Shown in pieces: positions 1 through 64,000 of a stretch of DNA of 64,000 nucleotides. Below the pieces are notes generated by a model. That model was not told where the DNA came from. It was given only the letters and a program-made list of their open reading frames with translations, and ran no database searches. Origin of the DNA: Spirosoma aureum (GTDB taxonomy: Bacteria; Bacteroidota; Bacteroidia; Cytophagales; Spirosomataceae); contig NZ_CP050063.1 in assembly GCF_011604685.1 (NCBI RefSeq), forward strand, positions 3,122,501 to 3,186,500, written 5' to 3'. Positions within the stretch are counted from its first letter, which is position 1; each line of letters opens with the position of its first letter. The translations under genes were made by a program, and so were the position numbers.

Positions 1-243
1 GTTAAGCCGAGTAGTCTGGTAATGGGTGAAGGTAAAACCTCCGATCGCTACATCTATGGTGAAGTAGGTCGAGGGCAGTGGACATTCTACGGCGGTCATG
101 ATCCGGAAGGAGCACGCGGTGGGGGCGGGGGTAACTTTCGCAACCCGACGGACCTGAATCTGCATCCTCACTCGCCGGGTTATCGATTGATTCTCAATAA
201 TGTACTCTTTCCGTCGGCCCGGAAGAAGAAACGGAAGACATAA
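1..243 (+). CDS. C-terminal end of a protein cut by the window edge
   Basis: The reading frame is open from base 1 to the TAA at 241-243, so this is the last 80 residues of a gene that starts outside the window. The tail carries a glycine-rich loop, a GYRLILNNVLFP segment and a basic KKKRKT terminus. From memory this resembles the C-terminus of a conserved Bacteroidota protein often labelled asparagine synthetase B-like, but I cannot test that here. A perfect 30-bp inverted repeat follows 7 bases after the stop and probably terminates it. Confidence 0.6.
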   Translation, partial: VKPSSLVMGEGKTSDRYIYGEVGRGQWTFYGGHDPEGARGGGGGNFRNPTDLNLHPHSPGYRLILNNVLFPSARKKKRKT

Positions 244-250
244 TGCCATA

Positions 251-322
251 ACGCTCTATAAGCACAAAAAACCAAAGAGTTGATAGTAATCGACTCTTTG
301 GTTTTTTGTGCTTATAGAGCGT
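251..322. terminator. Perfect 30-bp inverted repeat, probable bidirectional terminator
   Basis: Arms 251-280 and 293-322 are exact reverse complements around a 12-base loop. The A-rich left half and T-rich right half of the stem fit termination in either direction. It directly follows the stop at 243. A 30-bp perfect stem is long for an ordinary terminator, so a small mobile palindrome is an alternative. Confidence 0.7.
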
Positions 323-460
323 AACGCTTTCGCTATTGACCAGCTTTATAATTGTTTTGGCCTTTAAAACAAAGTCGATTGCGGGGGTGTCGTCTACTTT
401 TGTTCCATCAAAACGGCAGAAAATGATCCATACAGAGCCCTGAAAGGCTTTAAACTCTGT

Positions 461-554
461 AGGACTTTGGCTTTGAGCCGTAGAGCTGTGCCACGGTTAC
501 TAATTATGTACAAGCGAACCGTGGCACAGCTCTACGGCTCGAAGCCAAAGTCCT
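461..554. repeat. Dispersed palindromic repeat, copy 1
   Basis: Arms 461-498 and 517-554 are reverse complements over 38 bases with one mismatch, around an 18-base loop. The outer arm (GAGCCGTAGAG) and the GTGCCACGGTTA core recur in the element at 3089-3189, and the core recurs at 26080-26179. The copies are related but not identical, as expected of a REP/MITE-like family. Confidence 0.75.
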
Positions 555-649
555 GCTCTCGACGCAATATAACTGTCGAATTGACTGGTATTTAGCGCAG
601 AAGAGATGAATTACAAAACTGTAGATTACTACGTGGTCGCCGTTGCGGG

Positions 650-949
650 GTGGATGGCTTTCCGGGTTTCATGGATAAGAATTTCATGTTCAATATGACC
701 ATGGAGAAATTTGGTTACCTGACCGGCAGAAGTCTTACCACGTTAAAACGTGATTTTAAGAAGGCATTCAACACGACACCGCAGAAATGGCTTACTCAAA
801 AACGACTCGAACGAGCGCATTATCAGTTGACGAGGAAAAAGCGGAAACCAGTAGAGGTTTATTTTGAAGTAGGTTTCGAAAGCCTCTCGCATTTCTCTTT
901 TGCGTTTAAAAAACAGTTTGGCTATTCTCCTGATTCTTTGATAAAATAG
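650..949 (+). pseudogene. AraC-family regulator, C-terminal HTH fragment
   Basis: About 99 residues match the C-terminal AraC/XylS DNA-binding region: first helix-turn-helix around FGYLTGRSLTTLKRDF and second around EVGFESLSHFSFAFKKQFG. Family members with this domain are normally about 270-300 residues, and no N-terminal sensor domain is readable upstream in any frame. The frame opens with GTG at 650; ATG at 671 is the other option. I call it a truncated relic, although a stand-alone HTH protein is possible. A second, frameshifted relic of the same subfamily lies at 14578-14963. The palindromic repeat at 461-554 lies just upstream. Confidence 0.6.
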
Positions 950-1352
950 TAATTCTGAAATCATCAGATTGACCAACATGACTGGCCTCACCGGTTTCCC
1001 GGTCAGACTACTGTTATCTACTAGCCTACTGTCCCAAATTTGATAGAAAATGTCCCGAATAAGTAAAGCGTCTACAAAAAGTGGCTATACTTTTACGCAA
1101 TAGGTCGCAACAGCCAAATCAGGGCCGATTTCAGGCAGATACCAACGGATGATCGTCGCCATTGGGATAGAAGTAGAACGACTTGATGGCTAATCCATAC
1201 CTTATTGGTTCGGCTTACTGCCAACTAAAAACGGATCCTGCCCGGCTAAGTAGTTAGTTGAAAAAGGTTTTTCAGGCCTTCATTTAACTCGACGAGACTA
1301 CCATGTCAATGTGTAACGGCCTGTTATATTTAGGGTTGAAAACCAGCAGACT
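950..1352. other. Intergenic region without a recognisable gene
   Basis: About 400 bases with no convincing reading frame, tRNA or hairpin terminator. It presumably holds the promoter of the methyltransferase gene at 1353, but I do not see a full TTTG/TAnnTTTG pair. Confidence 0.5.
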
Positions 1353-2021
1353 ATGAGCCAGAAGGGACTATACGTACAATATGGTTGTGGGTTATCGGCA
1401 CCCACAGAATGGATTAACTTTGACACCTCCCCAACTCTACGTATTCAAAAAATACCCTTACTGGGGCGTTTGCTTAAAAATCAGCTTCCCTGCACTTTCC
1501 CCGCCAATGTTCGTATTGGTAATATTATCACGGGATTGCCCGTACCAGCCAATTCCTGTCTGGGTGTGTATAGTTCGCACATACTGGAACACCTATGCCT
1601 GAACGATTTTCGGAAGGCGTTGGAAAATACGTATACCATCCTGCAACCGGGTGGGTTATTTCGCTGCATCGTTCCCGATCTGGAGACGTATGCCCGACAA
1701 TATGTTGCCGAACTTGAATCGGGCGACCCCAGGGCCAGTCACCGGTTTTTATCACCCTGGGGTGAACGCGCCATGCTGGGCGTTGAGAGTCGTCCGCGCG
1801 GGGCGAAGGGCATTTTAACGGCTTTGTTGGGTAATTCGCACCATCTGTGGATGTGGGATCGCCATTCGTTAACCAACGAACTGCAAGCCGCTGGCTTTGT
1901 CAGTATCCGACCCTGTGCATTTAACGACTCAACCGATCCGATGTTTCGCTATGTAGAGGACCCTGACCGCTTTCAGTCGGCGGTTGTGCTTGAATGCACC
2001 AAACAACTAAAAAAGCCGTAA
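1353..2021 (+). CDS. Class I SAM-dependent methyltransferase
   Basis: A 222-residue soluble protein. The N-terminus LYVQYGCGLSAP resembles the glycine motif that binds S-adenosylmethionine, followed by an acidic residue in WINFD. SSHILEHL and LQPGGLFRCIVPDLE match post-I motifs of the Methyltransf_11-type fold, in a class often found near surface glycan genes. The substrate cannot be read from the sequence. It is monocistronic here, with unrelated genes on either side. The start follows an A/G-poor leader with no clear ribosome binding site, which is normal for Bacteroidota. Confidence 0.8.
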   Translation: MSQKGLYVQYGCGLSAPTEWINFDTSPTLRIQKIPLLGRLLKNQLPCTFPANVRIGNIITGLPVPANSCLGVYSSHILEHLCLNDFRKALENTYTILQPGGLFRCIVPDLETYARQYVAELESGDPRASHRFLSPWGERAMLGVESRPRGAKGILTALLGNSHHLWMWDRHSLTNELQAAGFVSIRPCAFNDSTDPMFRYVEDPDRFQSAVVLECTKQLKKP

Positions 2022-2187
2022 GCCGATCCACTATTTTCAGGGCGTTAATCAGCATCAGTAAAGAGACCAATTGCCAACAGTTGTTGCGACAGGTTGAAAG
2101 GATTGACGAAATCACTCCGTTCAGCAACAGTAGGCAATGCTTCTCAATTGCCTTTGGTAACCGTATTCTCTCGAAAAACGCTGATTT

Positions 2188-3090
2188 ATGAACGTAGTCG
2201 TACGTGTGTTCGCCAGTCTTGTCCTGCTTATGATGTCTCTTCCTGTTGTTGCACAGCCAAACGCCAGTAAAGAGGAGTGGATTCCACTATTCAATGGTAA
2301 GGACCTGCGCGACTGGGACATCAAGATTGCCGGGCTTCCCCTGAATGATAATTACAAAAATACCTTCCGGGTCGAAAATGGGGTGCTTCGAATAGCCTAC
2401 GATCAATACAAAACGTTCGATGGGAAATATGGGCACATGTATTACAAAACGCCCTTTTCATACTACATCGTCCGGTTTACATACCGTTTCGTTGGCAACC
2501 AGACACCCGGCGGAGATTCGTGGAATGTTCGCAATAGCGGAGTTATGGTGCATTCGCAGTCGGCTTCGAGCTTATCGCTGGGGCAGACGTTTCCCGTATC
2601 GCTGGAATTGCAATTACTGGGCGGATTAGACAAAGGAGAGCGTCATACCGCCAATCTGTGTACGCCCGGCACACAAGTACACATGGGTGGCAAACTCCGG
2701 GCCGAACATTGCATCGACTCCGATTCTAAAACCTACAATGGTGATCAGTGGGTAACATCGTCGGCCATTGTGCTGGGCGATTCCATAGTCCATCACCTGA
2801 TTGGCAGGGACACCGTTCTGACCTACGAAAAAACACAGGTTGGTGGTGGGTTTGTCAGTCGCGATCACGACTGGAATGCTGGCCATTTCAGCCAGGAAGC
2901 GGCTTCCTATTGGATTAGCCGTGCCAACACACCCCTGAGCGAAGGCTACATTGCTCTCCAGGCCGAAAGCCATCCAATTGATTTTAAAAGCGTTGAAGTG
3001 CTTAATCTGAAGGGCTGTACTGACCCGAAAGCGCTGAACTACAAGTCCTATTTCCTGAAATCAGATAACACCCAGTGTCGATATAAGTAG
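2188..3090 (+). CDS. DUF1080 / 3-keto-disaccharide hydrolase-like secreted protein
   Basis: A 300-residue exported protein. Residues 1-22 form a signal peptide ending VAQP. The mature part opens with EWIPLFNGKDLRDWDIKI, the hallmark N-terminus of the DUF1080 concanavalin-like family, whose members are linked to 3-keto-sugar hydrolysis or glycan binding. The last 25 residues (CTDPKALNY to the final Cys) resemble short Cys-bracketed calcium-loop-like tails common at the C-termini of secreted Bacteroidota proteins. The stop codon is the first part of the palindromic repeat at 3089-3189. The kelch protein downstream is also exported, so the two may act together outside the cytoplasm. Confidence 0.88.
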   Translation: MNVVVRVFASLVLLMMSLPVVAQPNASKEEWIPLFNGKDLRDWDIKIAGLPLNDNYKNTFRVENGVLRIAYDQYKTFDGKYGHMYYKTPFSYYIVRFTYRFVGNQTPGGDSWNVRNSGVMVHSQSASSLSLGQTFPVSLELQLLGGLDKGERHTANLCTPGTQVHMGGKLRAEHCIDSDSKTYNGDQWVTSSAIVLGDSIVHHLIGRDTVLTYEKTQVGGGFVSRDHDWNAGHFSQEAASYWISRANTPLSEGYIALQAESHPIDFKSVEVLNLKGCTDPKALNYKSYFLKSDNTQCRYK

Positions 3091-3189
3091 GATTTTCGCT
3101 TCGAGCCGTAGAGCCGTGCCACGGTTATTACTGATGAGCAAATAAACCACTGTCCGCCGTGCGGTGGCACGGCTCGAAGTCAAAGCCCT
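3089..3189. repeat. Dispersed palindromic repeat, copy 2
   Basis: Begins at the TAG of the DUF1080 gene. It shares its outer arms with copy 1 (GAGCCGTAGAG, GGCTCGAAG) and a 52-base core at 3116-3167 with copy 3 (26102-26153), with only a handful of differences. The arms pair imperfectly because the left arm carries about six extra bases. Confidence 0.75.
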
Positions 3190-3251
3190 GATAAGAAAAA
3201 GTAAGTGTACGGATTTAACCAGTTTCTCAATCTTCCTTTACGTCAAACCTG

Positions 3252-4217
3252 ATGAATCGTTCCTGTCTTTATACACTTGGTCTGCTGATCGGTGGACTTT
3301 CTGCTCATGCACAGTCCTGGCAACCGGTTACTCCGCAAAATACCTGTGAAACCCGTCATGAAAACGCGGCCGCTCTGGTTGGAGACAGCCTGTATGCCAT
3401 TGGCGGACGAGGGATAAAACCGCTTGAGGCACTCAATCTGAAAACATTAATCTGGAAACGTTTACCGACTCCACCGGTCGAGATGAATCATTTTCAGGCG
3501 ATCAACTACAACGGCGAAGTTTATGTAATGTGTGCTTTTGAGGGGAAATACCCGCACGAAACACCCATTCCGAACATTTATATCTACAGCCCTAAAAAGG
3601 GCGAATGGCGCAAAGGACCAGAAATTCCGAAAGAGCGGCTTCGCGGTTCGGCAGGCGTTGTGGTTTACAAAGACAAAATTTACCTGAGCTGCGGAATAAT
3701 CGATGGCCATTGGGACGGCCATGTTGCCTGGCTGGATGAATATGATCCGAAAACCAATACCTGGAAACGACTGGCCGATGCGCCCCGCACCCGCGATCAC
3801 ATTTCAGCGGCTGTAGTCGGCGACAAAATGTATCTGGCAGGTGGTCGAAATTCGACGGCTCGTATCAATAAAGTGCTCGAAACGACTATCGCGGAGGTCG
3901 ATGTCTATGATTTCAAGACCAATCGCTGGGAAACACTGCCAGCCACATCCAACATTCCAACGCAAAGGGCCGGTAGCACGGCGGTTACGCAGGGCGGAAA
4001 AGTTTGGGTAATTGGCGGTGAAACAACACAGCTACTAGCCCATAACGAGGCCGAAGCCCTCGATCCCAAAACCAATCGCTGGACATCCGGCCCGAAAATG
4101 AACCAGGGTCGTCATGGTACACAGGCGGTTGTGTACGACGGAAAAATTTATATTGTTGCCGGTTCGGCCAATCACGGTGGAGGGCCTGAACTGAATACGG
4201 TTGAGGTCTTGAAATAA
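3252..4217 (+). CDS. Secreted kelch-repeat beta-propeller protein
   Basis: A 321-residue protein with a signal peptide (residues 1-20, ending SAHAQ). The rest is built from about six kelch units, visible as repeated GDxxYxxGG, YDPKTNTWKRLADAP and DGKIYIVAG strands. Kelch propellers mediate binding; some bacterial ones are sialic-acid mutarotases, but I see no specific signature for that. It follows the DUF1080 gene after the palindromic repeat and is convergent with the oxidoreductase at 4279-5616. The cargo or ligand is unknown. Confidence 0.88.
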   Translation: MNRSCLYTLGLLIGGLSAHAQSWQPVTPQNTCETRHENAAALVGDSLYAIGGRGIKPLEALNLKTLIWKRLPTPPVEMNHFQAINYNGEVYVMCAFEGKYPHETPIPNIYIYSPKKGEWRKGPEIPKERLRGSAGVVVYKDKIYLSCGIIDGHWDGHVAWLDEYDPKTNTWKRLADAPRTRDHISAAVVGDKMYLAGGRNSTARINKVLETTIAEVDVYDFKTNRWETLPATSNIPTQRAGSTAVTQGGKVWVIGGETTQLLAHNEAEALDPKTNRWTSGPKMNQGRHGTQAVVYDGKIYIVAGSANHGGGPELNTVEVLK

Positions 4218-4278
4218 GCGTTGACTCCACTGGCATCAGGAAAATCTTCTACTGATGCCAGTGGAACTGTCGGTTATC

Positions 4279-5616
4279 TTAAACGGTCGGCAATTGCCAT
4301 GAATTACGGTAGTGCGCCTTTACCAGCTCGTTTGCTTTAGGATTACTGGTAACTGTGCCTGTCGCATCGTCCCAGAATAATTGCTGTCCCAGCCGATGCG
4401 CCATGTTTCCTAATTGTGCGTGTACGGCTACATTACGCCCCACATCGACCGGGCAGTTAGGCTGCTGACGACTTCGAATGCACTCAACGAAGTTAAGCGT
4501 GTGTCTGTCGAGATCTTTGCCATCGCCGAATCGCACTGGCATAGCGGGAGTGAGGTACTTGCCCGCTTCAACCTCTGGCAACACCTCCCACTTGCCCCGA
4601 TCAATAACTACTGTCCCCAGATTACCAATAAAAGCCACCCCGTGATCGCGGTCGTAGGGGCCGCGCCCAGTACCGAGTGATTGCTCCCACGACAGGGAGA
4701 AATTGCCATAATCATAAAGGACCTGCATGGTGTCGGGGGTTTCGCCGTCGTGATCCGGAAAGCCAAATCGGCCACCCATCGCCATCACTGATTTGGGCGC
4801 AGTGACCTGCATTCCCCATAACGCAATATCGATCATGTGGGCTCCCCAATCGGTCATTAAACCACCGGCATAATCCCAGAAATAACGGAAAGTTCCATGG
4901 AAACGGTTGCGGTTGAATGGACGTTGGGGTGATGGTCCCAGCCACATCGCATAGTCGACACCTGCCGGAACGGGCTCATTGGCAACTACCGGAAAGGTTT
5001 TGCCATAGGGCATAAAAGCCCAGGTTTTCACCGACCTGATTTTGCCGATTTGCCCAGATCGTACGAAATCGAGAGCTGCTTTCCAATGCTCACCACTTCG
5101 CTGCCATTGCCCAACCTGCACAATGCGCTTGTGTTTACGAGCGGCCGCCACCATCAGATCACATTCCTCGATACTATTGGCTAATGGCTTTTCTACATAC
5201 ACGTCTTTACCCGCCTGGCAGGCATAAACCGTTGGCAGGCAGTGCCAGTGGTCGGGTGTTCCAACAATAACCGCGTCGATGTCTTTGTTTTCCAAAAGCT
5301 TTCGGAAATCAGCATAGAGCGTAGCCTTCTGACCTGCTGCTGCGGGTAGTTTTGCCAGCTCGGCCGCCCGTTTATTGAGTACGTTCTGATCGACGTCACA
5401 CAGCGCGATACAACGTACACCCTGATTTTTTAGCATCGATGTCAGGTCGGCCCAGCCCATATTGTTACAGCCAATCAGGCCAATCGATACGGTGTCGGCG
5501 GCTGAAAACTTTCGTTGCAGGTCAGTTGCTGTCAGCTCATTCGGAAGCAACGTTGTCAAGCCCGTGGTAACAGCCAGCTGAGTAGAGTTTTGTAGAAATT
5601 GTCGGCGCGTCGTCAT
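4279..5616 (-). CDS. Gfo/Idh/MocA-family oxidoreductase with Tat-type leader
   Basis: A 445-residue NAD(P)-dependent dehydrogenase-like protein. I take the ATG at 5614-5616 because it starts MTTRRQFLQ, a twin-arginine (Tat) leader typical of exported family members; the frame stays open further upstream. The Rossmann motif GLIGCNNMG follows the leader, and the conserved VEKPLANS segment carries the catalytic-region EKP motif. Family members oxidise or rearrange sugars and inositols; the substrate is unknown. Export suggests a role in carbohydrate turnover in the periplasm, fitting the DUF1080 and kelch neighbours. Confidence 0.88.
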   Translation of the reverse strand: MTTRRQFLQNSTQLAVTTGLTTLLPNELTATDLQRKFSAADTVSIGLIGCNNMGWADLTSMLKNQGVRCIALCDVDQNVLNKRAAELAKLPAAAGQKATLYADFRKLLENKDIDAVIVGTPDHWHCLPTVYACQAGKDVYVEKPLANSIEECDLMVAAARKHKRIVQVGQWQRSGEHWKAALDFVRSGQIGKIRSVKTWAFMPYGKTFPVVANEPVPAGVDYAMWLGPSPQRPFNRNRFHGTFRYFWDYAGGLMTDWGAHMIDIALWGMQVTAPKSVMAMGGRFGFPDHDGETPDTMQVLYDYGNFSLSWEQSLGTGRGPYDRDHGVAFIGNLGTVVIDRGKWEVLPEVEAGKYLTPAMPVRFGDGKDLDRHTLNFVECIRSRQQPNCPVDVGRNVAVHAQLGNMAHRLGQQLFWDDATGTVTSNPKANELVKAHYRNSWQLPTV

Positions 5617-5838
5617 GAAAAAAGGTAGTAAGAGCCAGGAGTTAGTTAGGAGTACTACCAAAAGCCAGCGAATCATTTTTTCTTTACGATTCACTGTAAG
5701 TTTTGCGCTAATCGGCAATAGTGGTTGATTGGAAATCTATACAAATGGCCCACATTGTTACGAATAGCTATGATTCAGCTTGCTGATTGGCGATCGACTA
5801 GTTTGTTCTCTTTGTTTGTTATGTCACTTTTTCGGCCT

Positions 5839-6418
5839 ATGCAATTGCCTTCGCACATACCTCAAATCGAACAATTCTGTGATGATGAACTGCTTCGGTT
5901 TTGCCTTGCTAATCCAGAACTGAATGTTGAGCGTGACGAGAACGGCATATTGTTTATTACTAGGTCTTCCCCCACCTTCTAACCAGTTCTAATAATAGTG
6001 AGCTAATTGGCGAATTTGTCATTTGGAATCGAAAGAGCAAAGCCGGGAAGGTCATAGACTCGAATGGTGGGTTTTTTCTGAAAGATAAATCCTTGAAAGC
6101 GCCGGATGTAGCCTGGATTCGTAAAGATCGTTGGGATGCACAGAGTCACGATGAAAAAAATCATTTCCGTACCTGGCTCCTGATTTTGTCCTGGAATTGC
6201 AATCTGATTCTGACAACATCAATGACCTGAAAAGAAAGATGGAAAAATTTATTCAGAATGGTGTTCGGTTGGCGTGGTTAGTGTCAACCCGTGAATAGCA
6301 GACGTATCGTTACCGATCAGGTCAGGAAGTCAGCCTGATTCTTTTCGCCAGTACACTTTATGGAGAGGATGTGTTGCCGGGTTTTGAGACAGTATTGGCC
6401 GATATTCTGGAGTTATAA
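5839..6418 (+). pseudogene. Uma2-family (DUF820) nuclease relic
   Basis: Three pieces in different frames reconstruct a Uma2 protein. Residues around FCLANPELNVERDENG lie in the first frame to about 5974. GEFVIWNRKSKAGKVIDSN through APDVAWIRKDRWDAQSHDE lies in a second frame from about 6000. DFVLELQSDS through YGEDVLPGFETVLADILEL lies in a third frame ending at TAA 6416-6418, with an in-frame TAG near 6297. Uma2 is a PD-(D/E)xK-like family that is often multi-copy in Cytophagales. With two frameshifts and a stop, the gene is dead. Confidence 0.75.
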
Positions 6419-6433
6419 CTTCTTGCTCATACT

Positions 6434-6473
6434 ATAAGAATGCCCCGCCTGATGTCAGGCGGGGCATTCTTAT
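6434..6473. terminator. Bidirectional hairpin terminator
   Basis: Arms 6434-6450 and 6457-6473 (ATAAGAATGCCCCGCCT) pair perfectly over 17 bp around a 6-base loop, between the Uma2 relic and the 3' end of the catalase gene. It probably serves the catalase transcript on the minus strand. Confidence 0.7.
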
Positions 6474-6539
6474 GGCGTGAACGACCGAAAGTTCGCTAAA
6501 CCGGAAAATCGTTGGTGGCGCGGACTTCCGATCCGAAAA

Positions 6540-8156
6540 TCAATACGGTTGGGCCGACTGCGATTCTTCAGCTGCCTGACGGACTCCTTCTGCCTGCGTT
6601 TCATTCGGTGTAGCATGACCGGTGTTGTCCTGTCGAATACCTTCTGCCACCCGACGCCCGTAATCCTCGTCACATTTCGTGAACAACTCGATCATCTTAT
6701 CCTGAACGACTTTATGAGCTGGTTTCAACGCCCCAACCAGGTTATTAATCAGATCATCGCGTTCCCAGTCTTCAAACGACCGATACCGTTCGCCTGCCTG
6801 TTTAAAATCGTTGGTACGCTCAATTTTTTGCCGAACCAGATTCCCGGCAACGTAAGGCGTGTGGTCGGGACCGGGTTTTGTCGATTCTTTCAAGCCACCC
6901 AGTGATGATGGCTCGTAATTGACATGTGGATTTTGCCCCGGTGCGGTGTCTACGATATAGGCCATCTGACCATCGCGCTGGTTGGTTGCCACTCGTTTTT
7001 TCGGTGCATTGATCGGAAGTTGCAGGTAGTTGGCGCCAACGCGATACCGTTGCGTGTCGGAATACGACAGCGTCCGTCCCTGAAGCATTTTATCGTCCGA
7101 GAAATCCAGACCGTCAACGAGTACGCCTGTCCCGAATGCTGCCTGCTCAACCTCTGCGAAATAGTTTTCGGGATTACGATTTAGCACCATCCGGCCAATG
7201 GGTAAAAATGGAAACTGGTCGGTTGGCCAGAGTTTGGTATCATCCAATGGGTCGAAATCGAGTTCGGGATGGTCGTCGTCGCTCATGATCTGTACGCAGA
7301 ATTCCCATTCCGGAAACTCACCCCGCTCAATAGCTTCATACAGATCCTGCGTCGAGTGGTTGAAATTCTTACCCTGAATCTGTTCGGCCTGTTCCTGGGT
7401 CAGGTTTTTGATTCCCTGTTTCGGTTCCCAGTGGTATTTTACCAGAACCCCTTCGCCGGCGTCATTGACCCATTTGTAGGTGTTGACCCCTGAGCCCTGC
7501 ATTTGCCGGTAAGTGGCCGGAATACCCCAGGGCGAGAACAGAAACGTAATCATATGCATGGCTTCCGGCGTATTGCTAATGAAGTCGAAAATACGTTCGC
7601 CATCCTGCCGATTCGTTACCGGGTCGGGTTTGAAAGCGTGAACCAGATCCGGAAATTTCATCGCATCCCGAATGAAAAACACTTTCAGATTATTCCCGAC
7701 TAAATCCCAGTTGCCATCTTCCGTATAAAATTTGGTCGCAAAACCCCGTGGGTCGCGTAGTGTTTCGGGTGAATGGCCGCCGTGAATGACGGACGAGAAC
7801 CGCACAAATACGGGCGTCTGTTTACCTTTCTGCTGGAACAATTTCGCCCGCGTATATTTCGCAATGGGCTCGTTTCCCACCATACCATAGGCTTCAAAAT
7901 ACCCATGGGCACCTGCGCCACGTGCATGCACAACCCGCTCCGGAATCCGCTCTCGGTCGAAATGGGTGATTTTTTCCAGAAACTGATAATTCTCCAGTGT
8001 CGTTGGCCCGCGGCTCCCAACCGTGCGCGTGTTCTGATTATCGCTAATGGGGTGGCCTTGTCGGGTTGTTAGCGTTTGATCATCGGCATTGGCATTGCCC
8101 TTATCTGACTGGCCATTTGCCGGATGACCATTGCCATTCTGGTTTTTCGTTTCCAT
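6540..8156 (-). CDS. katA: Monofunctional heme catalase
   Basis: A 538-residue cytosolic enzyme that dismutates hydrogen peroxide to water and oxygen. The active-site region [15 protein letters not shown] holds the catalytic His near residue 77. [30 protein letters not shown] and the Asn in DLVGNN near 155 line the distal pocket, and the heme-ligand Tyr lies in the [11 protein letters not shown] motif. The length and C-terminal part fit small-subunit catalases. About 45 N-terminal residues are polar, Asn/Gly-rich and probably disordered. It is transcribed alone towards the hairpin at 6434-6473. Confidence 0.95.
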
Positions 8157-8297
8157 AGTGAAAAGATTAAACGTAGTATCTAGTTAACCACCAGACTTTG
8201 CAGGGTGTTTAGGCAGATACGGAAATTTAATGTACGAAGGGAGCATACTGAACGGGCTGTTCTTTCGGGAAGTTGGCAGGCCAAAAGCTGATTTCTG

Positions 8298-8903
8298 CTA
8301 TTTGGGCAACAGGTCAAATGAGCCGGTGGTCGGGTCGAAATTGTATTGGCGCGGAATACCGGTGGCTAGTTCAACTTTCTCGATGTCTTCGGGGCTGATC
8401 GATTCCAGTTTCATAACCAATGTCCTCAGACTGTTGCCGTGGGCGGCTACGAGCACATTTTTTCCGGCTTGCAGACAAGGCAGAATAGTCGATTCGAAAT
8501 ACGGAATGACGCGGTTATACGTATCGGCCAGGTTTTCGCCATGCGGAGGGCGGTCTGTGAAACCTCGACGCCAGCGGAACACCTGTTCGGCACCGAATCG
8601 TTGTTCGGCTTCGTCTTTATTCATGCCCTGTAAATCGCCGTACATGCGTTCGTTGAGGGCGGCATTGCGTTGGATGGGGAGGTCGGTCTGTCCGATTTCC
8701 TGCAGAATAATGGCCATCGTTTCAATAGCCCGCTGCAATTCGGATGTAAATCCAATGCCGAATCGATCGTCTTTTAGCAGGATTCCTGCTTCTCGGGCTT
8801 CGTGCCGACCCAGTTCGGTTAAGGGCGTGTCTACATTACCAGTGAACCGGTTTTCCAGATTCCACTGGGATTGTCCGTGTCGGACGATGACAAATAAAGG
8901 CAT
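8298..8903 (-). CDS. gpmA: 2,3-bisphosphoglycerate-dependent phosphoglycerate mutase
   Basis: A 201-residue histidine phosphatase-fold enzyme interconverting 3- and 2-phosphoglycerate. The phospho-acceptor motif RHGQSQWN is at residues 8-15. ERMYGDLQGMNKDE is the GpmA-specific segment, and the second catalytic His lies in AAHGNSLR. It is slightly shorter than the roughly 230-250 residues of many GpmA proteins, as in the compact bacterial group. It lies next to the divergently transcribed GAPDH gene, so two lower-glycolysis enzymes share the 8904-9164 regulatory gap. Confidence 0.93.
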   Translation of the reverse strand: MPLFVIVRHGQSQWNLENRFTGNVDTPLTELGRHEAREAGILLKDDRFGIGFTSELQRAIETMAIILQEIGQTDLPIQRNAALNERMYGDLQGMNKDEAEQRFGAEQVFRWRRGFTDRPPHGENLADTYNRVIPYFESTILPCLQAGKNVLVAAHGNSLRTLVMKLESISPEDIEKVELATGIPRQYNFDPTTGSFDLLPK

Positions 8904-9164
8904 GAGGTGGGCGAATGGTCCTGTTTAATACTACTCGTTTGACTCACAAAGTGTTTGCCAATGGATTGGTTCCTGGCTACAGCCATTCCAGTGGCTTATT
9001 ACTTCTCCTCCCCGGCTGATTCTGAGGGGGCACCCTATGAAAACTGATTTTTTTGAAACCGCCACCTGATTTAGTGTGTTGTCAAATTGAGCTAATCTCA
9101 ATTAATCGTGCGTCGGTTGCCGTTTCTAACCGGCGATTTTTCCTTCACATACCAACCAATTATT

Positions 9165-10163
9165 ATGAGCAAAATTGCTTTGTTTGGTTTCGGCCGGATT
9201 GGTCGTACAGCTCTCCGAATCGCTCTGCGCGATAACCTCTTTACGCCTGTCGCTATCGCCGACATCAAAGACGAATCTACACTGGCAGCCCTTTTTTCTG
9301 TAGATACCAACTACGGTCGCTGGCATGAGCCCGTTAGTGGAACAGAAGGCCATCTGAAAATTGGCGATCGTGACATTCCTTATTACAATTCGGCAAAAGA
9401 AATTCCGGATTGGGGCGCTATGGGCGTCGATCTGGTCATTGACTGTACAGGGCGGGCTACGGTTCGCTCGATAGCACAAGCTCACATCGACCGGGGTGCT
9501 AAACGCGTCCTGATCAGCGCGGCCAGTAAAACACTGGACGATTGTGATGCTGTATTGCTGAAGGGCATTAATCTGGAAACATTCGATCCGGAAAAACACA
9601 AAATTATCAGCATGGCCAGTTGTACAACCAATGCGCTGGCGGCTGTTGTAAAGGTTATTAAAGATAATTTTGGCATCAAATCGGGTCTGTTCTCCACGGT
9701 TCATGCTTATACTAACACCCAGTCGCTGACCGACCAGCCAATGAAAGACCGGCGCGATTCGTGGGCAGCGGCTGAGAACGTGATTCCGTCTTCGTCAGGT
9801 GCGGCCAAGGCGCTGAAATTTATCTGGCCAGATTTACAGATCACGGGTAAAGCGTATCGCGTACCGGTTCGGACAGGCAGTATCGCCGAATTGAACCTGC
9901 TGACCGAAAAAGATTGCTCGGTTGAGGAGGTAAACGAGGCATTCCGGAAAGCAGCTGCTGAAGGTCCGCTCAATGGGGTCATGGATGTACTGGAAGGCGA
10001 ATGGGTATCGAACCGGATTGTTGCTGATCCACACTCATCGATTATTGACCTGCCTTTGACGGCCAAACAGGGTGACCTGTTATCCGTTGCGGCCTGGTAC
10101 GATAACGAATGGGGCTATGCTACCCGTTTGGCTGAAGTAGCCGCTCATTTAGCATCGAAATAG
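9165..10163 (+). CDS. gap: Type I glyceraldehyde-3-phosphate dehydrogenase
   Basis: A 332-residue NAD-dependent glycolytic enzyme. It starts at ATG 9165 (MSKIALFGFGRIG), giving the usual N-terminal Rossmann motif; the frame extends upstream without homology. Asp in VAIAD is placed to bind the NAD ribose. The active-site Cys lies in SMASCTTNAL, with the catalytic His in FSTVHAYT. AAENVIPSSSGAAKA and VAWYDNEWGY-like segments are conserved. A strong terminator follows immediately, so it appears monocistronic. It is divergent from gpmA. Confidence 0.95.
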   Translation: MSKIALFGFGRIGRTALRIALRDNLFTPVAIADIKDESTLAALFSVDTNYGRWHEPVSGTEGHLKIGDRDIPYYNSAKEIPDWGAMGVDLVIDCTGRATVRSIAQAHIDRGAKRVLISAASKTLDDCDAVLLKGINLETFDPEKHKIISMASCTTNALAAVVKVIKDNFGIKSGLFSTVHAYTNTQSLTDQPMKDRRDSWAAAENVIPSSSGAAKALKFIWPDLQITGKAYRVPVRTGSIAELNLLTEKDCSVEEVNEAFRKAAAEGPLNGVMDVLEGEWVSNRIVADPHSSIIDLPLTAKQGDLLSVAAWYDNEWGYATRLAEVAAHLASK

Positions 10164-10175
10164 AGTAATGAATTG

Positions 10176-10239
10176 GAGCCAGGGGCAGGATAGACTATAT
10201 TTTCAATATATGGCCTATCCTGCCCCTGGCTCTTTTTTT
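10176..10239 (+). terminator. Rho-independent terminator of the GAPDH gene
   Basis: Arms GAGCCAGGGGCAGGATAG (10176-10193) and 10215-10232 pair perfectly over 18 bp, followed by seven T from 10233. Confidence 0.9.
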
Positions 10240-10346
10240 GCAAAGAGAGCAATGAAGCTGTTAATAGTATCCGTTAAAAATAGGGAAGGTATGTATAATT
10301 ATAAATTTTATATATTTAAACGATTCTGATACTTGGCTATTCGTAA

Positions 10347-11297
10347 ATGAACAGACAGAAATTAAAAAGACGTATACTTTGGGGATTAGCCATTGGCTTC
10401 ATTTTAGTGAATGTTGTTGCCTTTTTTCACGCCTATAAGTTTACCCATTTCGCTGATACTGAAGGTAAAATCACAGAAAGCCCTGATAAGCTTTCTGTGA
10501 TCGATAAAATAGAGCCTTTGCTTTTTGGTATAAATAATCCAAGGCCAGAAAATAGAATGAAGCCAACACAGCTGTTTGAAACCGTAAAGCTTCAAAGCAA
10601 TAAGTCAATCGGATGCTGGCATATAAAGGCCGATAGCGCGAAAGGGACTATAATTTTATTCCATGGCTACGCTGGTGACAAATCAAAAATGCTTGATAAG
10701 TCAGATGAGTTTTTAAAACAGAGCTATAATACTTTTTTGGTGGACTTTATGGGAAGTGGCGAGTCGGAGGGGAATCAAACAACCATTGGTTTCAAAGAAG
10801 CCGAAGAAGTAAAAACCGCATTTGATTATTTGTCAAGAAATGGAGAGAAACACATTTATCTGTTTGGAACCTCGCAAGGGGCCGTTGCGATTTTGAAGGC
10901 ACTCTACGATTACCCACTTAGTCCGAAGGGAATCATACTGGAATCCCCCTTTGGGTCAATGTATCAAACGACTTGTGCAAGGTTTACAGCTATGAAAGTT
11001 CCTTCGTTTCCAATGGCCGGACTGCTGGTTTTCTGGGGAGGTTTTCAAAATGACTTTTGGGCGTTCGGGCATAACCCAACCGACTATGCAACCCGTGTGA
11101 AATGCCCAACGCTACTACTTTACGGCGAGCAGGATAAGAATGTAAGCAGGCAGGAAATCGATGACATTTACAAAAATTTAACCGGCAAAAAAGAGCTAAT
11201 AACGTATCCACTTGCCGGACATGAAAATTTTTTAAAACAATACAAACGAGCGTGGATTCGAGATACTCAGCATTTTTTACAAACCATTGGAAAATAG
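10347..11297 (+). CDS. Membrane-anchored alpha/beta hydrolase
   Basis: A 316-residue protein with one N-terminal membrane segment (about residues 11-29), then a serine-hydrolase fold. The oxyanion strand is IILFHGYAGD, the nucleophile elbow is GTSQG, the acid is probably Asp in YGEQDKNV, and the base is His in LAGHENF. This matches the BEM46/YqkD-like group of small-molecule esterases or peptidase-like hydrolases; the substrate is unknown. The gene and its flanks are clearly more AT-rich than the neighbouring genes, which suggests later acquisition. It stands alone between the GAPDH terminator and the aquaporin gene. Confidence 0.85.
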   Translation: MNRQKLKRRILWGLAIGFILVNVVAFFHAYKFTHFADTEGKITESPDKLSVIDKIEPLLFGINNPRPENRMKPTQLFETVKLQSNKSIGCWHIKADSAKGTIILFHGYAGDKSKMLDKSDEFLKQSYNTFLVDFMGSGESEGNQTTIGFKEAEEVKTAFDYLSRNGEKHIYLFGTSQGAVAILKALYDYPLSPKGIILESPFGSMYQTTCARFTAMKVPSFPMAGLLVFWGGFQNDFWAFGHNPTDYATRVKCPTLLLYGEQDKNVSRQEIDDIYKNLTGKKELITYPLAGHENFLKQYKRAWIRDTQHFLQTIGK

Positions 11298-11467
11298 CCA
11301 ATATTGCCTGGTAAGACGTATAGTATATTTGTGATATAGTTAGAAATGTAGGGAAAATAATTGATTTATTTAATTATCTATAAGATAGATACAACTATTT
11401 TAAATTGTACTAAATCAATTTTTGCCAGAGCTTGCCGATCTTTGTATTTTGATCAGATACAACCTTT

Positions 11468-12280
11468 ATGGCATCAACTCGTTCTAATACAGCGCTTTTC
11501 GGCGCCGAATTGGTAGGGACCGCTCTCTTGCTTTTTATCGGGTTGAGTGTTGTTATTTTCAACTGGGGAACAGATTCTGTTATGGCAACGCTTGTCCCCT
11601 CAGAATCGTTACGTCGGGTCATAACCGGTTTTCTGTTTGGTTTAACGGGCTGCCTGATAACACTGTCGCCGGTTGGCAAAATCAGTGGAGCACACATCAA
11701 TCCAGCAGTAAGTATAGCTTTCTGGCTTCGGGGTAAAATGAAAACCCGGATTATGATTGGCTACGTCTTTAGCCAGTTAATTGGGGCCGTTATTGGCAGT
11801 CTGCCGTTGTTATTTTGGGAACAACAAGGCCAAAGCATACGCTATGGAATCACGTTGCCCGGCGACGCAGGCATACAAGTGGCATTTATTGGCGAAGCGT
11901 TAACCACGGCCTGCCTGATTCTTCTTTTGTTCCTGTTCGTTGGCAATAAAAAGCTTCGGAATTATACGCCTTATACGATCCCTTTTCTATACGGATTTAT
12001 GGTTTGGGCTGAGGCCCCTTTTTCCGGATGTAGCACGAATCCGGCGCGTAGTTTTGGGCCTGCCATTATTAGTCAGTACTTCACGGATTATTGGCTATAC
12101 TGGCTGGCTCCTTTGACGGGTGTCATTGCGGTCGTGACCGTATTCCGGCTGCTCCGGTTACACCATTATTACCACCTTGAAGCGGCTCGGGTTAGTTATC
12201 ACAACAGTTATACGCCCCAATGTTTAAAAACAACCGATAACCTATTCAAAGAAACGGCGCCGGTTGGGGTAAGTTCTTGA
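11468..12280 (+). CDS. MIP-family aquaporin / glycerol channel
   Basis: A 270-residue inner-membrane channel with about six transmembrane helices. The two half-helix motifs are present: SGAHINPAVS near residue 78 and GCSTNPARSFGPA near residue 191. The NPAR form of the second motif with a following Ser-Phe-Gly is more typical of water channels than of glycerol facilitators, but selectivity is uncertain. The C-terminal 40 residues are hydrophilic. It is convergent with the gene at 12308-13348. Confidence 0.9.
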   Translation: MASTRSNTALFGAELVGTALLLFIGLSVVIFNWGTDSVMATLVPSESLRRVITGFLFGLTGCLITLSPVGKISGAHINPAVSIAFWLRGKMKTRIMIGYVFSQLIGAVIGSLPLLFWEQQGQSIRYGITLPGDAGIQVAFIGEALTTACLILLLFLFVGNKKLRNYTPYTIPFLYGFMVWAEAPFSGCSTNPARSFGPAIISQYFTDYWLYWLAPLTGVIAVVTVFRLLRLHHYYHLEAARVSYHNSYTPQCLKTTDNLFKETAPVGVSS

Positions 12281-12307
12281 TTTAAAGGTGAATATGTTGC
12301 CTGAAAG

Positions 12308-13348
12308 CTATCGAAATTTTAGATCAACCACGATCGCGCGGTGATCAGAACCTTCCTGATCGAGGGTTCGAAAGGACAGTGGAGTGAAACCGCCGTTCAC
12401 AAACGCATGATCGATCGGGATCATCATGGGCGGTAAAAAGCTTGGCCAGGTAGGTTGCGTTTTGATTTGCCGGGCAGCGACCAATACTCCTTTCTGGCCC
12501 GTTTTCATACGGCCCTCATCAGGCTTGAACAATTCTTCGTAAATAGGCGAAAACGGGCTAATGTTAAAGTCGCCAATCAGGATCGTTGGCCTTGCGTTAT
12601 ACCGGGTTTTATGGGCAGCATAAGCCAGTTGCGCATTCCGTTCGCGAAACCAGCTGGGAATTACCGGTGTGTGTGGATGAACCGTAACCAGCTCTATCGC
12701 CCGACCACGAACCTGTGTAGTTAGGGAGATAATGTGAAGTTTGCGAGCCAGCGGCAAATCGATCTGGAAGGCAGTACGACTTCCAACGAGCGTCCAAACC
12801 TGCTGCTTCGACGGGCAGGCAAACCAGTAGGGAAATTCGGCTGCTACCTGAGCTGTTACGAAACGAATTTTATCGGGTGTCATCTCCTGCAATACATACA
12901 GGTCAGAACGTTTCTGTTTGAGCATGGCTACTGTAGTCGCATACTCCTCGCGCGCATAAAGCACATTGGCATGAACTACCCGGACATCGCCCTTCGGCGA
13001 TGGAATTACCGAATCATAATCGCCCGGTATCCAGGGAGTTTGATTCAGATAAGCCGTACCGATCAGCGATACAATTGCCAGAACTGATAGAGCTGGCTTT
13101 ACTTCTTTCCAATAAATAAGCCAGTAAAGAAACCATAGCCCAATGAAGCCGTACGATAACCATTGGTATTGAATGGTAAAATGGCTGAACAGTTCAAAAA
13201 AATAGAAACGCCCCAGAAACCGACCCGCTAATGAACAGGTAAAGAGCCCAATGGACAAAACCGCTAGCCAGCGATTAAGCCAGTGCGCATTAATTTGTTT
13301 TTTGGGTAAACGAGATCGGTATGCGGCAGATGAAGTCGAGGCAAGCAT
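12308..13348 (-). CDS. Membrane endonuclease/exonuclease/phosphatase-family protein
   Basis: A 346-residue protein. Three hydrophobic helices occupy about residues 25-105, followed by an EEP-fold domain. Metal and catalytic positions are visible in VVHANVL, LQEM (Glu), TVHPHTP, LIGDFNISP (Asp/Asn) and GSDHRAIVVDL (Asp-His). The topology resembles exported DNase I-like or phosphodiesterase domains attached to the inner membrane. The family covers nucleases, sphingomyelinases and phosphatases, so I do not assign a substrate. Confidence 0.87.
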   Translation of the reverse strand: MLASTSSAAYRSRLPKKQINAHWLNRWLAVLSIGLFTCSLAGRFLGRFYFFELFSHFTIQYQWLSYGFIGLWFLYWLIYWKEVKPALSVLAIVSLIGTAYLNQTPWIPGDYDSVIPSPKGDVRVVHANVLYAREEYATTVAMLKQKRSDLYVLQEMTPDKIRFVTAQVAAEFPYWFACPSKQQVWTLVGSRTAFQIDLPLARKLHIISLTTQVRGRAIELVTVHPHTPVIPSWFRERNAQLAYAAHKTRYNARPTILIGDFNISPFSPIYEELFKPDEGRMKTGQKGVLVAARQIKTQPTWPSFLPPMMIPIDHAFVNGGFTPLSFRTLDQEGSDHRAIVVDLKFR

Positions 13349-13534
13349 AGAGTAAAGCTATCATACCCGACAACGATTTTGACTAACGAATAGCCTGTTT
13401 GGTCGGGTTTCTCGTCGTTATCAACGAGTAGTTTTATCCGTCGGTTGATCTTAAATGTGTTGGATACTTCTCAAATATAGCTAAAAAAGGCTCATTGGTC
13501 TCTTTACGGTCTAGCACACGCCAAAAAAACAAGC

Positions 13535-14323
13535 ATGAAAAAACGGGCCATCGGGCGACTTGTCAGCAGCTGTCTATTTACTCTTCTGGTTATCTATTCG
13601 GAAACTTTAACCTTTGGACAAACCTCGAAACCACAGTTTCGGGTCCTGGCCATGACCGAAGCTGGTGGCATCCATGCGCCTTTTGTGGCTGCGGCTAAAG
13701 TCTGGTTAAAACAGCTGGCCGATGAAAACAACTTTACAATTGATTACATCGAAAACGCAGAACCTGTCAATGATGCATTTTTGGCTAATTATCAGCTATT
13801 TATCCAGTTAAATTATCCCCCTTACATGTGGAGCGATACGGCAAAGGAGGCTTTCCGGAACTACATCACGCAGGGCAAAGGAGGCTGGGTTGGGTTTCAT
13901 CACGCTACGCTGCTGGGCGAGTTCGACGGTTATCCGATGTGGCCCTGGTTTTCGGAGTTTATGGGCGGCATCCGTTATAAAAATTACATCGCAAGCTTTG
14001 CTAAAGCAACCGTACAGGTCGAGGCTAAAAATCATCCTTGCATGAAAGGAGTACCGGCCACGTTTGAGGTGCAAAAAGAGGAATGGTATACGTACAACAA
14101 AAGTCCCCGCCCGAATGTCAACGTGCTGGCAACCGTTGATGAATCGAGTTATTCACCCGATTCGGAGATAAAAATGGGGGGCGATCACCCGGTAGTGTGG
14201 TCAAATGAGCACGTGAAGGCACGGAATGTATACGTTTTTATGGGCCATCATCCTGATCTGTTCAGGAACAATGTCTTCACAACTATTTTCAGAAATGCTA
14301 TATTTTGGGGTGCCGGAAAATGA
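13535..14323 (+). CDS. Secreted ThuA-domain protein
   Basis: A 262-residue exported protein. The signal peptide covers about residues 1-28 (ending TFGQT). The ThuA (trehalose utilisation-like, class I glutamine amidotransferase-like) fold is recognisable from VLAMTEAGGIHAPFVAAAKVW, GKGGWVGFHHATLLGEF and HPVVWSNEH. ThuA-like proteins are abundant in Bacteroidota carbohydrate loci. The next gene downstream was a glycoside hydrolase that is now decayed, so this may be the survivor of a small catabolic operon. Confidence 0.88.
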   Translation: MKKRAIGRLVSSCLFTLLVIYSETLTFGQTSKPQFRVLAMTEAGGIHAPFVAAAKVWLKQLADENNFTIDYIENAEPVNDAFLANYQLFIQLNYPPYMWSDTAKEAFRNYITQGKGGWVGFHHATLLGEFDGYPMWPWFSEFMGGIRYKNYIASFAKATVQVEAKNHPCMKGVPATFEVQKEEWYTYNKSPRPNVNVLATVDESSYSPDSEIKMGGDHPVVWSNEHVKARNVYVFMGHHPDLFRNNVFTTIFRNAIFWGAGK

Positions 14324-14363
14324 GTGAAGAGATTATTTACGTAGCCAAACGATACATAGACCA

Positions 14364-14577
14364 ATGCCGGGGAAATTAAGCAGGGCGGGAATTTTACTCT
14401 ACTTCCAGCCTGCTACTCAAACACTGCGTGCGCAATCCGTTCAGGTGCTTACCAACCAGGTTGGTTATGAGGGCAGTAAAGCAAATAAAGCGATTGTTGT
14501 CGCTGATCGACAACTTACCATTCCGAATTTTCAACTCAACAATACGGGAGCCGGTATTTAGTGGTCCGGTAAAAAAA
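14364..14577 (+). pseudogene. GH9-type glycoside hydrolase, N-terminal remnant
   Basis: After a leader-like start, VQVLTNQVGYEGSKANKAIVV matches the Ig-like CelD_N domain that precedes the catalytic domain of GH9 enzymes. The frame stops at about 14561. The expected continuation (EPVFSGPVKKW) is readable one frame over, showing a frameshift near 14545. The catalytic domain is missing; the sequence runs straight into an AraC relic. It lies directly downstream of the ThuA gene and was probably once in its operon. Confidence 0.65.
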
Positions 14578-14963
14578 TGGAAAAAATGGCGGCACTTAAA
14601 ACAGCTGATGCCATTGGGTTGCTGCTACAAAACAGGGAATCTGTTTCTGCCTTTTTTGTTTGATTTTCAGGAACCGTATTAGATCGATCTGGAGACGTAT
14701 ATGAACCCTCATTATCAATACAATATTTCCCTATCCTCCTTTGCCAAGCTTTCGGGACGAAGTTTAAGCGGGATTTTATAAAAATCTTCAACACAACACC
14801 CGAAAAGTGCTTACAGAAAAAGCGTTTGGAGCAAGCCTACTATCTGATTTCAACGAAAAAGCTAAGTCCCTCAGCGGTGTATTTGGAAGTTGGTTTTGAA
14901 AACCTGTCGCATTTTTCGACTGCCTTTAAAAAAAAGTTTGGCGTCAACGCTTCGGATTTGTAA
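14578..14963 (+). pseudogene. AraC-family regulator relic with frameshifts and a stop
   Basis: Three segments rebuild an AraC C-terminal half. KTADAIGLLLQNRESVSAFF lies in one frame. LFDFQEPY, a TAG stop, then IDLETYMNPHYQYNISLSSF and AKLSGRSL lie in a second frame. FKRDFIKIFNTTPEK through EVGFENLSHFSTAFKKKFG lies in a third frame ending at TAA 14961-14963. It closely parallels the fragment at 650-949, so two members of one subfamily have decayed in this window. No function is expected. Confidence 0.72.
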
Positions 14964-15207
14964 CACAATACAGTTATTACGATCAAGACCATGAGCTGAA
15001 AGTCCATAGCCTACTCCTTGGAGTTTTCCTTTAGTAGAAACTAATCGGCCAACAAAACGCTCCTACAAAAGACGAAAAACTACTTTCATATATGCTTCTT
15101 AAGCGGAGCGAATAAAGAGAATTTATCTAACAGAGGTTACAATCAGAAACGGTCATTTCTGGTTAGTAACCCCTGTGAACTAGTCCATCCAAATAGCACA
15201 CAGCTTA

Positions 15208-16083
15208 TTAGTATAGAATTCGTTGCCCTTTAGGAATGGTTGAAATATGGTTCAGCTTACCCTGTCTAAAATCCTGGTAAAGCCGACGAATGTCCTCCTG
15301 CGTATCGCCAATGAAAGGCCCATGTGATACAATTTCGTCCCCCTGACGTTCGCCAGCATAAAGAATGACGCGACCGCCCGTTTCACCGGCCGCTAATCTA
15401 AGTTCGCTCAGGGCATCATCATTCGCGAATCTGTCAAGCCAGCCCACCTGATCTTGCGTTAAATGTTTCATCGCGTCGCCAACTTCCACACTACCTTCAA
15501 GCGCATATAAAAAGGCGGTGTAATGTGCAGGGATGTATTGTACGGTAGATGTATGGGGTGACAACCGGATATCGGCCAGAATCAAGGGCGTATAATTCTG
15601 AACGGGTGACGTTACACCCGCCAAAGAGCCGCTGTATACCTTGATATCCACTGACCCATCCGTGACGCTGGGCACATGGTTTAAAGGAATATCCTGTACC
15701 CGTGGTGTAGCCCAGCGGTCTTTCTTGGGCAGAGTCAACCATAATTGCAAGAGTCTCATATTCGCTTCTCGCTCGATGGTTTCGGTATGAATCACGCCAC
15801 TACCAGCCGTCATTAGTTGTAAATCGCCCCCATTCATGCGGTAAGCCTCATCACCCATTTCACCTTCCAGCAATAGGGATACCGTTTCAAAACCAGCGTG
15901 GGGATGTGGTCCACCGGCTGGCTGTTCATCCCGTTTTTCGAGCCGATCATCCATCAACACGATAAACGGATCGCTCTCTGAAAAGTCAACCTGAATGAGA
16001 GGACTGGCAAGATGGCCCGCTCCTAAAAATCCCCGCTGGGCCTGGGGTGTATATATGTTGGCAAGATTTCGTTGAATGATCAT
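15208..16083 (-). CDS. Pirin-family protein
   Basis: A 291-residue bicupin. I take ATG 16081-16083 (MIIQRNLANIYTPQ) because the homology begins there. The N-terminal cupin metal site is visible in GPHPHAGFETVSLLLEGEM and SGVIHTETI, and the C-terminal cupin follows. Pirins of this type include quercetin-2,3-dioxygenases and redox-responsive proteins. The gene is divergent from an HxlR regulator, with a double palindromic operator between them, so HxlR control in response to redox stress or electrophiles is likely. Confidence 0.9.
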   Translation of the reverse strand: MIIQRNLANIYTPQAQRGFLGAGHLASPLIQVDFSESDPFIVLMDDRLEKRDEQPAGGPHPHAGFETVSLLLEGEMGDEAYRMNGGDLQLMTAGSGVIHTETIEREANMRLLQLWLTLPKKDRWATPRVQDIPLNHVPSVTDGSVDIKVYSGSLAGVTSPVQNYTPLILADIRLSPHTSTVQYIPAHYTAFLYALEGSVEVGDAMKHLTQDQVGWLDRFANDDALSELRLAAGETGGRVILYAGERQGDEIVSHGPFIGDTQEDIRRLYQDFRQGKLNHISTIPKGQRILY

Positions 16084-16168
16084 ACCACTACCTGGTTTAT
16101 GAAGGGTCAATGATTGGGTACCCTTTTCTTCGGCAAATTTACTACATTTACTATACTTTGGTAAGTAA

Positions 16169-16200
16169 TATACTTGAGTATAGTACTATACTCAAGTATA
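16169..16200. promoter_or_regulatory. Tandem palindromic operator between pirin and HxlR genes
   Basis: A perfect 32-bp palindrome made of two 14-bp palindromes: TATACTTGAGTATA (16169-16182) and TATACTCAAGTATA (16187-16200), separated by GTAC. Centre spacing is 18 bp. It lies in the divergent gap and is the expected binding site of the adjacent HxlR dimer, regulating both genes. Confidence 0.8.
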
Positions 16201-16250
16201 GTGCCAATCCCAATAAGATAAGCAACCAGCTCATAACAAACCGATATTCT

Positions 16251-16607
16251 ATGGAACCAACAAACGTAATACCTGAGGAATGTGGCCGTACTTTGCGTCC
16301 AATCCGAGATGCACTGGATGTATTAAATGGAAAGTGGAAGTTGCCTATTATCGTAGCCCTTACCTTCGGGGAGAAGCGTTTTGGGGAAATCGCCAAAGAG
16401 GTTCACGGGATTACGGATCGAATGCTATCCAAAGAATTACGGGATCTGGAGTTGAACGGGTTGGTCAAGCGCCACTTATACGATACCTATCCCGCTAAGG
16501 TGACATACACGTTAACAGCTCATAGCCAAACGCTACATGAAGTGATTGAATCCTTACGAAAATGGGGAGAGTTACACCGGAAAAAGATGATCTCGAACGA
16601 TAAATGA
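16251..16607 (+). CDS. HxlR-family winged-helix transcriptional regulator
   Basis: A 118-residue DNA-binding protein. Start ATG 16251 is chosen because the conserved N-terminal Cys (EECGRTLRPI) and the winged-helix core (LNGKWKLPIIVALTFGEKRFGEI, GITDRMLSKELRDLELNGLVKR) follow it; the upstream open frame runs through the operator and is not homologous. HxlR/HypR proteins are dimers that often sense electrophiles or disulfide stress through the N-terminal Cys. It is divergent from the pirin gene and probably autoregulated. Confidence 0.9.
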   Translation: MEPTNVIPEECGRTLRPIRDALDVLNGKWKLPIIVALTFGEKRFGEIAKEVHGITDRMLSKELRDLELNGLVKRHLYDTYPAKVTYTLTAHSQTLHEVIESLRKWGELHRKKMISNDK

Positions 16608-16792
16608 AGGAAAGGAAATTTTAGCTGGACCGTCTTAAAAAACATTGGCTTACTACCTTTAACTGAACAGTAAGAGTATGTTTGAAGTATTCTTCGGTTA
16701 AATGTAGCACTTACACGTCGGGTTATTACTCGTATCCAAACCGAAGGGGCCTGGGAAGCAAGCCACTGGAGCATCAGGTTATTACCCAGTAA

Positions 16793-16852
16793 TAGAGAAT
16801 AATAAAAAAACGTCCTGAGTAAGTGCTCAGGACGTTTTTTTATTATTCTCTA
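16793..16852. terminator. Strong 27-bp bidirectional hairpin terminator
   Basis: Arms 16793-16819 and 16826-16852 are perfect complements around a 6-base loop, with A-run and T-run flanks inside the stem so either direction can terminate. It overlaps the last bases of the gene at 16850-17185. Confidence 0.85.
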
Positions 16853-17185
16853 ATAACTCCAATACCCTTCAACCCAAACCCGCCCTCGGGGTGTTTGGCG
16901 CCAGTAGCCGGGATTCCAGGTTTTATACCGGTCTGGTTTTGAATAAGTAGCATATCTAGGTGTAACTGTCTGATAGTGACCATTTATCCAGATGCGATCC
17001 CGCCCTCGCTGGACGTAGTGCCCCGGAACCCATACTTGCTCTATTGGTGCTTTATGCATGGGCGGGGTACTAGGAATGACGATGACCCTACTGGGCGTTT
17101 GTGCCGTAGCCGTATCTGACTCGATTGTACACAACGCAGGGAGTAATAAACTTGCTAATGCCAATACTTTCACATTCGTTTTCAT
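16850..17185 (-). CDS. Secreted YXWGXW-like repeat protein
   Basis: A 111-residue exported protein. The signal peptide spans about residues 1-29 (ending TATAQT). The mature part has four aromatic-glycine units of the type WVPGHY, WINGHY, WNPGYW and WVEGYW, as in small cell-surface proteins annotated with YXWGXW repeats. The role is unknown. Its stop codon lies in the terminator hairpin. Confidence 0.75.
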   Translation of the reverse strand: MKTNVKVLALASLLLPALCTIESDTATAQTPSRVIVIPSTPPMHKAPIEQVWVPGHYVQRGRDRIWINGHYQTVTPRYATYSKPDRYKTWNPGYWRQTPRGRVWVEGYWSY

Positions 17186-17550
17186 AGCGTTTACTGATTA
17201 AGTTCGGCAGAAACCGCAAACTTCATCAAGTCTGAAGACCGTTTTCTGCTCCAATTATCATTGCTAGGCTATAGTTTATAAACCGAAAAGTTTCAAACCT
17301 GGCAATATATCAACCTATCTTAATGCGATATTGTTATAACGTATTGGAGTTCTCAGGAGGTTGGTCCTATTGGGGAAGGATTGAAAGGCACTTTAATGAA
17401 CTATATGATTGGCATAAATTATAGATAATAATAGCTGATCACTTCTTTTAAAAGTACAATTAATGAACTTATTTGATTCGTCTACGAAACTACTTCAATA
17501 CCTTAATGAAACTGAACTGAACATATAGCTCCAACTCATGGAACTCTTGG
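17186..17550. other. AT-rich intergenic region
   Basis: No credible gene, repeat or RNA is visible. The base composition is more AT-rich than the neighbouring coding sequence. It should contain the promoter of the minus-strand gene at 16850-17185. Confidence 0.4.
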
Positions 17551-17790
17551 TTAATCCGTAAATTTTAGTGGGGTTACTAATCGCCATTCTGACTCTGGAT
17601 TTTTGCGCTCAAACATAATGTTGAAGGCAAACTCTGTATTTTCTCCCTTAATCTCGGTCAACTTGTGTCCGTCTGGCTGCTCCTGATTAAGTTGTTTATA
17701 CAGTGCTACCTTATAACGGGTACTTCGGATTTTCATCTGGTTAAGGCGCTGGGTTAATTCCTGGGAAAAGCGTAATGAAATTGAATGCAT
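17551..17790 (-). CDS. Hypothetical 79-residue protein
   Basis: A small, charged, soluble protein with no signal peptide or membrane segment. The N-terminal half is rich in Arg/Gln/Lys with helical periodicity; the C-terminal half (FAFNIMFERKN, WRLVTPLKF) looks beta. I recognise no family. It is isolated between two AT-rich gaps, and I rate it as probably but not certainly real. Confidence 0.45.
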   Translation of the reverse strand: MHSISLRFSQELTQRLNQMKIRSTRYKVALYKQLNQEQPDGHKLTEIKGENTEFAFNIMFERKNPESEWRLVTPLKFTD

Positions 17791-18163
17791 GCTTATTGAT
17801 TGATCCTTTATTGTATCCCTAAAACGAGAGATAGCACTCCTAAAGTCTTTCCGTTAAATCTGATTTACCTAAATAAATTGAACTATACAATTAGTTATTC
17901 GTAGTTAGTCTGGTCTATTATTATCCACTGGCTTCGACCGACGTTCAGAAAGCAATCAAAAAAATCATAAAACGGTCAATGGCTTATAAACTGGCCTTGA
18001 CTCACAAAGTAAATAATCCATTTGGCTGTAGCAGGCAGTTAGTGCAGCGATGGGCTGAACAATGGCTACTCTATGCGGCCTGATATCTGATAGCAGCAGT
18101 TAAGGAAGAGTGAACGAACGGCTGCGTGTCTACAAATGGAGTGACAAAAGTTCACTATCATAA
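17791..18163. other. Intergenic region with a possible small HTH-protein fragment
   Basis: Mostly featureless. An open stretch without a start codon at about 17934-18083 (+) reads AIKKIIKRSMAYKLALTHK, then LVQRWAEQW, then a stop. The spacing is reminiscent of a small helix-turn-helix protein, so this may be a gene remnant. The support is weak. Confidence 0.3.
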
Positions 18164-18204
18164 AAGCAAAAACCGCCGGATTTCTCTGCCCAGCGGTTTT
18201 GCTT
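18164..18204 (-). terminator. Terminator of the sugar dehydrogenase gene
   Basis: AAGCAAAAACCGC (18164-18176) pairs with GCGGTTTTGCTT (18193-18204) with one bulged A. On the minus strand the stem runs into T-rich sequence just after the stop at 18211. Confidence 0.7.
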
Positions 18205-18210
18205 AAAGGT

Positions 18211-19611
18211 TTACTGATTTACAGGCTGCAACCTGAATATATAGCCCGGTTCTTCAACTGATACGTACAGATAACCGTCTGGCCCCTGTTTGATGTTGCG
18301 AAGGCGTCCGACGTTCTTGAGCAGATTTTCCTGCTTAACAACTTTGTTACCCTCCATCACACAACGATTCAGGTACTGGAACCGCAGGGACCCAATCAAT
18401 AGATTACCTTTCCAGCCGGGGTATTTAGGGCTGTCGACGAAGGCCAGACCCGATGGCGCAATAGACGGTAGCCAATAGGTAAGTGGCTGTTCCATACCTT
18501 CTTTTGCTGTAAGGTTAGTGATGGGTTTTCCATCATAATTGATGCCGTAGCAAATAATCGGCCAGCCATAGTTAGCTCCTTTTTTAACGATGTTCAACTC
18601 ATCGCCCCCGCGAGGACCGTGCTCATTCGTCCAGATTTCGCCTGTAACCGGGTGTTTGAGCATGCCCTGTGGATTGCGGTGCCCATAAGAATAAATGGAG
18701 CCACGTGCATTTTTATCCTTTACAAACGGGTTATCTTCCGGAATTCGGCCATCGTCATACAGTCGGTGAACTTTACCCAGATCGTTGGCAATCGATTGCG
18801 GGTTTTCCTTTTCATTTCCTCGCTCTCCCACGGATACAAACAGATAACCTTTGTTATCGAAGGCCATCCGGGAACCATAGTGGTGACGGGTTTTTGAGTA
18901 GGGCATCGCTTCAAAAATGACCTTTTGATCGGTCAGCGTGTTGCCTGCTAATTTGGCACGCATGATGGCCGTCGTAGAAAGTTTCTGATCGCCTTCATTC
19001 TTGACCGCAGAATACGAAAAATACACAAACTGATTTTTGGCAAAATCAGGATGCAATACAACGTCGAGAAGGCCACCCTGCCCTTCGGCCAAAACAGTCG
19101 GGCCGCCCGAAATTTTGGTTTTTTGCTGGTTCTGCCCAACCCGGTAAATATCGCCGGAACGGGTGCTCACCAGCATATCGCCTTCGGGTAAGAAAGCCAG
19201 CCCCCACGGAGAGCCTAAATCTTTCGCAATCGTATCAAGCTTAACGGTCTGGCCTTCCGACGAAAAAACGTTTGATGTCGGTTTGCTGGCAAACTTATAC
19301 TGATCAACGTTTTTCAGGCTTTCCAGAATCAGGTCAGCGAGTTCGCCGATTTCTTTTTCATTCAACGTAGCTTTCCAGGTCGGCATTCCCAGGTCAGGGT
19401 ATCCTCCCGAAATACTCGTCATGAGTTCGGCTTTTCCCGTACCATGTTTCCACTTCCGATCCACGAAAGCTTCCACTTTTTCGCCATGGCACGAAGAGCA
19501 ATAAGTCTGATAATTCTCCCGGGCGGTTTTAACGACTGGTTTTTGGTCGATAAGAAAACTGCTCAGGCAGAACACGACCGCAAAGGCAGCACCAATGGTA
19601 TAGCGTAGCAT
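18211..19611 (-). CDS. PQQ-dependent sugar dehydrogenase (GSDH-like) with N-terminal cytochrome c
   Basis: A 466-residue exported protein. A signal peptide is followed by a class I cytochrome c domain: the heme motif CSSCH is at residues 38-42, and the sixth-ligand Met is probably in DLGMPTW near residue 76. From about residue 130 comes a six-bladed propeller of the glucose/sorbosone dehydrogenase family (GSPWGLAFLPEGDMLVSTR, HYGSRMAFDNKGYLFVSVGERG, YSYGHRNPQG, NEHGPRGGDELN). It likely oxidises a periplasmic sugar and passes electrons to its own heme. The heme domain is at the N-terminus, whereas several known fusions have it at the C-terminus. Confidence 0.88.
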   Translation of the reverse strand: MLRYTIGAAFAVVFCLSSFLIDQKPVVKTARENYQTYCSSCHGEKVEAFVDRKWKHGTGKAELMTSISGGYPDLGMPTWKATLNEKEIGELADLILESLKNVDQYKFASKPTSNVFSSEGQTVKLDTIAKDLGSPWGLAFLPEGDMLVSTRSGDIYRVGQNQQKTKISGGPTVLAEGQGGLLDVVLHPDFAKNQFVYFSYSAVKNEGDQKLSTTAIMRAKLAGNTLTDQKVIFEAMPYSKTRHHYGSRMAFDNKGYLFVSVGERGNEKENPQSIANDLGKVHRLYDDGRIPEDNPFVKDKNARGSIYSYGHRNPQGMLKHPVTGEIWTNEHGPRGGDELNIVKKGANYGWPIICYGINYDGKPITNLTAKEGMEQPLTYWLPSIAPSGLAFVDSPKYPGWKGNLLIGSLRFQYLNRCVMEGNKVVKQENLLKNVGRLRNIKQGPDGYLYVSVEEPGYIFRLQPVNQ

Positions 19612-19677
19612 ACAGACAGGTTGTTTTAGGAATGAAGCATGAGAAGGGGCAATTTTACTAACTAATTTTTTGGGTAG

Positions 19678-21450
19678 TTACAATACTGCCAACTCTTTGC
19701 GCTCACCAATCTGTTGACGCCACATGGCATAATAGAGTCCTTTTTGAGCTAATAAATCAGCATGGCAACCCTGTTCGACCACCTGTCCCTGTTCCAGAAC
19801 GAAAATCCGGTCGGCGTGGAGGATGGTGCTCAGCCGGTGAGCGATCAGGATCGTAATATGCTGGCGCGAGCCCGACAATTCGCGAACGGTTCGGCCAATT
19901 TCTTCTTCTGTAAGGGAGTCGAGGGCCGAGGTAGCTTCATCGAAAACCAGTAGTGCTGGTTTGCGGAGCAGGGCGCGTGCAATGCTCAGTCGTTGCTTTT
20001 CGCCACCGGATACTTTGACACCACCTTCGCCAATGACCGTATCGAGACCCTGAGGTGCGCGGGAAAGCAGCGAATCAGCAGCCGCCTGACGCAGTGCTGT
20101 CAAACATTCGGCATCGGTAGCGTTGGGTGCTACGAACCGAAGGTTTTCGCGGATGGTTCCGGCAAAAAGCTGTGTGTCCTGCGTCACAAAACCAATTTGC
20201 TCGCGCAACTCATCCAGATTTACATCAGAACCCGGAATGTTGTTGTACAAAATCTGGCCACTCAGGGGTTTGTACAGACCGACCAGCAGCTTCACGAGTG
20301 TGGTTTTGCCGGAGCCGCTCGGACCAACAAACGCAATGGTTTCACCAACTCCTGCATCGAATGAAATGCCATCGAGCGCTGGTTTTTCGGCGGTCAGGTG
20401 TTTGAAATGCACATCTTCGAAAGCCAGAGTTTTGAGTGCTTTGACCGGCTGCGGGTGAATCGGTTGAACATCGCGGGGTGTATTCAGGATTTGCTGAAAA
20501 TTAGCGAGCGAAGCTTCCGTTTCCCGATAAACGTTGATGATATTACCCAGTTCCTGCAACGGTCCGAAAATGGCAAACGAATAAATGAACAACGAGAAAA
20601 ATTCGCCCACCGTAATGCGCTCCTGCACCACCAGGAACAGCATAAGCAGCATGATGGCATTGCGGAGCAGGTTTACGAACGTTCCCTGAACAAACGAGAG
20701 CGACCGGATGTATCGTACTTTTTTGAGTTCCAGCTTCAGGATTTTGCCGGTTGTGGCGTTCAGTCGTTCAGTTTCCTGCTGGGCCAGACCAAGGCTTTTT
20801 ACCAGCTCGATGTTGCGAAGGCTTTCCGTGGTTGAACCGGCCAGGGCGGTGGTTTCGGCCACAATCGTTTTCTGTACAGTCTTGATCTTTTTGCTCAGCA
20901 GCGAACTCACAAAACCCAGCAGCGGAATGGTCAGAAAATAGGCCGGAGCAATGGGCCAGTACACTGTGGCAGCATACCACATGACAAACACAATGCCCAC
21001 CACCGATGTAAAGAGAACATTCACAAACGATTGAATCAGTTTTTCGACATCGGAACGTACCTTTTGTAGTTTACCTAATGTTTCGCCGGATCGTTGGTCC
21101 TCAAAAACCTGATAGGGCAGTTCGAGCGAATGCCGGAGCCCATCGGTATAGAGTTGTGCGCCGAGCCGTTGGGTAATTACATTGACATAGTAATCCTGGA
21201 AATTCTTGGCAATCCGGCTCACCATCGCGACGCCGAGTGCCTGCAAAATCAGGACACCAGCACCGTTTTTGAGAAATCCCCAGAAATCGATGGTGCGTAG
21301 TGTACCGCCGGGCTTCACAACAGACTGGTCAATAATTTTTCGGAAGATATAAGGGTCGAGCAGCGAGAAAATCTGATTGATAGCTGCCAATAATAGCGCA
21401 AGCGCCAACAGGCCCCAATAGCGCCGTAAATAGGTGTAAAGAAGTTGCAT
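19678..21450 (-). CDS. ABC transporter, fused permease and ATPase (exporter type)
   Basis: A 590-residue half-transporter. The N-terminal six-helix exporter domain covers about residues 10-310, then the ATPase domain. Walker A GPSGSGKTT lies near residue 375, the signature VSGGEKQRLSIARALL is intact, Walker B plus Glu is LLVFDEATSALD, and the H-loop is in IAHRLSTI. It resembles the MsbA/multidrug group and should act as a homodimer exporting lipid or drug-like substrates; the substrate is not readable. The gene stands alone. Confidence 0.92.
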   Translation of the reverse strand: MQLLYTYLRRYWGLLALALLLAAINQIFSLLDPYIFRKIIDQSVVKPGGTLRTIDFWGFLKNGAGVLILQALGVAMVSRIAKNFQDYYVNVITQRLGAQLYTDGLRHSLELPYQVFEDQRSGETLGKLQKVRSDVEKLIQSFVNVLFTSVVGIVFVMWYAATVYWPIAPAYFLTIPLLGFVSSLLSKKIKTVQKTIVAETTALAGSTTESLRNIELVKSLGLAQQETERLNATTGKILKLELKKVRYIRSLSFVQGTFVNLLRNAIMLLMLFLVVQERITVGEFFSLFIYSFAIFGPLQELGNIINVYRETEASLANFQQILNTPRDVQPIHPQPVKALKTLAFEDVHFKHLTAEKPALDGISFDAGVGETIAFVGPSGSGKTTLVKLLVGLYKPLSGQILYNNIPGSDVNLDELREQIGFVTQDTQLFAGTIRENLRFVAPNATDAECLTALRQAAADSLLSRAPQGLDTVIGEGGVKVSGGEKQRLSIARALLRKPALLVFDEATSALDSLTEEEIGRTVRELSGSRQHITILIAHRLSTILHADRIFVLEQGQVVEQGCHADLLAQKGLYYAMWRQQIGERKELAVL

Positions 21451-21561
21451 AAGTGAGTTGGTAGTAAATGCAGTTCGTATTTGTTGTTATTCCGGCTGTA
21501 CAGAATGCCGGTCTGATCTGTTTCTATAACACAAAAAAAATCGTATTGAGTCAATAAAATG

Positions 21562-21594
21562 AAAAAAAGCCGGATGTTTCCAACCGGCTTTTTT
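21562..21594. terminator. Hairpin terminator
   Basis: AAAAAGCCGG and CCGGCTTTTT arms around a short loop, between the ABC transporter start and the emfourin gene end. It fits termination of the minus-strand emfourin transcript poorly by orientation, but the U-runs allow either direction. Confidence 0.6.
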
Positions 21595-21635
21595 GCCATA
21601 CTATAAGCGTTCTATGCGCAGGCCGGCTGCCTGCC

Positions 21636-21926
21636 TTACGGCTTGCCGGTGCGTTTTTGCAGGAAATGAATTAACGGCTGAACGTCGTCGGGCAGGCTCG
21701 TGTCATCGAAAGTCAAACTGACCTTCTTTGAGCCGTCATGCAGATCGAGCCGGTATTGATAACCATCCCTCATTGCAGGGTTCCCTGAGCCGGATGTATA
21801 AGCATCGGGATGCGCTATAAGATGATCTACCAACTTTTGTAAATCGGCCGGTAAGTCAGTGGTTTTAATTTCCGTTTGGGCTACCTGAGGAAATAAGCCC
21901 CCTTCGCGCGAATAAACTAATTTCAT
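21636..21926 (-). CDS. Emfourin-like protease inhibitor
   Basis: A 96-residue small protein starting at ATG 21924-21926, with an AAAGGTG-type ribosome binding site upstream; a GTG three codons earlier is less likely. It begins MKLVYSREGGLFP and has the Leu-pro spaced core ALPADLQKLVDHL-like and a DGYQYRLDLHDGSKKVSLTFDD beta region, matching the emfourin (M4in) family, which inhibits protealysin-like metalloproteases. It lies 15 bases after the stop of the M4 protease gene, so enzyme and inhibitor are co-transcribed. Confidence 0.8.
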   Translation of the reverse strand: MKLVYSREGGLFPQVAQTEIKTTDLPADLQKLVDHLIAHPDAYTSGSGNPAMRDGYQYRLDLHDGSKKVSLTFDDTSLPDDVQPLIHFLQKRTGKP

Positions 21927-21941
21927 GGTTGGCACCTTTCT

Positions 21942-22976
21942 TTACAAACCGACTGCCTCAAACGATTGTTTCACGGTTGCTTCGGTCGTTGCTGGCACGC
22001 TTCCTGCTTTCGCCAGTTTTTTTGCCAGTTTAAGCATCGCCGTTTTGAAACTCTTGAAGCTTGTTGTTGGCTTGAGCGTTTTCAGCGTTTCGAACCATAG
22101 CAAAGCCGCTTTGTCGGTTTGAATGGCCGTAGCGACCAGGAAGAACACTTTATTGGGAATGCCGCTATTGATGTGTACTCCGCCATTGTCTGCCGATCCT
22201 TTGTAGATTGTATTCATGTGATCGGGCTGCGGGTCTTTGCCCATCAGCGAATTATTATACGCAGTGCCGGGCGCTTTCATCGACCGCAGCGCCTGACCCT
22301 GAAGCGCTGGCCCCATAATTTCATCACCAATCAGCCAGTCGGCCGTTGCTGCGGTCTGATTTTTAGCCACCTGTTTGATCACCGAGCCAAACACATCGGC
22401 ATAGTGCTCGTTGAGCGCTCCCGACTGGCCCTGGTAATTCAGTCCGGCCGTGTATTGCACAACTCCATGCGTAAGTTCATGTGCCGTTACGTCCAGCGCG
22501 TTCGCTAAATTGATGAAAACCTGACCGTCGCCATCGCCAAACGTCATTTGATCGCCATCCCAGAACGCATTGGCGTATTCCTGCCCGAAATGTACGTTCA
22601 GAATCAGATCGGCCCCGTGATTGTCTACTGACAGATAATTGAACGCTTTCTTGTAATAATCGCGTACGGCTCCGGCATTTTCGTAGACTTTATTGACTAC
22701 CTGATCGGTCGAAGCGACACCTCCTTCTTTACGAACGAGCAGAAGGCGCTGATGCTGCGTTGCTTTGGAGTCATAGACAAAGCGGTCGGAATTTTTAGTT
22801 GGAGGAGCCAGCAGAAAAGGCTGGCTGTTGCGTAACGATATCTGTTCAGCACGGCGTGCCCTGAATTCGCGGCTGATCGTTTTCGTTTGGGTGGAGATAT
22901 TCACCCCTGATTTTTTCAGTTCATCGACCACAAATGGCGGTATAATGTGGCAATTGCAGGCATGATAGTTTTTCAT
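21942..22976 (-). CDS. Protealysin-like M4 metalloprotease
   Basis: A 344-residue thermolysin-family zinc peptidase without a signal peptide. It begins with the short protealysin-type propeptide carrying the CNCHIIPPF motif (PPL-like). Zinc ligands and catalytic Glu are HELTH at residues 166-170 and Glu190 in NEHYADVFG; the substrate-binding DNGGVHINSGI motif is intact. Protealysins act after release or translocation and are linked to interactions with eukaryotic or bacterial cells. It forms an operon with its probable inhibitor gene. All catalytic residues are present, so I expect activity. Confidence 0.9.
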   Translation of the reverse strand: MKNYHACNCHIIPPFVVDELKKSGVNISTQTKTISREFRARRAEQISLRNSQPFLLAPPTKNSDRFVYDSKATQHQRLLLVRKEGGVASTDQVVNKVYENAGAVRDYYKKAFNYLSVDNHGADLILNVHFGQEYANAFWDGDQMTFGDGDGQVFINLANALDVTAHELTHGVVQYTAGLNYQGQSGALNEHYADVFGSVIKQVAKNQTAATADWLIGDEIMGPALQGQALRSMKAPGTAYNNSLMGKDPQPDHMNTIYKGSADNGGVHINSGIPNKVFFLVATAIQTDKAALLWFETLKTLKPTTSFKSFKTAMLKLAKKLAKAGSVPATTEATVKQSFEAVGL

Positions 22977-23170
22977 AAAATAAAGGGATTTAAACTGGGT
23001 TGACGTGCTGGGGTGAAATAGGATAGTTGATCGACGATTAATCTATAACAGATTGACTGCCAGTGCGAAGTGTTGTATTTACTGATTTCTTTGCCTTAAT
23101 CCGGCTACTTATATAAAATATACGTCTGTTACTGAGGAGGTAGGTTGCCAGAGAATCAATAGAATTAGGC

Positions 23171-23383
23171 TTAACTTTCGACAATGGTTACGCCCGGATC
23201 GTAGTAGCTTGTCAGGTCGAAAATCGATCCTGAATCAGAATTGCCTGTGGTGTTTACTAGTATAAAAGTGGCTAATCGATTCGTATTTGCCAAATTATTT
23301 TTCATAAATACATCGTCCGGTAACTTGAAAAAGTTATAAATTAATTTATTTGATTGAATTATAGCGGGAACCTTCACAATCAT
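23171..23383 (-). CDS. Hypothetical small protein
   Basis: A 70-residue frame; ATG at 23303-23305 would give 44 residues beginning MKNNLANTNRLATF. The C-terminal half is rich in Ser, Thr, Gly and Asp and ends TIVES, with no Cys and no family I recognise. Its 5' end overlaps the antisense start of the enolase relic. It might be a peptide precursor, but no modifying enzyme lies nearby. Confidence 0.3.
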   Translation of the reverse strand: MIVKVPAIIQSNKLIYNFFKLPDDVFMKNNLANTNRLATFILVNTTGNSDSGSIFDLTSYYDPGVTIVES

Positions 23384-24134
23384 TTAGGGATTTTCTTCGC
23401 TGGATTGACTATACATAAAATCACAATAGACAGCATCCCGGATGCCGAGATGGAGTTTATCACGCAGAAGGTTAGCCGAGATTCCAAACCATCGGAGCTG
23501 AAAATTGCCGATATGCAGATTGCAGTGCTGAACGGTGTGCCCTTCAGCAGCTCCATCATTCGCATCGATACCAATCAGGGACTTGTAGGCTGGGGAGAAG
23601 TTCGCGACGGAGCCAGCGCCAGCTATGCCTTGATGCTCAAAAGCCGCATATTGGGCAAAAATCCTTGTAATGTTGAGCAGATCTTCAATCAGATCAAGCA
23701 GTTTGGTGGTCAGAGCCGGGCGGCCGGTGGGGTCTGCGGGGTAGAAATGGCCCTTTGGAATCTGGCCGGTAAAGCCTATAACGTACCGGCTTATCAACTG
23801 CTGGGCGGTAAATACCGCGATTTTATCCGGTTGTATGCCGATACGCCTGAAGCTGATACCTATGAAGGCTTTGCTGAGAACATGAAGAAACGCCGGGATC
23901 AGGGTTATACGTTCCTGAAAATGGACTTTGGTATCGGGATGCTGGCCGATCAGCCGGGCATGCTGGTCAATGCCAATAACTGGAGTGTAAAAAGACAACG
24001 GAATGACTCAGAGCCTGGTAAACTGGGGAACTAGGCCAATACAAAGCACCCGTTCACCCGTATTCAGGTTACCAAAGGTTAGTGGAGCACGTTGGCAAAG
24101 TAGGCGAGAATGTCGGGTATGACACCCTCTGAAA
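23384..24134 (+). pseudogene. Enolase-superfamily (mandelate racemase/MLE-like) relic
   Basis: A readable N-terminal half of an enolase-superfamily dehydratase, with capping-domain segments AEMEFITQKVSRD and IIRIDTNQGLVGWGEVRDGASA, then GVEMALWNLAGKAYNVPAYQLLGGKYR and the start of the barrel (YTFLKMDFGIG). The frame stops after PGKLGN near 24034. Further homologous pieces (HPFTRIQVTK, then GENVGYDT) follow in different frames to about 24134. The catalytic acid/base residues of the second half are gone. A leader peptide is not readable, so both ends are lost. Confidence 0.75.
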
Positions 24135-24185
24135 GGAGGTACCTGGTTTGCCCCGACCGGGAGTGGAGTTAGGTGTAAGAGTCTT

Positions 24186-24269
24186 CAGTAAGCAGTAGGC
24201 AGTTTTCAGTAAGGCATCGCCAATTGCCAACTGAAGACTGTCTACTGCTCACTGCTTACTGCATTTTCA
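24186..24269. repeat. Heptad-repeat hairpin (CAGTNNN units)
   Basis: The left arm holds four consecutive CAGTNNN units from 24186. The right arm, read on the minus strand from 24269, holds about five (CAGTAAG, CAGTGAG, CAGTAGA, CAGTCTT, CAGTTGG). The arms pair imperfectly around about 18 bases. It separates the enolase relic from the convergent YihY gene and encodes the last residues of YihY. Confidence 0.75.
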
Positions 24270-25168
24270 GGATTCTCGGTAATGGTATAGGAGACCGCGC
24301 GGTTGTTGGGTTCTGCATTTAAATGAGTCCACTCGCTGTATTGACGGGTAAAAGCGGCTCCGTAATAGAAAATCAAGGAGGAGTAAAAGACAAAAAGCAG
24401 CAATAAAATAATAGACCCTGAGGTTCCATATAGCGACGCTATCTGACCATGAATCAGCAGGCGATTTAAAACAACCTCGCCTACTTTAAACAGAACGCTT
24501 GTAAAAAGGGCTCCGAGCCAAATGGCACGCCAGGGGATTCGGATATCCGGCAAAAACTTGAGAAGTAATGCAAACCAGACTGTGCGGATCAGGATAGATG
24601 TTAAGGAATTCCAGAGCGTTACCATGCCACCATAATAGGCGAGTGAAGAAAAGAACGTTTTGATCGGTGTCTGCGCCATAAACTGCTCCAGGGTCACGGA
24701 TAAACTGAATAGAAAGCCAGAGCCAACAATAATTGCCAGTGCAATCAGCTTATCCGTCAAGACATACAGGAAGTTACGCCCTGGTTTCGTTTTAATATTC
24801 CACAGTTGATTTATCGAATTTTTAACGATTGCAAACAACGTAGTTGAGGCTACAAAGAGTAACAGAATACTAAGCACCGTTAATGGGAGCCCGGCCCTGG
24901 GTTGTTTAAGGCGATGCGAAATAGCTTCTAGTTGATTGGCACTTTTTGGGCCAAACAAGCCCGCCAGCTCATCAAATAGCTGCCCACTGATTTGCTGATA
25001 ATGATCGTTAAAGACATGGCTAAGTACATTGCTGAGAATAATAACAATGGGTGGTAACGCAAAGAAGGTAAAGAAGGCCGTAGCCCCGGCCATGCGTATC
25101 GGATCGTTAGCCCGTAAGTTGTCGAAAGCTTGCTTTAGGAGTAATAAGACAGGAGTAACTTTTTTCAA
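24242..25168 (-). CDS. YihY/BrkB-family inner-membrane protein
   Basis: A 308-residue integral membrane protein with about six helices. The conserved N-terminal NDPIRMAGATAFFTFFALPP segment, central LWNIKTKPGRNFLYVLTDK and C-terminal YGTSGSIILLLLFVFYSSLIFYYGA are typical of the family once misassigned as RNase BN; its function is still unclear. The best start is TTG at 25166-25168, just after an in-frame stop; an ATG-start version would lose conserved N-terminal residues. The final six residues (AVSSEQ) and the stop come from the heptad repeat at 24186-24269. Confidence 0.88.
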   Translation of the reverse strand: MKKVTPVLLLLKQAFDNLRANDPIRMAGATAFFTFFALPPIVIILSNVLSHVFNDHYQQISGQLFDELAGLFGPKSANQLEAISHRLKQPRAGLPLTVLSILLLFVASTTLFAIVKNSINQLWNIKTKPGRNFLYVLTDKLIALAIIVGSGFLFSLSVTLEQFMAQTPIKTFFSSLAYYGGMVTLWNSLTSILIRTVWFALLLKFLPDIRIPWRAIWLGALFTSVLFKVGEVVLNRLLIHGQIASLYGTSGSIILLLLFVFYSSLIFYYGAAFTRQYSEWTHLNAEPNNRAVSYTITENPENAVSSEQ

Positions 25169-25302
25169 CGGCTAAACGGGTCAGGTACAATGAAGTAACC
25201 CGATGTACAACCATAGAGTTTTGCCAATGTTGTGATTTAATGATGGGTACCGATCTGCCGACTCAGTTTGGTTAAACGTACTATTGTTCAGGCTGGATTT
25301 CG

Positions 25303-25989
25303 TTAGTTGGAAGCCTGGGCAGAATCGTGTTTCCCGCCAAAATTCTGCACCAGCCGACCAAACGGAGCATGCAGCTCAACGTACGGATTAGGTGATAAAC
25401 GACCAGCACAACCTACATGCGAGAAGGTCGGATTGAGCAGATTAGCCCGGTGATGAGGAGAAGCCAGCCATTGCCGAACAGCATAGCGGGCAAAATCAGC
25501 ATAGCTATAGGGTTGATACAACTGCTTGGTCTCACTATCTAAATACTCATAACGCCCCGTACGAGCATTCCGACGAACCCCAAACCATTCGGGCGTATCA
25601 ATGGTTTGGTACTGTCCGATGTTCTCGGCCGTCCAGTTGAACCGGTCTGTTCGCTGACGGATACGCTTAGCTGCGGTAAGCTCAGCTAAACTGTATAAAT
25701 TTTCGTGACTATAGTACTTTCGTTTAATCATCGACTCGGCATGAGAACTGGCCGCCAGATAAAGAGCTAGGTCATATTGCAAAGAAGGTAAACCTGCGTG
25801 ATGGCGAGCCTCATTGGTAGCATGAAATAGAGCCGCATCCAGCAGCAGTGTGTCGGGATTGGCCAGCGATATGAGTTGACAGCCCGCGGGTTGGGCGAAA
25901 AAAGCTTCATCCGTCAACTGGTAATAAGCAGGTATGGTGTTCGCTGCGGTTATCCAGTGGTATAGTTGAAAAATGATCCACCAGTTCAT
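25303..25989 (-). CDS. CAP-domain (SCP/PR-1-like) secreted protein
   Basis: A 228-residue protein with a hydrophobic N-terminus. The CAP fold is visible in NEARHHAGLPSLQYDLALYLAASSHAESM, YYSHENL, AENIGQY, WLASPHHRANLLNPTFSHVGCA and the closing VQNFGG. The His and Glu residues that form the CAP cavity are retained. Bacterial CAP proteins are extracellular with unsettled roles (lipid binding, peptidase-like, spore or surface functions). It is flanked by the YihY gene and the palindromic repeat at 26080. Confidence 0.85.
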   Translation of the reverse strand: MNWWIIFQLYHWITAANTIPAYYQLTDEAFFAQPAGCQLISLANPDTLLLDAALFHATNEARHHAGLPSLQYDLALYLAASSHAESMIKRKYYSHENLYSLAELTAAKRIRQRTDRFNWTAENIGQYQTIDTPEWFGVRRNARTGRYEYLDSETKQLYQPYSYADFARYAVRQWLASPHHRANLLNPTFSHVGCAGRLSPNPYVELHAPFGRLVQNFGGKHDSAQASN

Positions 25990-26079
25990 GATTTCAGAAC
26001 TACGTTAAGGCATTCTCTGTCAGTTGAAATGAATGTCGCAAGGTGAAGGAAAAAGCGGCTGAAAACACTATTCTACTTT

Positions 26080-26179
26080 AGCCGGGCTTTTGTCAGAAGG
26101 TGTGCCACGGTTACTACTGATGCGCAAACAAACCACGCTCCGCCGTGCGGTGGTAAACCTCCTGACAAAAGCCCGGCTA
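26080..26179. repeat. Dispersed palindromic repeat, copy 3
   Basis: Outer arms TAGCCGGGCTTTTGTCAG (26080-26097) and 26162-26179 pair exactly, but differ from the arms of copies 1 and 2. The inner 52 bases (26102-26153) match the core of copy 2 closely. So the core has been placed in a different outer palindrome. Confidence 0.75.
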
Positions 26180-26190
26180 AGCACAAAAAA

Positions 26191-26210
26191 AGTCCCGCAA
26201 AAACGGGACT
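26191..26210 (-). terminator. Hairpin terminator of the DUF4174 gene
   Basis: AGTCCCG (26191-26197) and CGGGACT (26204-26210) form a stem with a 6-base loop. Read on the minus strand it is followed by a T-run, 70 bases after the stop at 26281. Confidence 0.75.
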
Positions 26211-26280
26211 GAAAAAAAGTAGAACTATAACCAGGCGGCTGTTGATCGTTTCGCAAGCCTGCCCGTTAACGCAAGTCAGG

Positions 26281-26718
26281 TTATTGCTTTGTTTCCTGTT
26301 TCCGCATCGGCATACTGTCAATGGTGCGAAACAGATCCTGCGAGGCAACAGGCTTTTGATAGGTTTGCTTGACACCACCATCTTTACCGATGAGCCAGCC
26401 AATGAAATCTGCGGAAGGGACCAGTTTGTAATCGTGCATCAGAAACTGGCGATCGGGTTCCTGTAATTCAGAGGCTACAATGACAATAACATCAAGGTCG
26501 CGCTCGGTGAGGCCATCTTTCGCTTCATTAAGGGATTCCTGCTGCTCAATGAGGTAGTGCTGAGCGTCGTCGCGGCCATAAAGCAATAACACGCGCCGAT
26601 GATCTTTCTTTTCACTCAATATCGCCTTGAGCGATTTCTGCTGATTCGCTACGCTTTCCATAATAGGGGTGAGTCCAATTAATAAACCAATTAGTGGTAT
26701 CAACCAATGGTAGCGCAT
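26281..26718 (-). CDS. Exported DUF4174 protein
   Basis: A 145-residue protein with a signal peptide (about residues 1-24). RRVLLLYGRDDAQHYLIEQQ, LTERDLDVIVI and FIGWLIGKDGGVKQTYQKPV match DUF4174, a thioredoxin-like fold without the CxxC active site. The function is not known. It is followed by a short hairpin terminator and preceded by the GroES-like gene on the same strand. Confidence 0.82.
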   Translation of the reverse strand: MRYHWLIPLIGLLIGLTPIMESVANQQKSLKAILSEKKDHRRVLLLYGRDDAQHYLIEQQESLNEAKDGLTERDLDVIVIVASELQEPDRQFLMHDYKLVPSADFIGWLIGKDGGVKQTYQKPVASQDLFRTIDSMPMRKQETKQ

Positions 26719-26803
26719 AGTGTTTATCGACGATAAAAGATGTTGGACGATGGATACTGGACGTTGAATTAAATCAGGCTAGCGTCCGGTAGCTATGTTC
26801 AGT

Positions 26804-27184
26804 TCAATTAAACAAATCCTCAGACCGCTCCAGCATCAGAATAGAAGCCTGTGGAACAATGACATATTGCTCGCCCTCATATTGCAGATCAATGGCATTT
26901 CGTTGCAGGTAAATCGCAACGTCGCCTTCCTGCGCCTGAAGGGGCATGTATTTCACTTTCTCCTCCGTTTCTTTCCAGGGCTCATCATCAGCAGGCGAAG
27001 GAATTGGATAACCAGGTCCTACTTTAATAACATAACCAGACTGGACTTGTTCACGCTCCTGCACCGTTGGCGGCAGGTATAAGCCACTGGCCGTGCGGTC
27101 GGATGGATCTTTGGGTTTTATAAGAACCCGATCGCCAACCACAATCAGGCGTGTAAGTTTATTGTCAGCTGTAATATTAACCAT
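26804..27184 (-). CDS. GroES-like co-chaperone, divergent form
   Basis: A 126-residue cpn10-fold protein. The GroES N-terminus is recognisable (VVGDRVLIKPKDPSDRTASGLYLPP) and the C-terminal strand IVPQASILMLE follows. It is about 30 residues longer than standard GroES because of an insert (PSPADDEPWKETEEKVKYM). No groEL is next to it, so it is probably a second GroES-like protein rather than the housekeeping one; Bacteroidota often carry one. Confidence 0.85.
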   Translation of the reverse strand: MVNITADNKLTRLIVVGDRVLIKPKDPSDRTASGLYLPPTVQEREQVQSGYVIKVGPGYPIPSPADDEPWKETEEKVKYMPLQAQEGDVAIYLQRNAIDLQYEGEQYVIVPQASILMLERSEDLFN

Positions 27185-27314
27185 GTCAGTTGCTAGTCAA
27201 AAATCAATAATCGTCAGGGAAGGGTAGCAGCAACTTTGGGACAAAAGCTGCATAAACAGACAAATTGACAGTCAGAAAACGGATTTTAGTCAGAAGGATC
27301 GACTATCAGCGCAG

Positions 27315-27527
27315 TTAGGGTACCGGATCATAACCCTGACCGCCCCAGGGATGACACCGACTGATCCGTTTCAGACCAAGCCACCCGCCCCGAATAGGCC
27401 CATGCTTATGAATAGCCTCGATCGCATACTGCGAACAGGTTGGCGTATAACGGCATGCATTCGGGAAATAAGGGGAGATTGCGGCCTGATAAATCCTGAC
27501 CATCCCAATCAGAACAGATTTCATCAT
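27315..27527 (-). CDS. yidD: Membrane protein insertion efficiency factor YidD
   Basis: A 70-residue protein with the family hallmarks [47 protein letters not shown]. YidD is an inner-membrane-associated protein thought to assist insertion by YidC. Here it is divergent from lgt, not in the usual rnpA-yidC operon. Length and motifs are complete. Confidence 0.93.
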
Positions 27528-27570
27528 ACGTCTATAACACGAAAACGACTAAAAACTTTCCCGCAATCCG

Positions 27571-27578
27571 TATATTTG
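27571..27578 (+). promoter_or_regulatory. Possible -7 promoter element of lgt
   Basis: TATATTTG fits the Bacteroidota TAnnTTTG -7 consensus 44 bases before the lgt ATG. No clear -33 TTTG is seen at the right distance. Confidence 0.4.
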
Positions 27579-27621
27579 TCCGCCGTCGCTCGTTATCAAT
27601 CGACGTTGACTCTGATTCGTT

Positions 27622-28470
27622 ATGCTGCAATACGTGATTTGGGACGTTAATCCCGAAATTTTTCACATTGGGTCATTCTCAGTGCGTTGGTATGGCCTGT
27701 TATTCGCAATGGGTTTTTTGATCGGAATGCAGATCATGACCTACATCTTCAAAAAAGAAAACAAACCCGTTGCCGACACCGATACCTTGTTGATTTACAT
27801 GGTCGTTGCCACCATTCTGGGCGCTCGTATTGGGCATTTTCTGTTCTATGAACCCGAAGTTCTCCTTAAAAATCCGCTCGAAGTTATTTTGCCACCCTAT
27901 CGGGGACTGGCCAGCCATGGTGCTACGATCGGTATTCTGACTGGTTTGTGGTTGTATTCACGCCGGAAAGAAAGCCGCCTGACAAAGCAAACGTTCCTCT
28001 GGGTAACTGATCGTATCGTGATCACGGTAGCACTGGGAGGTGCAAGCATACGGCTGGGCAATTTGATGAATTCCGAAATTGTTGGCCGCCCAACGGACGT
28101 TCCCTGGGCATTTATTTTCCTGAATAACAGCGAATACGCAAAAATTCCGCGCCATCCTGCGCAGTTATATGAATCGCTGTCATGTCTGGTGCTGTTCTTT
28201 TTTCTGCTCTGGTTCTGGAATTATTACAAAGAACGTACTCCGCGTGGCAGTATGCTGGGCATCTTCCTGATCTGGGTATTCGGTCTGCGTTTCTTCTACG
28301 AATACCTGAAAGAAAATCAGGTGCCTTTTGAAGATAGTCTGCCGTTGAACGTAGGGCAGATTCTTAGTATTCCGGCCGTTTTGCTGGGCGTTTACTTCCT
28401 CGTTCGCAGCTACCGCACACCGGTCGTATTGGCAGAGCCGGACGATATACCGAAGAAAATCAAGTCATGA
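27622..28470 (+). CDS. lgt: Prolipoprotein diacylglyceryl transferase
   Basis: A 282-residue inner-membrane enzyme that transfers diacylglycerol from phosphatidylglycerol to the lipobox cysteine of prolipoproteins. About seven membrane helices are visible. The Lgt signature is recognisable as RLGNLMNSEIVGRPTD, and the conserved RHPAQLYES and FGLRFFYEYLK segments are intact. It would process the many lipoproteins of this window. A clean terminator follows. Confidence 0.95.
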   Translation: MLQYVIWDVNPEIFHIGSFSVRWYGLLFAMGFLIGMQIMTYIFKKENKPVADTDTLLIYMVVATILGARIGHFLFYEPEVLLKNPLEVILPPYRGLASHGATIGILTGLWLYSRRKESRLTKQTFLWVTDRIVITVALGGASIRLGNLMNSEIVGRPTDVPWAFIFLNNSEYAKIPRHPAQLYESLSCLVLFFFLLWFWNYYKERTPRGSMLGIFLIWVFGLRFFYEYLKENQVPFEDSLPLNVGQILSIPAVLLGVYFLVRSYRTPVVLAEPDDIPKKIKS

Positions 28471-28491
28471 TAGAAGTGTAGAAAACCATAT

Positions 28492-28518
28492 GAAAAAGGG
28501 GCAGTTCGCCCCTTTTTC
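28492..28518 (+). terminator. Terminator of lgt
   Basis: GAAAAAGGGGC (28492-28502) and GCCCCTTTTTC (28508-28518) form an 11-bp stem with a 5-base loop and a T-run. Confidence 0.85.
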
Positions 28519-28713
28519 GGTTTTACGACGATTCGACCATACGTTTACTCAAAAGATTGATGATTGCGTTGCCAGAAACCCGTTATTTGAATCCAGAACC
28601 AGAGCTTAAGTCGTTCAGTTAGCCAGATCAGGTTTTAAATTCATGTGGTAAACACGATATGGTTGACAGAACGGCGAAAGTTCTGGTTTTCTTTTATAAC
28701 CCTTTTTCCTGTT

Positions 28714-29334
28714 ATGCAAATGAGTAATACCCTACTCTATACCGGCCTGCTTTGTGCAGCACTTCTGACCAGCTGCGGGGGCAATAAAGAAGAAGAGAAA
28801 AAAGATGAAGAATCCGTTTCGGCACGGGGAGCAGTAAGCGCCATGAAAGAAATGGCCGAACAGGCTGAGGAGCTACAAAAAAACGGCCCTGTCGAAGCGA
28901 TTGATTTTCGAACGCTAAAAGAGTTGCTTCCGGCTGATGCTGATGGCCTGGCCCGTAAAGAAGCGAACGGCGAGAAAAATGGAGCCGCCGGAATGGTCAT
29001 TTCGACGGCCAATGCAAAATATGCCAATGACGATAATAGCGAAACGGTTGAACTGGCAATCGTTGACGGGGGCGGTTCCAGCATGCTGATGGGACTGGCT
29101 GCCTGGTCGATGATCGAAGTTGATAAAGAAACCGAAAACGGCTACGAAAAGACAGGCAAAATGGGTGATTATAAATCGTACGAAAAATACGATAATGCCA
29201 ATAAAGAAGGCGAAATCGCCGTACTGGTCGCGAAACGGTTTATCGTAACGGTGAAAGGGCGGGGCATGAGCATGGACAAAATCAAATCCATACTCGAAGA
29301 TGTTGACCTGTCGAAGCTGGCCAGTTTGAAATAA
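28714..29334 (+). CDS. Lipoprotein of unknown function
   Basis: A 206-residue lipoprotein starting at ATG 28714 (MQMSNTLLYTGLL), chosen because it gives a proper signal with lipobox LLTSC; the upstream frame is only leader. After the Cys comes a Glu/Lys-rich stretch (residues 25-38), then a compact domain (AIDFRTLKELLPAD, YEKTGKMGDYKSYEKYD, AVLVAKRFIVTVKG). I know this layout from Bacteroidota hypothetical proteins but no function. It will be anchored by Lgt, encoded just upstream. Confidence 0.75.
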   Translation: MQMSNTLLYTGLLCAALLTSCGGNKEEEKKDEESVSARGAVSAMKEMAEQAEELQKNGPVEAIDFRTLKELLPADADGLARKEANGEKNGAAGMVISTANAKYANDDNSETVELAIVDGGGSSMLMGLAAWSMIEVDKETENGYEKTGKMGDYKSYEKYDNANKEGEIAVLVAKRFIVTVKGRGMSMDKIKSILEDVDLSKLASLK

Positions 29335-29508
29335 AAGTAGCTACCGGTATTCGGTTGTATTTGTATGCTCATAAATCGAATACCGGTACAGGTTTAACAG
29401 TCAAAATAACCCTTTCGCAGATAAAAAAGGGCTATATGCAGACTGGTTTTAGGAACGGGAATAAGGCGTTGCAAATTTGGCCTACAATTCAACGAACAAC
29501 GCCCTGCC

Positions 29509-30648
29509 ATGAAAAAAACAGTTTTATTTTTTTGCCTGATTTCGTTTAGCGCTGCTGCCCAGTTCACTTTATCACCCGACGCGTTCAAGGATAAAGCCCA
29601 CCGTCGGGCCATACAAAAAGCAGAACAATTTGTCGATTCACTCCGGATCAGGCAAGACATTCCCGGCATCTCGATAGCCGTCGGAACTCACGATAAAATA
29701 CTCTGGGCGGAAGGTTTCGGCTATGCCGATGTCGAAAATAAATTGCCCGTTACCGTGCAGTCCCGGTTTCGGTTGGGCTCGGTCTCCAAATCAGTTACTT
29801 CGCTGGCAGTCGGCAAACTGGTTGAAGATGGAAAACTGAATCTGGATGTACCCATTCAGCAATATGTGCCGGGATTTCCCCCGAAAAAGTTCCCAATCAC
29901 CGGTCGGCAACTCGCCACCCACACTGCCGGTATCCGCCATTACCGAAGCGACGATCCGCTGAACTGCCTCAAACGCTACACATCTGTCAACGAAGCACTG
30001 GTTATCTTTCGCGACGACAGCCTCTTGTTTCAACCGGGCACGGCCTACAATTATTCGACATATGGCTACAACCTGCTGAGTGCCGCTATTGAAGGGGCCA
30101 GCCACACCGATTTTCTGACGTTTTTGCAGACTACGGTTTTCAACCCGTTGCATATGGCGCATACCGGACCCGACTACAGCGATAGCATTGTGGTGAACCG
30201 AGTGCGCTTTTACGAACACAGTAAAGGGCGACTGGTCAATGCGAATCAGGTTGACAACAGCTATAAATGGGCCGGTGGCGGCTTATTGTCAACTCCTTCC
30301 GATTTGGTCAGTATGGGCCGTGAGCTCTTGCAGCCAACGCATTTCAAAAAAGAAACCCTTACGTTATTATTTACCCCACAGTTACTCCAGAATGGAAAGA
30401 ATACAGAATACGGCCTGGGCTGGCGTATTGGGAAGGACACTAAGGGCCGGAAAATTATTCACCACGGCGGAACAATCGATGGCGGAAGGGCTTTCCTGAT
30501 CCTATATCCGGATGATGATCTGGTTATTGCGATTACGGCCAACATGAGCGGTGTTACCATTAATTTGCCCGAAATGGAAGCATTGGCCAATTTTTTTCGT
30601 AGCGCTGCGCCCACCAGGTCGACGGCTGGCAACAGAGCAAACCGATGA
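29509..30648 (+). CDS. Secreted serine hydrolase (beta-lactamase/PBP class C-like)
   Basis: A 379-residue exported protein (signal peptide ending SAAAQ at residue 18). The nucleophile motif SVSK is at residues 91-94. The second motif reads YSTYGYN instead of the usual YSN, a change also seen in LACTB-like members. The third motif is HHGG (HxG). Such enzymes are peptidases or esterases rather than true lactamases. The stop overlaps the start of the histidine kinase by 4 bases (ATGA), giving an operon hydrolase, LytS-type kinase, LytTR regulator; a link to cell-wall sensing is plausible. Confidence 0.9.
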   Translation: MKKTVLFFCLISFSAAAQFTLSPDAFKDKAHRRAIQKAEQFVDSLRIRQDIPGISIAVGTHDKILWAEGFGYADVENKLPVTVQSRFRLGSVSKSVTSLAVGKLVEDGKLNLDVPIQQYVPGFPPKKFPITGRQLATHTAGIRHYRSDDPLNCLKRYTSVNEALVIFRDDSLLFQPGTAYNYSTYGYNLLSAAIEGASHTDFLTFLQTTVFNPLHMAHTGPDYSDSIVVNRVRFYEHSKGRLVNANQVDNSYKWAGGGLLSTPSDLVSMGRELLQPTHFKKETLTLLFTPQLLQNGKNTEYGLGWRIGKDTKGRKIIHHGGTIDGGRAFLILYPDDDLVIAITANMSGVTINLPEMEALANFFRSAAPTRSTAGNRANR

Positions 30649-31697
30649 AAAAGCCGGTCATTATTTTTCTACATATTGGCTATTGGCTGCTCTACTGGTT
30701 TCTGTTCACCTTTCTCTATTTCCTGTCCAGAGCTACCTCGCATGCTATCTTCGACGACGATTGGGCAGTCATTATTGGACTGGCATCACTCACCGGATTT
30801 ATCAGTTTCTATGCATTTTACAGCTGGCTGGTTCCAATTTATCTGACGAAGCAGCGCGTTCCGGAATTCATCGCGTACGGGCTGGCCGTCAGCGTTGTCA
30901 CGGGCTTTCTGACGACACTGGTTATATCCCTTACGGTTTATAGCATTGCGTCAATTTTTCCGGAAGTAGAAGGGGAGGTGACGCTGGTAAGCACCTTTAC
31001 CGTGCTGGCGTTGGTCAATGGATTGCTGGGTACTATCATTCGCGGATTCATTACCTGGTTCGACGAAATCCGCGTAAAGGAAGCTTTAGTCAACAAGAAC
31101 CTGCAAATTGAATTGTCGTTACTGAAAGCCCAGATCAATCCTCACTTTTTGTTCAATACGCTCAACAACATTGATGTACTGATCGAACATGACGCCAAAA
31201 CCGCGTCACTTTATCTGAATAAGCTCTCAGATTTACTGCGATTCGTCCTGTATGAAGCTCAGGCCGATCAGATCTCGCTGACTAATGAACTGGAATACAT
31301 CCGGAAATACGTTGAATTACAGAAAATAAGAACGACCAACTCCCACTTTGTCGATTTCCAGATCATTGGTCAACCCGGATCGCTGACCATTGCACCAATG
31401 ATCTTTATTCCCTACATTGAGAATGCCTTTAAGCATGCCACCAATAAAAAGGTGAACGATGCGATTCGAATTCAGATCGCAATAGATGGCGAAGAATTAC
31501 GATTTTGCTGTGTCAATGTGATCGACAAAGGCAGAACTACCGTGCAAACGCATGGCGGCTTAGGCAATCAATTATTAAGCCAACGGTTAGCGCTCTTGTA
31601 TCCCGATCAGCATAAGCTGGACGTACGGGCAACAGAGGACGAATACCGTGTCGATTTACTTGTACAGGTAAAAGCCCATGAACTGCCTCATCGTTGA
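30645..31697 (+). CDS. LytS/YehU-type sensor histidine kinase
   Basis: A 350-residue membrane kinase. Four hydrophobic helices span about residues 5-130. The His_kinase (PF06580) domain has the phosphoacceptor His167 in INPHFLFNTLNN and the ATP-binding N box in FIPYIENAFKH; the glycine region is GGLGNQLL. No extracellular sensor domain is visible, so signalling comes through the membrane part. It is translationally coupled to the upstream hydrolase and overlaps the downstream regulator by 20 bases. Confidence 0.93.
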   Translation: MKKPVIIFLHIGYWLLYWFLFTFLYFLSRATSHAIFDDDWAVIIGLASLTGFISFYAFYSWLVPIYLTKQRVPEFIAYGLAVSVVTGFLTTLVISLTVYSIASIFPEVEGEVTLVSTFTVLALVNGLLGTIIRGFITWFDEIRVKEALVNKNLQIELSLLKAQINPHFLFNTLNNIDVLIEHDAKTASLYLNKLSDLLRFVLYEAQADQISLTNELEYIRKYVELQKIRTTNSHFVDFQIIGQPGSLTIAPMIFIPYIENAFKHATNKKVNDAIRIQIAIDGEELRFCCVNVIDKGRTTVQTHGGLGNQLLSQRLALLYPDQHKLDVRATEDEYRVDLLVQVKAHELPHR

Positions 31698-32382
31698 AGA
31701 CGAACCTCTGGCCATGCTTCGGCTCAAAGAGTACGTACAGCGCGTACCGTTCCTGCAACTAAACCACGCGCTGGATAATGCGCTGGATGCGATTGGTGTC
31801 CTGCAAAAAGAAAAAATCGATTTACTTTTTCTGGACATTGAGATGGATGGCTTTTCGGGAATCCAGCTTCTGGAATCATTGCCCAAACGACCCGCCGTTA
31901 TCTTAACGACCGCTTTCGATCAATATGCCCTGAAAGGATTTGATTTGCAAGTGGTCGATTATCTGCTTAAACCCTACACCTTTGAGCGTTTCCTGCAGGC
32001 CGTAACGCGGGCGTATGAATCCATACCTACAGGCAAAGAAAACGAAGCGACACAAAGCCGTTTCCTGTTTATTAAGACGGAATACCGGCTCCAGAAAGTA
32101 TCGCTTGAAAACATCCTGTTTGTTGAAGGCATGCGGGATTACCGCAGGATTCATCTCGACACGGAGAAAATTATGACGCTCGAAACATTCGGCGAACTGG
32201 CGCAGCAATTGCCCGAATCGACGTTTTGTCGGGTTCACAAATCGTATCTGGTTTCTCTGAATAAAATAGAAGCCATTGAGCGCGACCGGATTCGGATTCA
32301 GAATACCCTGATTCCTATATCGGATACGTATCGGGAACGTTTTTATCAATCGATTGGCCGCCCGTTGAAAAGCCCCCGGTAG
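31678..32382 (+). CDS. LytTR-family response regulator
   Basis: A 234-residue regulator. The receiver domain covers residues 1-120 (acidic pair in VEDEP, phospho-acceptor Asp53 in LFLDIEMDG, Lys in LLKPYT). The LytTR DNA-binding domain follows (about 135-230; FLFIKTEYRLQKVSLENILFVEG, FCRVHKSYLVSLNKIEAIER). It is the cognate partner of the overlapping kinase. Its targets probably include its own operon; no LytTR direct repeat is obvious in the 29335-29508 gap. Confidence 0.94.
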   Translation: MNCLIVEDEPLAMLRLKEYVQRVPFLQLNHALDNALDAIGVLQKEKIDLLFLDIEMDGFSGIQLLESLPKRPAVILTTAFDQYALKGFDLQVVDYLLKPYTFERFLQAVTRAYESIPTGKENEATQSRFLFIKTEYRLQKVSLENILFVEGMRDYRRIHLDTEKIMTLETFGELAQQLPESTFCRVHKSYLVSLNKIEAIERDRIRIQNTLIPISDTYRERFYQSIGRPLKSPR

Positions 32383-32500
32383 AGTGCATCTAAAAAAGCA
32401 ACTGGACCATTTACCCGGAAAATTATACCGTTGACTCAGTGGTATTGACTTCGTTAAGCATTAAACTAACTTCGCTTATCGTTTTCGATAGCCACTACCC

Positions 32501-32788
32501 ATGTCATACGATCCACATGACCGCTTTCGTGCCGCTGTCCGTCAGCTTTGTCGGCTACCCGATACGGCCAGCGCGCTTGACATTACTCAGGCTTTCGTAG
32601 AGGTTAGAACCGAAATGCACTGTCTGCTCGACTCTGTGGAAGACGATGACGTAGTGCCTTATATACCAGCGGGCCGACTCGTCGAAGAGATCTGTAAGAC
32701 GGAGCTTGTTGCTTATTTAGAGGGCGACGATTCCGCTTTGTGGCGGCTTCGGAACAAGGTTAAGCAGGCTGCAAAGCTGCTGCCCTAA
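32501..32788 (+). CDS. Hypothetical 95-residue acidic protein
   Basis: A small soluble protein, probably all-helical, with an acidic centre (DSVEDDDVV) and a basic C-terminal helix (LWRLRNKVKQAAKLLP). There is no signal peptide or known motif. TAACTTCG near 32472 with TTGAC about 20 bases upstream is a weak promoter candidate. It is convergent with the alkyltransferase-like gene. Confidence 0.6.
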   Translation: MSYDPHDRFRAAVRQLCRLPDTASALDITQAFVEVRTEMHCLLDSVEDDDVVPYIPAGRLVEEICKTELVAYLEGDDSALWRLRNKVKQAAKLLP

Positions 32789-32852
32789 ATGTCACAATCC
32801 GCTTTGCGACAACGAATCTCACCTAATCAGGCGAACAGAATCATGTCAGAAG

Positions 32853-33188
32853 CTAGATGGCTAACTCCAGCGATGGGTCCCAAAGTAATGTTTTGAAATC
32901 CACAACCCGGTCTTTTTCGATCCGAACCCCCTCGTCTTCCAGCAGTTGCTGCATGATCGTTGGTCCACCAAAGAAATGCTTGCCAGATAATAGCCCAACG
33001 CTGTTAACCACCCGATGGGCCGGTACATCCGGGCGGTTGTGGCAGCCGTTCATGGCCCAGCCAACCATACGGGCACCCGCCCGCAGGCTCAGGTAGCGGG
33101 CAATAGACCCGTAGGTTGTGACCCGTCCTTTAGGGACCAGACGCACAACCTCATACACTTCTTCAAAATAGTCGCGCTGTTCAGACAT
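32853..33188 (-). CDS. Alkyltransferase-like (ATL) protein, MGMT family
   Basis: A 111-residue protein starting at ATG 33186-33188; a TTG five codons upstream is less likely. It has the MGMT DNA-binding domain (VVRLVPKGRVTTYGSIARY, GWAMNGC). In place of the reactive-cysteine PCHRV motif it reads PAHRVV, so alkyl transfer is impossible. ATL proteins bind O6-alkylguanine and flag it for nucleotide excision repair. It lacks the N-terminal domain of full MGMT, as expected for ATL. Confidence 0.88.
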   Translation of the reverse strand: MSEQRDYFEEVYEVVRLVPKGRVTTYGSIARYLSLRAGARMVGWAMNGCHNRPDVPAHRVVNSVGLLSGKHFFGGPTIMQQLLEDEGVRIEKDRVVDFKTLLWDPSLELAI

Positions 33189-33240
33189 CGGGAAATTCAG
33201 CAAGTAGGATAACTGATCAATTCGGTTTTGCCGTCAGTCC

Positions 33241-33807
33241 TTATTCCTTCTCTTCAATGGCTTTCGTTAATCGGGTGTACCATTCTCCGCCGTAGGCCCG
33301 AACCAGGGCTTCACGAACAAACTTATAAATGGGTACATTCAACTGTTCGCCGAAACTACAGGCGGGGCTGCAAATGGGCCAACGGTCGTAGTTAAGGGCA
33401 TGAAACGATTCATATTTGGTAACGCGGATCGGGTAGAGGTGGCACGAGATGGGTTTTTTCCAGTCTACTTTGCCATCGTTGTAGGCTTCTTCAATGCCGC
33501 ATTTTAGAATGCCGCGATCGTCCCAGGTAGCATAAACGCACTCACGACCGCCAACCGTATTGGTGACAAAGCCACCGTCACCGTCGGATTCGTAGCCGCC
33601 CTTTTGCTCAATTACCCGAATACCTTCCGGCGAAAGGTAAGGTTTTATATCGTCATAAATCCGGTCCAGAATAGCCGGTTCGTCGCCTTCGAGCGGGGCA
33701 CCCATATCGCCCTCGACGCAGCAGGCTCCTTTGCATTTATCGAGGTTGCAGACGAAAAATTTTTCAGCAACATCGTCACTGATGCACGTATTGTCAATGA
33801 GAATCAT
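33241..33807 (-). CDS. DUF3109 cysteine-rich protein
   Basis: A 188-residue soluble protein. Clustered cysteines in CNLDKCKGACC, GGRECVYA, LKCGIEEA, SCHLYP and ICSPACSFGE suggest a metal or Fe-S centre like the YkgJ/Fli-type zinc/iron-chelating proteins. It matches DUF3109, widespread in Bacteroidota. The role is unknown. It lies in a minus-strand run with unrelated genes. Confidence 0.88.
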   Translation of the reverse strand: MILIDNTCISDDVAEKFFVCNLDKCKGACCVEGDMGAPLEGDEPAILDRIYDDIKPYLSPEGIRVIEQKGGYESDGDGGFVTNTVGGRECVYATWDDRGILKCGIEEAYNDGKVDWKKPISCHLYPIRVTKYESFHALNYDRWPICSPACSFGEQLNVPIYKFVREALVRAYGGEWYTRLTKAIEEKE

Positions 33808-33875
33808 AGCAGTAAAGCGGATAGAAAACCGCCATATCGTATCTGATGCAGGTTTTCCCTGCTTTATACTTAATT

Positions 33876-35261
33876 CTATCGCGCCAGCACAACCGATCCG
33901 CGCAGCGGCTCGGCATCGGGCGATAGTTTCAGTATGTAAAGATACACTCCTGTAGGCAAAGGTTCACCATTGTAGCGGCCATCAAAGGGAGTGATATAGC
34001 CATCCTGAGAACGGAATACGACCTCACCCCAGCGAGTTAAAACGGTCATTTGTGCCTTTGGATATGACTCGATACCGGGCAATTTCCAGGTGTCGTTGAT
34101 CTGATCACCATTTGGGGTAAAGGCATCTGGAATGCTGGCTTTTGAGCGGACGATGATTCGTATCGATCCTTCAGCTACGCAACCGAACACATCCCGTACA
34201 CGAACGATATAGGTCGTATCCTGCCTGGGGAAGATAACCTTGACCGCCGATTGTGTTGAATTGTTTAGCCAGATGGCCGGTTGCCACTGGTACGAGAAGG
34301 GCCCGGTACCTGTAACGATTGGTTCAAGTGTGAAAATACCCTGAGGGCTAGTCTCGATCTGTTCCGGAAGCTGGACCGTCGGTAGCGGATTCACGCGAAC
34401 CAGCCGCTGGTCGTTTTCGCCCGAACAACCATTGGCAGGTGGAGATCGATAGCTGATTGTATGGACCCCAAATCCGGCCAGCTTCGGATCGAACGACGAA
34501 CCACTGACGCCCGGTCCGCTGAATGTGCCGCCTGGCGGAGAGGCACGAAGGCTGATCGCCGATGCATCGATGCCGCAAACTGGTGGAATGGAGTCGATGG
34601 CGGGTTTCGGACGAGCTTGTACTGTAATCGTAAGTGGGTCTGAATTCGCATGGCAACCGTTTGCATCAGTTACCGTTACCGAATAGCGTCCGGCCTGTTT
34701 GGCCGTGAACGTCGGGCTATGTGGTCCAATGATCTCCCGATCGTTTAAAAACCACTGATACGAAAGGCCACCTCCGGCTATGAGCTGTAACGAATCACGT
34801 TCGCAGAAGGTACCACCAGGATTCGCTGCGCTAAGCGTGGCAGTTGGATTTATTGCTTTGGTCAGCGTGATGGTATCGGTATTCGTTTCCAGGCCAGTGC
34901 TCTTGTCCCGAACGCGGGCATAATAGCTGCCCGGTTGCGAAACAACCTGTGTATTGGCGTTTAATCCGCTTATCGCTGAACCGTTCCAGTACCAGGTGTA
35001 CGTTGCTGGTAAGTCAGGTGCTTTCAGTACGATTGCATCAGAACCCGGACATAGGGATGTTTTTGCCGGACGTTCGAGCTTTATAGGTCCATAAGCCTGA
35101 ACTACTATCGATTGGTCATAACCGCTTTTACAATCACCCCACGCACCGGGGGCCGCAAGGGTTGTCGTAACGTCCGCATGCATTCCCCAAAGGTGATACG
35201 TTGGTAGTAGCCAGGAAAACAGAACAGCCAGAACTCCGCATAAGCGTAGGAACCGGTTCAT
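33876..35261 (-). CDS. T9SS-exported protein with Ig-like domains and gliding-motility C-terminal domain
   Basis: A 461-residue secreted protein. The signal peptide is followed by several Ig/PKD-like units (repeated ATYTWYWNGS, SYQWFLNDREI and SYQWQPAIWLN cores, each with paired strands). The last 85 residues (IPDAFTPNGDQINDTW, MTVLTRWGEVVF, PTGVYLYILKL) are the CHU_C type B sorting domain recognised by the type IX secretion system. It is likely a surface or adhesin protein. It indicates that the organism has a T9SS. Confidence 0.92.
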   Translation of the reverse strand: MNRFLRLCGVLAVLFSWLLPTYHLWGMHADVTTTLAAPGAWGDCKSGYDQSIVVQAYGPIKLERPAKTSLCPGSDAIVLKAPDLPATYTWYWNGSAISGLNANTQVVSQPGSYYARVRDKSTGLETNTDTITLTKAINPTATLSAANPGGTFCERDSLQLIAGGGLSYQWFLNDREIIGPHSPTFTAKQAGRYSVTVTDANGCHANSDPLTITVQARPKPAIDSIPPVCGIDASAISLRASPPGGTFSGPGVSGSSFDPKLAGFGVHTISYRSPPANGCSGENDQRLVRVNPLPTVQLPEQIETSPQGIFTLEPIVTGTGPFSYQWQPAIWLNNSTQSAVKVIFPRQDTTYIVRVRDVFGCVAEGSIRIIVRSKASIPDAFTPNGDQINDTWKLPGIESYPKAQMTVLTRWGEVVFRSQDGYITPFDGRYNGEPLPTGVYLYILKLSPDAEPLRGSVVLAR

Positions 35262-35368
35262 TTATGGGTAGTTGAATAAAGATAAAGCATTTTATATAGC
35301 TATACCGATTACTCTAAATTAAGTGTATAATTGATGCGTATCAATCGGTGTTGCCGGTCGAATGCACG

Positions 35369-35404
35369 AAAAAAGCCGCTCAGTGATGACAGAGCGGCTT
35401 TTTT
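35369..35404. terminator. Hairpin terminator
   Basis: AAAAAAGCCGCTC (35369-35381) and GAGCGGCTTTTTT (35392-35404) form a 13-bp stem. It lies after the transglycosylase gene on the minus strand and before the T9SS protein gene. Confidence 0.85.
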
Positions 35405-35430
35405 AAGAAAAAATGAGGCAATAAACTTAT

Positions 35431-37797
35431 CTACTGCTTCAGAATTTTAATCCGTTGACCCACTTTGACACTATTGTCGCTGAGGTTGTTCCATTCCTGA
35501 ATCTGTTCGATCGTTACACCATATTGCTTCGAAATGCGGAACATCGTTTCGCCTTTTTCGACGGTATGATAGGTCACGTCTGCTTTTGTTGCCGGGGCAT
35601 CACTGGTGCGCGATGGCTGAACGACACGGCCAGCGGTTGGTTTTACAGTTAACTGCTGACCAACTTCAAGCACGTTGTTCATGGTCAGATTATTTAACGC
35701 CAGTAACTCCTCGACACGTAAGCCATATAGTCTGGAAATACTGTAATAAGTCTGGCCAGGCGCAACCGTGTGGGTGGCGGCTGATTTAGTGACCGAACTG
35801 GTCGACGGAGTGACCCGATTCATAACGGATGGTGACGGCTTAACCGGCTCTGGCAAAGGTTTTTCGGCAGGAGGAGTTGAGCGTGGTTCCGTTTTGACGA
35901 CCGCTGGCGAAGTTGGGCGGGTCGATGGTGGAGTTACTGCGGATAAGGTGCCATCGGCCTGCTGTTCACGTGGGCCTTCGTAGCCGCTCTGCTGGACAGG
36001 CGCTGCCTTGACGGGACGGTTACTGGCGTAGGTATCCGACGGTTTTGCTGTTTTTACGGGCGCGGCTGGTATATCTGTCGCCGGTTGTTCGCGCTCAGGT
36101 GCGGTGGCGACCGGAACGGTACGGGGTGCTTCTGACGCATCGGGTGTACGAACGATTACCACACGCTGCGAGCCGTCGGTAGTGGTTGACCGACTGGTTG
36201 TGGTCGGAACCGGACGGTCGTTGACAACCGGATTATTCTCGCCAACGGGACTGATCGACGGGCGCGCTGGCTCCTGACGGGGCGCAGTTGCTGGTTCCGA
36301 CGTTCCATCATTAGGCGTAATCCCTCCTTCAACCAGTTTAGGCTGGTATTTTTTTCGCTCCGATGCATTCCGGGGGACATTGTCAATGCCCGTTACTGGT
36401 CGGTTTGGCCCTCCGGAGCTACGATCAGCCACATCGGCACGGGTGGGCGGGGTAGGCGTCTGGTCATAAACTGGTGGTGTTGGCGCATTGATGATCTCAA
36501 TGGGTTTGTTCGCTGGCCGACGTTCGCGCAGCCACATTACCCGGCCAACGGCCAGTTTCTGAAGTCGGTCGAGACGGTTGTAGCGCATCAGTTTTTTGAG
36601 CCTGATACCGTAGCGTTGCGAGATGCTGCGCGATGTTTCGTCCTGGCGTACTGTATGAAAGGGCACCAGGGCTTTTTTCATTTTCTTGGCCAGGTAATAC
36701 ACATCATTGACAATGATCGGATCGCGCTCGCTCATGTCATTGTAACGCAGAAAGCTCGACAGGCTGATTTTTGCTTTCCGGGCCAGTGATGCGCTGTTGT
36801 CTCCCGCCTGTGCCTGAATGCCCGGCAGCCCATTGATTTCATACAGCACCGGCTCATTTTTGCTGAGGCCCGTTGTTACGCGACGCAGAACCGGGAAACC
36901 CACATCATTCTGCACAAAATCGGGGGTTTTCCGGGCACCAACGCTAACGATTTTCTGCCGAACGTCATTGATCTGATTATTTAAAACCGGAATAGCCATC
37001 ACATAGGCCTTGTCTGTTGGAACAGCATCGCCCAGAATCCAGCGATTGTATTTACGAAGTTCGAACTCATCAACACCCAGTTCATCCGAAATGGATTTAA
37101 GGCTTTTTCCTCCCCCGTTTGCATATTCAATCAGGGCGAACTGATTCGTTGTCTGGTGGAATTTCAGGGCATTTTCAATGGCTACCTTATGGGCGAAGAA
37201 GCGTAGGATATACCGATCCGTGCGGCCATCCAGCGCTACCTCGCGGGCATAGGACCAATCGGGTGGAATCAGTTTGGAAATACCACCCGCACCGAGGTAA
37301 TACGAATAGAGCGATGCTACCCAGTTGTTAAACTGTGAATTGCTCTTTTTTAAATATTTAGCGGCCCCGTGGGTAGAAGCCGTGATACTTTTACGCTCAT
37401 CAATTTCGTCATCGACCCGCAAACCATGATCAGTAGCCGTTTCGCGCTTGAACTGCCAGTAGCCAACAGCCGTTGACGCCGAGACGGCATCAGGTGTGAG
37501 CGAGCTTTCCTGTACGGCGAGGTATTTGAAATCGGTAGGTACGTCTTCGTCAATCAGAATCGCTTCGATCATCGGAAAATACAAGACCACGCGATCGAGT
37601 TTGGCCGTCCAGTATTGTCGATTCGATAGTAAGGCATTGACATCCTGTTGAACGATGCGTCGGGCGTCGGGGTCTAACCGAACCGAAATATCGGCAAACG
37701 TCACTTGCTCAGGTACAACGGGCACCGATGTTTGGGCTGCTACTACCAGGCTGATTAGTGCGAATAAAAGGGTTAGGGAGTACGTCAATTTTTTCAT
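35431..37797 (-). CDS. Lytic transglycosylase with multiple LysM domains (MltD-like)
   Basis: A 788-residue exported cell-wall enzyme. After a signal peptide (to about residue 21) comes an SLT domain with catalytic Glu97 in LAVQESSLTPDA, followed by AVGYWQF. LysM-like modules follow near residues 310-370 and 375-420. A long Pro/Thr/Ser-rich disordered linker covers about 425-670. Two canonical LysM domains close the protein (TVAPGQTYYSISRLYG and TVEKGETMFRISKQYG). It cleaves peptidoglycan glycan strands. The linker would let the C-terminal LysM pair reach distant wall sites. Confidence 0.93.
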   Translation of the reverse strand: MKKLTYSLTLLFALISLVVAAQTSVPVVPEQVTFADISVRLDPDARRIVQQDVNALLSNRQYWTAKLDRVVLYFPMIEAILIDEDVPTDFKYLAVQESSLTPDAVSASTAVGYWQFKRETATDHGLRVDDEIDERKSITASTHGAAKYLKKSNSQFNNWVASLYSYYLGAGGISKLIPPDWSYAREVALDGRTDRYILRFFAHKVAIENALKFHQTTNQFALIEYANGGGKSLKSISDELGVDEFELRKYNRWILGDAVPTDKAYVMAIPVLNNQINDVRQKIVSVGARKTPDFVQNDVGFPVLRRVTTGLSKNEPVLYEINGLPGIQAQAGDNSASLARKAKISLSSFLRYNDMSERDPIIVNDVYYLAKKMKKALVPFHTVRQDETSRSISQRYGIRLKKLMRYNRLDRLQKLAVGRVMWLRERRPANKPIEIINAPTPPVYDQTPTPPTRADVADRSSGGPNRPVTGIDNVPRNASERKKYQPKLVEGGITPNDGTSEPATAPRQEPARPSISPVGENNPVVNDRPVPTTTSRSTTTDGSQRVVIVRTPDASEAPRTVPVATAPEREQPATDIPAAPVKTAKPSDTYASNRPVKAAPVQQSGYEGPREQQADGTLSAVTPPSTRPTSPAVVKTEPRSTPPAEKPLPEPVKPSPSVMNRVTPSTSSVTKSAATHTVAPGQTYYSISRLYGLRVEELLALNNLTMNNVLEVGQQLTVKPTAGRVVQPSRTSDAPATKADVTYHTVEKGETMFRISKQYGVTIEQIQEWNNLSDNSVKVGQRIKILKQ

Positions 37798-37838
37798 AAA
37801 TCGTACCGCTACGGCGGCCCGTTTTTGTCAATCGTAAT

Positions 37839-38480
37839 TCAGCGTTTGCGTATCATCATAATCCCGTCCCGGACGGGCAAAAGCACATTTTCAACGCGTG
37901 AGTCGGCTTGTATCTTCTGATTAAAAGCCAGTACAGCGGGCGTGTCCTGGTCGGCTGGTTTCAGGGATTCAATAACCTTGCCACTCCATAAAACATTATC
38001 GGCCAGGATAAAACCACCCGGTCGGAGTTTGTCGAAAATCAGGTCGAAATACAATGAATTATTGCGCTTGTCGGCATCAATGAATACCAGGTCGAACGTC
38101 TCGTCGAGGGTTGGAATAATGGCAGCGGCCAGGCCAAGGCGAAAATCGATTTTAGCATTCAATGGCGATTGCTGCCAGTAGGAGCGGGCAAAACCTTCCA
38201 GTTCTTCATTGTGGTCAATCGTTATCAGCCGACCGTCGTCTGTTAGCCCTTCGGCCAGACAAAGCGCTGAATAACCTGTGTAAGTGCCTATTTCGAGAAT
38301 GCGCCGGGGGCGAATCATCCAGGAAATCATGGATAGGAAACGACCCTGCATATGTCCGGACAGCATCCTGGGAGCCATGATATGGGCGCGGGTATTGCGG
38401 TTGAGCTGGCGCAGCAGATCGCTCTCGGGCGATGTGTGCGCTTCGGCATAGGCAGTAAGATCGGAGGGCAAAAAATCCAT
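37839..38480 (-). CDS. O-methyltransferase (class I, family 3)
   Basis: A 213-residue soluble enzyme of the catechol/caffeoyl-CoA O-methyltransferase type. SAM motif ILEIGTYTGYSALCLAEGL, acidic ribose contact in ITIDHNEE, and the metal-binding Asp in DLVFIDADKRN followed by LADNVLW. It transfers methyl from SAM to a small-molecule hydroxyl with a divalent metal; the substrate is unknown. It ends close to the start of the transglycosylase gene. Confidence 0.92.
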   Translation of the reverse strand: MDFLPSDLTAYAEAHTSPESDLLRQLNRNTRAHIMAPRMLSGHMQGRFLSMISWMIRPRRILEIGTYTGYSALCLAEGLTDDGRLITIDHNEELEGFARSYWQQSPLNAKIDFRLGLAAAIIPTLDETFDLVFIDADKRNNSLYFDLIFDKLRPGGFILADNVLWSGKVIESLKPADQDTPAVLAFNQKIQADSRVENVLLPVRDGIMMIRKR

Positions 38481-38621
38481 TCGGCTGACTTAGTTATCCC
38501 CTCGCTTTGGGCGAATGGCATAACCAATGGGCTGGTTTAAGTAAAAGTAGTGTTTTTTAGGTAACGAACGTTCAAAATGATTTCGTAGTACTAAAAAAAT
38601 AGAAATGGGAACTTAAGGTAG

Positions 38622-38999
38622 TTATTCTTCGAATGCAAGCTCACGTAACATATCGATGGTGACGTACTGGAGAGCACGCTCATGTGTGCAGGCCAGCAAT
38701 ATTGGTGGTGCCATGCCTGCTTCGTAAGCTTCGAGCCAGCGAAGGACAGAGAGACACCACCGGTCGCCGGGTTTTAAGCCGGGAAATTGAAATTCCGGAT
38801 AAGGTGTTGAGAGGTCATTGCCCCGGCTGCGGGTGAATCGCAAAAATGGCTCGGTCATGATCGCACAAATGACGTGGTGCCCCTGATCCTGCGCATTCGT
38901 CCGGCAAAATCCGTCGCGATAAAACCCGGTCATGGGGCTGGTGCAGCAACAGCCGAGGCTACTTCCCAACACATTCCGGGGTTCTGGATTTGTTGGCAT
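38622..38999 (-). CDS. DUF2237 protein
   Basis: A 125-residue soluble protein matching DUF2237: NVLGSSLGCCCTSPMTGFYRDGFC at the N-terminus, VICAIMTEPFL, GDRWCLSVLRWLEA and LLACTHERALQYV. Conserved Cys and Asp positions suggest metal binding, but the function is unknown. Its ATG overlaps the stop of dtd by one base, so the two are translationally coupled. Confidence 0.88.
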   Translation of the reverse strand: MPTNPEPRNVLGSSLGCCCTSPMTGFYRDGFCRTNAQDQGHHVICAIMTEPFLRFTRSRGNDLSTPYPEFQFPGLKPGDRWCLSVLRWLEAYEAGMAPPILLACTHERALQYVTIDMLRELAFEE

Positions 39000-39451
39000 C
39001 AGATTCGGTTTTTTGAGTCGATCACAATCGTTACTGGGCCATCATTGAGTAAAGATACTTTCATGTCGGCGCCAAATTCGCCGGTTTGAACGGGCTTGCC
39101 TAAATCGGTCGATAATTGCTTAATCATTGCTTCATAGAGCGGAATGGCTATATCAGGCCGGGCCGCTTCGATAAAGCTGGGACGATTCCCTTTTTTGGTG
39201 CTGGCGTGGAGCGTAAATTGGCTAATGAGCAAAATATCTCCGCCAACAGTAGCCAGATCGAGGTTCATTTTATCATCAGCATCGTTGAAAATCCGCATAC
39301 CAACGATCTTCTTGCTGAGCCAGTCTACATCGTCTCGGGTATCAGCATGCGTTATACCGATCAGAACGAGAAAGCCTGTCCCAATCTGACCTTTCACCTG
39401 ATTGTTGATAGTAACGGAAGCGTGAGAAACACGCTGAATAACGGCGAGCAT
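38999..39451 (-). CDS. dtd: D-aminoacyl-tRNA deacylase
   Basis: A 150-residue enzyme that hydrolyses D-aminoacyl-tRNAs, protecting translation from D-amino acids. Hallmarks are MLAVIQRVSHASVTI, LISQFTLHASTKKGNRPSF and the C-terminal segment where the cross-subunit Gly-cisPro-type motif is expected (TGEFGADMKVSLLNDGPVT). Its stop overlaps the DUF2237 start. Confidence 0.94.
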   Translation of the reverse strand: MLAVIQRVSHASVTINNQVKGQIGTGFLVLIGITHADTRDDVDWLSKKIVGMRIFNDADDKMNLDLATVGGDILLISQFTLHASTKKGNRPSFIEAARPDIAIPLYEAMIKQLSTDLGKPVQTGEFGADMKVSLLNDGPVTIVIDSKNRI

Positions 39452-39539
39452 AGACCAATATAACAGTTAAGCCCGTCCTGCTTTGCGCAAAACGGGGCTT
39501 AAAAATAAGAACGAACCGGCGGAAGTTGAAAAAGAAATG

Positions 39540-40280
39540 TCAATCGGGTTGTTTGCGGGTGATGTAAACACTCTCGAAAACATAAGCCGGGTTCGCGTTA
39601 AAGCTTTCATTCTCGTAGCGTAAATAAATCGCTGGTTTTTCAAAATCTAAAACGGGCCTGCCGGGGCTGGGTTCGGTCAGTACCGGCACATTCAAACGAT
39701 TGGAAGCGGTTCCTTCCCGCGTACCAAATACGGTAATATTGTAGGTTCGGGCAGCAGGACTAAGCGAAATAACGATGGTGTGCGTTTGTGTTGGGTTAAA
39801 GTGGCCAAGTACTTCCCGTGTTCCAGTGGCAACGTTGGTCGTGCGAACAAGCTGACCGTCGGGCAGAATACGAAGGCGGGCAACCCATAAGCCCTGTACA
39901 CCCTGAATATCGATCATCAGCTGCCCCTGCGAGTTCCGTTGTTTAGCTGTCCAGTAGAACCAGATCGGTTGGGCGTAGTCAGATACGATGCCTTTAAAAG
40001 CAAGCCACTGATTGAAGGCGGTTTCACCCGTGATCGGAGCTTCCGAAAAAACCAGCGATTTACTACCGGATGTTACACTGGAAGCCTGAATACCAAGCCT
40101 CGGATGAAGCACCGATGTATACGAGACAGAGTCGCCGGTAGGATCGCCGGGGATATTTTGCAAAGGCAAACTGCCGATGGCATTGCCCGAAAAATTTTCC
40201 TTGAGCAAATAAGTGGATCGGCAAGACGAAAGGGATAGGATCAATAATGTTAACGCGACAAAAAAAGATGATCGATTCAT
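39540..40280 (-). CDS. Lipoprotein with a beta-sandwich-like body
   Basis: A 246-residue lipoprotein: signal peptide with lipobox LSLSSC (Cys20). The rest is beta-rich with no charged clusters; LLKENFSGNAIGSLP and LGHFNPTQTHTIVISL resemble a concanavalin/LamG-like jelly roll. No catalytic motif is seen. It stands alone between a 277-base gap and dtd. Confidence 0.75.
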   Translation of the reverse strand: MNRSSFFVALTLLILSLSSCRSTYLLKENFSGNAIGSLPLQNIPGDPTGDSVSYTSVLHPRLGIQASSVTSGSKSLVFSEAPITGETAFNQWLAFKGIVSDYAQPIWFYWTAKQRNSQGQLMIDIQGVQGLWVARLRILPDGQLVRTTNVATGTREVLGHFNPTQTHTIVISLSPAARTYNITVFGTREGTASNRLNVPVLTEPSPGRPVLDFEKPAIYLRYENESFNANPAYVFESVYITRKQPD

Positions 40281-40557
40281 GGCAAAGAGGTTTGATGTTG
40301 CCAGTTGAGTCGCGATAACTTATCGAGCTATTAACATAGAATAGCGTTTAGCTGTCTCCTTTTGAGTGAACGGTTTATGGTTGATCGCTAACAAATCGTT
40401 AATACAGTCGCTAAAATTGATCAGCTCGTGAATCAATGTGTTAAAAGTGGGTTTGTGATAAAAGGCAGGCAAAGCTCATATTGACCACATAGGAGCCAAT
40501 GACGCCACTTTCCAGCCGAGAAGCTGGCAAAAACAGCCTTAAACGTATTGTCGGTTG

Positions 40558-41094
40558 TCAGATAAGCCGGGTAATCGGTATCGGCCTTGTCGGATTAACC
40601 TGGTGAGGTTGCAAAGTCAGTTTAAACCAGGCAACATCGTGCCAGGCACCGAGTTTATAGCCCACGTTTGGGTAGATGCCGATGGGTTCGAAACCCATGG
40701 CCTGATGAAGTGCTTCACTCTTCTGATTGGGCGCTGTTATGCCAGCATAGGCATTGTAATAGCCCTGACGGCGTAGAAGGTCGAACAGGGTGGTATAAAG
40801 CTGTCGGGCAATTCCCTGCCGCTGCCCATCCGGATGAACGTAGACCGACGTTTCGACAGCCCATTGATAGGCCATTCGGTCGCGGTGCCGCGACGCATAG
40901 GCATACCCAAGTACCCGACCGTCTGATTCGGCAACCAGATAGGGAAATTGCTCCTGAATGATCTGGATTCGCTCCGAAAAATCACTCAGGGTGGGAACAA
41001 CATACTCGAATGTGATCGCCGAGTTATTGACGTAAGGCGCATAAATGGCCAGAATAGCTGGCGTGTCGGTGAGTTTAGCAAAACGAATGGTCAT
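40558..41094 (-). CDS. GNAT acetyltransferase, phosphinothricin/ArsN1-like
   Basis: A 178-residue GNAT starting at ATG 41092-41094 (MTIRFAKLTDTPAILAIYAPYV); the upstream frame is not homologous. The YVVPTLSDFSERI, RVLGYAYASRHRDRMAYQWAVETSVYVHPDGQRQGIARQLY and NAYAGITAPNQKSEALHQAMGFEPIG blocks match the Pat/MddA-like family that N-acetylates phosphinothricin, methionine sulfoximine or related acids. The acetyl-CoA loop QRQGIA is intact. Specificity is inferred only. Confidence 0.87.
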   Translation of the reverse strand: MTIRFAKLTDTPAILAIYAPYVNNSAITFEYVVPTLSDFSERIQIIQEQFPYLVAESDGRVLGYAYASRHRDRMAYQWAVETSVYVHPDGQRQGIARQLYTTLFDLLRRQGYYNAYAGITAPNQKSEALHQAMGFEPIGIYPNVGYKLGAWHDVAWFKLTLQPHQVNPTRPIPITRLI

Positions 41095-41110
41095 GGTACC
41101 TGCAAAATAA

Positions 41111-42463
41111 TCAAACTTCGGCAAGTAACCACTGGGCAATCAGGAAGTAAACGCCAATGCCGATCAAGTCGTTGGCCGTGGTAATAAACGGTCCGGAAGC
41201 TACTGCCGGATTTATGCCAATGCGGTTGAGGAGCAATGGCGTTACCGTGCCCATAAACGAGGCCAGTAGCACCACCGCCAGCAAAGATGTGGCAACCACA
41301 AAAAACAAGCGTGGTTCACCAATAATGAAGGTGTAGGTTCCGGCAATTAACCCAACGACCAACCCATTGATAATCGCTACGAGCAGCGTCCGGAGTAATC
41401 GTTTGGCCAGTGTCATGCTTAGTCCTGAGGTATCGGTCAGGCTTTGCAGAATTAGCGAGGAGGTTTGAATACCGACATTGCCCCCCGTTGACCCAATGAT
41501 GGGAATGAAAGCCGCCAATGCGGCTACTTTGCCCAGTTCGCTCTGAAACCCATTGATGACTGTAGCTGCCAGCAAACTCCCGATAGCCCCCGCTACCAGC
41601 CAGGGTAACTGTACTTTCGAGCGCTGCCAGACACTATCTGCCTCTTCTACTTCACCCGATAAACCTGAAATCACCTGAATGTCTTCTTCGGCCTGTTCGG
41701 TAATAACGTCGACCACGTCATCAATGGTGATCCGGCCGAGCAATCGCTGCTGAATATTGACGACCGGAATCGCATCTAAATCGTACTTTCGCATCACTTC
41801 AGCCACCTCCGTCACCGGGCGATACGTCTCTACGAAAACAACGTCGTCGTCGTAGATGTCAGCGATTTTAGCATTTTTGCGGGCCAATACGATTTTTTTG
41901 AGCGAAACCAGTCCAAGCAGTTTACCAACGTCATCGATTACATAAACGGCATACACGTTTTCGACATCTTCGGCCTGTTGCCTGATTTCTTCAATACAGG
42001 CATTGACGGTCAGATTCACGTTGATTTTGATGAGCTCTTTCTGCATCAATCCCCCCGCCACGCTGTCGTCGTAATGGAGCAGATCAAGAATAAAACGAGC
42101 CTGTTCGCGGTCTTCGAGCAGACCGATCACTTCTTCACGAACCTGAATGGGTTGTTCGTTGAGCAAGTCAACGGCGTCGTCGGAATCCATCTGGTTGATA
42201 AACGGGGCCAGTTCTTCCGACGTAAAGGTTTTGATCAGGTTTGTGCGATCGGTGGGGTTGAGGTTTGCCAGAATCTCAGCGCCAACGGGTTGATCTAATA
42301 AGCTCAGCAGGTAATGAGCAGGTTCGGGTTCTAATTCATAGAGAATTCCCGAAATATCGGCTGGATACAACTCCTCCATTTCGGTCCGAAGCAGCGCGTC
42401 GTCGCCCGCTTCAATAGCCGACTGGATATGCTCAAGATAGTCTTTGGTGAGTTCGAAAGTCAT
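41111..42463 (-). CDS. mgtE: MgtE-type magnesium transporter
   Basis: A 450-residue Mg2+ channel. The N-terminal MgtE_N helical domain (about 1-125), two CBS domains (about 130-250; VYAVYVIDDVGKLLGLV, DLDAIPVVNIQQRLLGRI) and a five-helix pore domain (about 280-450; with the conserved GGNVGIQTS filter region) are complete. CBS domains close the pore when Mg2+ is high. A heptad-type hairpin lies just upstream, between it and rsmA on the same strand. Confidence 0.95.
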   Translation of the reverse strand: MTFELTKDYLEHIQSAIEAGDDALLRTEMEELYPADISGILYELEPEPAHYLLSLLDQPVGAEILANLNPTDRTNLIKTFTSEELAPFINQMDSDDAVDLLNEQPIQVREEVIGLLEDREQARFILDLLHYDDSVAGGLMQKELIKINVNLTVNACIEEIRQQAEDVENVYAVYVIDDVGKLLGLVSLKKIVLARKNAKIADIYDDDVVFVETYRPVTEVAEVMRKYDLDAIPVVNIQQRLLGRITIDDVVDVITEQAEEDIQVISGLSGEVEEADSVWQRSKVQLPWLVAGAIGSLLAATVINGFQSELGKVAALAAFIPIIGSTGGNVGIQTSSLILQSLTDTSGLSMTLAKRLLRTLLVAIINGLVVGLIAGTYTFIIGEPRLFFVVATSLLAVVLLASFMGTVTPLLLNRIGINPAVASGPFITTANDLIGIGVYFLIAQWLLAEV

Positions 42464-42473
42464 AGTGAAGAAT

Positions 42474-42540
42474 GAGGAATATAAGATGAAGAATGAAGAG
42501 TTATTATGGATTCTTCACGTTTCATTCCTCATTCTTCATT
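42474..42540. repeat. Heptad-repeat hairpin (GAAGAAT-type units)
   Basis: Several 7-base units related to GAAGAAT/GAGGAAT lie on one side (from about 42474) and their complements (ATTCTTC, ATTCCTC) on the other. The 3' end of rsmA (stop 42522-42524) is within it, so the last RsmA codons come from the repeat. Confidence 0.7.
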
Positions 42541-43346
42541 AACAGCGTCAGTTGCACGAACTCAGCCACGCTTAGCTGTTCAGCCCGCTTATCCATGAAC
42601 GGGCTCGCCAAAGCGGCTTCGGTCGGATTAAGCGGTTTTAGCGCATTACGGAGGGTTTTTCGACGCTGACTGAAGCCATGTTTAACGACCTGAACAAACT
42701 TTCGCTCGTCGCAGCCAAGATCGGTTTTGTCGTTGCGTCGGAGCGAAAGTACCCCCGAGTATACTTTGGGCGGAGGGTTAAAGACCCCCGGATCGACGGT
42801 AAATTCATACTTGATATCGTACCAGGCTTGCAACAGCACACTGAGAATGCCATAATCTTTATTGCCAGGTCCTGATGCCACACGCTGAGCGACTTCGCGC
42901 TGAAACATGCCGACTACTTCGGGAACCCTATCACGCATATCCAGCACTTTGAAGAGGATCTGCGTTGAGATATTATACGGAAAATTGCCGATCACAGCAA
43001 AAGGCTCAGTGTTGTCGGGCTGTTTATTCGGTAGCAGATCGGGCCGGATATTCAGAAAATCGGCTGCCAGGATGTGCCCCTCCAGTTTAGGGAAATGTAG
43101 TTTGAGGTAATCAACCGACTCGCGGTCAATTTCAATGACAAAGGTTTCGAATTGGTCATTGGTCAACAAATATTGCGTCAGCACACCCGTGCCCGGCCCA
43201 ATTTCGAGTACTTTTTTATAAGATCGTACCGGCGCATCACCATCATTGCGGGTACCATGACCGGTCAATAATTCGGCAATACGCTGGGCGATGCTGAGGT
43301 CTTTCAAAAAATGCTGACCGAGTTCTTTTTTAGGCTTAACGTACAC
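42522..43346 (-). CDS. rsmA: 16S rRNA dimethyladenosine transferase RsmA/KsgA
   Basis: A 274-residue SAM-dependent enzyme that dimethylates two adenines of the 16S rRNA 3' hairpin. Motifs: LGQHFLKD at the N-terminus, VLEIGPGTGVLT (SAM), IEIDRE, and catalytic IGNFPYNIST (NxPY-like). The start is GTG 43344-43346. The C-terminal residues MKNEE and the stop are encoded by the GAAGAAT-type repeat. A TACCTTTG -7 element lies at 43420-43427. Confidence 0.94.
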   Translation of the reverse strand: MYVKPKKELGQHFLKDLSIAQRIAELLTGHGTRNDGDAPVRSYKKVLEIGPGTGVLTQYLLTNDQFETFVIEIDRESVDYLKLHFPKLEGHILAADFLNIRPDLLPNKQPDNTEPFAVIGNFPYNISTQILFKVLDMRDRVPEVVGMFQREVAQRVASGPGNKDYGILSVLLQAWYDIKYEFTVDPGVFNPPPKVYSGVLSLRRNDKTDLGCDERKFVQVVKHGFSQRRKTLRNALKPLNPTEAALASPFMDKRAEQLSVAEFVQLTLLMKNEE

Positions 43347-43419
43347 GATGCTGGAGGGTCAGATCGCAGGTTGCTGTCGCCGAAACGGAACGTCAACCCA
43401 TGCGATTAGTTTTCGACCA

Positions 43420-43427
43420 CAAAGGTA
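43420..43427 (-). promoter_or_regulatory. Possible -7 promoter element of rsmA
   Basis: CAAAGGTA on the plus strand reads TACCTTTG on the minus strand, a full match to TAnnTTTG, 74 bases before the rsmA start. No matching -33 element is evident. Confidence 0.4.
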
Positions 43428-43629
43428 CGGGGCATTGGGCGAATTATATGGACGGTTTTCGTTTATTGTGTGTAACCTGAGTCGTCTATTGTTTCGAATC
43501 AAAATTACGACACGGAATCAGTATCCGTAAAAGTCTAAAAATGAGCTGATAATCAATCTTTTAACTTGAGAAAATGGAGACCGTTCATCCACGTTGAATG
43601 CATGTCGGGATCTGTTTACATACACCTGT

Positions 43630-44637
43630 TTACTGTAGGGTACGCAACCGTTCTTTCACGGCGGTAAGCGCTTGTGGTGGGGTTTTGCCAAAATCGGTAT
43701 ACCCTTTTTCTTTGTAATCGATTACCCGATATATATCGAGGCCACTGGCCGTTTTATAGACCGGGCTGGCTCCTTTATCCAGCAGCAACTGGCAGATATC
43801 CCACAGATCGTTGTCGGCTGCATACATCAATGCTGAGGTAATAATAACGCGCTCATCGTATTGGGGCGGAATAGAGTTCGGGTCAGCCCCGTGCGCAAGC
43901 AATAGATTTACCTTTTGGGTTTTAAAGCCATCATCATTTCCCGAATAGAGGGCATTGAACAGGATTGGCCTCCCTGTAGGATATTCGGTTGCATTTGGAT
44001 TGGCTCCTTTCTTTAAAAACCACTCTAAAAGAGTTGGGGCGCCGTCGGTCACCAGAAAATGGGTTGGTGATCGAAGCTTATCCGCCGTTTCTACCGTGGC
44101 TCCGTGCGCCATGAGCAAATCGAGGCACTGAATGGCTTCGGGTGAAGGATTCTCTTTCGCGCGAAGGGTGGCAAAATCGAGTAATGTCGTATGATCCGTG
44201 CCGCTCTCGTTGATGGCAGGAATCGGCTGTTGTAGCCCAAGTTTTAGCTGAGCTACATTCCCGCTGGCTATCGCTGCGGCAAGCTGCCGTCTGACAGGGT
44301 CCTGAAAGTAGTAAGCGCCATTGGCTCGGTCGCTGAGTTCCTTGTCGTAATTTTTCTGGCGTCGATCCGCAATTATTGGTCCGAAAATCAGACTCAGCAG
44401 GTAGCCGACTATTGGAAATCCGCTAAGAATCAGGGTCAGTATTTTTGTAAAGGAATAGGGTAGCAGGTTTAAGCCAACAAGCACTACCAGAATGATCACA
44501 GCCAGAAATAAAATTCCGGCAGCCATTCCGCGACCAGCCGCATCTTGTCCAGAGCCTGCCGGTGTTAGAAACGCCCAGAGCAGCATAAACCCATAAAAGC
44601 TTAGAATGGCCCAGTTAATGAGTGTGATCGTTTTCAT
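43630..44637 (-). CDS. Membrane ankyrin-repeat protein
   Basis: A 335-residue protein starting at ATG 44635-44637. Three hydrophobic helices lie at about residues 5-25, 40-60 and 65-90. About four ankyrin repeats occupy residues 140-330, seen as TLLDFATLRA, LLMAHGATV, LEWFLKKGANPNATEY, LLLAHGADPNS and LLLDKGASPVYK. It probably presents a protein-binding scaffold on the cytoplasmic face. The partner is unknown, and no toxin motif is visible. Confidence 0.85.
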   Translation of the reverse strand: MKTITLINWAILSFYGFMLLWAFLTPAGSGQDAAGRGMAAGILFLAVIILVVLVGLNLLPYSFTKILTLILSGFPIVGYLLSLIFGPIIADRRQKNYDKELSDRANGAYYFQDPVRRQLAAAIASGNVAQLKLGLQQPIPAINESGTDHTTLLDFATLRAKENPSPEAIQCLDLLMAHGATVETADKLRSPTHFLVTDGAPTLLEWFLKKGANPNATEYPTGRPILFNALYSGNDDGFKTQKVNLLLAHGADPNSIPPQYDERVIITSALMYAADNDLWDICQLLLDKGASPVYKTASGLDIYRVIDYKEKGYTDFGKTPPQALTAVKERLRTLQ

Positions 44638-44720
44638 GCCGCTAACTAAGCTCTTATGTATGAGCATGTCTATCGGTAATCCATAACTGGTACTACTTAC
44701 TTAATAAGTAGCGGGTAAAA

Positions 44721-46547
44721 TCAAAAATCGATGTCGGTTAGCTCAAAATTCTGCTTGAGTGGAATAATACCTCCTTCTTCGGCACCGGGATGATAAATAA
44801 TGGTTTCGGGCTGAATACCCTTCTGCACATTGCCAATGTCACGCCTTCGGTTTCCATTGGCGTCGATGATCAGGCGGACCCGGTAGCGGCCTGGTTTAAG
44901 CCGGGGAAAACTGTAGTTTGTTGTTCCGTAAGAGGATCGGATAACCGTATATTTATCGTCAAGTAGCTCAACAATAAAGTTCTTATTGGCCCCGCCGACA
45001 GTTGCTGGGTTGATCCGACCAGCGATCAGGCCGTAGCTGTCTTCATCCGCAATTTTATACCGACCATTGTACCGGGCCAGCGTATCGCCCTGAACACTGA
45101 TAAATGCCCCTTTTAGTAGCCTGAAGAGCAGTGTGTCTTTAAGATTCGTTTTTCGTTTTATGACTAGTTGACTGAAACTATTACTCCAGGCCAGCTCTTC
45201 TGGTGTAAACTTAAAGGGTTTTGTACTGTCGGGGCCAATGACGATAAGATCGGTGCTGAAGCGGAGAATGGGTTTGGAGAATTTGATAGAGAAATCCAGA
45301 TTGTTATCAATCGGTTCACTGGCCGGTGGTGCCACCTGAACGGTCAGGGGTTTCCGGTCTTTTGCCCGCGATTTGATGGGCGAAAAATAAATGCGCTCCC
45401 TGAGTTCCGTAATATTGCCGACCGAATCCTGAGCCATAATGATCAAATTGATCGTATCGTTAGCCGCCCGGTTTGCTGGCCGAAAAAGCCGGATCATCTT
45501 GGGACTTTCTAAAAATGACACCAGCGTATCGGTCGACGGTACAAACGACATTGAGGTTGGAACAGCTGTTGCCGATGTTGCTGTTGAAGAGACCGCTGAG
45601 GTTGATACACCTGTCGTCGCTGTCGTGGAAGCGGCCGTCGTGGAAACAGCCGATGTGGAAGCAGCCGTCGTGGAAGCAGCCGTCGTGGAAGCCGCCGATG
45701 TAGATACGACTGTGGTGGAGACCATTTTACCAAAACGTAGTTTATAGCTGGCAATGCCGCTGCTAAGTTCCAGACCCAACGTTTCGTCGGTGCGCTCGCG
45801 TCGGCTGATTCGAGGCTTGGACGATCCCCGGAAAGCTACCATGTTTATATCGGTATAATTGCGGTTGAGATTCACAAGACTGTCGCGGAAGGCCACCCGT
45901 TCGCCCGGTGTGTTGTTAACCAGATTCAAATCCTTGTCGTCGAATCCATACACTTTATACTGGCCTGCTTTCACGTTTTCAATGCGATAAACGCCATTGC
46001 TATCGGTTCGGGCGTAATAGGCGGGACGCTTCCGGTTGATAGGGAGCGTATCGGTCGGTGCAAACAGGCCGATTACGAAGTTGAGGATAGGCAGACGGCT
46101 TTCGTCATCCAGAACAGTACCGCCCAAATAAAGTGAATCGATAACAGGGCCGGTGCTAAACACAATCTTGGCATCTTTAGCAATATTGCGCTCTGTAATA
46201 TCCTTTATGCCGTCAGAAAAGTTAATGGTATAGGTGGTATTCGGTTGCAGTGGCCGGTTAAAATTCAGCCGCAGGCCTTTTGGCAGGGCTTTTACAACAA
46301 ACGTATTGCTATCCTGGGGTGTAACGGTGACCTTTTGCTGAATATTTTCGACATTGACGTACTCGTCGAATTCCAGTTCAACTGTCTTGCCGGTATAGTT
46401 CAACTGTCGGGCCGTTGGCATGCTGCTCACCAGTTTGGGCGACAGGGTGTCTTTCTTGCCACCGGGCGGCTGAGCAACCTGGGCGCAATTTTGAAGCAGA
46501 ATGGGAAGTGACAGTAAAAAAAATACTATAAAATGGCGAAGCGTCAT
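44721..46547 (-). CDS. Lipoprotein with Big_5 Ig-like domain and Ser/Thr/Ala repeat insert
   Basis: A 608-residue outer lipoprotein: lipobox LLQNC (Cys21), then a Big_5 Ig-like domain (ARQLNYTGKTVELEFDEYVN). A carboxypeptidase-regulatory-like module follows (about 150-215; YRIENVKAGQYKVYGF). Residues about 275-330 are a low-complexity run of Ser, Thr, Ala and Val built on 5-residue units. Beta domains close the protein (FSIKFSKPILRF, GRYRVRLIIDANGNRRRD). The family is common in Bacteroidota as an Ig-like domain lipoprotein of unknown role. The repeat region is encoded by the minisatellite at 45622-45711. Confidence 0.85.
   Translation of the reverse strand: MTLRHFIVFFLLSLPILLQNCAQVAQPPGGKKDTLSPKLVSSMPTARQLNYTGKTVELEFDEYVNVENIQQKVTVTPQDSNTFVVKALPKGLRLNFNRPLQPNTTYTINFSDGIKDITERNIAKDAKIVFSTGPVIDSLYLGGTVLDDESRLPILNFVIGLFAPTDTLPINRKRPAYYARTDSNGVYRIENVKAGQYKVYGFDDKDLNLVNNTPGERVAFRDSLVNLNRNYTDINMVAFRGSSKPRISRRERTDETLGLELSSGIASYKLRFGKMVSTTVVSTSAASTTAASTTAASTSAVSTTAASTTATTGVSTSAVSSTATSATAVPTSMSFVPSTDTLVSFLESPKMIRLFRPANRAANDTINLIIMAQDSVGNITELRERIYFSPIKSRAKDRKPLTVQVAPPASEPIDNNLDFSIKFSKPILRFSTDLIVIGPDSTKPFKFTPEELAWSNSFSQLVIKRKTNLKDTLLFRLLKGAFISVQGDTLARYNGRYKIADEDSYGLIAGRINPATVGGANKNFIVELLDDKYTVIRSSYGTTNYSFPRLKPGRYRVRLIIDANGNRRRDIGNVQKGIQPETIIYHPGAEEGGIIPLKQNFELTDIDF
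45622..45711. repeat. 15-bp coding minisatellite
   Basis: About six units of a 15-base motif (GTCGTGGAAGCAGCC and variants) in tandem, in frame with the minus-strand lipoprotein, where each unit gives a five-residue Ala-Ala-Ser-Thr-Thr-like block. More diverged units extend upstream and downstream. Confidence 0.8.
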
Positions 46548-46860
46548 ACGTTAATAGGCAGTATACAGTTGGCAGTCGTCAACTGAGCGACTTATGGTTT
46601 ATGTATTTGCCTGTTCAGAGACTGTCAGGAATAATTTCTGACAACAATCAGCCACAAACTTAAAACCATAAACTAAGTATCCAGTGCAATCAGGCTACAA
46701 AGGTAAACGTCCGTTCATCGTTAAACTGTACCGACTGACATAAAATGGATGTCTGCTTCGTTACCTTAAGTAGAATTTTAAGAAAAATTAAAGGTCTCCG
46801 CCACAACGGAGGGTAGAGAACGGGGCAGTTTGGTACTTTTGCTCCTCACACATTCCCGTA
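46548..46860. other. Divergent regulatory region between the Big_5 lipoprotein and the two-NTPase cluster
   Basis: Contains a one-armed run of CAGTNNN heptads (about 46559-46586) and a small TCTCCG/CGGAGG-type hairpin near 46793-46812. A TAnnTTTG element lies for each direction: TACCTTTG on the minus strand (46698-46705) and TACTTTTG on the plus strand (46834-46841). No coding frame is convincing. Confidence 0.5.
46834..46841 (+). promoter_or_regulatory. Possible -7 promoter element of the two-NTPase cluster
   Basis: TACTTTTG followed by C fits the Bacteroidota TAnnTTTG consensus, 20 bases before the ATG of the first cluster gene. A -33 element is not clear. Confidence 0.45.
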
Positions 46861-48177
46861 ATGACGAAAAATTTATTCATGGTCCGCACACGAATCTGCC
46901 GGTTCCACCTATTTCTTGGCTTAGGGGTGGCTATCTTTTTACAGAGCTGTAATCTGGCTCCTAAAGAAGAGCAAAAGCCAACCGTTAAAGCTGATACAAT
47001 AAATCAGATCAATTTTTTTCTGGAAACATCGGCCAGCATGGGTGGTTACCTGAATGGGAGTACGGAATTTAAAAATATTGTTTCTGAATTCGCCAACAAG
47101 ATCAGCCAGATTGAGCCGGTGCGTAAACCCCTTGCCATTTATACCATCAGTGCCGAAGCACAGGCCTATCCTGGCGACGTGGATAAGTTTGTGACAAGCT
47201 TGGCCACGGTTCCGCTGGCCAACGCCCGTAGTTCGGAACTTCACACCATTTTTCGGCAAGTGGGCGAAAAGGCGCGCAACAACAGCGTGGCGCTTCTGGT
47301 ATCCGATTGTATTCTCTCGTTTCCGGACGGAGACATTAAGAAGAATCCGCAGATCAATGCGACCGATGCATCGAGTGTCCTGAAAAACGAGATCAACCGA
47401 CAGTTTGCTGCCTTGAGCAAAGACACTATCAATGCAACGGTTTATGCCTATTCGTCGGCTTTCAATGGCACATACTACGATTATCAGAACAAAAAGCAGA
47501 AACTCAATGGCGAATCGCGGCCATTTTATATCTGGGTTATCGGTAAACAACGCATCCTGAATCTGTTCAATCAGAAGTTACAGGCTGCCTTAACGACCAA
47601 ACCTGATAAGCAACTTGATTTTGGCGGGAGCGGCTCGACAGCGGGTTACAACCTGTTTTTTACCCTCAATCGGAAGGGTGAAAACTGGAATGCCGATGGG
47701 CAGCGCATCACGAACCTTAAAGGGGTTCGGGCCGATCAACCGGCTGAGTTTGCAATCGGTGTTAATCTGAGCGGATTGCCTGCCTACGCACAAACGGAAG
47801 CCTATCTGACCAAAAACCTGATCGTTTCGGCAGGAAATGCCGGGGTTAAATTGCTGAAAATTGAGCCAAAAGACGATGTGAAAGGTACCGAAAAGCTGAA
47901 AACCAATGAAGCCCGAATGCTGAGCGAGGCTACCCACGTGCTGACCTTTCGGGTAACACAGCTTTTTGAAAACGAAACGCCCGTTTCCATCAAATTACCT
48001 GTGCGCTACGATACCTGGTACCTAAATCAGTCCACAATGGACGACCGTACTTCGGCTGGCCGGGAGGGCAAAACCTTTGCACTTGAACACCTCATGAATG
48101 GTGTCCGCGATGCCTATGAAACAGGCTCCGGCGCTGATAAATCGTTTCTACAACTTACCATCACCCTCGAACAATAA
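46861..48177 (+). CDS. Lipoprotein with von Willebrand A-like motif (cluster gene 1)
   Basis: A 438-residue lipoprotein. The lipobox FLQSC (Cys30) is followed by a linker and then INFFLETSASMGGY (residues 50-63). This has the spacing of the vWA MIDAS motif DxSxS, with Glu55 in place of Asp. A later strand ALLVSDC (Asp149) is where the third MIDAS acidic residue lies in vWA folds. The C-terminal half is a beta-rich domain I do not recognise. It sits 9 bases before the small membrane protein gene and is probably the periplasm- or surface-facing part of the system. The vWA assignment is an inference from motif spacing. Confidence 0.7.
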   Translation: MTKNLFMVRTRICRFHLFLGLGVAIFLQSCNLAPKEEQKPTVKADTINQINFFLETSASMGGYLNGSTEFKNIVSEFANKISQIEPVRKPLAIYTISAEAQAYPGDVDKFVTSLATVPLANARSSELHTIFRQVGEKARNNSVALLVSDCILSFPDGDIKKNPQINATDASSVLKNEINRQFAALSKDTINATVYAYSSAFNGTYYDYQNKKQKLNGESRPFYIWVIGKQRILNLFNQKLQAALTTKPDKQLDFGGSGSTAGYNLFFTLNRKGENWNADGQRITNLKGVRADQPAEFAIGVNLSGLPAYAQTEAYLTKNLIVSAGNAGVKLLKIEPKDDVKGTEKLKTNEARMLSEATHVLTFRVTQLFENETPVSIKLPVRYDTWYLNQSTMDDRTSAGREGKTFALEHLMNGVRDAYETGSGADKSFLQLTITLEQ

Positions 48178-48186
48178 ACGGCACCC

Positions 48187-48561
48187 ATGTTCACTGCTTT
48201 GTATGAATTGCTGATTGGCAAAAACCCTGATCCTACGTACCGCAACACTGTTTTTACGCCCGTCGGCCTGCTAACGCTGGTGCTGATGCTGGGCCTGGCG
48301 GCTATTTTTTACCTGTTGCTGGGCCGCTGGAAAGCGATTTTTCACCGAACCAGTCACTGGGTGATTACGTTGGTTGTCGCCCTGATTATTGCCTTTTCGC
48401 TGGCTGTCAGCTACGCCAAAGACGCAACGGGTGAGCCCGAAGCCGACAGCTATATGCTTGGTTTTGGTGGCGTTAATTTAATTCTGGCCGGGCTATTGTT
48501 TTTTGGTTTTTCGCTCCTGTTCCGGCGTGGATCGAAGTTCGCCCGGTACACACCTTTTTAA
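48187..48561 (+). CDS. Small three-helix membrane protein (cluster gene 2)
   Basis: A 124-residue protein with three membrane helices at about residues 24-45, 57-77 and 92-112. Short, charged loops include a conserved-looking GRWKAIFHRTSHW turn and an acidic DATGEPEADS loop. The C-terminus (RRGSKFARYTPF) is basic and probably cytoplasmic. No family is recognised. Tight spacing after the vWA-like lipoprotein suggests it joins the envelope and cytoplasmic parts. Confidence 0.8.
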   Translation: MFTALYELLIGKNPDPTYRNTVFTPVGLLTLVLMLGLAAIFYLLLGRWKAIFHRTSHWVITLVVALIIAFSLAVSYAKDATGEPEADSYMLGFGGVNLILAGLLFFGFSLLFRRGSKFARYTPF

Positions 48562-48638
48562 ATTTCAGTTTTAAAAAAAGTCTTCCGTTTACTGGGTCGA
48601 AGCTCTGTTGCGCTACGCAGGAAACGGAAGACTGAAAT
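48561..48638. repeat. Inverted repeat between cluster genes 2 and 3
   Basis: AGTCTTCCGTTT (48579-48590) pairs with AAACGGAAGACT (48622-48633). The pairing would extend through ATTTCAG/CTGAAAT if about a dozen A/T-rich bases in the left arm are looped out. There is no clear U-run after the stem, so it may attenuate transcription or protect the transcript rather than terminate fully. Confidence 0.55.
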
Positions 48639-48647
48639 CGTTTAAGT

Positions 48648-50144
48648 ATGAAACTTTTCGTTTTTGCCATCGGTGGTACGGGTGCACGTGTGTTGCGCTC
48701 GCTAACGATGCTGCTGGCAGCTGGGGCTAAAGTGCCCGACAACCTGACCATTATTCCGATTCTGCTGGATATGGATATGCAGAACGGCGATACGGCTCGT
48801 GCTCTGAACGGCGTCGAACTGTACCGAACTATTCGCAATGCGGCTTATCCAAACGGGGCAGCACCGGCTGGTCAGAGCGATGCACCCCGACCATTCTTTG
48901 CTACCCCGATCCAGTCGCTGGGAACGCTCCAGAGCGAAACCACTCAGGAGCGGATCGGCGATTCATTTTTGCCCCAGCTGACCGAGCATCAGGGTACGTT
49001 CGAGGAGTTCCTGAATGTCAGTACCATGGATGATATTGACCGTGAACTGCTCAAAGTCCTCTACGATAATTCAGCAAAACCGACCAGTGCCGAGCTTAAA
49101 CTCGATCTCTCGGTTGGTTTTAAGGGGAATCCGAATATCGGCAGCGTAGTCTTCAACGCGCTGGAAGATTCGGCACTTTACAAATACTTCGTCGGAGCGT
49201 TTAACAACGAAACGGACCGGATTTTTATCATCAGTTCCATCTTTGGCGGAACCGGATCATCGGGTTTCCCGCAGTTGGTGAAACTGTTGCAGGAACCGAG
49301 CCAGAAAATGCCGATTCGCAACGCCCGGAAGGGTGCCGTTACGGTGATGCCCTATTTCGCACTGGAAGAAAACGGGCAAAGTGCCATCGACCAGAATCGC
49401 TTTAACTCCAAAACCAAAGCGGCACTGTCGTACTATCAGAACCAGATTCATCTGGATTCGCTGTATTACATTGGCGATAAACCCGGCGCTAAACTGTATG
49501 CAAACGTAGAGGGAGGTTCCAAACAGGCCAACAATGCGCATATCGTCGAATTGCTGGCGGCCGAAACCGTACTGGATTTTGCCAACCGGGGAGCCGGTGA
49601 GTTTGCCGGGGCGAAAACCTATTACGAATATGGCCTTCGGCGCGATGATCGCCAGTTAGACTTTGTTCATTTTGCCGATTCAACTTTCCGCAATGTGATG
49701 CAACCGCTAATTCGGTTTGCATACGCCAGCAAGTTCTACACAGAATACATACCGGCCAACCTGCGGGAATCGTTTGCCAAGAGTCTGGGGCTGCAACAGC
49801 AACTGGGTAGCAGTACCTATTTTGTGGCGCTGACGAAATTTATGGGTGAAGCTTTCCGCAAATGGCTCGCTGAAATGGGCGATAATGACCGGAAATTTGA
49901 CCCGTTCAACTTTCAGACAGATTTCAATGCGCTGGTTCGTGCCAAACAGATTGAACCCAAAACGTTCATGGGCTTTGGCGATAAAGGCATCAGTGAAAGC
50001 TTCCTGCTTAACGAAGCGGGCGACGCCGAACCGAAACTACTCGCGCAATACCCTCAGCCCGAAACGCGCCTGATGCAAATGCTGATGGTCGTAGCGGACA
50101 AGTGCATGCAAAAACTTGGCGACCTCAACCGGCAACTTGTTTAA
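48648..50144 (+). CDS. Tubulin/FtsZ-superfamily-like GTPase (cluster gene 3)
   Basis: A 498-residue protein without membrane segments. It opens MKLFVFAIGGTGARVLRSL, matching the first nucleotide loop of the tubulin superfamily (Gly9-Gly-Thr-Gly12). FIISSIFGGTGSSGFPQL, with GGTGSSG near residues 197-203, matches the T4 phosphate loop (tubulin signature GGGTGSG). A helix rich in Asn/Ala (QANNAHIVELLAAETVLDFA) is placed like helix H7. It is not FtsZ: it is longer and the rest diverges. It resembles the Tubulin_2/FtsZ-like families described in bacterial membrane-remodelling gene clusters that also carry vWA proteins. I infer GTP binding and perhaps filament formation. Confidence 0.72.
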   Translation: MKLFVFAIGGTGARVLRSLTMLLAAGAKVPDNLTIIPILLDMDMQNGDTARALNGVELYRTIRNAAYPNGAAPAGQSDAPRPFFATPIQSLGTLQSETTQERIGDSFLPQLTEHQGTFEEFLNVSTMDDIDRELLKVLYDNSAKPTSAELKLDLSVGFKGNPNIGSVVFNALEDSALYKYFVGAFNNETDRIFIISSIFGGTGSSGFPQLVKLLQEPSQKMPIRNARKGAVTVMPYFALEENGQSAIDQNRFNSKTKAALSYYQNQIHLDSLYYIGDKPGAKLYANVEGGSKQANNAHIVELLAAETVLDFANRGAGEFAGAKTYYEYGLRRDDRQLDFVHFADSTFRNVMQPLIRFAYASKFYTEYIPANLRESFAKSLGLQQQLGSSTYFVALTKFMGEAFRKWLAEMGDNDRKFDPFNFQTDFNALVRAKQIEPKTFMGFGDKGISESFLLNEAGDAEPKLLAQYPQPETRLMQMLMVVADKCMQKLGDLNRQLV

Positions 50145-50248
50145 ATGAGTTTGCAGGGTATCGTTTTGGTAGATTACCTGCTGAGATTATACGCTCGCAC
50201 GTTACTACCGAAACATATACCTGAAAACTGAAAACGGAAAATTTCAGT

Positions 50249-53200
50249 ATGCCCCATATCCTTCGCATTGACAACGACCCGAACGTGGTCGAACAGAATC
50301 ACCTCGGCTGGACAGGCGGAACCGTCGGGCTGGTTGGTAATCGTATTGAACACATTCCCGACACGCTGCTGAATCAGGCTGGTCTGGCGGCCAAAGCGGG
50401 TACGTCGATTCCGTCGCCGTTTGCGCGGTTGTATTTATTCGACGCGGCTTTCAGGCTGGTCATGAACGACCTCCGACCGGCTCAGCCGACCATGTATCAC
50501 GTACTGGTGTCACACTGCCTCGATCTGCTCGAATTGTTGTTTCAGGCAGGTGGTAGCCCCGATCTGACCTACCGTGTCTGGAGCCGGGCCGATCGTTTGA
50601 GCGCCCTGAACCAGAAAGCTCCATTGCCGAATGCGCCGAATCGTCGGCATCCGCATCGGGTGCTGGCCAAAGCGCTTGAGCTGGATATGCGCCACGATCT
50701 GGCCAACCTGCAAACATTCACCCTGATTTATTACAAAGGGGCACTATTGGGCGGTACCTCACCACTAACGCTGGTATTTACGTCGCCCAACTGGGAGCAG
50801 GAGCGTCAGAACAAATTTCTGGACCCGCCCAAGAGCAGCACGGGCCGGGTATTGTTCCAGCAGGAATATGTACCGCTCGAAAGCCGCGACCGGACGTTCG
50901 TGACGTATTTAAGCCGGTTATTTGAGCAATACAAAAGCCTGTTGCCCGAAAACAGCGGTCTGACCAAGTTTCTGGACAAACTCTTCCGCGATAACCCGTA
51001 TCCACTGCCCGTAGATGGCGGCAAAACGCTGAATGATTTCAATCCGATCAGTACGAATATCGAAGGATTCAGCACGCTTCAGGTTGTAACGGGATTGCCG
51101 CTATACAGCGTCCGTGCCGACGATGTGTTGCGTGAAGTGGAAGGCAACAGTGATTTTGTGATGTTGCCAACAGTTGGTTATTATAAAGAAGAAACCAACA
51201 AAAACGGCGTCAAAACAAACGTGCGGCCACCACTGGCGCTGGCTTCGCGCATGGATGTGCGTGGTCGCTACGTGAAAAACACCGATTGGGATTCGCGGAC
51301 GGTCATTCCATCCTCATTGCTCAACGATTTGGGAGCGGGTGGGCTACTGGCCGACCGTCGGCTACCGGGTGTTGACAATGTGCAGTACCCATTTGTTTCG
51401 ACCGACGATTTTCTGGAGGATTTCCTGATTCGGATGCCGTTCAAGATCAATAATGAACGGTTTTTTACGGGAACTGTCAATCGCGCCGATTGCGATTTCC
51501 TGCTGCCGATCCGGAAAGAATACTTTAATTTTTTCACGCTCGAAGACCTTCGCAATTACCTGGTGCTGGACATCAGCGACCTGCGGGTAACGGCTACGCT
51601 CAAAGTTCCTGTACGGGGACAGGGTGTGCGCTTTGTGGAGTTCCGGAAAACCTATGAACTGAACGAGCCCGAAAAAGTGCTTGATTTGCCGGTCGGTATG
51701 GGTTTCTTTCCATTTTACCGACTCACAATTCCCGACCAGCAGGCCCTGAACAAATATACAGTTCTACTGGCCGATGGCACAACATCGCAGGCGACCCAGG
51801 CCAGTTTCTACCGTTTCCCGGATGTCGTCAATCGACACGCGCTCACGAGCGGAAAACCACAGCCCCGAAGCCCAAAAGTGGGCGAACGGCCTGCCTCGTA
51901 CTACTACAAAGTCAACGAAGCCTTCGATCTGGTCGAGATTCAATTGGCGCATAATGACATCCCGTACCGGGGAATTGTGATGCCGGAATTTACGACGGTT
52001 TCCAATCGCGGTTACGAAGAGTTTACGTTTGCTGTCGACTTCGGAACGTCGAATACACACGTGGCCTACCTTGTCAAAGATCAGGGTGGAGCCAAGCCCG
52101 ATCCTGAGCCATTGACCGTTACGGATGAAGATCTTCAGATGGTGCTGCTGAACAAGCCGTATTCGGGGCCGGGTATTAGTCGTGACTATGATCGATATAG
52201 TGTCAAAAGTAGTTTTGGCGCGTTCGAACAGCTGGAACCGCTGGTTCGGCGGGAGTTTGTTCCCCCACTCATTGGCCGTAATCCACGGCTTGGAACGCCG
52301 TTTGCTTTCCCGCTACGAACAACCATCTACGAGCGCGAGGGCCTGACCCAGGGTGGCGATTACCTGTTTACGAAACTGAATCTTGGTTTTAACATTGACC
52401 TCGAGCAGGTTACCGTTGGCGATAACAATCGTTATGTATCGACTCTGAAATGGCTGTTCGAAAACAAACCGAACGACACGCTGAATGACCTGCGCGTACG
52501 GGCGTTTTTTGAGACGCTTTTGCTTCTGATTCGCCATAAAGTGGTTCAGAACAAAGGCGACGTTGCGCTAACGAAGATTGTCTGGCTGGCACCGTCGAGC
52601 ATGACCCGGCGCACCCGAAATCGCCTGACTGCCGAGTGGAACAAAGCCATGCAGGAAGTGTTCGGTACTACAGCTTATTTCCAGGATGAACCGATTCTGG
52701 AATCACTGGCGCCGTATTTTTATCTTCAGCGTCAGGGTGTTCTTCCGACAGCCAATGCCGTAAACGTCGATATCGGGGGAGGTACGTCGGACCTGATGTT
52801 TTTTGCGCAGGGGCAACGGCATTACTTCAATACGTCGTTCCGGTTTGCGGCCAACGACATCTGGGGCGGTGGTCTCGATGAAACCGGGGCGCCTTCGGGC
52901 CGGATGGATAACGGATTTGTGTCGAATTTCCTGACATACCGCAGCAATAACCCATCGAGCCAGAAAACGGGTGCCGACCAAACGCTGGATGCCTTTCTGG
53001 ACCCCAAACGCCGGATGTCGCCCGAAGATGTGGTCAGTCTATTGTTTAAATACGATGACCACTTCCAGTTTACGAAGGCAATTCAGAATCAGCAGCCTGC
53101 TTTGTTGATTGTGCTGTATTTGCACTATGCAGCCATTATTTATCACCTGGTTCAACTGATTGAATCGCAGGAAAAACAGGAAGGTGGTACTGCGCTTGAG

Positions 53201-53809
53201 CTACCGCGTTTTCTGACGTTTACGGGCCGGGGAAGCCAGTACCTGAACCTGCTTGGAACGCGGGCCGACCTGGTCGATTACACGAAGCGGTTGTTTGCGG
53301 CTTATACCACGAAATCAGTACCGGCCAACTTCCAGATTCTGTTGACCGACAATCCGAAGGAAACGACGGCTAATGGCGCTGTGCTTTATCAGACTGCTAC
53401 GGATCGGGATCAATACCGGGGTAATCAGACTACAGCTTATTGGGGGAATGAACCGACGCATCCGGTAACGTTTACGTATAATGAAACGACCGTTGATACC
53501 GTTGGGCACGAGAATGATTTCCATGATTCGGTGTTACGCAACGTGCGTGATTTTCTGGAGAAAACACTAAAAAATAACTCCGTATCGGCGTTTCTGGGTG
53601 ATTTTGGTATTCGCCGGACACAGGATTATTATGACTTCCTGGTTGGATCAGATGTAACCCGAAGCAGCGTGTTGCATGATAGTTACATGCTGGCTAAACT
53701 GCCTCTTGAGCGCGACGCTGATGCGCGGCTGGCGGAGACGTTCTTTTTCCTGCCACTTAAAAACGCGCTCTACGAACTGTCGAAATACATTGCCAAAAAC
53801 CAGTCGTAA
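50249..53809 (+). CDS. Large protein with C-terminal Hsp70/actin-type ATPase domain (cluster gene 4)
   Basis: A 1186-residue soluble protein. Residues 1-585 show no motif I know; they open LGWTGGTVGLVGNRIEHIP and are beta-rich further on. From about 590 comes an actin/Hsp70 fold: phosphate-1 FAVDFGTSNTHVAYL (Asp597, Gly599), phosphate-2 VNVDIGGGTSDL (Asp841 to Asp848) and adenosine motif FTGRGSQYL (residues 991-999). The large insertion between phosphate-1 and phosphate-2 and the fused N-terminal half resemble very large Hsp70-like proteins such as SrfB, but I cannot confirm kinship. It lies 104 bases after the tubulin-like gene. Confidence 0.78.
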   Translation: MPHILRIDNDPNVVEQNHLGWTGGTVGLVGNRIEHIPDTLLNQAGLAAKAGTSIPSPFARLYLFDAAFRLVMNDLRPAQPTMYHVLVSHCLDLLELLFQAGGSPDLTYRVWSRADRLSALNQKAPLPNAPNRRHPHRVLAKALELDMRHDLANLQTFTLIYYKGALLGGTSPLTLVFTSPNWEQERQNKFLDPPKSSTGRVLFQQEYVPLESRDRTFVTYLSRLFEQYKSLLPENSGLTKFLDKLFRDNPYPLPVDGGKTLNDFNPISTNIEGFSTLQVVTGLPLYSVRADDVLREVEGNSDFVMLPTVGYYKEETNKNGVKTNVRPPLALASRMDVRGRYVKNTDWDSRTVIPSSLLNDLGAGGLLADRRLPGVDNVQYPFVSTDDFLEDFLIRMPFKINNERFFTGTVNRADCDFLLPIRKEYFNFFTLEDLRNYLVLDISDLRVTATLKVPVRGQGVRFVEFRKTYELNEPEKVLDLPVGMGFFPFYRLTIPDQQALNKYTVLLADGTTSQATQASFYRFPDVVNRHALTSGKPQPRSPKVGERPASYYYKVNEAFDLVEIQLAHNDIPYRGIVMPEFTTVSNRGYEEFTFAVDFGTSNTHVAYLVKDQGGAKPDPEPLTVTDEDLQMVLLNKPYSGPGISRDYDRYSVKSSFGAFEQLEPLVRREFVPPLIGRNPRLGTPFAFPLRTTIYEREGLTQGGDYLFTKLNLGFNIDLEQVTVGDNNRYVSTLKWLFENKPNDTLNDLRVRAFFETLLLLIRHKVVQNKGDVALTKIVWLAPSSMTRRTRNRLTAEWNKAMQEVFGTTAYFQDEPILESLAPYFYLQRQGVLPTANAVNVDIGGGTSDLMFFAQGQRHYFNTSFRFAANDIWGGGLDETGAPSGRMDNGFVSNFLTYRSNNPSSQKTGADQTLDAFLDPKRRMSPEDVVSLLFKYDDHFQFTKAIQNQQPALLIVLYLHYAAIIYHLVQLIESQEKQEGGTALELPRFLTFTGRGSQYLNLLGTRADLVDYTKRLFAAYTTKSVPANFQILLTDNPKETTANGAVLYQTATDRDQYRGNQTTAYWGNEPTHPVTFTYNETTVDTVGHENDFHDSVLRNVRDFLEKTLKNNSVSAFLGDFGIRRTQDYYDFLVGSDVTRSSVLHDSYMLAKLPLERDADARLAETFFFLPLKNALYELSKYIAKNQS

Positions 53810-53813
53810 CGGA

Positions 53814-54632
53814 ATGATGATGCAACGATTCAGAAAAGGCTGGCTGTTGGTAATTGGGTTGACAGTCAGTCTGGTAGCGCAGGCTCAGGATGGTGAAACG
53901 GCGTCAAAACCATCTTTTTATACGTACCTGGGGCTGATTCTTGCCCTGCTTGCCCTCATTGGTCTTGTTCTACTCTGGTGGCAGAATCGACTGGCCTGGG
54001 ACAAGATCAACTCGGAAAGACGATCCGCTACCGGTAATTCCGATGGAGTTCGGGAGTTAAGCGGGCGGGTGATGTCGCTGGAGCGCGATAACAAAGCGCT
54101 GATTGTTAAGATGAAAGCCCTGGACGAGCAGGTAATACAACTACGGCAACTTGTTCGCAGTGATAACCGGCAAGCGGCCACGGCTGTTCCGTCAACACCA
54201 GCTGTTGAACCACGGCAAGCTCCTGCGCAACAACCGGTTCGGCCCAGTGAACCTGTCCAAAAGTCGGCAGCCGTATCAGCGCAGTCGCAGCGGCCAGCAC
54301 CGGTTATTACACCCCCGGTTAAATTGTATGCCCGCACTGCCGATGTTCCTGGTGGGTTCAGCGTAAGCAGCCTGGTGGAAACGCCCAATCGCCCAATGGT
54401 ATTTGTGATAACGCCAACCGGGCCAACTCAGGCCACCTTCCGCGTAACCGACGATCCTGAAGCCCAGCGATTGGCTCTGAGCGATCCGTATTCGTACCTG
54501 AGCGATGCCTGTAATTATCAGTCCCGGCCCGAGATAAATAGCCGGATTCACATGATTTCCGACGGAAAACTGCAATTACAGGGTGAAAAGTGGCATATTG
54601 TTGAAAAAGCGGAAATTAGTTTCTATGTCTAA
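53814..54632 (+). CDS. Membrane coiled-coil protein (cluster gene 5)
   Basis: A 272-residue protein. Three ATG codons overlap at 53814, 53817 and 53820; I take the first, 4 bases after the previous stop, because it keeps the signal-like N-terminus (LLVIGLTVSLVAQAQ). A transmembrane helix follows at 37-56, then a probable coiled coil (about 75-115; LSGRVMSLERDNKALIVKMKALDEQV). A Pro/Gln/Ala-rich linker spans about 125-185. The compact C-terminal domain starts VKLYARTADVPGGF and ends EKAEISFYV. The topology suggests a bridge between envelope layers. No family is recognised. Confidence 0.8.
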   Translation: MMMQRFRKGWLLVIGLTVSLVAQAQDGETASKPSFYTYLGLILALLALIGLVLLWWQNRLAWDKINSERRSATGNSDGVRELSGRVMSLERDNKALIVKMKALDEQVIQLRQLVRSDNRQAATAVPSTPAVEPRQAPAQQPVRPSEPVQKSAAVSAQSQRPAPVITPPVKLYARTADVPGGFSVSSLVETPNRPMVFVITPTGPTQATFRVTDDPEAQRLALSDPYSYLSDACNYQSRPEINSRIHMISDGKLQLQGEKWHIVEKAEISFYV

Positions 54633-54648
54633 TGTGTTAGTGTTTGGT

Positions 54649-54699
54649 AAGTAAGGTAACTGAGGAATTGGGTTTCACTCGTTGCCATTTACCTTACTT
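54649..54699. repeat. Inverted repeat between cluster genes 5 and 6
   Basis: AAGTAAGGTAA (54649-54659) pairs with TTACCTTACTT (54689-54699), and a nearby AATTGGG/CCCAATT pair offers an alternative stem. It is a simple-sequence hairpin of the same general kind as the other gaps. Confidence 0.5.
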
Positions 54700-54735
54700 A
54701 CCCAATTACCTTTGCTACGTATTTAGGCAGTCAAG

Positions 54736-56301
54736 ATGACGCTTACCGAACTAAAAGAACGAATTAAGGAAGAAGTTGTCCTGCATGAGGGTGACTTGAA
54801 AGAATGGCAGTGGCGCAGAAATGGTCTGCTAACCGAAGCCGAGCAGGATGGTATTGCCTCCGCAGAATTCATGCGGCTGGTTAATGATGTGAGTTATCAG
54901 CTTGGAGGGCTGTTCCCTCGGATCAATGCGCTGAAGTCCACGGCCGAGACCTACGCCCGAGCCGATAAAAAACAGCTTCTGCCACTTCACCTCGACGAAC
55001 TAGTTGCTGAAGCCGAGCGGTTGACATTATCCAGAAACTTCGTAACAAAACGCTGGCTTCCGGCAATTCTGGCAACTATTCCAGATCCGCCTAAATCAGA
55101 AACGGTTGCCGTACCGGTTCCGCCACCGGCGCCCGTTACTCCGCCCCCTGTTGTTCCCGTTGTTCCAACAAGCCTGAGCCGGGACGAGGTGCGCCGAAAG
55201 GTTGCTGCCAAACTAGACGACTATAAATCACAACGGACCATTCCTGCCTGGGTATTGCGCGATTTGCTTTATGCGATCAATGGTGATGAATCGATCGTAA
55301 CGGAGGAGATATTCTCGTATCTCGTCAGTAATTTTTTCAAAGCCGCCCGCGAACCACAGGGAAACACGCTGCGGGAACGATTGGTGTCAGCCGATTGGGA
55401 AAACGTTCTATTTAAAGTCAATCCGGAACCTGCCCCCGTTGTAACACCCGAGCCTTACCGTCCGGAGCCATCGCGCATTCCCGAACCTCAGCCAATTGTA
55501 CGCTCGTTTACAGCCCAGCCAGCCCGTGTCCGTAAGGGCGAAGCCGTGACGCTGGCCTGGGAGGTAGAGAATCTGCTGGCGGTTACGATCGATGATCTCG
55601 GAGCCGGGTTGTCTCCTCAGAACAGGGGTTGGGTAAAGCCAGTGAAAACCACGGATTATACCCTGTTCGATGTCAATAATAATCCATTGAGTACCGTTCG
55701 GGTGGAGGTCATACGGCCTGATCGAAGCGGAGTTTATGGGGTCATGTTCGCGCTGGCGTTGCTGGCTCTGATCTATTGGTTCATTAAAAATACGAATTCA
55801 GAGAAAACGGAACCAGTCGAAAAGCCGCGAACGGAAAAGACCTCCGAACGGACTGGAAAAACGCCTGTGCATTTGGCCGGGAAACGGCGAAAAAAAACGG
55901 CCAGAACGACTAAGCCGGAGTCAGAAAAACCAACAGAAACCATTGCCAGGGCTGAGCCCGCACCGAAAACCAAGCCTGAAAAACAGGAAACGCCGGTTCA
56001 GACTATGTCCAAGCCGATCAGAAGTGAATCATCCGAAACACGGTCATCGTCGCAAACCGCCAAGCCACAGTATTCGGAACCCAATGATAAGCCTTACGAC
56101 AAAGTAGACAATCGCACCGATGAGCAGGGCTGGCGGATGGCTCGAAAAGGGAAACGCTGGGGCTATGTCAATGAATTCGACGAATGGGTCATTGAACCCC
56201 AGTTTGAGGCAACAACCCCATTTCGGGGAAATGTAGCGTCTGTTTTCTTCAACGGACAGCTTATGAAAATAAATCGGGCAGGCGAACAGGTGAAGAATTA
56301 G
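54736..56301 (+). CDS. Membrane protein with Ig-like and WG-like parts (cluster gene 6)
   Basis: A 521-residue protein. The N-terminal helical region (1-115) is charged. A Pro/Val linker (120-150) leads to a second helical region and a Pro/Glu-rich stretch. An Ig-like beta segment spans about 253-330 (SFTAQPARVRKGEAVTLAWEV, TDYTLFDVNNNPLSTVRVEV). One transmembrane helix lies at about 332-351, then a Lys/Glu/Pro/Thr-rich linker. The final 60 residues contain KGKRWGYVNEFDEWVIEPQFE, the WG-repeat pattern. It is convergent with the envelope operon across a heptad-repeat hairpin. Confidence 0.8.
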   Translation: MTLTELKERIKEEVVLHEGDLKEWQWRRNGLLTEAEQDGIASAEFMRLVNDVSYQLGGLFPRINALKSTAETYARADKKQLLPLHLDELVAEAERLTLSRNFVTKRWLPAILATIPDPPKSETVAVPVPPPAPVTPPPVVPVVPTSLSRDEVRRKVAAKLDDYKSQRTIPAWVLRDLLYAINGDESIVTEEIFSYLVSNFFKAAREPQGNTLRERLVSADWENVLFKVNPEPAPVVTPEPYRPEPSRIPEPQPIVRSFTAQPARVRKGEAVTLAWEVENLLAVTIDDLGAGLSPQNRGWVKPVKTTDYTLFDVNNNPLSTVRVEVIRPDRSGVYGVMFALALLALIYWFIKNTNSEKTEPVEKPRTEKTSERTGKTPVHLAGKRRKKTARTTKPESEKPTETIARAEPAPKTKPEKQETPVQTMSKPIRSESSETRSSSQTAKPQYSEPNDKPYDKVDNRTDEQGWRMARKGKRWGYVNEFDEWVIEPQFEATTPFRGNVASVFFNGQLMKINRAGEQVKN

Positions 56302-56393
56302 TCTTCAGCAGGCAGTGAGCAGTTTGCAGTCTTCAGTTGGCAGAGGCCTTATCGTGAACTACCTACTGAAGACTGCCCACCGCCTACTGCCCA
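56302..56393. repeat. Heptad-repeat hairpin (CAGTNNN units)
   Basis: Left arm units after the stop at 56301 include CAGTGAG, CAGTTTG, CAGTCTT and CAGTTGG. The right arm, read on the minus strand, includes CAGTAGG, CGGTGGG and CAGTCTT. It separates two convergent genes and supplies the CAG-TAG end (Gln-stop) of the minus-strand gene at 56384. Confidence 0.75.
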
Positions 56394-58096
56394 GGTGCAA
56401 CCTCTACATTCAGGTTCTGAAATTTAACCGTTTTGGAAGCCGTTATAACGCCAATTTTATTCCCGCTGAACTTTCTGAAAACGTGCGGGCTATCCTCCAC
56501 CTCTTCTCCATTGATGTAAAAATGAAGTTGGTTCAACTCTTTTTTTACCATTAAAGTATTCCGTTCCCGATTCACATTTACCCGGGGGGGCGTGGGTTTT
56601 CCCGGCATGTAGTTCGCAAATGTGCCACCGTTGATAAGCGACTTTATGGATACCTGATTCGTTCCCATCAGCCGGAATTGGCAAAAATTGTTGACATCTT
56701 TTACACCGAGCAGTAAGCCACCATCAGGCTGGACACCCGGAGGTACGATCATATCGATCGTTACAGTAAACGATTCCGCTTTATTTAAATCAATCGATGG
56801 CGGTAGGCTGATGTAGCTGCGAGCGGGATTTACGGTCGATGCAGACGTTTTATGGATGTAATAATTGCCAAGACTTATTTCAAGCTCATACCCATTCTTC
56901 TGGCCCACCAACCAGCGGTTCTGATTTTTGGTGAATGTCTCGCTGAATGTGTTTGGAGCGGAATTGATAGGTTTAGGTGCTTCACTAACGGGAGTTTCCA
57001 CGACCGGCGCTGGTTTTTTTTCCGGGATCGGTGTACTTACGGTGGGCGTAGGCGTCTCAACCGTAGTTGTGTAAGCCGTGGGCAGGTCGGGCCCGGATGC
57101 TCCTAACGTGACGCTTAATTTCTGAAAAGCAGTCCAATAGGCAGAGGAGATCATACCTACATTATTACCTGCCAGCATTTTGAAGCGATAGGGGCTGTCA
57201 CGAATTTCCCGTTCATTCACGTAGAAGTGGAGCGCATACCCCTTCCGTCGGATAGTAAGTCGATTTCGGTTTCGATCGACGGGTACGCCTGGCTTGAAAA
57301 AATCACCGGGCATATAGTCGGTAAATGTTTCGCCATTGGACACCCGGATAATCGAAACTTCCCCTTTGTTATTTAAGGTAAAGGCGCTGAAATTCAACGA
57401 ATCTTTTACGCCAAACAGCAGCCCGCCTGTAGGTACTCGCCCTGAATCGGCTAATACATCGATCTTGATGGTGAACAGGTCGGCAGCGTTCAGATTAATG
57501 TCTGTTGGCAGGGGTACATAGCTGAAGGCTACCTGCTGCGTGTTGACATTCCGTTTGCGGATACTGTAGCGGCCCATCCCGATCTGGTAATGATAATCAC
57601 CTTTAATGCCCGCTTTCCAGCCATTTCGGTTCGTGGCAAAATCGCCGGTGAAAGCGGGCCGGAAATCGGGAGACGTAGTAGTTGAAGGGGCCGTTCGGTT
57701 CGGTCTTGACACCGGTATGTCCGGAACTGATGCCTGCTCAGCTTGAACCGTAGTTGGCTGCGTAACCGGTGGGTCAACGCGGCTTGGTGTCGACACCTCA
57801 GGCCGGGGTGCATCGGTACGAACTACGTTTGGCTGAGCAATATCAGGCTGCGTTCGGCTCGGTTGGGTAGGTGCAGGCCGATCAACCGGTGTAGTAGCTG
57901 CTGGCTGGGACATCGTAACCGGTGTATTAACAGGCTGGTTTGCTACCGATGGGGAAGTGCGGGAAGTAGACTTAAAGGTAATCTTCTGCCAGTCGCTGGT
58001 TGCCGAATAAATGAACGGTTTCGAACGTCGGGGTGCTTGCCCAAAGCTGGCTGTGCTTAGCAAAACAAGAGCGGTAAGGAACGAAAACAGTCTCAT
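56384..58096 (-). CDS. Secreted protein with two concanavalin-like repeats
   Basis: A 570-residue exported protein (signal peptide to about residue 19). A long Pro/Thr/Gln/Val-rich linker covers 50-145. Then come two homologous domains, at about 148-333 and 385-569. Each runs GWKAG or RWLVG, a glycine-Tyr strand, LPPSIDLN or LPTDINLN, LLFGVKDSLNF or LLLGVKDVNNF, GETFTDYMPG or GGTFANYMPG, and LHFYVNEREIRDSP or LHFYINGEEVEDSP. This is an internal duplication of a DUF1080/LamG-like beta-sandwich. No catalytic residue is evident. It is third in a minus-strand operon. Its final codon and stop come from the heptad repeat. Confidence 0.82.
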   Translation of the reverse strand: MRLFSFLTALVLLSTASFGQAPRRSKPFIYSATSDWQKITFKSTSRTSPSVANQPVNTPVTMSQPAATTPVDRPAPTQPSRTQPDIAQPNVVRTDAPRPEVSTPSRVDPPVTQPTTVQAEQASVPDIPVSRPNRTAPSTTTSPDFRPAFTGDFATNRNGWKAGIKGDYHYQIGMGRYSIRKRNVNTQQVAFSYVPLPTDINLNAADLFTIKIDVLADSGRVPTGGLLFGVKDSLNFSAFTLNNKGEVSIIRVSNGETFTDYMPGDFFKPGVPVDRNRNRLTIRRKGYALHFYVNEREIRDSPYRFKMLAGNNVGMISSAYWTAFQKLSVTLGASGPDLPTAYTTTVETPTPTVSTPIPEKKPAPVVETPVSEAPKPINSAPNTFSETFTKNQNRWLVGQKNGYELEISLGNYYIHKTSASTVNPARSYISLPPSIDLNKAESFTVTIDMIVPPGVQPDGGLLLGVKDVNNFCQFRLMGTNQVSIKSLINGGTFANYMPGKPTPPRVNVNRERNTLMVKKELNQLHFYINGEEVEDSPHVFRKFSGNKIGVITASKTVKFQNLNVEVAPGQ

Positions 58097-58108
58097 GATC
58101 GTGTTTGC

Positions 58109-59086
58109 TTAGAATGAATACCGGACAACGGCCGTTGGCTGGCCCGCCTGTAGTCCAGGATAAACCGTAAAGGATTGAATTCGACGCGCTTCTTTGTTCA
58201 ACTGGTTGTTCCGTAATCCTTTCAAAAATGTCAGAACAACATCGGCGGCCGCCACAACAAGGGCTCCCCGCGTTGCCAGAAAATAGCGATGGTGATGATC
58301 GTTGGCAGTAGCATAATACGGTTCGGCGGCTGCTGTATTTTTCTGTTGCTCATAGATGGCAAAATCATCCATGGACTTCTCCCGCTCTAAGATCCCATAA
58401 GCTACTAACCCATAACATCCAATGGTTAGTAACGGTCGCAGCCCAATTTTAGGTTTGGGCCATTGAACAAAAATATTGCCAATGCCAGGGGCCACTGCCG
58501 ACAGCAAAGCCCAGGCAGGACCAGCATATCGTTCTTTTCGGAAGCGTGCCGTATCAGGTTGGGATATGGGCTCGTTAAGCATACCAGAGGGTTTTGCTGT
58601 CGATTGGGGTTCAGGTGTAGAGGTTGGTCGCTCGGCCCTGGGTGGGTCGGCTGTAACGACAGGATTCGTCCGGGCTGGTTTCTCCGGAATAACTTCCGGC
58701 TTTGGTGTCATTGAAGCCGGATTTGTGGCTAGTTGGGATGCATCTGGAATTATTCCGGTTTTAACCCGGATAATTGCCTGGATTTCTTCATTCAGCGAGT
58801 AGCCATTGGCCAGCGCATTCCAGACGATTCGCCGGTCGGTGCCAGCGGTGATACGCATGCCAATATCTCCCCGAACGAACTGAGGCAGGATATGTAACGT
58901 CCCCCGCAGTCGGCTCCGGATATCAAAATAAACGGAGTCGCCAGGGCGGGCTGTAATCAGATCGTAGCGAATTTCCAGTTGCGATGAGTCGACAACGCGC
59001 ATCCTGATGTTGCGTATGCGCTCCTGAGCCAGACTGGCAGAGATGGCTAACACACTAAATAGAGTGATAAACAACAGACGCATCAT
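58109..59086 (-). CDS. Envelope membrane protein with N-terminal beta domain
   Basis: A 325-residue protein. Signal peptide to about residue 20, a beta domain at 20-112 (RNIRMRVVDSSQLEIRYDLI, GDSVYFDIRS, DRRIVWNALANG), a Pro/Thr-rich linker at 115-185, then two hydrophobic segments (about 195-230, GPAWALLSAVAPGIGN; 268-292). The basic/aromatic C-terminus ends VVRYSF, an outer-membrane-like last residue. Function is unknown. It lies between the PKD lipoprotein (2-base gap) and the duplicated beta-sandwich protein (12-base gap). Confidence 0.8.
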   Translation of the reverse strand: MMRLLFITLFSVLAISASLAQERIRNIRMRVVDSSQLEIRYDLITARPGDSVYFDIRSRLRGTLHILPQFVRGDIGMRITAGTDRRIVWNALANGYSLNEEIQAIIRVKTGIIPDASQLATNPASMTPKPEVIPEKPARTNPVVTADPPRAERPTSTPEPQSTAKPSGMLNEPISQPDTARFRKERYAGPAWALLSAVAPGIGNIFVQWPKPKIGLRPLLTIGCYGLVAYGILEREKSMDDFAIYEQQKNTAAAEPYYATANDHHHRYFLATRGALVVAAADVVLTFLKGLRNNQLNKEARRIQSFTVYPGLQAGQPTAVVRYSF

Positions 59087-59088
59087 AT

Positions 59089-59424
59089 TCAGTTACTGAC
59101 GGTGATTTGGCGGGTAGTCGTGTATGTATCATCGCAGGTATTGCCGATGGCGATTGATACGGTGTAGGTTCCGGCTTTTTGGTAATTATAGGTTACCCGC
59201 GTTCCGATTCGATTGACACCTTTGCCATCGCCGGGATCCCAGCCAACAATGCCAATATCTCCCTGCGCATTTTCAAGGAAAAAGGTCACATCCAATTCAT
59301 CGATTATATAGCCAATAGTTGCCGATGGTTTGGCACAGACAGGAAAATTTTTTCGCTCTAAATCAAAAGGTTCACAACCCATCAAGGTGAGTACGAGTAA
59401 CCAGAAAATAGACCGTCTTAGCAT
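59089..59424 (-). CDS. PKD-domain lipoprotein
   Basis: A 111-residue lipoprotein starting at ATG 59422-59424; a GTG six codons upstream is less likely because it spoils the short lipoprotein leader. The lipobox LTLMGC gives Cys17. The remaining residues form one PKD domain (GWDPGDGKG, YNYQKAGTYTVSIAIGN). It is the first gene of the three-gene operon reading towards 56384. Probably a surface-facing binding module. Confidence 0.82.
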   Translation of the reverse strand: MLRRSIFWLLVLTLMGCEPFDLERKNFPVCAKPSATIGYIIDELDVTFFLENAQGDIGIVGWDPGDGKGVNRIGTRVTYNYQKAGTYTVSIAIGNTCDDTYTTTRQITVSN

Positions 59425-59627
59425 AGTCGTGGAATCATTCACAGCAAATTAAGCAATATTATACCAACAGATTGCCGTTCGTCTAATAAATTGGTACCCA
59501 AAGGCTACTTCAGACACCTTGTCAAATACCAATATTTTATTTAAATTTAATCAGTGAGTTATTCGCAGATTTGTAGTAACTCACTGATACACTACTTGTA
59601 TAATTACCCACTCACTGACTGTTAACT

Positions 59628-62600
59628 ATGCGCTGGTCTGCCAAAACGAAAGATGAATTGGTCGCTGAAATTCAACGGCTTCACCACGAACGCGATGGGG
59701 TAATGCTGGCGGATACAGCTCCGCCCTATACCGATGTTCGTCAGACTCTGGATCAACTCAATCTGATTGGAGTGACAGTTGATCACCAGGGAACCCTGAT
59801 TTATGCCAATCCTTATACATATCGTGTAACTGCCTGGCAACCAGATGATATTGTTGGGAAAAGTTTCTTCGATATTTTTATTCCAGCGGCTGATCGGGCA
59901 CGTCTTGAAATGGAATTTGAGGAAGCGCTGACGAAGCGAAGCGTTCCTGAACAAAAAGAAATCAGTTTGCTGGCGCGTAGCGGAGCTGTCCGGAATGTGC
60001 AGTTGAATTCGTTTGTCATTAATCCGTCAGACGACCAAAAGGCCGCGTCGTTTACATTGATAGGCGAAGATATTACCAACAAACGACGGGTAGCCTCGGC
60101 ATTGTCTAATACCAATGCACAATTGCAGGATTTGGTCGATAATACGTCTGACCTGATTCAACTACTTACACTCGATGGCAAATTTATTTTTGTGAATAAG
60201 GCCTGGCGCGAAGTGCTGGGCTACGGCTCCGACGAAATTGCCGCCCTGAATCTGCGTGACGTGCTCCATCCCGATTATGCAGACAGTACGCTGGCATTGC
60301 TCAAGCGGATTCAGGACGGTGATAAGTTACCCTATTTTGAAACCGTTTTTCGAAGCAAATCGGGCAAAACGCTTTTTCTGTCGGGAAGTGTAAACTGTCG
60401 TTTCGATAATGGACGCCCAACGGCGTTTCGCTGTATTCTACACGATACGACCGGAAAAATTCGGGCCGAAAAATCGCAGAAACTGTACTATAGCATTGCC
60501 AACTGGACGATCAATACGCCCAACCTGGATGAGCTATATCATAAAATTCATGAAGAGCTAGGCAACATTATTGATGCCCGTAACTTCTTCATTGCGCTTT
60601 ATGACTCCAGCAAAACGTACCTCTCGTTTCCTTATTATGTCGATGAGTATTTTGGAGGCAATATGCGATTCACCAAACGCAAATTGGGAAATGGCCTTAC
60701 GGAATACACCATCAGAGCGAATAAACCGCTATTTCTGTACGAAAAAGACATCCGGCAACTGGCCGAAAAACACCAGATCGATTTATACGGGCAGCTTCAG
60801 CCGCAGGTAATGCTAACGGCTCCCCTTCGAATTGGCGACGAAATTACCGGTATTATCGGAGTCAAATCGTACGATAATCCGCTAACCTATGGCCCCAGGG
60901 ATCTGGAACTGCTGGAATTTATTTCGGGTCAGGTGGCGCTGGCAATCGCCCGTAAGCAATCGGAGGCTGTGCTCGACAAGCAGAATGCACGACTCAATGC
61001 CATTTTTGATAGTAGCACGTATCTGATCTGGTCGGTCAATAAGGCGTTGCAACTGACCTCATTCAATAAAAATTACACCCGGCTTATTGAATACCAGCTC
61101 GATGAACTGCCCACGCTGCATGCCAGTGCTCCAAAACTAGGCTGGCGGATGATTGGGGAGGAAAACCGCCGGATGCTGGAAGAAAAGTATCGGCAAACGT
61201 TTCGGGGATTTCCACAAAACTTTGAATTGTTTTTTGAAACGATACGGGGCGAGACATACCTTGAATTTCACCTGAATCCAATTCTGCTGGCTGGCGGAGT
61301 GATTGAAGAGGTGTCGGGGATTGCCCGTGATATTACGAATCGGAAACGGGCTGAAATTGCCACCCGACAAAGCGAAGAAAAATTCCGTGGAATCTTTGAA
61401 AACCTCCAGGATATCTATGCTCGTGTAGATCGGAAAGGCCGGATCACAATGATTAGTCCTTCAGTTTTCAAACGTATGGGCTACACACCCGAAGAGGTTC
61501 TCGGGCAGGATGCTACGCAGTTTTTTGTCGATAAAACCGTTATTCGACGGGCTATGATCAAGCTGGGCCGAAATCATAGTTTACGCAATTTTGAGGTGAG
61601 TATGCGCCGGAAAGACGGCACCGAAAGGCAGTTTATGTTCAACATGTTGCTGCTAAAGGATGAGCAGGGCATCTATTCGGTGGTGGCCGTACTGGCGCGT
61701 GATATTAGCGAACTCAAGCGTCAATCGGCCGAGTTAGTCAAAGCCAAGGAAGAGGCAGAACGGTCGCTAAAGGTCAAAGAGCGATTCCTGGCCAACATGA
61801 GCCACGAAATTCGGACGCCGATGAATGGTGTTATCGGTATGATCGACCTGCTCAACGATACCCAGCTCGATGAAGAGCAGCGCAGCTATGTCAAAACCAT
61901 CAAACGGTCGTCGGAAACGCTGCTTAACATCCTGAACGATATTCTGGACCTCTCTAAAATTGAGGCTGGAAAAATGGCACTCCATGAGTCGCCGGTGGCT
62001 TTTAAGGAAATTTTTGAGAAACTTATCGCGCTCTTCGGACAGCAGGCGAGTTCTAAAAACAATGAGTTGACTTATCATATAAGCGCCGATTTGCCGACGT
62101 TTGTGATTGCCGATCAGACACGGCTTTTGCAGATTCTGTCGAACCTGACCTCAAATGCCATAAAATTCACCGAAAACGGGACGGTACGTGTCGAAGCGTC
62201 GCTGATCAGTAAGCGTGGCAAGTTTAATCGAATCCGGGTAGATGTGAAAGATTCAGGGATAGGTATCTCTCCCGAAAATATCAATCTGCTGTTTAACTCA
62301 TTCAGTCAGGTTGACACCTCATCGCGTAAATCGTTTGGGGGAACCGGATTAGGGCTATCTATCTCCAAAGAACTGGCTCACTTGATGAAAGGTGAAGTAG
62401 GCGTAGAGTCGATAGTAGGCATGGGCAGTACGTTCTGGTTTACCATTGAGCTTAAAGAAACCGCCATCAGCCCGACGCAACAGACAACGGAAGTTGCCGA
62501 AATCGCGCTGGCCAACTTTTTCAGTGATTACCACCCGAATGTGTTGCTCGTTGATGATAATGCAGTGAACCGTAAGGTTGCCAGCGAGATTTTGCGTAAA

Positions 62601-63323
62601 GCAGGTTGTGTCGTGGTTACTGCCGACAGTGGACCAGCGGCAATCCTGGAAGCGGAGAAAGGGCAAAAAAGTAAAGAAAAAGGCGAGTTTAACGGCTTCG
62701 ATGTCATCTTTATGGATATCCAGATGCCCGACATGGACGGAGTGGAAACAACCCGGAACCTGCGTGAGAAATTTGGGAAGCAGCTTCCAACGGTTGTGGC
62801 CATGACGGCCTATTCCATGCGTGAAGATCGCGAACGGTTTATCAGTCAGGGTCTTGATGATTACATTGCCAAGCCGATTCGTGCTCAAAGCCTGATTGCC
62901 AAGGTTAAAGAAATAACGGATGCCAATCGGGCTAAACAGATATCAGCCCCCGTTCAACAACCGAAACCCGTTCTTGTAGCTTCTGAACCCGTGTTGCCGA
63001 TTATTGACGACGAGATTGTTGGCCAATTGCGCGACATTGGCGGACAGGAGTTAGTCGATAGTATTATGGAGGAGTTTGTGACAGAGGCCGACGAACTGGT
63101 TAGCGGTGCTGTTAAAGCCTACACGCTCGGTGACATTCCAACGGTTAAGAGCCACCTGCATACGTTAAAAGGCAGCGCCGGAACGATTGGAGTTGCGCGT
63201 GTTGCCGATATTGCCCGTACTGCGGAAGGTAAACTTAAAGTGAATGATACGAGCGGTTTAGCGGATGCACTGAAAGCCCTCGAGCAAGAGTTCGCCTTGT
63301 TTTTAAAGGAATGGAAAAAATGA
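59628..63323 (+). CDS. Hybrid histidine kinase: PAS-PAS-GAF-PAS-PAS-HisKA-HATPase-REC-HPt
   Basis: A 1231-residue soluble kinase. PAS domains lie at about 43-150, 166-285, 454-580 and 585-705, with a GAF domain at about 300-450. The HisKA His726 is in ANMSHEIRTPMNG. The HATPase has the N box (NLTSNAIKFTENG) and G boxes (VKDSGIGIS, GGTGLGLSI). The receiver has phospho-Asp near 1028 (IFMDIQMPDMDG). The HPt His is near 1177 (LHTLKGSAGTIG). The receiver carries an unusual Lys/Gly/Glu-rich insert near 1005-1018. No output regulator is adjacent. It may or may not belong to the preceding cluster. Confidence 0.94.
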   Translation: MRWSAKTKDELVAEIQRLHHERDGVMLADTAPPYTDVRQTLDQLNLIGVTVDHQGTLIYANPYTYRVTAWQPDDIVGKSFFDIFIPAADRARLEMEFEEALTKRSVPEQKEISLLARSGAVRNVQLNSFVINPSDDQKAASFTLIGEDITNKRRVASALSNTNAQLQDLVDNTSDLIQLLTLDGKFIFVNKAWREVLGYGSDEIAALNLRDVLHPDYADSTLALLKRIQDGDKLPYFETVFRSKSGKTLFLSGSVNCRFDNGRPTAFRCILHDTTGKIRAEKSQKLYYSIANWTINTPNLDELYHKIHEELGNIIDARNFFIALYDSSKTYLSFPYYVDEYFGGNMRFTKRKLGNGLTEYTIRANKPLFLYEKDIRQLAEKHQIDLYGQLQPQVMLTAPLRIGDEITGIIGVKSYDNPLTYGPRDLELLEFISGQVALAIARKQSEAVLDKQNARLNAIFDSSTYLIWSVNKALQLTSFNKNYTRLIEYQLDELPTLHASAPKLGWRMIGEENRRMLEEKYRQTFRGFPQNFELFFETIRGETYLEFHLNPILLAGGVIEEVSGIARDITNRKRAEIATRQSEEKFRGIFENLQDIYARVDRKGRITMISPSVFKRMGYTPEEVLGQDATQFFVDKTVIRRAMIKLGRNHSLRNFEVSMRRKDGTERQFMFNMLLLKDEQGIYSVVAVLARDISELKRQSAELVKAKEEAERSLKVKERFLANMSHEIRTPMNGVIGMIDLLNDTQLDEEQRSYVKTIKRSSETLLNILNDILDLSKIEAGKMALHESPVAFKEIFEKLIALFGQQASSKNNELTYHISADLPTFVIADQTRLLQILSNLTSNAIKFTENGTVRVEASLISKRGKFNRIRVDVKDSGIGISPENINLLFNSFSQVDTSSRKSFGGTGLGLSISKELAHLMKGEVGVESIVGMGSTFWFTIELKETAISPTQQTTEVAEIALANFFSDYHPNVLLVDDNAVNRKVASEILRKAGCVVVTADSGPAAILEAEKGQKSKEKGEFNGFDVIFMDIQMPDMDGVETTRNLREKFGKQLPTVVAMTAYSMREDRERFISQGLDDYIAKPIRAQSLIAKVKEITDANRAKQISAPVQQPKPVLVASEPVLPIIDDEIVGQLRDIGGQELVDSIMEEFVTEADELVSGAVKAYTLGDIPTVKSHLHTLKGSAGTIGVARVADIARTAEGKLKVNDTSGLADALKALEQEFALFLKEWKK

Positions 63324-63391
63324 GTTTTCAGCAGGCAGTAAGCAGTTTTCCGTTGGTAATGGTTAGCTGCCTACTGCCTGCTAAAAACTCA
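63324..63391. repeat. Heptad-repeat hairpin (CAGTNNN units)
   Basis: The left arm contains CAGG, CAGTAAG and CAGTTTT units, and the complementary right arm contains CAGTAGG on the minus strand. It lies between the convergent kinase gene and the gene at 63397, as in the other two cases at convergent ends. Confidence 0.7.
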
Positions 63392-63396
63392 TTTCC

Positions 63397-63834
63397 CTAG
63401 TCTCTAACTGGAAATTGGCTCAGTTGCCGTTCCAGATCAAAAATAGCTCCCTGTAATTCACGCTTATCGGGCGAAACCGGTAAATAAAAAGGTGTTCTGT
63501 CTCGCTTCCAATTTGGAAGGGCATCAGAACTGAGCTTAATGCGAAAACGGTAGTCACCGCGGCCAATCGAAACATTACTGAAACCCAGTGCCGGGTCAAT
63601 AAATGTAAGCTTAGCACTTAATTCATCGCCATCGGCTATTGAGCGCATCCATTTCAGGAGTAGCTCCATCTCCCAGGTTGATAGAATAGACGCGGTACGA
63701 ACGTAGTCGTGTTCCTGATATCGAGTTTTTAGGCTCACAATCAGCCAGTTACGATCCATAAAGTAGGGTGAGTCACTACACTCATAATCCAGAATGTTCA
63801 GCTCAAAAGAGCCTTCGGGTCCGGTCAGTTTCAT
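63397..63834 (-). CDS. Possible WapI-type immunity-like protein
   Basis: A 145-residue soluble protein. The opening GSFELNILDYECSDSPYFMDRNWLIVSLKTRYQEHD, the central STWEMELLLKWMRSIADGD and the C-terminal LPVSPDKRELQGAIFDLERQLSQFPVR follow the pattern I associate with WapI-like immunity proteins, which neutralise WapA-type toxins. The assignment is by recollection of the pattern, and no toxin gene lies in view. It could equally be a lone hypothetical protein. Confidence 0.5.
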   Translation of the reverse strand: MKLTGPEGSFELNILDYECSDSPYFMDRNWLIVSLKTRYQEHDYVRTASILSTWEMELLLKWMRSIADGDELSAKLTFIDPALGFSNVSIGRGDYRFRIKLSSDALPNWKRDRTPFYLPVSPDKRELQGAIFDLERQLSQFPVRD

Positions 63835-64000
63835 GGGTTAGATTAGATAAAAAAGAAGGCCTAACAACGATTGTCTGCTATAACGACGCGGTGTGGAAAG
63901 GAAACAGAAACCGTTAACTAACTGTAAAACAGTTGTATGACGGAGCGGAGAGCAGTAACTCTATTGACGTAGTGAATTAGAGGAATAAAATTAGAAAGAA

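Follow-up and report, generated by a model that had tools for sequence, protein, structure and literature searches.

A tubulin-like and an actin/Hsp70-like gene in an envelope gene cluster of Spirosoma aureum and its relatives

Tubulin-type and actin-type proteins usually form separate cytoskeletons, with FtsZ-FtsA being the classic bacterial pair. We asked what might be done by a gene cluster of Spirosoma aureum in which a tubulin-like gene lies beside an actin/Hsp70-like gene, together with genes for envelope proteins. The window analyzed is a stretch of 64,000 nucleotides (GCF_011604685.1, NZ_CP050063.1, positions 3,122,501 to 3,186,500 of the forward strand), and the coordinates below are those of the window. 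The six neighboring, same-strand genes described in the original prediction were confirmed and are listed here. A promoter and terminator scan gave no clear excess over shuffled sequences.

46861..48177, + strand: g1, vWA-like lipoprotein, 438 aa (open reading frame call; motifs)
48187..48561, + strand: g2, small membrane protein, 124 aa, three hydrophobic helices
48648..50144, + strand: g3, tubulin-like protein, 498 aa (Pfam Tubulin_2 below cut-off; predicted fold)
48672..48683, + strand: first glycine loop of g3, GGTG, residues 9 to 12
49245..49265, + strand: tubulin signature loop of g3, GGTGSSG, residues 200 to 206 (glycines invariant)
50249..53809, + strand: g4, 1186 aa, C-terminal half of actin/Hsp70 type
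52013..53731, + strand: actin/Hsp70-type ATPase region of g4, residues 589 to 1161
53814..54632, + strand: g5, 272 aa counted from the likely start
54736..56301, + strand: g6, accessory membrane protein, 521 aa, WG repeat at residues 475 to 507

The tubulin-like and actin/Hsp70-like proteins and their fusions

Structure prediction gave the GTPase region of g3 a tubulin fold, and both of the tubulin-superfamily loops ascribed to this protein were located. Glycines G200, G201, G203, and G206 of the second loop were invariant in 74 aligned sequences. The Pfam Tubulin_2 match (E 3.1e-5) scored 23.8 bits, below the 27-bit cut-off; close relatives of g3 are mostly annotated PF13809 in a newer Pfam version. 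Foldseek alone returned one match below E 0.001. Profile alignment of the g3 family to FtsZ (probability 2.4) did not locate the T7 catalytic acid, and the candidate residue, D344, is D in 43 of the 74 sequences. The predicted fold and the GGGTGSG-type loop place g3 in the tubulin/FtsZ superfamily, in agreement with the identity first proposed. A second tubulin-family gene, above the Pfam cut-off and likely to be FtsZ, lies at 8.70 Mb in the S. aureum genome. The five Tubulin_2 proteins above the cut-off in the phylum sample are encoded by frames of 997 to 1215 aa, and no profile match to a g4 partner was found at their loci, two of which lie on short contigs. No match to g3 was found among phage records.

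The description of g4 as Hsp70/actin-like holds for approximately residues 589 to 1161, for which an actin/Hsp70 fold was predicted and which carry phosphate and adenosine motifs; residues 1 to 588 fall outside that assignment. By predicted fold and motifs, g4 can thus be assigned to the actin/Hsp70 ATPase superfamily, and the NTPase motif sets of both g3 and g4 are conserved across relatives. Two DnaK chains aligned with g4 up to approximately residue 502 of DnaK. A Pfam HSP70 match was absent, and a search of PDB sequences with g4 gave no match. An SrfB-type identity was rejected, as no SrfB family appeared among Pfam matches up to E 1. The g4 profile also matched 25 sequences of the phylum sample weakly (E 4e-5 to 1e-3), and these were discarded: the one inspected (L057) is FtsA beside FtsZ, and an FtsZ-type frame was present at 21 of the 22 fetched weak-match loci (L056 to L077). 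A plasmid search with g4 gave one match, in a 1.77-Mb Prevotella record.

The presence of DnaK and BiP among the best structural matches of g4 raises the question of a chaperone-type role in envelope stress or quality control, in which g4 would unfold proteins in the manner of Hsp70 and g3 would be the scaffold for g4. A distant cluster also is consistent with such a role, since the pair there is flanked by an OmpA gene and by three genes of the TerD family (E 4e-51 to 1e-70). We nevertheless regard this explanation as improbable.

g3 was found in 9 of 296 genomes of the phylum, adjoining a separate g4 in 8 and fused to an Hsp70-like half in 1. Fusion of the tubulin-like and Hsp70-like genes into one gene was observed in two lineages (P0198, P0205, and P0207; L116 was seen fused in genomic DNA). 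In a second fusion family, both motif sets were present in 115 of 120 listed proteins, compared with 0 of 2,400 shuffles, the motif patterns being permissive; by profile at E < 1e-3, the tubulin model matched 83 of the 120 listed fusions, the g4 model matched 31, and both matched 26. The branch setting fusion B apart from the rest had values of 91/80 and was not starred, in a tree that carried long-branch warnings, above all for canonical FtsZ-like 1 (FtsZl1) with fusion B. Since the fusion occurs naturally in two lineages, the g3-like and g4-like parts very likely act as one unit. A lone tubulin-like gene at one locus (L042) is a counterexample to the pairing.

Envelope genes, gene order, and the slot after g5

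The original prediction had called g1 a vWA-like lipoprotein. A lipobox (LQSC, residues 27 to 30) is in line with the predicted lipoprotein, and Cys30, Ser57, and Asp149 are invariant in 21 aligned relatives. The vWA part fared less well: Pfam gave no vWA match, a PDB sequence search with the g1 profile gave nothing meaningful, and the motif at residues 55 to 59 is ExSxS rather than the DxSxS of the MIDAS metal site (DxSxS...T...D), with Glu replacing Asp nearly always in the family (D in 1 of 95). The three helices of g2 recur in 84 of 92 relatives, and the remaining 8 have two. g5 consists of a signal-like segment, a membrane helix, a P/Q-rich linker, and a conserved C-terminal domain; its topology, like that of g6, was derived from hydropathy.

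Gene order was assessed at 97 loci, comprising the best 80 of at least 471 confirmed g4 matches and 17 other regions hand-picked from matches. The order g1 to g5 was kept in 89 of the 97, a count that is conditional on g4 because a match to g4 was the basis on which the 80 loci were selected. The same order was seen in a Prevotella record. In one case (G040) the cluster is split into pieces, yet all of g1 to g5 and the stator-like genes are retained; a metagenome-assembled genome carries g4 and g5 without g1 to g3 within 10 kb. The expectation that homologues would be neighbors in related genomes was borne out. That the six genes recur together is true of the core, g1 to g5, with g6 being one of several alternatives in the slot downstream of g5 (24 of the 97 loci, which include the best 80 of at least 471 g4 matches).

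The core was present in all genomes examined of two genera (36/36 and 61/61), Spirosoma and a second genus that appears to be Hymenobacter; genus labels of loci were taken from record titles, loci without a listed genus were set to Hymenobacter, and genomes lacking a name were pooled. In Spirosoma the cluster sits at a syntenic place. Within one genus, two deeply separated versions of g1 to g5 share the same chromosomal slot, and in one family presence is patchy (8/16).

The slot downstream of g5 is modular. At the same 97 loci (again including the best 80 of at least 471 g4 matches), it holds a MotA/ZorA-like gene in 48, accompanied in 43 of these by a MotB/ZorB-like gene, which is found at 44 loci overall. 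The ZorB1 profile matched all four MotB-like neighbors tested (best E 1.8e-12), ZorA profiles matched two of four MotA-like neighbors, and the MotA-like profile A5 reached ZorA among PDB sequences at no better than E 0.8. At fusion-B loci, the ZorA-like assignment comes from helix layout, coiled tail, and position, with no Pfam MotA or A5 match; the ZorB-like assignment comes from a membrane motif (6/6) and weak A6 matches in two. In the S. aureum window, the WG-repeat membrane protein g6 occupies the slot instead, and stator-like profiles found no match in the window or in the whole genome.

These matches raise the possibility of a Zorya-type antiphage or conflict system, in which the membrane part would sense infection and the tubulin/Hsp70 pair would be the effector or a containing polymer. 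Highly divergent versions exchanged at one slot, the patchy family, and two weak PADLOC hits, one between g5 and ZorF3 (E 0.02) and one between a low-complexity stretch of g6 and PD-T4-6 (E 6e-4), point in this direction, as do the tubulin and HSP70 genes of GTPase-centered systems predicted for conflict (PMC7159879). However, the core distribution in two genera and the syntenic place in Spirosoma differ from typical patchy defence, PADLOC gave g1 to g6 no further match up to E 1, and ZorC, ZorD, and ZorE were not noticed among the neighbors in an unsystematic look. We consider a Zorya-type system unlikely.

A candidate envelope machine

The natural fusions and the motor-like genes in many clusters suggest that the genes work together as an energy-using envelope machine. 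We place the chance at about even (0.5) that g1 to g5 form such a machine, with g3/g4 as a single nucleotide-driven unit, and that its role is a constant envelope function. In such a machine, g2 and g5 would hold the g3/g4 unit at the inner membrane, and the unit would be coupled to the vWA-like g1 lipoprotein, predicted on the opposite side. g3 would bind GTP and assemble at the membrane, and the ATP cycle of g4 may recruit or control it in the manner of FtsA on FtsZ. g5, with its helix, P/Q linker, and C-terminal domain, could tether the pair as ZipA tethers FtsZ, and g1 may sense or grip something in the envelope. The likely role is envelope organization or remodeling, and one other than cell division, because the genome has another, FtsZ-type gene.

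The occurrence of the MotA/ZorA-like and MotB/ZorB-like pair with the same core in relatives suggests that force or a mechanical signal is exchanged among cytoplasm, membrane, and cell wall. In the S. aureum cluster the stator slot is filled by g6, which probably serves as an anchor or output. More tentatively, the cluster may represent a new class of envelope motor, in which an ion-driven stator of the MotAB/ZorAB type is coupled, through the inner membrane, to a cytoplasmic tubulin-actin NTPase (a single polypeptide in two lineages) and to a vWA-like lipoprotein. If so, it would be the first machine to unite a GTPase of tubulin type and an ATPase of actin type with such a stator, and in the S. 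aureum version a WG-repeat membrane protein would have replaced the stator.

Alternatively, the two NTPases might determine where in the membrane a machinery for surface motility or adhesion, such as a pilus, gliding, or secretion system, is positioned or assembled. In Synechocystis, products of the sll0445-sll0447 cluster are reported in complexes with pilus assembly proteins and all three mutants were impaired in phototaxis, but the mutants showed photosystem effects too (PMC9880817). Pilus or gliding genes were not recognized among the annotated neighbors in the loci inspected, and this explanation seems to us doubtful, slightly more so than a Zorya-type system.

For the envelope machine, the fusions kept with envelope genes, often with a stator-like pair, make tubulin-actin coupling testable outside cell division, and the core presence in Spirosoma and the second genus gives ordinary hosts for gene removals.

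Comparison with known systems

In FtsZ-FtsA-ZipA, a GTPase of tubulin type and an ATPase of actin type are combined with a membrane protein that has a P/Q linker and a C-terminal domain. As a working analogy, g3, g4, and g5 would be the same three component types. The cluster differs in that g4, at 1186 aa, includes an N-terminal half of 588 aa, that the genes lie outside the division cluster, and that the genome has another FtsZ-type gene. The downstream pair of many relatives resembles ZorA/ZorB of Zorya (PADLOC models); unlike in Zorya, ZorA/ZorB were matched in neither the S. aureum cluster nor its genome, the distribution in two genera is that of a core genome, and the tubulin/Hsp70 core stands in place of ZorC/D/E.

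The original statement that the combination matches no known system was too strong, since there are relatives in kind. Operons of FtsZl1 (Tubulin_2) and vWA genes, for which Makarova and Koonin predicted membrane remodeling in 2010, share a divergent tubulin with a GGTGSSG-type loop, a vWA-type gene, membrane proteins, and, in some, OmpA (PMC2875224). Most FtsZl1 proteins are long and contain a coiled coil, whereas g3, at 498 aa, is not a long protein with a C-terminal coiled coil; the available text names no actin/Hsp70 partner, such fusion, or MotA/ZorA-like pair (PMC2875224), and the S. aureum cluster has no P-loop GTPase or kinase gene. No mechanism for these systems was found in the literature. 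The sll0445-sll0447 cluster similarly brings together Tubulin_2, FtsA-domain (actin-like), and DivIC-domain (coiled-coil) genes, a likeness to g3 to g5 drawn from description; a vWA lipoprotein and a fusion are unmentioned in the accessible text (PMC9880817). The GAP1-N2 GTPase-centered systems combine tubulin and vWA genes, HSP70 in another theme, and membrane association, but there tubulin and HSP70 are non-overlapping themes, and the systems, mainly of other phyla, are defined by GAP1 and TRAFAC GTPases (Kaur et al. 2020; PMC7159879). Among Pfam matches of g1 to g6, no GTPase families appeared besides Tubulin/Tubulin_2, and hence no GAP1 or TRAFAC domain. We found no literature report of this gene combination. 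Added here to the original prediction are the tubulin/Hsp70 fusions, the modular stator-like slot, the core status in two genera, and the two versions of g1 to g5.

Gene content, conservation and probable replacement of the cluster

The original observation of six adjacent genes on one strand was borne out. The cluster lies 3.12 Mb into a single-contig genome of 8.9 Mb.

Genes of the cluster (46861-56301, + strand, from ORF calls)
g1, vWA-like lipoprotein
g2, membrane protein with three helices
g3, tubulin-like protein
g4, Hsp70/actin-like protein
g5, membrane protein with a linker (start taken as 53814)
g6, membrane protein with a WG repeat

With this g5 start, the intergenic gaps from g1 to g6 are 9, 86, 104, 4, and 103 bases. 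The g4 protein of Spirosoma oryzicola is 95% identical to that of the window. An upstream opposite-strand gene (44721-46547) contains an S/T/A/V-rich low-complexity run mid-gene.

To examine conservation, 97 loci were used: 80 kept from at least 471 g4 relatives and 17 regions chosen from the g3 genome survey. The anticipated joint recurrence of all six genes held for g1 to g5, found in order in 89/97 loci, and only in part for g6, found in 24. The order exceptions include a lone tubulin-like gene (L042), g1-g3 only (L033), g4-g5 without g1-g3 (L114), a fusion (L116), and clusters truncated at contig ends (L118, L119, and L135). In the genome of L033 (G040), g4, g5, and a MotA-like gene lie together approximately 0.24 Mb from g1-g3, with a MotB-like gene at 1.71 Mb; the cluster is dispersed, yet all parts are retained. 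L043 (genome G015) has the usual order, with g1, g3, and g4 each broken into two or three frames, reflecting sequencing errors or decay.

g3 was present in 40 of 59 related genomes; these 40 include all 36 of the window's genus (its own genome counted), of which 7 carry the window's version (≥71% identity) and the remainder match at 36 to 41%. Across 296 genomes of the phylum, a clear g4 was found in eight, each adjoined by g3; a ninth g3-bearing genome has a fusion. The ordered core also occurs in a Prevotella oral-taxon record. L186 (NC_022111.1, 617389-636715) is an unannotated g1-g5 region of a Prevotella replicon that is catalogued as a plasmid but, being 1.77 Mb long, may be a second chromosome. 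In L092 (NZ_JAPQNS010000015.1), a record named Flavobacterium, g4 is 59% identical, as in Rudanella and Larkinella; the record may be misnamed or the cluster transferred.

Within the window's genus, two versions of the core occupy one common slot. In nine loci compared with the window, flanking proteins, where found, are 66 to 92% identical, and g1, g3, g4, and g5 are 21 to 37% identical. In the tree (28 of 46 inner branches starred), the second Spirosoma version groups with Prevotella (starred), apart from the window's version. We read this as g1-g5 having probably been replaced in place. Comparison of window 41111-59086 with L037-L047 likewise gave conserved flanks, with g1-g5 of another deep lineage in most genus genomes; g6 is intermediate (50 to 58% identity across about half its length).

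Tubulin-Hsp70 fusions

Three proteins (P0198, P0205, and P0207; 1611 to 1641 aa) are end-to-end fusions; residues 2-484 of P0198 match the tubulin profile and residues 491-1626 the g4 profile. Genomic DNA confirms this arrangement in a Cytophagales MAG (L116), where the fused gene spans 1630 codons without interruption. A query from L176 (1681 aa) defined a distant second fusion family with 166 matches, 120 of them listed; both motif sets were found in 115/120 among the matches listed and in 0/2400 shuffles. Fusion is patchy in family f55 (8/16), and in L211 the pair is encoded as two overlapping frames.

Of the two fused lineages in the tree, fusion A is placed among split forms and fusion B falls outside them (support 91/80, with long-branch warnings). 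The most economical interpretation is that the genes fused twice; a fused gene may also have split again. The gene order in eight fusion-B loci is three-helix protein, tubulin-Hsp70, vWA-like (8/8), ZorA-like (7/8), and ZorB-like (6/8), the missing genes coinciding with contig ends.

Stator-like and other genes downstream of g5

The content of the slot 3' of g5 differs between loci. A MotA/TolQ/ExbB-like family with a long coiled tail (A600) occurs in 48/97 loci and a MotB/OmpA-like family (B268) in 44, of which 43 also have A600; all of these genes are on the same strand as the core. Pfam MotA_ExbB matched 8/14 scanned A600 members (best E, 5.3e-5; both scores examined fell below the cut-off), and ZorA profiles matched 2/4 tested (best E, 1.2e-5). 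For B268, OmpA matched 7/14 (best, 1.3e-6) and ZorB1 4/4 tested (best, 1.8e-12); in the PDB, the best E was 2.8e-6 for a MotB-related entry (8vvn), and a match at E 3.7e-4 was to chain 8qyd_F, whose entry group contains ZorAB entry 8qyh. The membrane Asp motif of B268 is conserved in 43/44. This stator-like pair is likely present in two far lineages, since fusion-B loci carry ZorA-like and ZorB-like genes.

In a second genus (g13, probably Hymenobacter), g4 was found in 61/61 genomes and a ZorB-like gene in 59; g4 matches in the other two are weak and divergent (E, 3e-10 and 3e-8). The ZorB-like gene lies 2.6 to 4.6 kb downstream of g4 on the same contig and strand in 55/59 and on a separate contig in 4/59. 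Neither stator profile matched in a profile search of the window's genome; in G023, of the same genus, a second cluster matches both.

Twelve loci carry families C580 and D288 in place of the pair, and C580 shares an N-terminal domain with g6 (hhalign probability 83, 107 columns). Some g6 loci also have an aspartyl-protease-like gene; in L037 (14953-15525) and seven alike, of the second Spirosoma version, it encodes a lipoprotein (Pfam E, 1.1e-17) and lies between g5 and g6. No listed accessory family was found in 9/97 loci. In L174 (2175-4063 and 990-2156; genome G240), a distant cluster resembling g1-g2-g3-g4 is succeeded by three genes with a TerD domain and one of the OmpA family; an OmpA gene also follows the pair in L175.

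Proposed mechanism and published relatives

From the observed motifs, gene order, fusions, and distribution, and from the predicted folds of the cluster proteins, we propose a nucleotide-driven machine that would be anchored in the envelope, its tubulin-like and actin-like parts acting as one unit. FtsZ-FtsA-ZipA is the working analogy. In this model the parts would bind, assemble, be tethered and be coupled to the wall or to a stator; these steps and the cellular role are inferred. A role in cell division is unlikely, because the window's genome has another tubulin-family gene above the Pfam cut-off.

We found no report of this gene combination in the open-access library searched, which covers few subscription journals. 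As far as the available text of each source goes, a Tubulin_2-FtsA-DivIC cluster is described in which phototaxis was impaired in all three mutants (PMC9880817), CoCoNuT systems contain Hsp70-like and vWA parts (PMC11090510), and stator diversity is covered without tubulin (PMC12505986). The GTPase-centred conflict systems of Kaur et al. include tubulin and HSP70 genes, but as non-overlapping themes in the text available (PMC7159879). Makarova and Koonin described FtsZ-like 1 (FtsZl1) genes that are accompanied by genes for vWA, GTPase, kinase, and OmpA proteins, and they predicted a role in remodelling membranes; the available part of that paper names no actin/Hsp70 partner (PMC2875224).
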